Shown here: one piece after another, positions 1 through 32,142 of the stretch | How the letters are laid out: every line of letters begins with the position of its first letter | How positions within the stretch are numbered: the first letter of the stretch is position 1 | DNA from: an uncultured Erysipelotrichaceae bacterium | Lineage (GTDB): Bacteria > Bacillota_I > Bacilli_A > Erysipelotrichales > Erysipelotrichaceae | Direction: 5' to 3' | Assembly (NCBI GenBank): GCA_900314905.1 | Contig: OMXA01000021.1 | Coordinates: 1-32,142 of the forward strand | Length of the DNA: 32,142 bases | The notes under the pieces: model-generated | What the model saw: the letters and a program-made list of their open reading frames with translations, nothing else | What the model was told of the DNA's origin: nothing | The model's database searches: none | Position numbers and translations under genes: made by a program

Positions 1-67
1 AGGCAACTTCCCCCATCTCTTTTTTAAGCCAATAACAAGTATGCGGGATGATCCTCGAACACACAAG

Positions 68-1003
68 TTAATGGAGGGCTTTTACATATTGTCTAAAGAA
101 CCTGGGGTTTACGCCGCTTTCCTCTAAATGGGACAGCACTTCAGGAGCATGAGTCCGGATGTGCTCGATGAATTTTCTTGCGGCAAGGGGAAGTGTTTCA
201 TAGTTTCTCCAGCCCATGGCAATCGTGCGTTTCACCGGTTCTTCGATGGAGAGGACGGCAACTCCTTCTGAGAACCCAGCGAGTGTCAGGCGATACATGA
301 TGGAATACCCCATATTCTGGCGGATCATCGTCAGGATCGAATAATCATCCGTGACTTTGAAGCGGATATCCGGCTTGAGGTTCAGATTCTGAAAGGCCTT
401 CATGGCAACGCTGTGCTCGCCTTCGTCCAGCAGGATATAAGGAAGCTTTGTCAGCTGCTTCAGAGAAACGGATTTTTTCTCTGCCAGTGGTTCTGATAAC
501 GGCAGAACGGCCATCATCGTATCACTGTAAATTGCTTCGGTTTCTAAACCTGAGATAAATTCCGGATTCACGAACCCGAAGTCCAGTCTTCCGCTCAGGA
601 TATCTGCTGTGATGGAATCATATTCTCCCTGGAGAAGTTCAAAGCGGACCAGGGGATATTCTTTGCGGAATGAACGCATCAGAGGAGGCAGCAGATTCCT
701 GCTGACACTGGTAAAAGTACCGATCCGGATCACGCAGTCTGTAAGACCTGTCATCTCTCTCTGCTTGGCCTGGAGTGCTTCTTCTCCCGCAATGATGGAG
801 CGAAGATACGGAAGATACTCTTTCCCGTCTTTGGTCAGGGAAATGCCTTCTCTGGATCTTTCAATCAATGCGGTACCAAGTTCTTTTTCCAGGGAACGCA
901 CTGCCTGGCTGACGGCGGACTGAGAATATCCGAGGATTTCTGCTGCTCTGGTAAATGACTTTTTCTGTACGACTTCAAGGAAGATCTGATAACGGCTGTC
1001 CAT
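68..1003 (-). CDS. LysR-family transcriptional regulator
   Basis: A 311-residue protein of normal LysR length. Residues 1-60 form the winged helix-turn-helix typical of the family (FTRAAEILGYSQSAVSQAVRSL), and residues about 90-295 look like the periplasmic-binding-protein-type effector domain. It should be a cytoplasmic DNA-binding regulator that senses a small molecule. It lies 44 nt downstream of the PTS regulator on the same strand, so the two may be co-transcribed. LysR proteins usually control a divergent neighbour, but the neighbour beyond this gene's start is the co-oriented PTS regulator, so the target is unclear. The start at 1003 has only a weak AAGAGA-like ribosome binding site. 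Family call is firm; effector and target are unknown. Confidence 0.93.
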   Translation of the reverse strand: MDSRYQIFLEVVQKKSFTRAAEILGYSQSAVSQAVRSLEKELGTALIERSREGISLTKDGKEYLPYLRSIIAGEEALQAKQREMTGLTDCVIRIGTFTSVSRNLLPPLMRSFRKEYPLVRFELLQGEYDSITADILSGRLDFGFVNPEFISGLETEAIYSDTMMAVLPLSEPLAEKKSVSLKQLTKLPYILLDEGEHSVAMKAFQNLNLKPDIRFKVTDDYSILTMIRQNMGYSIMYRLTLAGFSEGVAVLSIEEPVKRTIAMGWRNYETLPLAARKFIEHIRTHAPEVLSHLEESGVNPRFFRQYVKALH

Positions 1004-1047
1004 AAGCGTCTCTTATGGAGAAAGCATAATGAGATGAAGAAGTGATT

Positions 1048-3540
1048 TCAAGAAGAAACCGATGGGGTCCCGGCAGATTCTGCATCCAGGGGCTCCAGAA
1101 GGATTTCGGTGATATAAGCGATTTCTTCTTTCGGAATAGAGATTCCATAGAGTTCGTTTACATTCTGCAGATTCTTTTCAATGGTCTGATAGACATTCAG
1201 ATTGGAACGGATGAAAGAATTAACTTTCGGATATGGAAGCGGATCCGTACGGATTACCCGCTCGAGCATATTCACGGAATGACAGAGAAATTTGGTGGCA
1301 AGTTCATTCGTATACGGAAGATGGAGGTCTTCGAGAATTCCTGAGAGTGACAGCATCAGAGCATCCACAGCTTTGGAAGCATAGAGAAATGTCAGAGAAG
1401 GCTGAAGGAATTCGTTGGTCAGACGATAGATGATGCTCTGACTGCCAGAGGAAACTGGCTGAGGGGCAGATGCGGATAGCGCATCTGATTCGGCGCCGAT
1501 GCTCAGCATGATCTGCTCCAGAGACTGATATCTGCTGATCCGATCAGCAATCTTCATCAGACCGTCCAGAGAAGAACACTTCACGCACCGGCAGCGGATG
1601 TGCAGGGTTGAGACAATGTAGTCGCTGACATTTTCAAAGGGACTTCCATCTGCGGCGATGATGATGCCCTGCCCGTGATCCAGCTCATTGCAGCGGATGG
1701 TGACGAGCTCAAGGAGATCGTTCATCTGCATGCCCGGGATATAATCAATCGCAGAAATCGGAATCTGCTTCCGGTAGATCGTATCGAGGTATTCCTTCAG
1801 CTGCGTGGCAATCGATTTTCCGTGGGAGATGATCAGGAGGGGAACCATTTCCTTCTGGTCCCATTTCTCTGCAATCGTCAGATACATAGCGATGAAATAG
1901 AGATCTGATTCCGGAAAAGAAACGTGAAAAATGGATTCCAGTCTTTCGGAGATAGCATCCGCAATCTTTATCGTTCCTTCCACGAGATCCCTCGAAGATT
2001 CGATTTTCATCCCGGTGCCGGAATTGTTTTGTTCCTCAAGCTGATTCAGCCGGTTGGTGAGATGCAGCATCAGGCCTTTCAGCAGGCGGGGATTGCGGCT
2101 GTATAACTCCTCAAACGGAGTTTTCTGAAGTGTTTCTTCGAACACCTGGGAAACCACCGGATTGATCTGAATATCAATCTTTTTCAGCTGTGCATTTCCG
2201 CAATTCACAATGGTGCTGATATTTTCTGAAATAAAATCGCTGACACTGATCACGGAGGAAGTATCTGTATCGAGCTTATCCAGGAACTGATCAAAACGGC
2301 TGATTTCCAGCTTGGAAGGAAGCTTCTGAAAGATATCCAGGGTTGTGCAGTGCCCGCCTGCTTCAAACAGGATGTAGTCAGTATCGATCAGCGAAAGAAC
2401 ACTGCGAACGGCCGAAAGCCGGGATATCTGCTCCCTGGAAGACAGCATGTTCAGAGAAAGATGCTGGTAGCTGACGATAATCGTTGAGAGGGATTCGGAA
2501 GAAGTCAGAAATGCTCTGGCACAGGCCTGCTTTACTTCTGCCCGCATTCCGGAAAGATTCTCTGGATAATCCATCTGCACAAAGAGATTGAGAATATCCT
2601 TGGAAATCCGGATTGTCCGGTGGATCGATACAGCTTCCTGCTCAAACAAGGCGAGAACTTCTTCTGTTTTTTCATAGATGCCGCGCTGATCGAGGTCTGG
2701 AAGACGGATGGTGACCGGAAAGTATCTGCTCAGATAATCAAGATCTTCTGTCTTTTCCGGAGTCGCAGAGGCGATGATGGAACATGAAAGCGGATGAGAA
2801 GCGGAGTCTCCTTCCCGGGTATACATGCCGCGGTCCAGGAGATCTGTGATGGCATTGCGAGCAATCGGATGCAGCAATGGAAGATTGCTGAAATAGAGCG
2901 TTCCGTGAGTACATGCGGAAAGGTATCCGCGGTCATTCTCTTTTGCAGATCCGAAGATCAGCGTTAGGAACGATGAAACGGATTCTGCAGAATGGTACCC
3001 AGAGCATTCGACCAGGATGAATTTTGAATTTGCTGGTTTCCGCCCGGCTTTCCGTGCGTATTCGTGCAGGCAGCTTGCAATCTTCAGCTTGTTTACTCCT
3101 GGATTTCCGATGATGAGAAGTGGCAGGCCGTACGGCGGGTACATGATTGCAGACTTTGCATCCCGGATCTGATCATGAAGGGATCCATCGGCACCGATGA
3201 TCTTTTCATAGAGATCATCAGCTGTTTCTAGATTGCTGCCTTTTTCTTTCAGATATCGGGTAACAGAATCGCCTCTGAATATCGTGTTCGGAAGATTGTC
3301 CGCATCATATGCTTTCTGCAGGACTCTCCGGCTCAGATAGATCACCGGATGGCCCTCAATTTTGATCAGGCTTCCTTCCCGCCAGAGCCGGTTCATGATT
3401 TTTGATGCATTCGTCCGATCGATTCCGGCAAGCTGAGAAATATAAAGAGTATCAAGAGCTGCTTTGTCCAGGGTATTGCTGGCAGCAGCTTTTCTGGTTT
3501 CTTCATCAATGATGCTGAGGATCTTCTCAAGTCTTTTCAT
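1048..3540 (-). CDS. LevR/ManR-type PTS operon regulator with degenerate AAA+ domain
   Basis: 830 residues with LevR-like order: N-terminal winged helix (about 1-80), AAA+-like region (about 120-345), PRD1 (about 435-560, His493 in LMLHLTNRL), EIIA-Man-like domain (about 565-690, His573 in IISHGK) and PRD2 (about 705-815, His754). An EIIB-Gat-like domain is not obvious. In intact relatives the AAA+ domain hydrolyses ATP to activate sigma-54 polymerase. Here the Walker A position reads GNPGVNKLKIA (145-155), the Walker B position GTLYFSNLPLL (213-223) lacks Asp-Glu, and GAFTGA is replaced by GSAKENDRG. PTS phosphorylation of the PRD and EIIA histidines probably still controls activity. It is divergent from the mannose-family PTS operon at 3792 and is its likely regulator. 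The ribosome binding site is weak (GGGG, 8 nt upstream). Confidence 0.88.
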   Translation of the reverse strand: MKRLEKILSIIDEETRKAAASNTLDKAALDTLYISQLAGIDRTNASKIMNRLWREGSLIKIEGHPVIYLSRRVLQKAYDADNLPNTIFRGDSVTRYLKEKGSNLETADDLYEKIIGADGSLHDQIRDAKSAIMYPPYGLPLLIIGNPGVNKLKIASCLHEYARKAGRKPANSKFILVECSGYHSAESVSSFLTLIFGSAKENDRGYLSACTHGTLYFSNLPLLHPIARNAITDLLDRGMYTREGDSASHPLSCSIIASATPEKTEDLDYLSRYFPVTIRLPDLDQRGIYEKTEEVLALFEQEAVSIHRTIRISKDILNLFVQMDYPENLSGMRAEVKQACARAFLTSSESLSTIIVSYQHLSLNMLSSREQISRLSAVRSVLSLIDTDYILFEAGGHCTTLDIFQKLPSKLEISRFDQFLDKLDTDTSSVISVSDFISENISTIVNCGNAQLKKIDIQINPVVSQVFEETLQKTPFEELYSRNPRLLKGLMLHLTNRLNQLEEQNNSGTGMKIESSRDLVEGTIKIADAISERLESIFHVSFPESDLYFIAMYLTIAEKWDQKEMVPLLIISHGKSIATQLKEYLDTIYRKQIPISAIDYIPGMQMNDLLELVTIRCNELDHGQGIIIAADGSPFENVSDYIVSTLHIRCRCVKCSSLDGLMKIADRISRYQSLEQIMLSIGAESDALSASAPQPVSSGSQSIIYRLTNEFLQPSLTFLYASKAVDALMLSLSGILEDLHLPYTNELATKFLCHSVNMLERVIRTDPLPYPKVNSFIRSNLNVYQTIEKNLQNVNELYGISIPKEEIAYITEILLEPLDAESAGTPSVSS

Positions 3541-3696
3541 CTGCGTACCCCAGAATAAAGTGCAATCAGTTCATAAAATAGTGCGGCTCATGTTCTGAAC
3601 AGGAGCTTAGATGCAGAGATGTGTGTCAAATGCTGTTTAAATAATAGCACACAAGCAGAAAACAGTGTTACGAATGCTGAAATAATAGAGAAATAA

Positions 3697-3723
3697 GCAT
3701 GCACAGAGCATGAAAAAACATGC
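3697..3723. repeat. GCATGC-type boxes upstream of the PTS promoter
   Basis: A perfect inverted repeat GCATG-AAAAAA-CATGC spans 3708-3723, and a further palindromic GCATGC lies at 3697-3702. The inverted repeat is centred about 22 bp upstream of the -35 box at 3738, where an activator often binds. It is a candidate operator for the divergent LevR-like regulator. That assignment is inference; short palindromes of this size can occur by chance. Confidence 0.4.
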
Positions 3724-3737
3724 ATGATAAGGAAAAA

Positions 3738-3766
3738 TTGACACAGTTAATGGGGCTCAATATATT
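3738..3766 (+). promoter_or_regulatory. Sigma-70 type promoter of the PTS operon
   Basis: TTGACA at 3738-3743, a 17-bp spacer and TATATT at 3761-3766, matching 11 of 12 consensus bases. Transcription would start near 3773, giving a leader of about 19 nt before the EIIA start at 3792. The match to a housekeeping promoter, and the absence of a visible TGGCAC-N5-TTGC element, argue against sigma-54 control. Confidence 0.75.
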
Positions 3767-3791
3767 TCAATTAGTGATTGCGAGGAAACAT

Positions 3792-4208
3792 ATGACAAGA
3801 ATACTACTTCTGAGTCATGGAAGACTGTGCGAAGAGATGTACAGCACCATGAAACTGATTGTCGGCGATGTTCCGGAGTTCTCCTGCATCCTTCAGCCAG
3901 CTGACGGGGATATGCGGAAATATGAAGCAGATATCCGTGACGCTCTGAAGAATCCTGAACCTCTTCTGGTTGTCACAGATCTGTTCGGAGGCAGCCCGCT
4001 GATCACACTGGCAAAGGTGTATGGCGAGCAGCCCGGTATCTATGAAAAGAGGGTCCGGATTGTGACCGGCATGAATCTTCCGATGCTTCTGGAACTCAGC
4101 ACGCTGGTGAAGAGCCTTCCGGTTGAACAGCTTGCTGCACAGGCTGTCGAAAGCGGACATGCCGGGATCATCGATTTTCAGAAAAAACTGGAGGAAAGCA
4201 AAAAATGA
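3792..4208 (+). CDS. PTS mannose/fructose/sorbose-family EIIA
   Basis: 138 residues, the normal size for a free-standing mannose-family EIIA. His9 in ILLLSHG is the expected phosphorylation site, accepting phosphate from HPr and passing it to EIIB. The DLFGGSP motif near the middle is typical of the family. The frame stays open back to an ATG at 3720, but that region holds the -35 and -10 boxes, so it cannot be translated from this promoter. The ATG at 3792 has a GAGGAAA ribosome binding site. The stop overlaps the EIIB start by ATGA, indicating translational coupling. The protein is cytosolic. Substrate cannot be told from EIIA. Confidence 0.95.
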   Translation: MTRILLLSHGRLCEEMYSTMKLIVGDVPEFSCILQPADGDMRKYEADIRDALKNPEPLLVVTDLFGGSPLITLAKVYGEQPGIYEKRVRIVTGMNLPMLLELSTLVKSLPVEQLAAQAVESGHAGIIDFQKKLEESKK

Positions 4209-4678
4209 GTGTAGTTCTGTCCCGAGTTGATGAACGTCTGCTGCATGGCCAGGTAATAGCGTCATGGTCTAAAGTTCTGCAGATCAGGAGGATTCTGGTC
4301 ATTGATGACAAGCTTGCAAAAGATACCTTCATGGCACAGGTTCTGGAGATGACTGCTCCGACTGGCGTGAAAGCAAAGGTGATGACATGCGAGCAGGCAA
4401 TGAAAGAACTGAGCGGGAATGAGGATTCCGTCAATACAATGCTTCTGTTCAAGAATGTTGATGCTCCGCTAGAGCTTGTAAAGCTCGGCTATCCGATGAA
4501 GGAACTCGACATCGGAAATATGGGAAGCGGACCGAGCAGGAAGCCAGTGACCAAACGGGTATTCATGAGCCAGGAAGAAATCGGCATGGTGAAAGAACTG
4601 ATGAATCTCGGAGTGGATGTCTACCTGCAGATGCTGTCCAGTGATTCCAGAACAAGTATGAAAGAGCATATCTCATAA
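4205..4678 (+). CDS. PTS mannose/fructose/sorbose-family EIIB
   Basis: 157 residues starting MSVVLSRVDERLLHGQV, the hallmark N-terminus of mannose-family EIIB. His14 in LLHGQV is the phosphorylated residue that passes phosphate to the incoming sugar at the EIIC/EIID membrane complex. The length is standard. The start overlaps the EIIA stop by 4 nt. EIIA and EIIB are separate genes here, unlike the fused ManX of E. coli, and resemble the Aga or Sor arrangements. The exact sugar is unknown. Confidence 0.95.
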   Translation: MSVVLSRVDERLLHGQVIASWSKVLQIRRILVIDDKLAKDTFMAQVLEMTAPTGVKAKVMTCEQAMKELSGNEDSVNTMLLFKNVDAPLELVKLGYPMKELDIGNMGSGPSRKPVTKRVFMSQEEIGMVKELMNLGVDVYLQMLSSDSRTSMKEHIS

Positions 4679-4697
4679 GAGAAAGGGGAGGAAAAAT

Positions 4698-5444
4698 ATG
4701 CTTGGTATCGCTATTATTATCGGTTTACTCTGCTGGCTGGTTTCTTCAGCCTTCCCGATGTGGCTGAGATGGTCGTGCTATTTCGGCGCGCCGCTCGTCG
4801 CAGGTCTGGTGTGCGGTCTTCTGCTTGGCGATGTCCCGTATGGACTGAGCGTAGGCGCCACGATCATGGAAGCTTATGTCGGCTTGCTTGCAATCGGAGG
4901 CTCGCTTCCGAATGAAATGGCAATTGCTGGCTATCTCGGCGTCACGATGACCATGCTTGCAAAAGCTGATCCGTCGACCGGACTTGCTCTGTCTGTCCCG
5001 CTGGGACTGCTTGGGGTGCTTGCTCAGAATGCAAAGATGTCTCTGAATCCGATCTGGGTTCATAAAGCGGATCAGTATGCTGCAGAAGGAAATATCAAGG
5101 GAATCAAGTGCATGAACCTGTTTGCTTCGCAGATCTTCCCGTTCATCTTCTATTTCATTCCGGTATTCCTCTGCGTATATCTGGGCGGCCCGTTCTTCGA
5201 GAGTCTCATGAGTTCGATTCCGGACCAGCTGACCAAGATTCTGCAGCTGATCGGACATATGATGCCTGCATTAGGAATGGCAATGCTGATGCAGTCTCTC
5301 TCAAAAGATACCTTGATTCCGTTCCTGATCATCGGCTTTGTTGCTGCGGCATATTTGAATATCAGCACGATGGGCATCGCAATCATCGGTGCAGCACTGG
5401 CAATTCTCCATTACTTCTATCTTGGCAGCAAGGAGGGTGAGTAA
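4698..5444 (+). CDS. PTS mannose/fructose/sorbose-family EIIC
   Basis: 248 residues, very hydrophobic, with several predicted membrane segments across the whole length and motifs typical of mannose-family EIIC (GLLLGDVPYGLSVGATIMEAYVG, and ALGMAMLMQSL near residue 190). It forms the translocation channel together with EIID. An AAGGGGAGG ribosome binding site lies just upstream of 4698. It sits 19 nt after EIIB and 1 nt before EIID, so it belongs to the same transcript. Confidence 0.94.
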   Translation: MLGIAIIIGLLCWLVSSAFPMWLRWSCYFGAPLVAGLVCGLLLGDVPYGLSVGATIMEAYVGLLAIGGSLPNEMAIAGYLGVTMTMLAKADPSTGLALSVPLGLLGVLAQNAKMSLNPIWVHKADQYAAEGNIKGIKCMNLFASQIFPFIFYFIPVFLCVYLGGPFFESLMSSIPDQLTKILQLIGHMMPALGMAMLMQSLSKDTLIPFLIIGFVAAAYLNISTMGIAIIGAALAILHYFYLGSKEGE

Positions 5445-5445
5445 C

Positions 5446-6273
5446 ATGACTGAAGCAAAAGAAAAGAAGACTCTGACACAGAAAGAGCTGAATAAGACCT
5501 GGTGGGACTGGATCTGCTGGGGCCAGATCTGCTACAACTGGGAACGTCTGATGGGCCTTGGCTTCTGCCATACGATGACCACTGCGATCCAGAAGCTCTA
5601 TGGTGATAATGAAGCAGAAAAACGTGCTGCTCTGACTCGCCATATGGAGTATTACAACACCGAGAATACCTGGGGTGCAATTGTTCCTGGCATTGTATGC
5701 TCGCTGGAAGAAGAACGTGCAAATGGCGGAGATGTGGATGCTGATGCGATCCGCAATCTGAAGACAGCCCTGATGGGACCGCTTGCCGGAATCGGCGATA
5801 CGGTTACTCAGTCTCTGGTCAAGGTGATCCTGCTTGGTGTCGGTATTGACATGGCAAAGAATGGAAACCCGCTGGGACCGATCCTGTTCGTGGTTCTGTT
5901 CAGTGTTTATGCGATCGGTGTTTCCAGGTTCCTGTTCTTCCGTGGCTATAAGCTCGGCAAGGAATCTGTGGTCAAGCTGCTTTCCGGCGGCATGGTAAAG
6001 AGAGTCACAGAATCTCTTGGTGTTGTCGGCATGGCGGTGCTTGGGGCACTGGTGGCCAAGAATATCGGTGTTGTTACGCCGCTGGATTTCCACATCGGAG
6101 AAATGGAAATTGTCATGCAGGATCTGCTGGATTCCATTATTCCGAAGCTGATTCCACTTGTGATTTTCCTGATTGTATACCGCCAGCTGAAGAAAGGTAA
6201 GAAGCCAACAACCGTGATGGTTTACATGATGATCGCTTCCGTCATCCTTTCTCTGCTTGGAATTCTTGCGTAA
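5446..6273 (+). CDS. PTS mannose/fructose/sorbose-family EIID
   Basis: 275 residues, normal for EIID. After a charged N-terminus it has the family pattern WWDWICWGQICYNWERL followed by GLGFCHTMTTAI, and GPLAGIGDTVTQSL near residue 110, which is characteristic of EIID. The C-terminal third is hydrophobic. The frame is open from 5389, but the extra 19 residues would lie inside EIIC; the start at 5446 has AGGAGG at 5431-5436 and follows the EIIC stop directly. It completes a four-protein mannose-family permease whose substrate is not recognisable from sequence. Confidence 0.94.
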   Translation: MTEAKEKKTLTQKELNKTWWDWICWGQICYNWERLMGLGFCHTMTTAIQKLYGDNEAEKRAALTRHMEYYNTENTWGAIVPGIVCSLEEERANGGDVDADAIRNLKTALMGPLAGIGDTVTQSLVKVILLGVGIDMAKNGNPLGPILFVVLFSVYAIGVSRFLFFRGYKLGKESVVKLLSGGMVKRVTESLGVVGMAVLGALVAKNIGVVTPLDFHIGEMEIVMQDLLDSIIPKLIPLVIFLIVYRQLKKGKKPTTVMVYMMIASVILSLLGILA

Positions 6274-6286
6274 AGAGGAGAACAGA

Positions 6287-7096
6287 ATGAGCAGATTGCT
6301 TGAAGAACACAGAAAACTATTCAGAACAGAAAAACCGGTAATCGGATGCCTGCATATGATGGCCCTTCCGGGTACCCCGTACTACGAAAAAGAAAACAGT
6401 CTGGAGAAGCAGATCGAACGTCTCAATCACGATGCTGCGATCTTCATGAAGCTCGGCTTTGATGCAGTCGTCTTCGCAAATGAAGGAGACCGCCCATACC
6501 TGAATACCGTGGGACCGGAAATCGTAGCAGATTATACGAGAATTGCCACAGAAGTTGCCAGAAATCTGACAATTCCGTATGGATGCGGAGTGCTGATTGA
6601 TCCGTACGCCTCCATAGCAGTGGCACATGCGATCGGGGCAAAGTTCATCCGTACTTATGTGTCGAATTCGTATACTGGCTCATTCGGGCCGCAGTCCTAC
6701 TGCCCAGGTGATATCTTCCGCTATCGGCGTCAGATTGATGCAGAAGATGTGCATGTCTATACGTATTTCGAAGCGCATGGAGGAACCTGCCTGGACAGCA
6801 GAACTACAGAAGAGCAGATTGAAGCGGGATTCGGGGTGATGCCCATCTCCGGCATGCTGATCGGCGGCCCGCATGCAGGCCTGCCGCCTGAAGAAGGACA
6901 TTTCATTTCTATCAAGAAGCAGTTCCCGGATATTCCGCTGATTCTCGGAAGCGGGTCCAACAAGAACAATATCAGAACTCTGCTGAACTACTCGGATGGG
7001 GTGATTGTCGGAACCTCCATCAAACGGGATGGCTATCTCTATAACGAGGTAGACTATGATCGTGCAAAGGAATTCATTGAAGCCGCAAAAGGATAA
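6287..7096 (+). CDS. BtpA/SgcQ-family TIM-barrel protein
   Basis: 269 residues matching the BtpA family (SgcQ in the E. coli sgc cluster), a TIM-barrel fold related to phosphate-binding barrels. Supporting motifs are PVIGCLHMMALPG near the N-terminus, DAVVFANEGDRPY in the middle and ILGSGSNKNNI followed by DGVIVGTSIK at the C-terminus, which resembles a phosphate-binding loop. The start at 6287 has AGAGGAG at 6274-6280; the longer frame would overlap EIID. It is the last gene of the PTS operon, followed by a terminator, and is the only metabolic enzyme in it, so it may act on the imported phosphosugar. SgcQ is annotated as a putative nucleosidase, but the reaction is unproven. Confidence 0.9.
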   Translation: MSRLLEEHRKLFRTEKPVIGCLHMMALPGTPYYEKENSLEKQIERLNHDAAIFMKLGFDAVVFANEGDRPYLNTVGPEIVADYTRIATEVARNLTIPYGCGVLIDPYASIAVAHAIGAKFIRTYVSNSYTGSFGPQSYCPGDIFRYRRQIDAEDVHVYTYFEAHGGTCLDSRTTEEQIEAGFGVMPISGMLIGGPHAGLPPEEGHFISIKKQFPDIPLILGSGSNKNNIRTLLNYSDGVIVGTSIKRDGYLYNEVDYDRAKEFIEAAKG

Positions 7097-7132
7097 GTTG
7101 ATCTGCTGAAAAGATCATCCATGGAATTTGTG

Positions 7133-7160
7133 ACCAGGCTTTGCTTAGAAGCCTGGTTTT
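7133..7160 (+). terminator. Intrinsic terminator of the PTS-btpA operon
   Basis: A perfect 9-bp stem, ACCAGGCTT at 7133-7141 and AAGCCTGGT at 7149-7157, closes a 7-nt loop and runs into TTTT. It lies 36 nt after the BtpA-family stop. Confidence 0.85.
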
Positions 7161-7242
7161 CAATCTGCATGATATCCAGACGGGTCTTTCAGAGCAAAAG
7201 CAGCCGGACAGACTGAGCTGGATCGGACCTGCTGAGAATGCT

Positions 7243-7259
7243 TGGAATGACTTATTCCA
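7243..7259. repeat. Short dyad between the PTS operon and azlC
   Basis: TGGAAT-GACTT-ATTCCA is a 6-bp perfect inverted repeat with a 5-bp spacer, about 50 bp upstream of the candidate azlC promoter. It could be an operator or a chance dyad. The rest of the 200-bp gap between the terminator and azlC shows no gene. Confidence 0.25.
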
Positions 7260-7310
7260 TAAACAGTTCAGCGCATAAGGAAAACTTATCTGTTCATCAT
7301 TTAAATTCAT

Positions 7311-7339
7311 TTTACTAATCAATATTCTGCTCTGATAAT
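7311..7339 (+). promoter_or_regulatory. Candidate promoter of azlCD
   Basis: TTTACT at 7311-7316, a 17-bp spacer and GATAAT at 7334-7339. The -35 matches 4 of 6 bases and the -10 matches 5 of 6. It lies 21 bp upstream of azlC, which is close for a leader but workable. Confidence 0.45.
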
Positions 7340-7360
7340 GGACTCGGAGAGATAGCGGAT

Positions 7361-8113
7361 ATGACAGCTGGAACAGCAGAACTCGAACCGACGACCCGGG
7401 TGAACGGGAACCGGAAAGTATTCCTGGAAGGAATGAGAGATGGGATTCCGATCATGACTGGTTATTTTGCTGTGTCATTTGCGCTTGGCATTGCGATGCG
7501 CAATGCTGGTCTTTCGCCTGCAGAAGGACTGATGATGAGCATTCTGAATACGGCTTCAGCAGGGGAATATGCGGGAATCACGATGATTGCTTCTAAAGCT
7601 TCTCTATTTGAGACTGCACTCATGACCTTGATTGCCAATGCGCGGTATTTTCTGATGAGCTGTTCTCTGAGCCAGAAGGTTTCCTCTGAGATTCCGATCA
7701 GGCATCGGTTTCTGATCAGCTTCAATATCACAGATGAATTATTCGGTATCTCCATGGCTCAGAATGGCTCTCTGAACCCCTTTTACTGGTATGGTGCTTC
7801 TCTTGTCGCAATTCCAGGCTGGGCAGCAGGAACCGTGCTCGGGGTGATTGCAGGTTCTGCACTTCCTGCCCTGATTGTCGGAGCACTCAGTGTTGCTTTG
7901 TACGGCATGTTTCTGGCAATCATCATTCCTCCCTGCAGAAAGGACCGGGTGCTGGCCGGACTGGTGTTTCTGAGCTTTGCGGCAAGTGATATCTGCAGTG
8001 CAGTTCCCTATGTGAGTCATCTTTCTGAAGGAACCCGGACGATTCTCCTGACCGTGCTGATCTCGGCTGCAGCTGCCTGGAAGTTCCCGGTGAAGGAGGA
8101 TGTGAAAGAATGA
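7361..8113 (+). CDS. azlC: AzlC-family branched-chain amino acid exporter, large subunit
   Basis: 250 residues with the AzlC signature near the N-terminus (GIPIMTGYFAVSFALGIAMR) and repeated hydrophobic segments, matching the usual size of about 230-250. AzlC pairs with the small AzlD protein to export branched-chain amino acids or related compounds across the membrane. The start at 7361 has a weak GGAG about 11 nt upstream. Its stop overlaps the azlD start by ATGA, as expected for a coupled pair. Members of this family export different amino acids, so the substrate is not certain. Confidence 0.93.
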   Translation: MTAGTAELEPTTRVNGNRKVFLEGMRDGIPIMTGYFAVSFALGIAMRNAGLSPAEGLMMSILNTASAGEYAGITMIASKASLFETALMTLIANARYFLMSCSLSQKVSSEIPIRHRFLISFNITDELFGISMAQNGSLNPFYWYGASLVAIPGWAAGTVLGVIAGSALPALIVGALSVALYGMFLAIIIPPCRKDRVLAGLVFLSFAASDICSAVPYVSHLSEGTRTILLTVLISAAAAWKFPVKEDVKE

Positions 8114-8412
8114 GTACGATAGCGTATATTGCAGTCATGGCTGCAGTGACCTATGCGATCCGGGCAATCCCGATGACCTTATTCCGAAAGCCTGTGAAGA
8201 GCCGGTTCGTGAAGTCGTTTCTGTACTATGTGCCCTATGTGACGCTGGCAGTGATGACTTTTCCGTCAATTCTGAATGCATCGGGGTCTATGACTGCGGG
8301 ATTGCTGGCACTTGGAATCGGAATTCTGCTGTGCTGGAAGAATGCAGGATTGTTTGCAACCGCAGCAGGATGCTGCGCAGCAGTGCTTGCTGCAGGGTTT
8401 CTGCAGCTTTGA
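8110..8412 (+). CDS. azlD: AzlD-family small subunit of amino acid exporter
   Basis: 100 residues, the standard AzlD size, with about three to four hydrophobic segments. YAIRAIPMTLFRKPV near the N-terminus and YVPYVTLAVMTFPSIL are typical of the family. It overlaps azlC by 4 nt and needs AzlC for function. The next reading frame begins 15 nt later, so the broken YbaK-like gene was probably in the same operon. Confidence 0.92.
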   Translation: MSTIAYIAVMAAVTYAIRAIPMTLFRKPVKSRFVKSFLYYVPYVTLAVMTFPSILNASGSMTAGLLALGIGILLCWKNAGLFATAAGCCAAVLAAGFLQL

Positions 8413-8427
8413 AAGAGAGAAAAGAAG

Positions 8428-8898
8428 ATGTCTTCAGAGAGTGTGAGGAAACAGTTTGAAGAAGAAGGAATTGCAGATCGGATCATGACATTTGATTCTT
8501 CGAGCGCTACGGTTGAGCTGGCAGCGCAGGATATCGGATGTGCCCCGGCAGAGATCTGCAAAACCATGGCATTTGATTTGGATGGAAGAACCGTTCTCAT
8601 CTGCATGGCAGGAGATGCGAAGATTTCCAACCATGCATACAAGGAGAAGTTTCATAAGAAAGCAAAGATGCTGAAAGGAGACGAAGTAGCGGAAAGAACT
8701 TCTCATCCGATCGGAGGGGTATGTCCCTTCGGACTTCCGTAAGGCTGCGAAGTATATCTGGATGAATCCCTGAAGCGGTTTGAGTATGTTTATCCGGCAT
8801 GCGGTTCGGTGAATAATGCTGTGAAGCTGACGCTTGCCGAGCTTGAGAAATATTCCGGCTATCAGGAATGGATCAGCGTGACGTCGCTTCCGGAATGA
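8428..8898 (+). pseudogene. YbaK/EbsC-family aminoacyl-tRNA deacylase broken by one in-frame stop
   Basis: The first 104 codons encode a recognisable YbaK/EbsC protein: CKTMAFDLDGRTVLICMAGD, then HPIGGVCPFGLP. A TAA at 8740-8742 then stops the frame. The same frame continues for 52 more codons to TGA at 8896-8898, reading GCEVYLDESLKRFEYVYPA and later AVKLTLAELEKYSGYQEW, the normal C-terminus of the family. Full length would be about 156 codons, the usual size. Family proteins usually have a charged residue at the stop position, so a single GAA or AAA to TAA change is the simplest cause. Intact enzymes hydrolyse mischarged tRNAs such as Cys-tRNA-Pro. Readthrough or a sequencing error remain possible. 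The last 26 bp overlap the convergent RluA-family gene. Confidence 0.88.
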
Positions 8899-9781
8899 AG
8901 AACTGATAATCCGGATCAGAAAGATCATGGACGGTGATCTGTTCTCCGGTTACGGGATCTTTGAGGATCATTTCTTCTGCCCAGAGTCCCATATGGCGGA
9001 AATGAACGGATGGGGTTCCGTAGAGCGGGTCGTTGACGATCGGGAAATGAGCTGAGGAGAGGTGGACTCTGATCTGATGAGTCCGCCCGGTTTTCAGGGT
9101 ACATGCCATGAGCAGGTATCCTTTTTTCTTCTGCAGGCAGCGGACAATGGTTTCTGCTTCTTTTCCGGTATCTGAGATCCGGTATTTTCCATTCACATGG
9201 CGGTCTCTTCCGATCTTTCCGCGGAATGTGAATTTCTGCCCGGGCATGGCAGAGCCGCGGGTGATGGCAAGATAATGGCGGGATATTTTCTTTTCTTCCA
9301 GCATCGCATCGTACCAGGGCTGGAAGAATGGATTCTTCACGAAGAGGACCAGTCCGGTGGTTTCGCGGTCGAGGCGGTGGATATAGCGGACCGGAGCGTG
9401 GATATTATGCTCCAGCTGATAAGCTGCGGCTTCTGCTGCCAGACATGAAGTATCGTCCGGGTCGCCATGAATGATCATTCCTGGTTCTTTATGGGCGACA
9501 AAAATATAGTCATCTTCATAGACCGCCTGGCAGGGAGTTTCTGATGGCACATGATCTACTTCCCCTGGAGGGAGATGAATGGTGATGGTGTCTCCTTTCT
9601 GAAGGATGGCATGCAGATCCCTGACTTGCCGATGGCTGATTTCCAGAGCTCTGCTCTGAATCAGACGACTGCGGTTGGAGGAAGACTGATGATAGAAGAG
9701 CAGGAAGTCTTCAATGGTCTTTCCTTCGAATTCTTTCAGATGAAAAAACGTAATCGTTCCCGGACGGCTTTCTGCATTCAT
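8873..9781 (-). CDS. RluA-family RNA pseudouridine synthase
   Basis: 302 residues, a typical size. It has an S4-like N-terminal region (about 15-75) and an RluA catalytic domain with HRLDRETTGLVLF, where Asp138 is the expected nucleophile. Downstream KTGRTHQIRVHL is the second family motif. It should convert uridine to pseudouridine in ribosomal or transfer RNA. It is the only minus-strand gene between 3.7 kb and the window end, convergent with the broken deacylase gene and divergent from rclA. No strong ribosome binding site precedes 9781. The target position in RNA cannot be assigned. Confidence 0.93.
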   Translation of the reverse strand: MNAESRPGTITFFHLKEFEGKTIEDFLLFYHQSSSNRSRLIQSRALEISHRQVRDLHAILQKGDTITIHLPPGEVDHVPSETPCQAVYEDDYIFVAHKEPGMIIHGDPDDTSCLAAEAAAYQLEHNIHAPVRYIHRLDRETTGLVLFVKNPFFQPWYDAMLEEKKISRHYLAITRGSAMPGQKFTFRGKIGRDRHVNGKYRISDTGKEAETIVRCLQKKKGYLLMACTLKTGRTHQIRVHLSSAHFPIVNDPLYGTPSVHFRHMGLWAEEMILKDPVTGEQITVHDLSDPDYQFFIPEATSR

Positions 9782-9861
9782 GCAATAACTTTAGCAGATC
9801 TGCAGAGAGGCGGGCTGAGAAAATGCTTCTGAGCATATTTTCAGCTTCGATCGGTCTGCTA

Positions 9862-9870
9862 TGCTATATT
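9862..9870 (+). promoter_or_regulatory. Candidate extended -10 promoter of rclA
   Basis: TGCTATATT, an extended -10 element, lies 58 bp upstream of rclA in the divergent gap. No good -35 box is seen at the right spacing. An imperfect dyad (AAAATGCT / AGCATATTTT, 9820-9840) lies just upstream and could be an operator or a weak terminator. Confidence 0.4.
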
Positions 9871-9927
9871 CTCATCATGAAGCTGGAACAATAACTTCAC
9901 ACGAAATCCATAGAGAAGGAGAGCCAG

Positions 9928-11271
9928 ATGATAACAGACTATGATGTGCTGATTGCCGGGTTCGGCAAAGCAGGCAAGACAATTGCGGCAAAGCTTGCGG
10001 CTGCAGGAAGGAAGGTTGCTCTGATCGAGAAAGATCCGGGCATGTATGGAGGAACGTGCATCAATGTCGGCTGCATTCCTTCCAAGCGGCTGATCGAAGA
10101 TGCAATGCATTCGCCGGATGGCCCGCTGGAAGAGAAGGCAGAGTATTACCGGAAGGCAATTGCGGAGAAACGGATTCTGACCGCTGCGCTTCGCAAGGCG
10201 AATTATGATAAGCTGATCGCTGCCGGAGTTTCCGTGATCGATGGGACTGCATCCTTCGAAGATGCATTTCATCTGGCTGTGGATACTGCCGAGGGAAGAA
10301 TTCTGCTGCAGGGAAAGCAGATAATCATCAATACAGGCTCCGTGCCGGTGATCCCGCCGATTCCCGGAGCAGATCAGAGCAGATATGTCCATGTGTCTGA
10401 GACTCTTATGGATCTTGAGACTCTGCCAGAACATCTGATTATTGTCGGCGGCGGCTATATCGGTCTGGAGTTTGCTTCGATGTACCGGGAGTTCGGCAGC
10501 AGCGTTACGGTTCTGCAGGATCAGAAGGAGTTTCTTCCGAAGGAAGATGAAGATCTCGCTGCATCAATCCGGTCCGTTCTTGAGCGCAAGGGCGTCAGGA
10601 TCATCACCGGGGCCCGGATTTCAGGAATCCAGGAGAATGTTCTTGCTTATGAAGCGGATGGAAAATCAGAGACGCTGCAAGCAGATGCGATCCTTCTTGC
10701 GACCGGACGGAGACCGAATACCGCTGACCTGCATTGCGAAAGAGCAGGCATTGCCCTGAATGCAAGGGGCGGCATCGAGACGGATGAACATCTGCGTACT
10801 GCACAGCGCCATATCTGGGCAGCGGGAGATGTGCTCGGAAAGCTTCAGTTCACCTATCTTTCACTCGATGACAGCAGGATTATCCTGGATGATATGAACG
10901 GAAGCGGAACCAGGGCGATAGAGAACCGCGGAGCATTCTCGTATTCTGTTTTCCTGGATCCTCCTTTTTCCAGAGTCGGCCTGAACGAAAAAGAAGCACA
11001 GCGTGAGGGGATCGGTTACCGCACGGTATCACTTCCGGCATCTTCAGTTCCGAAGGCCAAGGTCCTGCGTAAGCAGGAAGGCATGCTGAAAGCGCTGATC
11101 ACAGAAGACGGAACCATTCTTGGTGCAGAACTGTTCTGCGCTGAGTCACCTGAGATGATCAACCTCGTGAAGCTTGCCATGGATCAGAATCTGAAAGCAG
11201 ATGTCCTGAAGAATTTCATCTTCACTCATCCGACCATGTCAGAAAGTCTGAACGATCTGTTCTCCCTTTAA
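9928..11271 (+). CDS. rclA: RclA-like FAD-dependent pyridine nucleotide-disulfide oxidoreductase
   Basis: 447 residues with an N-terminal FAD motif (GFGKAGKT, 11-18), the redox pair Cys44-Cys49 in GGTCINVGCIPSK, a second nucleotide-binding motif (GGGYIGLEFASM) and the FAD-contact motif AAGDVLG. The C-terminus FTHPTMSESLNDLFSL closely resembles E. coli RclA, which protects against reactive chlorine by reducing metal ions such as Cu(II). The FGKAGKT start and QFTYLSLDDSRI segment favour RclA over mercuric reductase or dihydrolipoamide dehydrogenase. A GAAGGAGA ribosome binding site precedes 9928. It is transcribed alone, with its own terminator. No RclR-type regulator is seen nearby. Confidence 0.9.
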   Translation: MITDYDVLIAGFGKAGKTIAAKLAAAGRKVALIEKDPGMYGGTCINVGCIPSKRLIEDAMHSPDGPLEEKAEYYRKAIAEKRILTAALRKANYDKLIAAGVSVIDGTASFEDAFHLAVDTAEGRILLQGKQIIINTGSVPVIPPIPGADQSRYVHVSETLMDLETLPEHLIIVGGGYIGLEFASMYREFGSSVTVLQDQKEFLPKEDEDLAASIRSVLERKGVRIITGARISGIQENVLAYEADGKSETLQADAILLATGRRPNTADLHCERAGIALNARGGIETDEHLRTAQRHIWAAGDVLGKLQFTYLSLDDSRIILDDMNGSGTRAIENRGAFSYSVFLDPPFSRVGLNEKEAQREGIGYRTVSLPASSVPKAKVLRKQEGMLKALITEDGTILGAELFCAESPEMINLVKLAMDQNLKADVLKNFIFTHPTMSESLNDLFSL

Positions 11272-11274
11272 AGG

Positions 11275-11301
11275 ACCGGGCTCTTAAAGCCTGGTTCTTT
11301 T
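11275..11301 (+). terminator. Intrinsic terminator after rclA
   Basis: An 8-bp stem, ACCGGGCT at 11275-11282 and AGCCTGGT at 11288-11295 with one G-U pair, closes a 5-nt loop and is followed by TCTTTT. It starts 3 nt after the rclA stop. Confidence 0.8.
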
Positions 11302-11398
11302 CTTCCTGCTGCTGAGAATTCATCACCCTATGTGGATTCTGTCTTCTGGTTTGGCTAACATAGAGAAGTAACATCTGAACAGAGAAATGGAGAATGTC

Positions 11399-12283
11399 AT
11401 GAAGAAAGCGGAAGATATTCTTGTGCTGAGCGGAGCGACTGCCATCATTGCTGCGGCGGTATTCTTTTTTCTGGTCCCGAGTCATGCTGCAGTCAGCAGC
11501 GTCAGCGGACTTGCGATTGTTCTGCATCATTTCGTGCCGATGCAGGTTTCTGCAATCACGATGATCCTGAATCTTGTTCTGCTGATTGTCGGCTTTCTGA
11601 CCTGCGGCCATGAATTCGGCTTCCGTACGGTCTATACTTCGCTTCTGATGCCTGCATTTCTGGCATTGCTGGAGAGGCTGTTTCCAGGGTTTCAGTCGCT
11701 GACGGGAGATCAGGTTCTTGATGTGATCTGCTATGTATTCACGGTGAGCATCGGCCTGAGCATCCTTTTCAATCGGAATGCGTCATCCGGGGGAATTGAT
11801 ATTATTGCGAAAGTGCTCAATAAATACCTGCGTATGGATCTTGGCAAGGCGATGTCTGCGGCAGGGATTGCGATCGCTTTCTCTTCCGCGTTTGCCTATG
11901 ATGCAAAGACCGTGATCATCAGTCTGCTTGGAACTTACCTGAATGGAATCGTGCTGGATCATTTCATCTTCGATCAGAACCTGAAGCGAAGAGTCTGCAT
12001 CGTTTCTCCGAAAGAACAGGAAATCCGGAACTATATTCTCAATGAGCTTCACAGCGGTGCAACCATCTATGAAGCGATCGGTGCGTACCATCTGCAGAAA
12101 CACGATGAGATCATCACGGTAGTGGACAAGGCGGAATTCCAGAAGCTCATGAATTATCTGGATCGCACGGATCCCGAAGCGTTTGTGACAGTTTATAAAG
12201 TCAGTGATATGCACTACCGGTCCAAGCATCTGAAAGAGCGGGCATTTCCGGAGAAGACTTCCGGAAGAGAAGAGGAAGACTGA
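11399..12283 (+). CDS. YitT-family membrane protein (DUF161 + DUF2179)
   Basis: 294 residues. The N-terminal 200 hold about five hydrophobic segments with the family motif NRNASSGGIDIIAKVL, and the C-terminal DUF2179 domain (about 210-280) contains GATIYEAIGAYHLQKHDEIITVV. This matches the YitT layout of a membrane domain plus a soluble regulatory domain. Cellular function of YitT proteins is unknown. I chose 11399 because TGGAGA ends 6 nt upstream; an ATG at 11387 in frame would add four residues. It stands alone between the rclA terminator and the T-box promoter; no clear terminator follows it. Confidence 0.88.
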   Translation: MKKAEDILVLSGATAIIAAAVFFFLVPSHAAVSSVSGLAIVLHHFVPMQVSAITMILNLVLLIVGFLTCGHEFGFRTVYTSLLMPAFLALLERLFPGFQSLTGDQVLDVICYVFTVSIGLSILFNRNASSGGIDIIAKVLNKYLRMDLGKAMSAAGIAIAFSSAFAYDAKTVIISLLGTYLNGIVLDHFIFDQNLKRRVCIVSPKEQEIRNYILNELHSGATIYEAIGAYHLQKHDEIITVVDKAEFQKLMNYLDRTDPEAFVTVYKVSDMHYRSKHLKERAFPEKTSGREEED

Positions 12284-12413
12284 TCTTTCCTGATACAGAC
12301 ATGGTGTCTTGAGAAGAGATGCATTCACAGGAGCCAGACAGCTCGTCAGAAACTCGGGGACCATACTGGCATGAAAATAATTTCAAATACTGAAAGATTA
12401 GATCAAAAATTCC

Positions 12414-12441
12414 TTGAAAAATATTTTCTCTGGTATATAGT
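12414..12441 (+). promoter_or_regulatory. Promoter of the T-box leader and oppA1-pepD
   Basis: TTGAAA at 12414-12419, a 16-bp spacer and TATAGT at 12436-12441. Transcription would begin near 12448, just before the T-box leader. The 130 bp between the YitT gene and this promoter show nothing else. Confidence 0.65.
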
Positions 12442-12448
12442 AGAGATC

Positions 12449-12735
12449 GTCACAGCACGTGATATAAAGAAATGGCGCTGACGGAGAGACATCGTTCTCA
12501 ATGTGCATAGTCAAGCGAGCGGCATCTGGTGAAAGGCCGCATATGCGCAGAATGGTTACTGGCTCCTGAGCCTTCGATCCTGAAATGGACATCCGCAGTA
12601 GGGAAAGACGTGATCTTCACGTTACAGAGGAATGGATTGATGGATCCAGTGAGTGCAGAGCTTCAGAAGTTCTGAAAACGGGTGGTACCGCGCAGAAATC
12701 AATGCGTCCCGGGAGATGATTCTTCCGGGATTTTT
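12449..12735 (+). promoter_or_regulatory. T-box riboswitch upstream of oppA1 and pepD
   Basis: The conserved T-box GGGTGGTACCGCG lies at 12680-12692, followed by a terminator. Upstream, stem I elements are visible: GGAGAGA near 12483, AAGCGA at 12513-12518, and the distal hairpin GCGGC / GCCGC (12519-12523, 12536-12540) with CTGGTGAAAG in its loop. A 7-bp helix CTGACGGA / TCCGCAG (12478-12485, 12592-12598, one bulged A) can close stem I, followed by AGTAGG and a stem III ACGTGA / TCACGT (12608-12622). Uncharged tRNA pairing would favour the antiterminator and switch the operon on. The specifier is not certain: GAA-ATG-G at 12582-12588 (Met) is the best reading; TGG at 12586 or 12553 and TAC at 12557 are alternatives. 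The acceptor-pairing bases TGGT imply discriminator A, which fits Met or Tyr better than Trp. Confidence 0.9.
12707..12735 (+). terminator. T-box regulated terminator
   Basis: TCCCGG at 12707-12712 pairs with CCGGGA at 12725-12730, followed by TTTTTC. It sits 14 nt after the T-box motif and is the off-state structure of the riboswitch. Confidence 0.88.
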
Positions 12736-12793
12736 CTTTTCCGGAATTTCATCCAGATCCTCAATGAAGTGCTGGACAGGAGGAAAGAAGGAA

Positions 12794-14434
12794 ATGAAAT
12801 TCAGAAAGATGATGTATGCAGCGGCAGCTGCCATGCTTGCGGGGTGCTCGGCTTCCGGGAACGCCAAGGCAGCGGCGGCATCAGAAAACAGCGGCTCTGC
12901 GGAGGGATCGCGGCCGATTGTGATAGCCGTGACGAATGACATGACGACGATGGATTCTTCTCTGGTTACCGATGAAACATCCTTCAGCATGCTGTCGCTG
13001 TGCGAATCGGGACTGGTCCAGTTCGATGAAAACAAGGAACTGGCTCCGGATCTTGCGGAAAGCTGGGAGGTCAGCGAAGACGGTCTGACTTATACGTTTC
13101 ATCTGAGAGATGGAATCGTATGGTCCGATGGCAGCCCGATCAGAGCTTCCGATTTCGTTTATTCCTGGCGGCGCCTGGTGGATCCTGACACTGCTTCGGA
13201 ATACAGCTATATCATGGATTCGATTCATGTTGCAAATGCGCAGGCGGTGATTGACGGGTCGATGGATCCTTCTCAGCTCGGGGTGGAAGCGCCGGATGAC
13301 AGGACATTTGTGATTCATCTTGATGTTCCTTGCTCTTATCTGCTCTTCTGCATGTCGAACCCGCAGTTCTATCCGCTTCCGGAAAGCTTCGTGGAAGCGG
13401 AAGGAGATCAGTATGCGCTGACGCCGGATGACATGCTCTACTCTGGTGTCTATACGATGACGGAATGGGTTGCCGGAAATTCCTATACCTTCACGCACAA
13501 TGAGAACTACTGGGATGCAGAGCACTATCCTCAGCAGGAAATCGTGATCTCCTATATCCAGGACTCGCAGACAGCAATGCTGCAGTATGATTCCGGAAAT
13601 CTGGATCTGGTTACGCTGACTGGCGATATGGTCGATCGATACAAGGGAGAAGATGGATATATCTCCACGCTGACATCCGGTGTCTGGTGGCTGGCTCCGA
13701 ATATGGAAGATCCGGATCTCTCCAATGCAAAGCTCCGCGAAGCGATCAGCTATGCGGTAGATCGCCAGACAATCTGCGATTCAGTACTGAAGACCGGCGC
13801 AATTGAAGCGGACGGACTGATTGCAAAGGATGTTTCCTCCGGCCCGGATGGAACAGACTTCCGGGATGCAGCGGGAGATCTGACGGAGTATGATCCGGAA
13901 AAAGCTGCACAATGCTATGCAGAGGCGGTGAAGGAACTTGGCCATGATGCCTCCATAGAAATTCTCTATGACGATACCGATGAGACGAGCAAGGTCGCAG
14001 AGAATCTGCAGCAGATGATTCAGGATGCCTGCCCTGACATTACCGTGACGCTTTCTCCGAAACCGAAGAAGACAAGAATCGAGCTGATGCTGAGCCATGA
14101 TTTCTCAATGGTTCTGACAAGATGGGTTCCGGATTATGCAGATCCGCAGTCTTATCTGGATATCATGAAGACCGGTGCTACGATGAATGGCGGCCAGTAC
14201 AGCAATGAACAATTCGATGAACTGGAGACGAAAGCGGCAGGCGGCGAAGATGCTGCGGATGCAGAAGCTCGCTTTCAGGACATGATTGCTGCAGAACATA
14301 TTCTGGTTGCTGAAGATCATGGCATCATCCCGATCTATCAGGAGGGCGGCGCAATCATGGTCAATCCTTCCGTGAAAGGGTATCTCTCTCTGGTCATCGG
14401 CACGGGTTCCTACCGTCATATGGTCAAAGAATGA
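12794..14434 (+). CDS. oppA1: Oligopeptide ABC transporter substrate-binding lipoprotein (paralog 1)
   Basis: 546 residues. The signal peptide ends in the lipobox MLAGC, so Cys18 becomes the lipid-anchored N-terminus outside the membrane. The mature part is a family 5 solute-binding protein: LAESWEVSEDGLTYTFHLRDG, SDFVYSWRRL and RWVPDYADPQSYLD are typical of OppA proteins. I chose the ATG at 12794, with AGGAGG at 12778-12783; the longer frame would start inside the T-box. It is clearly related to, but more diverged than, the two paralogs at 16226 and 18174. It forms a T-box controlled pair with the dipeptidase gene, and probably shares OppBCDF encoded 5 kb downstream. Confidence 0.95.
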   Translation: MKFRKMMYAAAAAMLAGCSASGNAKAAAASENSGSAEGSRPIVIAVTNDMTTMDSSLVTDETSFSMLSLCESGLVQFDENKELAPDLAESWEVSEDGLTYTFHLRDGIVWSDGSPIRASDFVYSWRRLVDPDTASEYSYIMDSIHVANAQAVIDGSMDPSQLGVEAPDDRTFVIHLDVPCSYLLFCMSNPQFYPLPESFVEAEGDQYALTPDDMLYSGVYTMTEWVAGNSYTFTHNENYWDAEHYPQQEIVISYIQDSQTAMLQYDSGNLDLVTLTGDMVDRYKGEDGYISTLTSGVWWLAPNMEDPDLSNAKLREAISYAVDRQTICDSVLKTGAIEADGLIAKDVSSGPDGTDFRDAAGDLTEYDPEKAAQCYAEAVKELGHDASIEILYDDTDETSKVAENLQQMIQDACPDITVTLSPKPKKTRIELMLSHDFSMVLTRWVPDYADPQSYLDIMKTGATMNGGQYSNEQFDELETKAAGGEDAADAEARFQDMIAAEHILVAEDHGIIPIYQEGGAIMVNPSVKGYLSLVIGTGSYRHMVKE

Positions 14435-14448
14435 AAGGAGAAATGAAG

Positions 14449-15900
14449 ATGCAGGACGATTCGGAAAGACCGAATTACTGGTTCCAGAAGATTTCGGAAA
14501 TACCGAGACCTTCCTATCATGAAAAAGCAATCAGCGACTTCATCGTGAAGTTTGCAGAGGAACATGGGCTGAAAGCAGAGCAGGATGAAGTCTGGAATGT
14601 CATTGTCGAGAAGCCTGCATCGGCTGGATATGAACAGGCACCTGCACTGATTCTTCAGGGACATATGGATATGGTTCCTCAGAAGCGGCCTGGCTCCGAT
14701 CATGACTTCCGGAAAGACCCGATCCGGCTGAAGGAAGAGAACGGGCTTCTGAAAGCAGAAGACACTACGCTTGGCGCAGATGACGGGCTCGGGGTTGCGT
14801 GGATGCTGGCGGTGCTGGAAGATGATACGCTGATTCATCCTCGGCTGGAATGCCTTTTCACTGTTCAGGAAGAAGTGGGGCTTGGCGGTGCGATGCATCT
14901 GAAGCCGGAAGCGATCCGGGCGGATCGTCTCTTATCTCTGGACTGCTGTTCGGAAGGAATCACGGATCTATGCTGTGCTGGCGGACAGTATGCATACATG
15001 GATGCGAAGCTGAACTGGATTGCAAATGAGAGTGCGGTCTATGAAATGCAGATCGGCGGTCTGAAGGGCGGACATTCCGGTGCTGATATTCATCGGGAAC
15101 GCGGAAATGCAGTATGCATTGCAGCACGAATTGCAGAAGAGATGATCCGCAATGGAATTGAGGTACGGGCGATTTCCCTGAATTGCGATGAGAAGGCAAA
15201 CGCAATCCCGAGAACGTGCTCCTTCCGGTTCGCTTCTTTTTCGAAAGAACCTGAGATCAGAGCATCTATTCAGAAAAGCGCGGAAAAGATCTCGGAAGAA
15301 CTGCATTCTTCCGATCCGGGCTTTTCCTGCATTGTCTCTGAATCAAAACCGGAAGAGAAAGCTGCCGATGAAGTTTCGACGAAGAATCTGCTCGATTTCA
15401 TCTGGCTGGCACCGCAGGGATTCCAGCATCGCAGCATGGATCCGAAACTGAACGGACTTACGGTTACCTCTCTGAATGCAGGTACTGCGGAGACTTTCGA
15501 GGATCGGATCACTGTAACCTGGCTGATCCGCTCGATGTTTGATTCTGCATCGGCAGACCTGCTCGGAATCCTGAAGACACTTGCGAGCCGCTGCAAAGTC
15601 GGCTTCCGGTATACGGAATTCTTCCCTGGCTGGCAGTATGCAGAGCATTCTGAACTGAGAGAAATCTATGCGGAAGTCATGAAGAAACAAGGAAGAGAAC
15701 TGAAGGCTGAGGCAGAACATGGGGGCCTCGAAGTCGGCATCTTCGCTGCCCTCCATCCTGGGCTGGATATCTGCACGCTCGGGGCGGACTGCCGGTATTA
15801 TCACACTTATGATGAGGAACTGGATCTGGCTTCCTTCAGAAGAGGCTATCAGACGCTGAGAGGCATCATTGCAGAATGTGCTGAAAAGGGGATTCGGTAA
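14449..15900 (+). CDS. pepD: PepD-type M20 dipeptidase (Xaa-His dipeptidase family)
   Basis: 483 residues, a usual PepD length. Metal-site motifs are intact: GHMDMVPQ (His72, Asp74), GADDGLG (Asp111, Asp112), VQEEVGLGG (Glu141, Glu142) and LLSLDCCSEG (Asp165). It should be a cytosolic zinc aminopeptidase that splits dipeptides. The frame overlaps the oppA1 stop by ATGA at 14431, but the ATG at 14449 has AAAGGAG at a normal 8-nt distance and is preferred. With oppA1 it makes a coupled unit that both captures and cleaves peptides under T-box control. A terminator follows. Confidence 0.93.
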   Translation: MQDDSERPNYWFQKISEIPRPSYHEKAISDFIVKFAEEHGLKAEQDEVWNVIVEKPASAGYEQAPALILQGHMDMVPQKRPGSDHDFRKDPIRLKEENGLLKAEDTTLGADDGLGVAWMLAVLEDDTLIHPRLECLFTVQEEVGLGGAMHLKPEAIRADRLLSLDCCSEGITDLCCAGGQYAYMDAKLNWIANESAVYEMQIGGLKGGHSGADIHRERGNAVCIAARIAEEMIRNGIEVRAISLNCDEKANAIPRTCSFRFASFSKEPEIRASIQKSAEKISEELHSSDPGFSCIVSESKPEEKAADEVSTKNLLDFIWLAPQGFQHRSMDPKLNGLTVTSLNAGTAETFEDRITVTWLIRSMFDSASADLLGILKTLASRCKVGFRYTEFFPGWQYAEHSELREIYAEVMKKQGRELKAEAEHGGLEVGIFAALHPGLDICTLGADCRYYHTYDEELDLASFRRGYQTLRGIIAECAEKGIR

Positions 15901-15940
15901 GAGATTCCGGTGTTCTGAATAGATTGAGCTTGATGAAGTG

Positions 15941-15972
15941 CCGCTGTATTCTGCGGAATACGGCGGTTTTTT
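15941..15972 (+). terminator. Intrinsic terminator after pepD
   Basis: CCGCTGTATT at 15941-15950 pairs with AATACGGCGG at 15957-15966 (one G-U pair), a 10-bp stem with a 6-nt loop, followed by six T. The 190 bp after it are A-rich and hold no gene, only promoter-like sequence for oppA2. Confidence 0.9.
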
Positions 15973-16166
15973 CTGCTTCAGAGGCAGCGTCATCAGAAAA
16001 CAGAAAATTCATGGGCAAAAAAACGATAAAACAGCTGAAATACAGAAAAAAATGCTGAAATCGCAAGAATAATCAGGAAAATATGCAGAATACTGAAAAA
16101 TTGAAAGAAAATAGAAATAAAAATCAATAATAATTCAATTATTTGAAAAATAAATTCACAAGATCG

Positions 16167-16194
16167 TTGAAAATCACCGGGAGGATTCTAAAAT
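16167..16194 (+). promoter_or_regulatory. Promoter of oppA2
   Basis: TTGAAA at 16167-16172, a 16-bp spacer and TAAAAT at 16189-16194, then GCT. The A-rich tract upstream could act as an UP element. The same -35 and -10 sequences, followed by GCT and a shared CCAGAGAGGAGGG leader, precede oppA3. The open frame of oppA2 extends back to an ATG within the -10 box, which therefore cannot be the start. Confidence 0.7.
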
Positions 16195-16225
16195 GCTCTT
16201 ATTACCAGAGAGGAGGGGGATTCAG

Positions 16226-17878
16226 ATGATGAGCTTTCGAAGAATGACGTGTTTCGTTTTATCTATTGTGCTGCTGGCTGGCTGCAGTTCTGGCACTGCT
16301 TCTGCGGCGGTTTCCAGCACCAGTTCTGCCAGCGCTTCTGCTTCAGGGGATAAGAGAGCAGTTACGATTGCGATGGATGCAGATCTCAACACCATGGACT
16401 ATGAAGTGGCTACCGATGGCGGCTCCTTCACAATGCAGGAAATGTGCATGGCTGGTCTTGTGCAGATCGACGAGAACGGACAGCCGCAGCCTGATCTTGC
16501 AGAGAGCTGGGAAATCAGCGAAGATGGCCTGACTTACACCTTCCATCTGCGGAAAGGATTGAAATGGTCGAATGGAGAACCGCTGACCGCTGCCGACTTC
16601 GTCTTCGGATGGCAGCGCCTGGCTGACCCGGATCTTGCGTCTGAGTATAACTTCCTGGAAACGACGATCGGTGTCGTGAATGCTTCGGAAGTGATCAGCG
16701 GTGAAGCTGACAAGAGCGAGCTTGGGGTAGAGGCACCGGATGATTCGACATTCGTGGTTCATCTGTCACAGCCTTGCGGATTCATGATGTCACTGATGGG
16801 ATTTCCGTCTCTGTTTCCGCTCAATGAGGCGTTCTATGAATCAGAGGGGGACTCCTATGCACAGAGTGTGTATGATCTGCTGTATTGCGGGCCGTATCTG
16901 ATGACTGGCTGGGAAACAGGAAACCAGTATACGTTCACGAAGAATCCGGAGTACTGGGATGCGGACCATACGCAGGTGGAGACAGTCGTGTTCAAGTTCC
17001 TGCAGGATACTCAGTCGGCAATGCTGGAGTTCCAGAGCGGCAATATTGATGTGGTTCAGCTGGCCAGCGAGCAGGTTGATGCTTATAAAGATGCCGAAGG
17101 GTTTACCCAGGTACTGGCGGCGTATTCGTGGAGACTTGATTACAATTACGATCTCGAGATGCTGCAGAACAAGGATCTGCGTGAAGCGATTTCCAAGGGA
17201 ATCGATCGTACTGCCATTGCGGAGAATGTGCTGAAAGACGGCTCAATCGCTGCCAAGGGATTCATCCCGGAACAGTTTGCGTTCGGACCGGATGGCAAGG
17301 ATTACCGCGAGACGGCAGGAAATCTGGTTGATGAGAATGTCGAAGAAGCGCAGGCTGCTTACGAACGGGCGAAGGAAGCACTGGGCAAAGATGTGACTTT
17401 GACGCTGCTGTTTGAAGACAGCGAGGCATGCAAGGCCGTTGCGGAGAATCTGCAGCAGCAGCTTGAGACGAATCTCCCGGGTATCACGATCAATCTGGAC
17501 TCCAAGCCGAAGAAGACTCGTCTGGAACTCATGAATAAGCATGAGTATGAGATCGGCCTGACCAGATGGGGGCCTGACTACGCGGATCCTCAGACGTATC
17601 TGGATCTCTATAAGTCTGACATGCCTGGCTATACAGGCTCCTATCAGAATGAGAAGTACAATGCGGTGATGAATCGTGCTGAAACGGGGGAAGATGCTGC
17701 AGATGCTGAGGCTCGCTGGGCTGATCTGATTGAGGCTGAAAAGATTCTCATGGAAGATTATGCAATCTGCCCGATCTATCAGAACGGCAGGGCAATGATG
17801 ATCAATCCGGATATCGGCGGTATTTACTATCTGATGGTCGGCGGTGCTCCGTATCGACATATGTATTTCAAAAACTGA
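16226..17878 (+). CDS. oppA2: Oligopeptide ABC transporter substrate-binding lipoprotein (paralog 2)
   Basis: 550 residues with a lipoprotein signal ending LLAGC (Cys20) and a Ser/Ala-rich linker. The body is a family 5 solute-binding protein (LAESWEISEDGLTYTFHLRKG; RWGPDYADPQTYLDLYKSD). The chosen ATG at 16226 has AGGAGG at 16211-16216; a second ATG follows at once. It is very similar to oppA3 over its full length, with identical DNA blocks of 36 bp (17351-17386 versus 19302-19337), pointing to a recent tandem duplication or gene conversion. It has its own promoter and terminator, so it is made as a single-gene transcript and must use a permease encoded elsewhere, most simply OppBCDF downstream. 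Confidence 0.95.
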   Translation: MMSFRRMTCFVLSIVLLAGCSSGTASAAVSSTSSASASASGDKRAVTIAMDADLNTMDYEVATDGGSFTMQEMCMAGLVQIDENGQPQPDLAESWEISEDGLTYTFHLRKGLKWSNGEPLTAADFVFGWQRLADPDLASEYNFLETTIGVVNASEVISGEADKSELGVEAPDDSTFVVHLSQPCGFMMSLMGFPSLFPLNEAFYESEGDSYAQSVYDLLYCGPYLMTGWETGNQYTFTKNPEYWDADHTQVETVVFKFLQDTQSAMLEFQSGNIDVVQLASEQVDAYKDAEGFTQVLAAYSWRLDYNYDLEMLQNKDLREAISKGIDRTAIAENVLKDGSIAAKGFIPEQFAFGPDGKDYRETAGNLVDENVEEAQAAYERAKEALGKDVTLTLLFEDSEACKAVAENLQQQLETNLPGITINLDSKPKKTRLELMNKHEYEIGLTRWGPDYADPQTYLDLYKSDMPGYTGSYQNEKYNAVMNRAETGEDAADAEARWADLIEAEKILMEDYAICPIYQNGRAMMINPDIGGIYYLMVGGAPYRHMYFKN

Positions 17879-17911
17879 AAATTTTTCAGAATAGCTTGGC
17901 GAAGAAACTGA

Positions 17912-17942
17912 GGGCTTCCGGAGAAATCCGGAAAGCCCTTTT
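17912..17942 (+). terminator. Intrinsic terminator after oppA2
   Basis: GGGCTTCCGGA at 17912-17922 pairs with TCCGGAAAGCCC at 17927-17938 (11 pairs with one bulged A), followed by TTTT. The remaining 170 bp before the oppA3 promoter are AT-rich with no gene. Confidence 0.88.
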
Positions 17943-18112
17943 ATTGGAACGGAATTCATGCATGATAATGGCACTGAATGCGGCTTCGGCAATGCATGTA
18001 TGGGAAACTCTAAAGAAAGGGGAGATTCCAGTTTCAGAAACGAAATTGATGAAAATATAAATGATATTAAATGAAAAAATAAAAAATTACGTGAAAAAGT
18101 GTCAAAAATATG

Positions 18113-18141
18113 TTGAAAATTATGAAAATCAAAAATAAAAT
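18113..18141 (+). promoter_or_regulatory. Promoter of oppA3-oppBCDF
   Basis: TTGAAA at 18113-18118, a 17-bp spacer and TAAAAT at 18136-18141. The leader is about 26 nt. A minimal frame ATG-AAA-TAA (18166-18174) sits between AGGAGG and the true start, ending in TAATG; it is probably without function. Confidence 0.75.
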
Positions 18142-18173
18142 GCTAAGTATTCCAGAGAGGAGGGAATGAAATA

Positions 18174-19829
18174 ATGAAAAGCTTCAGAAAAGTGCTGACG
18201 GCCGGACTGGCAATGGCGATGCTGGCGGGCTGCAGCAGCGGAGGCAGCTCCAGTTCAGGCGGCAGTTCCACCGGAAGTACCGCGGCGGCTGCTTCGGGTG
18301 CCGGATCTGCCGTTACCGTAGCAATCGATGCAGATCTGAACACGATGGACTATGAATATGCAACAGATGGCAACTCCTTCATCATGCAGTCTCTCTGCAT
18401 CGGCGGTCTTACCCAGCTTGACAAGGATGCCCAGGCACAGCCGGATCTTGCTGAGAGCTGGGATGTCAGTGAAGATGGCTTGACTTACACATTCCATCTC
18501 AGAGATGGCATCAAGTGGTCGAATGGGGAACCGGTTACAGCTGCTGACTTCGTTTATGGCTGGCAGCGTCTGGTCAGTCCGGATCTCGCTTCCGAATACA
18601 ACTTCATCGTTTCCACGGTCGGCGTTGTGAATGCGGATGAAGTCATCGCCGGCGAAAAGGATGTCAGCGAACTTGGCGTTGAGGCACCGGATGATAAGAC
18701 CTTTGTCGTTCACCTGGCTCAGCCGTGCGGATTCTTCCTGCCGCTGATGGCATTCCCGTCATTCTTCCCGCTGAACAAGGCGTTCTATGAATCGGAAGGC
18801 AGCAACTTTGCACAGAGCACTTCTGATCTGCTGTACTGCGGTCCGTATACCATGACCGACTGGCAGACTGGCAACCAGTACACCTTCACCAAGAATCCGG
18901 ATTACTGGGATGCTGACAGCATCACAGTCGAGACAGTGACATTCAAGTTCCTGCAGGATACCCAGTCCGCAATGCTGGAGTTCCAGAGCGGAAACATCGA
19001 TGTCGTGAAACTTGCCAGCGAGCAGGTTGATGCTTACAAGGATCAGGAAGGCTTCACCACACGTCTGCAGGGCTATGCATGGAGACTTGACTACAACTTC
19101 GATAATGCAACGCTGCAGAACAAGGATCTCCGCGAAGCAATCTCCAAGGGAATCGATCGTACTGCAATTGCAGAGAATGTCCTCAAGGATGGCTCTGTTG
19201 CAGCAGAAGGATTCATCCCGAAGGAATTCGCTTATGGCCCGGATGGCAAGGATTACCGCGAGACTGCAGGCAATCTGATTGTCGAGAATGTTGAAGAAGC
19301 ACAGGCTGCTTACGAACGGGCGAAGGAAGCACTGGGCGGAGATGTTACCGTAACATTGCTGTTTGAAGACAGTGAAGCCTGCAAGGCAGTTGCGGAGAAC
19401 CTCCAGCAGCAGCTGCAGACCAACCTGCCTGGCATCACCGTCAACCTGGATTCCAAGCCGAAGAAGACCCGTCTTGAACTGATGCAGAATCATGATTATG
19501 AGATCGGTCTTACCAGATGGGGTCCTGACTATGCAGATCCGCAGACTTACCTCGACCTCTTCAAGTCTGACAGAGCTGGTTATACCGGTTCCTACAGCAA
19601 TGAAGAATACAATGCTCTGATGAACAAGGCAGAGACTGGCGAAGATGCGGCAGATGCAGAGGCACGCTGGGCTGATATGATTGCGGCTGAGAAGATGCTG
19701 CTGGATGATTATGCAATGTGCCCTGTCTACCAGAATGGCGGCGCAATGATGATCAATCCGAAGGTTTCCGGCATTGAGTTCCATAATGCTGGCGTTGATT
19801 CCTATCGTCATCTGACAAAGGCAGAATGA
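18174..19829 (+). CDS. oppA3: Oligopeptide ABC transporter substrate-binding lipoprotein (paralog 3)
   Basis: 551 residues, lipobox MLAGC with Cys20, followed by a Gly/Ser-rich linker (GGSSSSGGSS). The body matches OppA family proteins (TAADFVYGWQRLVSPDLASEYN; RWGPDYADPQTYLDLFKSD). AGGAGG at 18158-18163 precedes the ATG by 10 nt. It is the gene directly upstream of oppB and probably the main binding protein for that permease. A strong hairpin after the gene should make oppA3 mRNA more abundant than oppBCDF, which is usual for binding-protein systems. The differences from oppA2 are concentrated in the signal/linker and C-terminus, so peptide preference may differ little. Confidence 0.96.
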   Translation: MKSFRKVLTAGLAMAMLAGCSSGGSSSSGGSSTGSTAAAASGAGSAVTVAIDADLNTMDYEYATDGNSFIMQSLCIGGLTQLDKDAQAQPDLAESWDVSEDGLTYTFHLRDGIKWSNGEPVTAADFVYGWQRLVSPDLASEYNFIVSTVGVVNADEVIAGEKDVSELGVEAPDDKTFVVHLAQPCGFFLPLMAFPSFFPLNKAFYESEGSNFAQSTSDLLYCGPYTMTDWQTGNQYTFTKNPDYWDADSITVETVTFKFLQDTQSAMLEFQSGNIDVVKLASEQVDAYKDQEGFTTRLQGYAWRLDYNFDNATLQNKDLREAISKGIDRTAIAENVLKDGSVAAEGFIPKEFAYGPDGKDYRETAGNLIVENVEEAQAAYERAKEALGGDVTVTLLFEDSEACKAVAENLQQQLQTNLPGITVNLDSKPKKTRLELMQNHDYEIGLTRWGPDYADPQTYLDLFKSDRAGYTGSYSNEEYNALMNKAETGEDAADAEARWADMIAAEKMLLDDYAMCPVYQNGGAMMINPKVSGIEFHNAGVDSYRHLTKAE

Positions 19830-19855
19830 TCTGCCGGGACTGATACTGACAGACA

Positions 19856-19894
19856 ATAACAGAGCGAGGGATTTACTCGCTCTGTTATGGTTTT
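19856..19894 (+). terminator. Strong hairpin between oppA3 and oppB
   Basis: A perfect 13-bp stem, ATAACAGAGCGAG at 19856-19868 and CTCGCTCTGTTAT at 19876-19888, with a 7-nt loop, followed by GGTTTT. Only 14 nt separate it from oppB, so it probably acts as a partial terminator or an mRNA-stabilising hairpin that sets the OppA to permease ratio. Confidence 0.88.
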
Positions 19895-19908
19895 AGAAAG
19901 GAAGCTAA

Positions 19909-20844
19909 ATGTCAAAATACATTCTGAAACGATTGGTGATCAGTCTGCTGACCTTGCTGGTGATTATCTTCATCCTGTTTCTGATGCTGGACCTGATGCC
20001 AGGTTCCCCGTTCAACGATGAAAAGCTGACAGAAGCACAGAAGATTGCTCTCTATGCAAAGTACGGACTGGATCAGCCGTTCTTCGTCCGATTTCTCAAG
20101 TATCTTGAGAACATGCTGCATGGAGATCTTGGTGTTTCTTATGTCATCAACAAGAACCGCAATGTCACGGATCTTCTTGGAAATCCGCTGCTGGTTTCGA
20201 TCCGGATCGGCGCGCAGGCCATGGTCATCGGTTCTATCCTCGGATTGCTGCTGGGGATTGCAGCGGCACTTCACCATAACAGCTGGATCGACTCTCTATG
20301 CTCCATTGTCTCTATTCTAGGTGTTTCAATTCCCTCCTACGTCTTTGCACTCCTGCTTGCGTATTACATCGGCTTCAAGCTGAAATGGGCTCCGATTCTC
20401 TACAATTCGAGTAATCCCGTCAATTCATCCGTGCTTCCTACCATCGCGCTCTCGATGTTCCCGATGGCGAATATCTCGCGTTTTGCACGCTCGGAAATGA
20501 TCGATGTCCTGAGTTCTGATTATATTTCTCTGGTCGAGGCAAAAGGAGTCAGAGAGCGTCCGCTGATCATGCACCATGCATTGCGGAACACGATGATTCC
20601 GCTTGTCACTATCATGGGACCGCTGCTGGTCAACCTATTGACTGGTTCCATGGTCGTTGAGAAAGTCTTTGCGATTCCAGGTATAGGCATGCTGATGGTG
20701 CAGGCGATTCAGTCCAATGACTATAACGTTGTCATTGCCTGTGCGTTTGTGTATTCAGCGATGTATATCATCATGATGCTGATCGTTGATATTCTGTACG
20801 GCGTCATTGATCCGAGAATCCGTGTGGCGAAAGGAGAAAAGTAA
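19909..20844 (+). CDS. oppB: Oligopeptide ABC transporter permease OppB
   Basis: 311 residues with about six membrane segments. The start MSKYILKRLVISLLTLLVIIFI and the MDLMPGSPF-like stretch (LMLDLMPGSPFNDE) are typical of OppB/DppB. The EAKGVRERPLIMHHALRNTMIPL segment is the EAA loop that contacts the ATPases. AAAGGAAG precedes the ATG. It forms the membrane channel with OppC and lies 1 nt upstream of it. Confidence 0.96.
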   Translation: MSKYILKRLVISLLTLLVIIFILFLMLDLMPGSPFNDEKLTEAQKIALYAKYGLDQPFFVRFLKYLENMLHGDLGVSYVINKNRNVTDLLGNPLLVSIRIGAQAMVIGSILGLLLGIAAALHHNSWIDSLCSIVSILGVSIPSYVFALLLAYYIGFKLKWAPILYNSSNPVNSSVLPTIALSMFPMANISRFARSEMIDVLSSDYISLVEAKGVRERPLIMHHALRNTMIPLVTIMGPLLVNLLTGSMVVEKVFAIPGIGMLMVQAIQSNDYNVVIACAFVYSAMYIIMMLIVDILYGVIDPRIRVAKGEK

Positions 20845-20845
20845 G

Positions 20846-21883
20846 ATGAGTGAAGCAATGAAACCTGAGCTGACCGATGAGATCATTGATGACTTCACGA
20901 GTGACGATTTCGTCTTTGTCCAGCGGAATGAAAAGCTTCATGACAAGGTATATCAGACTACTTCCTATGCTCATGATGTCTGGGTGCATTTCAAGAAGAA
21001 TAAAGGTGCAGTATTCGGACTTGTCATCATTGCGATCATCATCGTGATGGCAATCATCGGACCGATGATCTCAGGCTATGGAGCTGAGACCATCGAACTC
21101 TCTCAGCAGTCGCTTCCGCCGAGAATTCAGGGACTTCAGAATCTCGGGATCTTCAATGGAACGGAAAAGGGCGTGGATGTCTATGCCGAGAAGGGGTTCA
21201 CCGAGATTTATCACTGGTTCGGCACGGATACCAACGGACGCGATCTGTTTACCAGAGTCTGGGAAGGCACGCGTGTATCCTTGATTATTGCTTTTGCGGC
21301 AGCTGCGATCGATATCGTGATCGGGATGTCCTACGGTCTGATCTCGGGATACTTTGGAGGCAAGGTTGATATGGTCATGCAGAGAATTGTTGAAATTCTC
21401 AATGGCATTCCGACTCTTGTCGTGGTGACGCTGCTCGGACTGATCATGCCGTCCGGCATCAGCTCCATTGTTTTTGCCCTCATGATCACCGGGTGGATCG
21501 GCATGTCGAGAATTTCCCGCGCTGAGATGCTGAAGCTCAAGGAATCCGAATATGTTCTTGCTTCCAGAACCCTCGGTGCGAAGAGCTTCTATATCATCTT
21601 CAAGGACATCATGCCGAATATCTTCGGGCAGCTGATCATCATGTCGATGTTCTCGATTCCGAATGCGATCTTCACGGAAGCATTCCTGTCCTTCGTAGGT
21701 CTTGGCATTCAGCCTCCGCAGGCATCGCTTGGCTCATTGATTTCGGATGGCTACAAGTCCATGACAATTCATCCGTTTATCCTGATTGCCCCGATCATCG
21801 TGCTGGCTCTGCTCATGCTGAGCTTCAACCTGTTCGCGGATGGCATCCGCGATGCATTTGATCCGAACCAGAAGCAGGGATAA
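20846..21883 (+). CDS. oppC: Oligopeptide ABC transporter permease OppC
   Basis: 345 residues. A cytoplasmic N-terminus of about 60 residues precedes the first membrane segment (GAVFGLVIIAIIIVMAIIG), then an external stretch with YHWFGTDTNGRDLFTRVWEGTR, the OppC/DppC signature, and a membrane domain with the EAA loop (LASRTLGAKSFYIIFKDIMPN). The start at 20846 has AAGGAGAAAAG just upstream; the longer frame overlaps oppB by 60 nt and is unlikely. It partners OppB. Confidence 0.96.
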   Translation: MSEAMKPELTDEIIDDFTSDDFVFVQRNEKLHDKVYQTTSYAHDVWVHFKKNKGAVFGLVIIAIIIVMAIIGPMISGYGAETIELSQQSLPPRIQGLQNLGIFNGTEKGVDVYAEKGFTEIYHWFGTDTNGRDLFTRVWEGTRVSLIIAFAAAAIDIVIGMSYGLISGYFGGKVDMVMQRIVEILNGIPTLVVVTLLGLIMPSGISSIVFALMITGWIGMSRISRAEMLKLKESEYVLASRTLGAKSFYIIFKDIMPNIFGQLIIMSMFSIPNAIFTEAFLSFVGLGIQPPQASLGSLISDGYKSMTIHPFILIAPIIVLALLMLSFNLFADGIRDAFDPNQKQG

Positions 21884-21895
21884 GGAGGAACGACT

Positions 21896-22999
21896 ATGTC
21901 AATGATTCAGAGAAAGAAAGAAGACCGGGTTCTGTCAATCCGGGACCTGAATATCTCCTTTGAGACTGCGGCCGGGAGGGTGAATGCAATCCGCGGGGTA
22001 CGCATGGATCTGTTCCGCGGCGAGACCATTGCAATTGTCGGTGAGTCCGGATCCGGCAAGTCTGTGACCGTCAAGACCATCATGGGCATTCTTGCCAATA
22101 ATGGCCGTATTGATTCCGGCACGATCAATTACACCTTCACGAATGAAAAGGGCGAGCGCGAGACGGTTGACCTCACAAAGCTCACGCAGAAGGAAATCCG
22201 CTATCGCTTCAATGGCAAATATATCGCCATGGTATTCCAGGATCCGATGACTTCGCTTGACCCGACCATGCAGATCGGCAAGCAGATCATGGAGCCGATC
22301 CTGACTCATGAACATGCAAGCAAAGAAGAAGCCAGAGCCAGAGCGATGAAGCTTCTGGAAGAGGTCGGCATCGAGAATCCGGAGAAACGCTTCAAGGAAT
22401 ATCCGCATCAGCTTTCCGGCGGCATGCGGCAGAGAGTTGTCATTGCAATTGCCCTTGCCTGCAATCCGGATATCCTGATCTGCGATGAGCCGACTACCGC
22501 CCTTGACGTCACGATCCAGGCGAAGATCCTCGAACTGATCAAGCGTCTGCAGGAAGAACACAACATCTCCGTCATCTACATCACGCATGACCTCGGCGTG
22601 GTTGCCAAGGTTGCGGACTATGTTGATGTCATGTATGCCGGCCGCATCATCGAGAAAGGCGACATCAACGAGATCTTCTATGATCCGCGCCATCCTTATA
22701 CGTGGGGTCTTCTGGCATCGATGCCGGATACGGATACGAATTCCACACGTCTGTTCGCAATTCCGGGCACTCCTCCGAATCTGCTTGAACGAATTCAGGG
22801 AGATGCCTTTGCGCCAAGAAATCCGTATGCGCTTGCGATCGACTACAAGGCAGAACCTCCGATGTACAACGTCGGCGGCAAGCATCGGGTAGCTTCCTGG
22901 CTCTGCGATCCGCGGGCTCCGAAGGTCGAGATGCCGGAGCAACTGAAGGAACGCATTGCCAAGATGAAGAAGGAGGATGAGCTCTATGACCGCCATTGA
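21896..22999 (+). CDS. oppD: Oligopeptide ABC transporter ATPase OppD
   Basis: 367 residues. Walker A GESGSGKS (49-56), signature LSGGMRQRV, Walker B ILICDEPTTALDV and the switch His in ITHDLG are all intact. The C-terminal oligopeptide-ATPase extension is present (DPRHPYTWGLLASMP), but the usual cysteine cluster is replaced by AFAPRNPYA and WLCDPRAP, leaving one Cys, so no iron-sulfur site is expected; many Firmicute OppD proteins are like this. GGAGGAACG precedes the start. It overlaps oppF by 14 nt. Confidence 0.96.
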   Translation: MSMIQRKKEDRVLSIRDLNISFETAAGRVNAIRGVRMDLFRGETIAIVGESGSGKSVTVKTIMGILANNGRIDSGTINYTFTNEKGERETVDLTKLTQKEIRYRFNGKYIAMVFQDPMTSLDPTMQIGKQIMEPILTHEHASKEEARARAMKLLEEVGIENPEKRFKEYPHQLSGGMRQRVVIAIALACNPDILICDEPTTALDVTIQAKILELIKRLQEEHNISVIYITHDLGVVAKVADYVDVMYAGRIIEKGDINEIFYDPRHPYTWGLLASMPDTDTNSTRLFAIPGTPPNLLERIQGDAFAPRNPYALAIDYKAEPPMYNVGGKHRVASWLCDPRAPKVEMPEQLKERIAKMKKEDELYDRH

Positions 23000-23939
23000 T
23001 TACAGCAGTCAGCCGCTGCTGCACGTGGAAGGACTGAAGCAGTATTTCCGCATCAGCCGCACTTATACCACGAAAGCAGTGGACGGGATCAGCTTCGATA
23101 TCTTCAAGGGAGAGACCTACGGTCTGGTCGGTGAATCCGGCTCAGGGAAGTCGACTACCGGCAGAGCTGTTATCCGCCTCTATGATCCGACCGCGGGAAA
23201 GATCATCTTCGATGGGCATGACATTTCGGGCAAGCTTTCCAAAGAAGATGAGGCTTATCTCAGGATCAATATGCAGATGATCTTCCAGGATCCGATGGCC
23301 TGTCTCAATCCGCGCAAGAAGGTCAAGGAAATCATCGCAGAAGGTCTGGAACTCCATCACCTTTATAAAGATCAGGCAGATCTGGATGAGAAAGTCTATT
23401 CCATTCTGGATCGTGTCGGTCTGTCCCGTGAACACGCGACCCGCTATCCTTCGCAGTTCTCCGGCGGTCAGCGGCAGAGAATCGGAATTGCCAGAGCCCT
23501 GATCATGCATCCGAAACTTGTCATTGCCGATGAAGCAATTTCCGCTCTCGATGTCAGCATCCAGGCGCAGGTGGTAAACTTGATGAAGGACCTGCAGGAC
23601 GAGATGGGCATCACGTATCTGTTCATTGCACATGACCTGGCAATGGTCAAATATATTTCTGACCGCATCGGGGTCATGCATCTGGGCTATATCGTTGAAA
23701 CCGGAACCACCGATGAGATCTTCGAGAATCCGATTCATCCGTATACAAGATCTCTTCTCTCTGCAATTCCTCATCCGAATCCGATCGTCGAGAAACAGCG
23801 CAAGTCGATTTCCTACGATAAGGAAAAGGAAGGCGTTGATTACAGCAAAGGAACGATTCATCAGGTGACAAAGACGCACTCTGTGATTGCGACGGAAGAA
23901 GAATTTGCAAAGTGGTCCGCACAGAAATATTCGGGCTGA
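22986..23939 (+). CDS. oppF: Oligopeptide ABC transporter ATPase OppF
   Basis: 317 residues. Walker A GESGSGKS (49-56), signature FSGGQRQRI, Walker B LVIADEAISALDV and HDLAMV are intact, as is the C-terminal HPYTRSLLSAIP segment. The ATG at 22977 touches the AGGAGG at 22971-22976, so the ATG at 22986 with a 9-nt spacing is the likely start. It pairs with OppD to power import. A terminator follows 10 nt after the stop. Confidence 0.95.
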   Translation: MTAIDYSSQPLLHVEGLKQYFRISRTYTTKAVDGISFDIFKGETYGLVGESGSGKSTTGRAVIRLYDPTAGKIIFDGHDISGKLSKEDEAYLRINMQMIFQDPMACLNPRKKVKEIIAEGLELHHLYKDQADLDEKVYSILDRVGLSREHATRYPSQFSGGQRQRIGIARALIMHPKLVIADEAISALDVSIQAQVVNLMKDLQDEMGITYLFIAHDLAMVKYISDRIGVMHLGYIVETGTTDEIFENPIHPYTRSLLSAIPHPNPIVEKQRKSISYDKEKEGVDYSKGTIHQVTKTHSVIATEEEFAKWSAQKYSG

Positions 23940-23949
23940 CCTATCAGAG

Positions 23950-23977
23950 ACCTGCAGATATTTGCTCTGCAGGTTTT
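23950..23977 (+). terminator. Intrinsic terminator after oppF
   Basis: A perfect 9-bp stem, ACCTGCAGA at 23950-23958 and TCTGCAGGT at 23966-23974, followed by TTT. The T run is short and the next gene starts 19 nt later without room for a promoter, so readthrough is likely. Confidence 0.78.
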
Positions 23978-23996
23978 CATTCAGAAGGAGATATTC

Positions 23997-25316
23997 ATGA
24001 AAGGATCGTACTATATCAATCAGAATCAGCATCCTGAGATTTCGTATCTCACGGATGTCGGAAAGAAGGAGGATCCGGAGCTGTATGAATCCGGGAATAT
24101 CCAGAAAGCAGGATGCGGCATCTGTTCGGCAGCGATGATGCTGAAGGATCTGAAGAACCGTGAGGTTCCTCTGGAGGAGCTGGTTCAGCTTTCCTATGCA
24201 AGCAGGGCAAATCTGGAGCCAGGCACCGATATGGAGATATTCGGGAAGGCGCTTGCTGAAAAATACGGACTGAATCTATTCCAGTCGAACTCAGAAGCGG
24301 ATGTCATTTCGTGCCTGGCGCATGGCGGAGCATGCATTGCAAATGTCGGCGGCGATCATGGAGACCATATCGGCGTTTTCTCCAGCGGCGGTCATTATAT
24401 CTATGTATTTGACTATGATCCTGAGACAAAGCTGTTCTCGATTCTTGATCCAAGTCTTTCCGAAGGCAAATTCGAAAAGGAGGGTAGGAAGGGCAAGGTT
24501 CAGCTCAGAGGGAACATTGCAATGACAGATGTGAAGGTGCTTGCGGCAGATACGGAAAACCGTGATCCTGGCTATTATCTTTTCTTCCGGAAGCCGGTGA
24601 TCGGCATTCTCGGAGATACCTTCATGAGTGAGCCCGGCCTGTTCGTTTCTGCGGAGAAAGAATACTGCAATGCGGATTATATCCATGCCGTGCTGAGCAA
24701 TGGCGGTATTCCGGTCATTATTCCTTCCGAGCTGCTGCGTCTCGATCCCCAAAGCGCACTGTCGATGGCGGATGGTCTGCTGTTTCCAGGCGGAGAAGAT
24801 GTGGACCCCCTTCTGTATGGGGAAGAAGCGGAGCAGAAGTGCGGTGCGGTCCGGCCGGAAATTGATGAAGCATGGAAGAATGCTTATGAGTATGCTGAAG
24901 CCCATCGGCTTCCGATGCTTGGCATCTGCCGCGGGATTCAGTTTCTGAACGTGATGAGAGGCGGCACGCTCTGGCAGGATCTGTCGGATTATCGCCCGGA
25001 TGCGCTTCAGCATCTTCAGCAGTACAAGCGCTCTTATCTGCACCATGCAGTTACGCTTGAAAAAAATACGTATCTCCGGAACCTGTTCCAAGCGGATTCC
25101 GTCATGACCAACTCCATGCATCATCAGGCGGTGAAGAAGCTTGGCAGAGGATTGGTTGCAGCAGGCCGTGCAAAGGACGGAGTCATTGAAGCAATGGAAG
25201 ATGAAGAAGGGCTGATCATCGCCGTGCAATGGCATCCGGAAGGACTGACGGAAAGCAATCCGATCATGAATCTTCTGTTCCAGGATCTCGTGAAACGGTG
25301 CGGCAGGAAATCATGA
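23997..25316 (+). CDS. Two-domain hydrolase: C39-like papain-fold domain fused to C26 gamma-glutamyl hydrolase (PuuD-like)
   Basis: 439 residues. Residues 1-195 look like a peptidase C39-like domain, with Cys40 in KAGCGICSAAMML, His133 in GGHYIYVFDYD and Asp151 in ILDPS as likely catalytic residues. Residues 198-439 match the class I glutamine amidotransferase-like gamma-glutamyl hydrolase family (PuuD): FPGGEDVDPLLYG, nucleophile Cys311 in GICRGIQFLN, MHHQAVKKLG, and His413-Glu415 in QWHPEG. Both sites look intact. No signal peptide is seen, so it should act in the cytosol. PuuD-type enzymes cleave gamma-glutamyl amides. Its place just after oppF suggests it opens unusual, perhaps gamma-linked, imported peptides. 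The fusion itself is not one I recognise. AGAAGGAG precedes the start. Confidence 0.88.
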   Translation: MKGSYYINQNQHPEISYLTDVGKKEDPELYESGNIQKAGCGICSAAMMLKDLKNREVPLEELVQLSYASRANLEPGTDMEIFGKALAEKYGLNLFQSNSEADVISCLAHGGACIANVGGDHGDHIGVFSSGGHYIYVFDYDPETKLFSILDPSLSEGKFEKEGRKGKVQLRGNIAMTDVKVLAADTENRDPGYYLFFRKPVIGILGDTFMSEPGLFVSAEKEYCNADYIHAVLSNGGIPVIIPSELLRLDPQSALSMADGLLFPGGEDVDPLLYGEEAEQKCGAVRPEIDEAWKNAYEYAEAHRLPMLGICRGIQFLNVMRGGTLWQDLSDYRPDALQHLQQYKRSYLHHAVTLEKNTYLRNLFQADSVMTNSMHHQAVKKLGRGLVAAGRAKDGVIEAMEDEEGLIIAVQWHPEGLTESNPIMNLLFQDLVKRCGRKS

Positions 25317-25420
25317 TTGTGAGAACAGAGAACAGATCGCTTTTCTGCACCAGGATCAGTCTGGAAAAGACCATGAGGTCTCATGTCAGTCTTATGGAGG
25401 AAAGAAACCATCAGTTATGA
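25313..25420 (+). CDS. Possible 35-residue coupled small ORF
   Basis: The frame begins at ATG 25313, overlapping the upstream stop by ATGA, and ends at TGA 25418-25420, overlapping the downstream start by ATGA. It fills the 100-nt gap exactly. AGGAAA precedes its start. The peptide (MIVRTENRSLFCTRISLEK...) is basic, with no recognised domain. The next gene's ribosome binding site TGGAGG lies 16 nt from its start, too far for strong initiation, so translation of this ORF could deliver ribosomes to it. It may equally be chance. Confidence 0.35.
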   Translation: MIVRTENRSLFCTRISLEKTMRSHVSLMEERNHQL

Positions 25421-26268
25421 AGATCGGATATTACAACGGCGTGATGGGACCGATCGATGAAATCAGGATCCCGATGCAGGACCGTGCCTTGTTTTTCGGA
25501 GACGGAGTCTATGATGTGACGTTTGCCAATGACGGAAAGCTCTTCGCCATGGAAGATCACCTGGACCGTTTTTATCAATCCTGCAGGATGCTGAGAATTG
25601 ATTTCCCGCTCAGCCGGGAAGAGCTCGCAGCTGAAATTCAGAAGTGCGCGGACGCTGCGGGAAAGGGAGAAGTGATCCTCTACTGGCAATCCAGCCGTGG
25701 CAACTGCCCAAGAAATCATGTCTTCCCGGATTCATCTGAAAAACCGACTCTGCTGATCACAGCTTCAGAAGGAAAGCCGATTGATTATCCTCATCCGATG
25801 AAACTCTGCACGGATGAGGATACCAGATTCTATCACTGCAATATCAAGACTCTGAATCTGATTCCGAATGTCATGGCGGCAGAACATGCCAGAGAAGCCG
25901 GCTGCAGTGAATCGATCTTCCATCGCGGCAATCAGCTGACTGAATGCGCGCATAGTGCATTGCTGCTGCTGAAAGATGGAAAGCTCTTCGCTCCGGTTCT
26001 CAATGAACTGGTGCTGCCGAGCATCAGCCGCAAGCATCTCTTCGAGATCGCAGAAGCTCAAGGCATTCCCACTGAAGCAAGGGATATCACAATGGAGGAA
26101 GTCTTCGATGCCGATGAAGTCATCGTATGCAGTACGACCAAAGTCTGTGCGCATGCTGATACCATCGACGGAAAGCCGGTAGGCATGAAGGACCCGGAAC
26201 TCTTCGGCAGATTGCAGAAAGCTTACTTTGATCGGATTGAGCGTGAGATCGGACTGAAACTTGGATGA
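25417..26268 (+). CDS. dat: Aminotransferase class IV, D-amino acid aminotransferase-like
   Basis: 283 residues, the usual size of D-alanine aminotransferase. Features are YYNG at the N-terminus, ALFFGDGVYD (25-33), the PLP lysine Lys144 in CNIKTLNLIPNV, and LTECAHSALLLLKDGKL. The HCNIKTLNL pattern favours D-amino acid aminotransferase over branched-chain aminotransferase or aminodeoxychorismate lyase. It would interconvert D-alanine, D-glutamate and their keto acids, either to use D-amino acids from peptides or to supply cell wall precursors. It lies between two peptide-hydrolase genes, apparently in one operon. The exact substrate is not certain. Confidence 0.87.
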   Translation: MKIGYYNGVMGPIDEIRIPMQDRALFFGDGVYDVTFANDGKLFAMEDHLDRFYQSCRMLRIDFPLSREELAAEIQKCADAAGKGEVILYWQSSRGNCPRNHVFPDSSEKPTLLITASEGKPIDYPHPMKLCTDEDTRFYHCNIKTLNLIPNVMAAEHAREAGCSESIFHRGNQLTECAHSALLLLKDGKLFAPVLNELVLPSISRKHLFEIAEAQGIPTEARDITMEEVFDADEVIVCSTTKVCAHADTIDGKPVGMKDPELFGRLQKAYFDRIEREIGLKLG

Positions 26269-26328
26269 AGCCTCGGAAATGCATGCAAGGATCAGGAATC
26301 ACTTGGTAGAAATGGAGACCGCTGAACT

Positions 26329-28020
26329 ATGAATCAGAACCGCAGCATTGATCCGGCACTTCGCCGGAAATACCGGGAAACAGATCTTGCGCTTGCAGAT
26401 CTTTATCACCGTGTGAGCAAGGATACGGATGAGACTTCTGAACAGCTGAAGCCTTGTTTCATTCCGTCAGAAGAGAATCTGAAAAAGGCAGGCAGAGAAC
26501 AGGAATCTCTCATCAGACAAGTGGAAGAGCTGGAAACGCCGGATGCAGTTACCAAGGTGATGAAGCATCATTTTGAAGATTTTCTGGATACGCTGGACTA
26601 TGCAATCGATTCTGCGATGCGTCATCCGGAATCCGTCTTTCTCGGGTTTGACAGCCTGCTGGAGAGTGTATCCCGCTGCAACCGTCAGCCGGATCAGGAG
26701 CGCTTCGACGGACTGATGAACCTTCTGAAGCAGAAAGAAGAAGAATCTGCCGCCGTGCAGAAGCTCATCCTGGAACAGACTGCAGAAGTGAATCGTGCAG
26801 ATCTCTCCGCTTCCTTGAGGTCTGCCTCTGCTTCCGTTTCAGAAGAGATTGCAAGGATTCCGTCCTGCTTTCCCGGATTTGCCGAGGGCATGTGTGAAGC
26901 GCTTCAGCAAGCATTGGAAGCTTATGCAGAGACTCTGAAGAAGATGGCATGCGGCATCCATTCGGAAAGAACTGCTGCTGCAGAAAGCAGTGAAGAGGAT
27001 CTTGATCGCCATCTGAGGATGAGTCCGGAAGAATACAGGACCATCCTTCAGAAGAAGCTCGGCGTGAATCTCGATGAGCTGAGCTCCTGGTATCAGGAAG
27101 AAATGGAGAAGACCAGAGAAGAGATCTTTGCAATTGCCGGTACGCTCGGAATTCCTGAGAAGCCTGAGAATATGCAGGATATCGCTGATATTCTCTTCCG
27201 ATATGAACCGCCCTGCAGCAATGCTGAAGAGATGTTTGCAAAAGAGAGGGAATACCTGAAGCGGACCAGGAAGGTCGCACATGAATACGTCAGCCTGCCT
27301 GAGGAAGAACAATGCCTTGTCATGCCGACTCCGGAATGCTGCAGGGACAGCTATCCCTGGGGCGGATATGAAGGCGGTGATTTCCGCTATCGCCCTCTGA
27401 GGGGACAGATGTTTCTGAATCAGTACAACGTGAAGAATATCTCTGACGGATGGCTGAAGCTCAATGCCTTGCATGAAGCATATCCTGGCCATCATGTGCA
27501 GTATGTGCGGATGGCGGTAGATGAACGTCCGGCAACCGTGAAGATCGGGACCAAGCTGATTCCGGTCCTGGAAGGAACCACCCTCAGAACAGAACGGGCA
27601 TTCCAGGATACCTTTGCAGAAGACAGGTTCTTCCCGCTGTTTGTCGCTTATCGCCGTCACCATGCGGCGACCAGAATCGCTGCCGATCTCATGCTGCATT
27701 GCCAGGATCGTCCGATCAGAGATGCAGTGGACCTGTATCGGAAAGAGCTGGGGCTGGACTTCACGACGGCCAGAGGCCAGGTCCGTGCACAGGAGTATAT
27801 GACTGGATATTTCAGCTGCTATTACTATGGAATGAAGAAGCTGACCGGATGGGAGAAGCAGTACGGATTTACAAAGAAGAACTTCACGGAACTCCTGTTC
27901 TCGGTGGGCTACATCTCGATCGATCGCTTTGAGGAGATCCTGAAGCTTTCCGAAGAAGAACGGTATCGTCTGTTCCATGATTTCGGAAGCCTGAAAGGGA
28001 AGACTGCCCCGGGGTTCTGA
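26329..28020 (+). CDS. DUF885-family putative metallopeptidase
   Basis: 563 residues, a normal length for DUF885. The zinc-binding motif HEAYPGHHVQ (His382, Glu383, His387 and His388) and the downstream ARGQVRAQEYMTGYF segment are characteristic. Secondary-structure pattern is mostly helical, with charged stretches in residues 1-300. No signal peptide is visible, so it should be cytosolic. Members are treated as M2/M3-like peptidases but few have a known substrate. A GGAG lies about 12 nt upstream of the start. It is the last gene of the peptide-use cluster; no clear terminator follows before the gpmA promoter. Confidence 0.88.
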   Translation: MNQNRSIDPALRRKYRETDLALADLYHRVSKDTDETSEQLKPCFIPSEENLKKAGREQESLIRQVEELETPDAVTKVMKHHFEDFLDTLDYAIDSAMRHPESVFLGFDSLLESVSRCNRQPDQERFDGLMNLLKQKEEESAAVQKLILEQTAEVNRADLSASLRSASASVSEEIARIPSCFPGFAEGMCEALQQALEAYAETLKKMACGIHSERTAAAESSEEDLDRHLRMSPEEYRTILQKKLGVNLDELSSWYQEEMEKTREEIFAIAGTLGIPEKPENMQDIADILFRYEPPCSNAEEMFAKEREYLKRTRKVAHEYVSLPEEEQCLVMPTPECCRDSYPWGGYEGGDFRYRPLRGQMFLNQYNVKNISDGWLKLNALHEAYPGHHVQYVRMAVDERPATVKIGTKLIPVLEGTTLRTERAFQDTFAEDRFFPLFVAYRRHHAATRIAADLMLHCQDRPIRDAVDLYRKELGLDFTTARGQVRAQEYMTGYFSCYYYGMKKLTGWEKQYGFTKKNFTELLFSVGYISIDRFEEILKLSEEERYRLFHDFGSLKGKTAPGF

Positions 28021-28058
28021 GCTCACAAGTTTCATTTCGTGAACCGTGATCATCTTCG

Positions 28059-28087
28059 TTGACAGAACCAGGCTGATTTCTGATAAT
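28059..28087 (+). promoter_or_regulatory. Promoter of gpmA
   Basis: TTGACA at 28059-28064, a 17-bp spacer and GATAAT at 28082-28087, 11 of 12 consensus bases. The leader is about 72 nt and contains a hairpin AGCGGG / CCCGCT (28105-28121). Confidence 0.75.
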
Positions 28088-28137
28088 TCAGATGACAGGA
28101 AGACAGCGGGCACATCCCGCTTCTTCTGAACATAATG

Positions 28138-28153
28138 GTTAGAAAAAACTAAC
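28138..28153 (+). repeat. Inverted repeat next to the gpmA ribosome binding site
   Basis: GTTAG-AAAAAA-CTAAC ends 1 nt before the AGAGGAG ribosome binding site. It may be an operator or an RNA hairpin that affects initiation; no specific regulator can be named. Confidence 0.35.
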
Positions 28154-28166
28154 TAGAGGAGACGAT

Positions 28167-28907
28167 ATGAAACTGGTACTTGTCAGACATGGCGAAAGCG
28201 AATGGAATCAGAAAAACCTTTTCACCGGATGGACCGACGTGGATCTGAGCGAGAAGGGACATGAAGAAGCGAAGCAGGCAGGAAAGCTCCTGAAGGAGCA
28301 GAACTATGACTTCGATCTCTGCTATACCTCTTATCTGAAGCGAGCAATTCATACGCTGAATCATATTCTGGATGAAATGGACCGCGACTGGCTGCCGGTG
28401 GAAAAGACCTGGAAGCTGAATGAACGGCACTATGGAGCACTGCAGGGCCTGAACAAAGCGGAAACTGCAGAAAAGTACGGAGCTGAGCAGGTGAAGCTGT
28501 GGCGCCGTTCCTATGATGTGGTTCCGCCGCTTCTGAAGGAGGACGATCCTCGCAATCCTGCTCGTCAGGAGATGTACCGCAATGAGGATCCACTGGAGAT
28601 GCCTCTTGGGGAGAGCCTCGAGAAAACGGTGGCGAGGGTAGTTCCTTATTATGAAGAAACCATTCTTCCGCAGATGAAGGCAGGAAAAAGAGTGCTGATT
28701 GCAGCACATGGCAATTCCCTGCGGGCTCTGGTCATGTATCTGAGCCAGCTCAGCAGAGAGGAAGTACTTTCTCTGAATATCCCGACCGGGGTTCCGCTGG
28801 TCTATGAGTTTGATGAGCAGTTCCGGGTTCTGAATCATTACTATCTTGGCAATGAGGAAGAAATCGCGGCCAGAACGAAGAGCGCTGCCAGCCCTCAGAA
28901 ACAGTAA
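28167..28907 (+). CDS. gpmA: 2,3-bisphosphoglycerate-dependent phosphoglycerate mutase
   Basis: 246 residues, the usual size. The phosphohistidine motif VRHGESEWN has His8, [15 protein letters not shown] follows, Glu87 lies in [11 protein letters not shown], and the second histidine His181 lies in [10 protein letters not shown]. It interconverts 3- and 2-phosphoglycerate in glycolysis in the cytosol. AGAGGAG precedes the start at a good distance. It is flanked by its own promoter and terminator, so it is transcribed alone. Confidence 0.97.
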
Positions 28908-28966
28908 TTCCTTTCCGGGTGAAGTCCTGATTTCTGAATTACTCTGATACAGAAGAAAATCATATT

Positions 28967-28990
28967 CCCCATGGCTTGCCATGGGGTTTT
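28967..28990 (+). terminator. Intrinsic terminator after gpmA
   Basis: CCCCATGG at 28967-28974 pairs with CCATGGGG at 28979-28986, a perfect 8-bp stem with a 4-nt loop, followed by TTTT. Confidence 0.88.
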
Positions 28991-29088
28991 CAGTTATGTC
29001 CAGAATACTTTTCAGAGGGCTCTGTCCTGAAGCGGATGTCAAAAGAAACCAGACATGATATCGTTAGAGCATACAAGGAGAATGCACT

Positions 29089-29796
29089 ATGCTTCAGATA
29101 ACAGATCTTCATAAACGCTTCGGAGAGAAAGAAATTCTTCATGGAATTGATCTTTCCGTTCAGCCAGGAGAAATCTTCGGTTTCATCGGCCATAATGGAG
29201 CCGGAAAAACGACCACGATCCGCTGCGTGACAGGAATTCTGCCATTTGAGACAGGCAGCATTATAATTCACGGGCATGATATCCAGAAAGATCCGCTTGC
29301 CTGCAAGCGATGCTTTGCGTATCTCCCTGACAATCCTGACCTGTACGAGAACATGACAGGGATTCAGTTTCTGAATTTCATCGCAGATATCTTCGGAATG
29401 GAAGAAGACGATCGCATGAAGCAGATCGAGTCACTTTCAAAGGAACTGGAGATCTATGATCATCTCGGCGATCAGATCAAGGCGCTGAGCCATGGCATGA
29501 AGCAGAAGGTGGCAGTGGTCTCGGCATTCATGCATGACCCGGATCTGCTGATTCTGGATGAGCCCTTTGTCGGACTGGATCCGAAGGCGAGCTATGTGCT
29601 GAAGCAGAAGATGAAGCAGCTCTGCCAGCAGGGCGGGTCTGTGTTCTTTTCCTCCCATGTTCTGGAAGTTGTAGAGAATCTGTGCGATCATCTGGCGATC
29701 ATCAAGGAAGGCCAGATTCTTCGCAATGGGACAACTCAGGAAATTCTGGAAGGCGGAAAGACTCTGGAAGAAATCTTTCTGGAACTGGAGCAGTAA
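29089..29796 (+). CDS. ABC transporter ATP-binding protein (exporter type)
   Basis: 235 residues, a single ATPase domain. Walker A GHNGAGKT (34-41), the signature LSHGMKQKV, Walker B LLILDEPFVGLDP and the switch His in SSHVLE are intact. The signature has SHGMK rather than SGGQ, which is common in ABC-2 type exporters of this class. AAGGAG precedes the start. It is followed at once by a membrane protein gene and should energise it. Substrate is unknown; no biosynthetic, bacteriocin or regulator gene is next to it. Confidence 0.94.
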   Translation: MLQITDLHKRFGEKEILHGIDLSVQPGEIFGFIGHNGAGKTTTIRCVTGILPFETGSIIIHGHDIQKDPLACKRCFAYLPDNPDLYENMTGIQFLNFIADIFGMEEDDRMKQIESLSKELEIYDHLGDQIKALSHGMKQKVAVVSAFMHDPDLLILDEPFVGLDPKASYVLKQKMKQLCQQGGSVFFSSHVLEVVENLCDHLAIIKEGQILRNGTTQEILEGGKTLEEIFLELEQ

Positions 29797-29797
29797 C

Positions 29798-31360
29798 ATG
29801 AAACACTTCTGGATTCTGATCCGAGCGCAGCTCTGCAATCAGCTGCAGACATCCCGGAAAGGCAAGGTCAGGTCTCCCTGGGTTTCCTTGCTTGCCGGGG
29901 CTATGATCATGGCGTATCTGTCGATTTCCTACAGCTTCGGGCTTTACGACTCTCTCGATCCTTCTCAATATGGGCTTGGCTTGCAGTTTCTGGTCTCCCT
30001 TGGAACAGTCTTGCTTCTGGCATATGGGATTTCCTGGAGCAAGGAAATGGTGTTCGGGTTCCGGGATTTCGATTTCCTGATGAGCCTTCCGCTTCAGGAA
30101 CAGGAGATTGTGGCATCCAAGCTGTTCTCGTTTCTTCTGATGGCTCTCTATTATGGGTGCTCTTTTCTTCTGCCTGGGGTCATCATCTATGGAGTGAAAG
30201 CTCATGCCGCAGCAGGATTCTATATGCTGGCTCTGGTGGGAATGCTGATGCAGCCAGTCATACCGGCGGTGATTTCCAGCCTGCTTGGCTGGATGATCTA
30301 TCGGCTCTCCAATGGCCGGAAGCATGCAGATCTGGTCCGCAATGCAGTTCAGATGGTCCTCTTTCTTCTGTTCATGGCAATCGGAATGCTGATGGGGCGC
30401 TCAGATGGTGCTGCGTTCGCAGCGCGGGCTGGAACTCTGATCAGATTGCTTCCCGTCAGCAATCTTTATGTCAGCGGAGCAGTCCGCGGATCCGTATTGC
30501 CGGTTGCGGCAATGATCGGAATTGAAACAGCAGCACTGTTTCTGTTCCTGAGGCTCTGTTCCAGAGCAGTTCTGAAAGCGGGAGCTGCAGGGAATCAGGG
30601 ATACCATGATTCGCATTTCCGCCTGAAGCGCTCTGCTGCTCATCGGGCTTCTTCGGCTTTGCTGCGCAGGGATCTTTCTTCGTGGGCTGCCAATGCAACA
30701 TATATGCTGAATACAGGATTCGGCCAGATCCTGCTGTTCGGCGGATCGATCTATCTGGCTTTCCGGATGCGTGGTTCCTCTCTTTCTGAGCTTGACCCGG
30801 ATCTTGCACTGCTGCAGCCGATGGCAGGAAGTCTCATCATTTCTGCGTGTTCCCTGATCGTTCATTCTACCTGTACCACTGGAGTTTCAATCTCTCTGGA
30901 GGGCAGAAGGCTGTGGATTCTGAAAAGCATCCCGGTTTCTGCAGAAAGCATCCTGTTTTCCAAAGTGCGTGCAAATCTCGTGGTGGCTCTGCCGCTGGCA
31001 ATGAGCTCACTCCTGATTCTGATGCTTGCATTTCATCAACCTGGAATGATGCTTCTGATGGGCATCGTCGTGCTGATTCTGGCCGGCTTGTTTACGGCAA
31101 TGAGCGGAATGGCAGTGAATCTGCGCTATCCGAAGCTTGAATGGGATCGGGAAGTGGTTGCGGTGAAGCAATCTCTCTCTTCTTTTCTCAGCATTTTCGG
31201 AAACCTCATGGTCGGGGTCATTGTTCTCATCGCATGCGTGAATGGGGAAGGAGGTACTCAGTTCTTCCTCTGGGTAATGCTGTTTTATGGGGTGGCAGAT
31301 CTTCTTCTGTATTTTCTTCTGACTACCTGGGGAGTGAAGAAATTTCAGACGATCGGATAG
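29798..31360 (+). CDS. ABC exporter permease, large multi-span protein
   Basis: 520 residues with around 10 to 12 hydrophobic segments spread in two halves, separated by a hydrophilic stretch near residues 260-300 (SHFRLKRSAAHRASSALLRRDL). This layout resembles the large permeases found with single ABC ATPases in Firmicutes. The motif FRDFDFLMSLPLQEQEIVASK near residue 90 is typical of that group. The start at 29798 lies 1 nt after the ATPase stop, with GGAG about 9 nt upstream; the longer frame would overlap the ATPase gene. Function and substrate are unknown. Confidence 0.88.
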   Translation: MKHFWILIRAQLCNQLQTSRKGKVRSPWVSLLAGAMIMAYLSISYSFGLYDSLDPSQYGLGLQFLVSLGTVLLLAYGISWSKEMVFGFRDFDFLMSLPLQEQEIVASKLFSFLLMALYYGCSFLLPGVIIYGVKAHAAAGFYMLALVGMLMQPVIPAVISSLLGWMIYRLSNGRKHADLVRNAVQMVLFLLFMAIGMLMGRSDGAAFAARAGTLIRLLPVSNLYVSGAVRGSVLPVAAMIGIETAALFLFLRLCSRAVLKAGAAGNQGYHDSHFRLKRSAAHRASSALLRRDLSSWAANATYMLNTGFGQILLFGGSIYLAFRMRGSSLSELDPDLALLQPMAGSLIISACSLIVHSTCTTGVSISLEGRRLWILKSIPVSAESILFSKVRANLVVALPLAMSSLLILMLAFHQPGMMLLMGIVVLILAGLFTAMSGMAVNLRYPKLEWDREVVAVKQSLSSFLSIFGNLMVGVIVLIACVNGEGGTQFFLWVMLFYGVADLLLYFLLTTWGVKKFQTIG

Positions 31361-31398
31361 ACGGACTCGCCTGAACGGAGGAGCTATTCTGCAGGTAC

Positions 31399-31505
31399 AT
31401 GGATGAGATGAGTTCCAGCGTGAGTTTCCGCAAAGACGCCAGGAAATCGGAGGTATCATGACTGATCGCAGCAGGCACTTCTGGAAGAAATTGCAATTCT
31501 CTTAG
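31399..31505 (+). other. Two tiny overlapping frames after the ABC operon
   Basis: A 20-codon frame (31399-31461) overlaps by ATGA a 15-codon frame (31458-31505), the latter with GGAGG at 31449-31453. Neither is recognisable. The pattern could be a relic of a longer gene, or chance. No terminator was seen between the permease stop at 31360 and 31521. Confidence 0.2.
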
Positions 31506-31520
31506 AATCAGGAAGAAGGA

Positions 31521-31854
31521 ATGATCGCCAGCAAAGAAGTGCTGGATCTCATCCATTCGATTGGCACAGTCTGCTTTCCAGGAGTCAACGGATATTTTCT
31601 GTATGCTTCTTCCTGGCATCATGTCAATCTGAAACCGGTTGTTTTCTATTACCTGAACGAGGAACTGATCTTCAATGGCTTTGCAAGCCGCGATGATTTT
31701 CATGCTTTCATTTCTTATGCATATGGGGACGACCCGGAACTGGGATAAACCAATGCTTGTTCGGGCAACGGATTATCCATCATATGCAGAAGGACTATCA
31801 CCTGCCGGTCTGAGACTGGCTCTGAATCTGAAAGGGATGGAAGGAATGTTCTAA
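31521..31854 (+). pseudogene. Unrecognised short coding region, perhaps frameshifted
   Basis: A 75-codon frame runs from ATG 31521 to TAA 31746-31748. Its codon use (CTG, ATC, GAT, CCG) looks like the neighbours. A second frame, shifted by one base, is open through RNWDKPMLVRATDYPSYAEG and on to TAA at 31852-31854, and also looks protein-like. One indel near 31720-31748 would join them into a product of about 110 residues. No family is recognised. AAGGA directly touches the first ATG, so initiation is poor. It could also be two unrelated small frames. Confidence 0.35.
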
Positions 31855-32142
31855 AAGCCTGATTCCTTCTCTGATGACTTCTTCTGTGCGAAGACGAAAC
31901 GCATCCGGATGTATGCAAAGGATTTTCTGTGCCGCCGCATCTGCTGCAGTCTTCGGTCTGCCGCTCTATCCAGCAGTGCTTCTTTTCCATCTTTCTCTAA
32001 AAGACTGACCGATCATTCAGACCATGCCATTGCCAGGAAGAAAGTAAGCGTCTAATACAGGGTGAACTTATTTCATAAGAGCAGGACAATATAATGAGCG
32101 CGAAGGCGACCGGACTTTAAAGAACCCAGTGCTGGGTCAGTA
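31855..32142. other. Non-coding tail of the window
   Basis: No convincing gene. A perfect TATAAT at 32090-32095 lacks a good -35 box (the best at 17-bp spacing, CTTATT at 32067-32072, is poor). A 14-bp palindrome-like sequence, ACCCAG-TG-CTGGGT, lies at 32124-32137 next to the edge and may be part of a structure that continues outside. Confidence 0.4.

Follow-up and report, generated by a model that had tools for sequence, protein, structure and literature searches.

What a protein that joins two different cysteine hydrolase folds might do directly behind an oligopeptide importer is the question raised by one open reading frame (ORF) of the window, the 32,142-nt stretch of DNA analysed here, which is one contig of a 2.14-Mb, 76-contig draft genome (94.6% complete) of an uncultured Erysipelotrichaceae bacterium. 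The ORF occupies 23997-25316 of the plus strand, from an ATG at 23997 to a stop at 25316; it is immediately preceded by AGAAGGAG and encodes 439 amino acids with no internal stop codons. An earlier note on this DNA had placed the ORF behind oppBCDF, and this position was borne out, as a gap of 57 nt separates it from oppF on the same strand. A D-amino-acid-transaminase-like gene starts 100 nt 3′ of the fusion, and a search with the fusion protein against its own genome gave one match. The features of the region are as follows.

12653..14434, plus strand: oppA copy 1 (SBP_bac_5); shares 4 nt with the M20 gene; the listed start codon may lie too far upstream
14431..15900, plus strand: M20 dipeptidase, beta-Ala-His dipeptidase (PepD-like) subfamily (TIGR01893, 391.7 bits against 343.75)
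16193..17878, plus strand: oppA copy 2 (SBP_bac_5)
18174..19829, plus strand: oppA copy 3, substrate-binding protein (SBP_bac_5)
19909..23939, plus strand: oppB, oppC, oppD and oppF, oligopeptide importer (profile matches including OppB, OppC and OppF; oligo_HPY at 22649 and 23694)
23997..24593, plus strand: N-terminal Peptidase_C39_2 papain-fold domain, residues 1-199, with Gln9, Cys40, His133 and Asp151 (Pfam, conservation, AlphaFold2, fold search)
24576..24602, plus strand: fusion joint, the last C39 strand running straight into the C26 start (YLFFRKPVI), with linker, stop and start codon absent (by-eye comparison with L002)
24591..25316, plus strand: C-terminal Peptidase_C26 (gamma-glutamyl hydrolase-like) domain, residues 199-439 plus stop (Pfam, PDB sequence match 3fij, fold, conservation)
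25417..26268, plus strand: D-amino-acid-transaminase-like class IV aminotransferase (PF01063; TIGR01121, 199.9 bits, below the cut-off of 277.45)
26329..28020, plus strand: DUF885 protein containing a HEAYPGH motif; may be a further peptidase (PF05960; motif)

The presence of two cysteine hydrolase folds in one protein, as claimed in the earlier note, was confirmed by domain searches of both halves of this single intact ORF. Residues 9-152 matched Peptidase_C39_2 (PF13529) with 31.7 bits against a Pfam gathering cut-off of 24 (E = 2.6e-7), placing the N-terminal half in a papain-fold family, and residues 200-415 matched Peptidase_C26 (PF07722) with 193.4 bits against a cut-off of 20.5 (E = 5.7e-57) over positions 1-219 of the 219-position profile. 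Both matches exceed chance. The active sites named earlier, Cys40/His133 and Cys311/His413/Glu415, were also right. The C26 triad was conserved in all 25 aligned rows, as was the papain-type site of the N-terminal half, which is filled out by Asp151 and Gln9 (oxyanion); the four residues Gln9/Cys40/His133/Asp151 were invariant also in a second N-half alignment (28/28 rows). AlphaFold2 models had a mean pLDDT of 90.4 for the full protein and 97.2 for the N-terminal half alone, and a fold search with the predicted model of this half showed a papain-like fold. By score, site and fold, the fusion protein is a member of both Peptidase_C39_2 and Peptidase_C26, with putative peptidase activity in the first half and putative gamma-glutamyl hydrolase activity in the second. 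The maximum 19-residue mean hydropathy of 1.25 did not indicate a membrane stretch, so the protein is most likely cytosolic.

The origin of the fusion was examined by comparison with the nearest relative, Lactimicrobium massiliense (L002), whose proteins are 60% (N-terminal half) and 65% (C26 half) identical to those of the window. In this species the C39-like and C26 genes are separate and overlap by an ATGA at 10609-10612, the former ending at 10612 and the latter starting at 10609; a Peptidase_S58 gene follows at 11343, again with a 4-base overlap. The window fusion would thus represent the merging of an operon pair. Its joint, which reads YLFFRKPVIGI, is ∼20 nt shorter than the L002 sequence (counted by eye), and the stop and start codons have both been lost, changes that a single sequencing error would not produce. 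No second C39-C26 fusion was present among the loci that were read, and the fusion, seen in one genome only, therefore looks derived. A literature search of open-licence papers found none on a C39 and C26 combination. Some kilobases from the C39/C26/S58 genes of L. massiliense, at L002:4667-6296, a putative IS200/IS605 transposase pair is present.

The N-terminal half belongs to a distinct family of ∼200 amino acids. Of 316 genomes of the order, 24 had a match at E values up to 1e-3, and for 20 of these the E value was 1e-16 or lower. In a sample of Lachnospiraceae, the family of C. clostridioforme, 36 of 280 genomes matched at 1e-8; family-level scores (E below 1e-60) were obtained in only 4 of the 280, the remainder being mostly partial C39_2 matches. 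The 26 cellular loci comprise the window, L002, L040-L059 and L094-L097, with the N-half matches of G210, G045, G058, G169 and G175 lying outside this set. These loci are not independent, as near relatives occur among them (L041/L042/L044/L045, L043/L046/L047, L056-L058, L054/L055 and L094/L095). L059, truncated to 86 aa by a contig end, is in the count but out of the alignments, and L055 begins at a contig end, with its downstream neighbour outside the contig.

A C39-like gene was located directly 3′ of an oppF-type gene, on the same strand, at 3 of the 26 loci: the window (57 nt), L053 (3 nt) and L096 (∼32 nt). In a tree whose deeper forks are partly weak, these three fell into different subgroups, the window with L002 (100/99), L053 with L050 (100/99) and L096 with L094/L095 (90/88). 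Three checked genomes each had 10 oligo_HPY matches, i.e., about five ATPase pairs; with an estimated 2000 genes per genome, a random gene would lie behind oppF with a probability well under 1/100, although this estimate was made after the fact. In L053:7857-12314 (minus strand), the order is oppD, oppF, C39-like, fructoselysine-kinase-like and deglycase-like, both sugar genes being below cut-off, and this run suggests possible import and processing of glycated peptides.

At 9 of the 26 loci the C39-like sequence was either fused to a C26 or M20 gene or situated no more than ∼70 nt upstream of one on the same strand. The partner was C26 in the window (fused) and L002, and M20 in the others, as the next gene in L041, L042, L044, L045 and L054 and as a fusion in L048 and L051. 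L096 constitutes a tenth hydrolase-linked locus, in which an M20 gene heads the Opp run. Among NCBIfam names for those M20 genes that were scanned, 'glutamate carboxypeptidase' was the best in L041 and L096 and the second in the fused L048, always below cut-off, and the L054 gene was of an amidohydrolase type. The C39-M20 proteins (L048:7872-9587, minus strand, and L051:5947-7680, plus strand; 571 and 577 aa) form a second, different two-hydrolase fusion. A run of FAD-dependent oxidoreductase, C39-like, M20 and glutamine synthetase genes was seen in four genomes, at L041:9187-13724 and in L042, L044 and L045 (families scanned on L041 only).

The remaining contexts of the C39-like genes do not fit one story. 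They include Gfo/Idh and CpXC genes (L043, L046 and L047; Pfam on L043), a sulfatase maturase (L052) and, as described above, the two sugar genes of L053. Divergent from the Gfo/Idh, C39-like and CpXC genes, L043:4107-4913 encodes a protein with CW_7 repeats, which we take to be cell-wall binding. In three genomes, at L056:7268-9433, L057:592-2714 and L058:4454-6560, a divergent C39-like gene was located directly 3′ of spoIVA (Pfam on L056; L057 and L058 alike by eye).

In a tree of 25 C26 rows, the window and L. massiliense sequences grouped with three Clostridium-type sequences (100/99), apart from the other C26 proteins of the family. These three, together with L141 (52% identity), were present in runs of OppABCDF, M55 D-aminopeptidase, M42 and C26 genes (Pfam on L004; others by similarity). 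The C26 clade of the window thus has as its neighbours genes for Opp, an M55 D-aminopeptidase, an S58 peptidase or a D-amino-acid-transaminase-like protein. Across all 30 C26 loci that were read (the window, L002-L005, L098-L117 and L141-L145, with flanks of differing length), an Opp gene was in view at 9 and a transaminase of the window type at 5, L101 being a weak match at a contig end. Genes resembling amino acid permeases instead adjoined C26 in L098-L100, L104, L110, L142 and L145 (by eye). In L107, L115 and L116, from the same genus, the neighbours of C26 were genes of the OppABCDF type, a D-amino-acid-transaminase-like gene and a beta-aspartyl-peptidase gene (TIGR01975 scored above cut-off for L107 and L115, both scanned), an apparent catabolic cluster for isopeptides and D-residues.

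Relatives of the C39-like family were also found in phages. A first scan of viral contigs gave 6 loci, of which 3 (L088-L090) were full-length relatives with 32-38% identity, and a second scan added contigs L150 and L151, plus L154, which ends at a contig edge; L152 and L153 duplicate the contigs of L089 and L090. L088 is followed by a holin gene (PF09682, E = 1.5e-15, also a PHROG holin), the only Pfam holin among L088, L089, L090, L150 and L151. L089 lies 3′ of a baseplate gene and of small ORFs predicted to have transmembrane (TM) segments, ORFs of this kind flank L150 and L151, and L090 lies 3′ of a tail-fibre gene without them; overall, such ORFs, predicted by a simple hydropathy script, adjoin the relatives in 4 of 5 phage contigs. 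The closest BFVD models were phage peptidases (TMq 0.89 and 0.86), weaker matches included phage lysins, and the cellular L056-L058 genes grouped with phage proteins in the tree (99/99). These positions and matches make the C39-like family a candidate endolysin type. Endolysin surveys, in the portions consulted, list C39-like and Peptidase_C39_2 domains (PMC3314691, PMC13284279), so that a Pfam family or fold is common to these lysins and the N-terminal half; unlike them, the window protein is encoded by a chromosomal gene 3′ of oppF and has a C26 domain attached.

The best structural match of the N-terminal half was PeiR (PDB 8z4h), with the bacteriocin-type C39 domain of PCAT1 and Alr0975 close behind. 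PeiR, which PMC6189367 describes in its available part as the pseudomurein endoisopeptidase of the methanogen provirus phi-mru, differs from the fusion in being an archaeal virus lysin with pseudomurein-binding repeats and, in that description, no C26 domain; identity was 15% over the aligned part. Alr0975, a prokaryotic phytochelatin-synthase-like protein (PDB 2bu3, 6tho), shares the papain fold, and its entry titles refer to an acyl intermediate formed with glutathione, which is a substrate of the gamma-Glu-X-Y kind; however, identity was 20% over the aligned part, its Pfam family was not matched and the matched chains lacked C26. The C26 half was nearest to Lin1909, PuuD and SpuA (fold TMt 0.79-0.91, 26-34% identity), which lack a C39 half, and the gamma-glutamyl hydrolase entry 1l9x was matched only at E = 0.027. 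Several specific identities were rejected: bacteriocin-leader peptidase C39 (PF03412, 12.2 bits against a cut-off of 22; the half is fused to C26 rather than to an ABC exporter, with no membrane stretch), the PuuD gamma-glutamyl-GABA hydrolase equivalog (NF008471, 85 bits against a curated cut-off of 266), phytochelatin synthase (PF05023, no Pfam match at E values up to 1, fold similarity only) and the YkfC-type gamma-D-Glu-diamino acid endopeptidase (no NlpC/P60 match at E values up to 1). YkfC (for the chlamydial protein, PMC9928106) has the proposed role of a cysteine peptidase that acts on the gamma-D-Glu bond of murein peptides, is cytosolic in B. subtilis and Chlamydia and is linked to Dpp/Opp; it consists of NlpC/P60 and SH3b domains without C26, and any likeness to the fusion would be one of role.

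We consider the chances evenly balanced that the fusion is a cytosolic hydrolase with two active sites that degrades gamma-glutamyl peptides imported by the adjoining Opp system. A gamma-glutamyl peptide would enter through this importer, the C39-like half would first cut one residue past gamma-Glu (between X and Y of gamma-Glu-X-Y), by analogy with what is known of PeiR and Alr0975, and the C26 half would then cut between gamma-Glu and X, the joined sites allowing the intermediate to pass between them. The mechanism as a whole is most likely on the grounds of context and fold, and would make the protein a two-step gamma-glutamyl peptide hydrolase resembling YkfC in role. The two-step processing of an imported peptide with gamma-glutamyl release, as put forward in the earlier note, stood in so far as it fits the pairing of C39 and C26 genes in L. 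massiliense, the existence of C39-M20 fusions, a fold like those of PeiR and Alr0975, and the occurrence of this C26 clade next to Opp and D-aminopeptidase genes; the substrate is one that we infer. It is probably a wall-type gamma-glutamyl peptide with D-amino acids, a preference due to the adjoining D-amino-acid-transaminase-like gene, the D-aminopeptidase genes that accompany the C26 clade and the existence of relatives in phages.

Other explanations were weighed against this proposal. Salvage of gamma-L-glutamyl peptides or glutathione, in which the C39 half would, like Alr0975, separate gamma-Glu-Cys from Gly and the C26 half would split gamma-Glu-Cys, involves no cell-wall link and appears rather unlikely; wall or D-peptides are favoured by the apparently lysis-type positions of the phage relatives and by the neighbouring D-amino-acid and D-aminopeptidase genes, and the phytochelatin synthase family was unmatched. 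We are slightly more doubtful that the halves act on unrelated bonds of mixed isopeptides (gamma-Glu, beta-Asp and glycated Lys) imported by Opp, with co-expression but no channelling. The beta-aspartyl-peptidase clusters of L107, L115 and L116 and the below-cut-off fructoselysine-kinase-like gene that, with oppF, encloses the C39-like gene of L053 are in line with such an arrangement, but the tight coupling of C39 to C26 in two genomes and its coupling or fusion to M20 in seven others suggest consecutive steps.

Catabolism of folates or other poly-gamma-glutamates would account for a C26 protein, the classic gamma-glutamyl hydrolase type, and for CPG2-like M20 partners, some of which resemble glutamyl-removing enzymes, stripping glutamates from folates. 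This seems very improbable, given that the C26 half is nearer to Lin1909, PuuD and SpuA than to 1l9x, that Opp is a peptide importer and that the C39 half would have no evident role. Least credible is an assembly artefact, a base error fusing two genes: the fusion comes from one draft genome and the relative has separate genes, but the shortened joint that has lost both codons is beyond a one-base error.

Starting again from the proposed two-step hydrolysis, a broader and more tentative scheme, possible but doubtful, is that Erysipelotrichaceae and Lachnospiraceae took over a C39 family of phage endolysin type as a cytosolic peptidase for wall peptides, and that this family came to lie repeatedly behind Opp, joined by coupling or fusion to second-step hydrolases that are interchangeable (C26 and M20). 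It would be an equivalent of the YkfC route for the catabolism of gamma-D-glutamyl muropeptides that does without NlpC/P60, with the window protein, in which both steps are in one chain, as its tightest form. No NlpC/P60 protein was found in the host genome, while 9 of 14 control genomes gave matches. The host encodes an S66 protein and an L-Ala-D/L-Glu-epimerase-like protein (229.7 bits against a cut-off of 500), which, like the PepD-like M20, are predicted to be related to enzymes of further steps in the murein-peptide route, as far as PMC2954226 describes it. If the scheme is right, a muropeptide-digesting enzyme pair can be named in a genome where NlpC/P60 was not found, a phage-lysin-type fold serves nutrient salvage, gut-type bacteria have further enzymes for gamma-D-glutamyl peptides, and the C39-like family with its swapped partner hydrolases offers a set for substrate comparison.

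Elsewhere in the window, three oppA paralogues stand in a row (12653-19829), the PepD-like M20 gene sharing 4 nt with the first of them. By eye, positions 1048-7096 contain mannose-type PTS genes and a divergent LevR-like regulator, after which comes a gene of the BtpA/SgcQ family (TIGR00259 score above cut-off).
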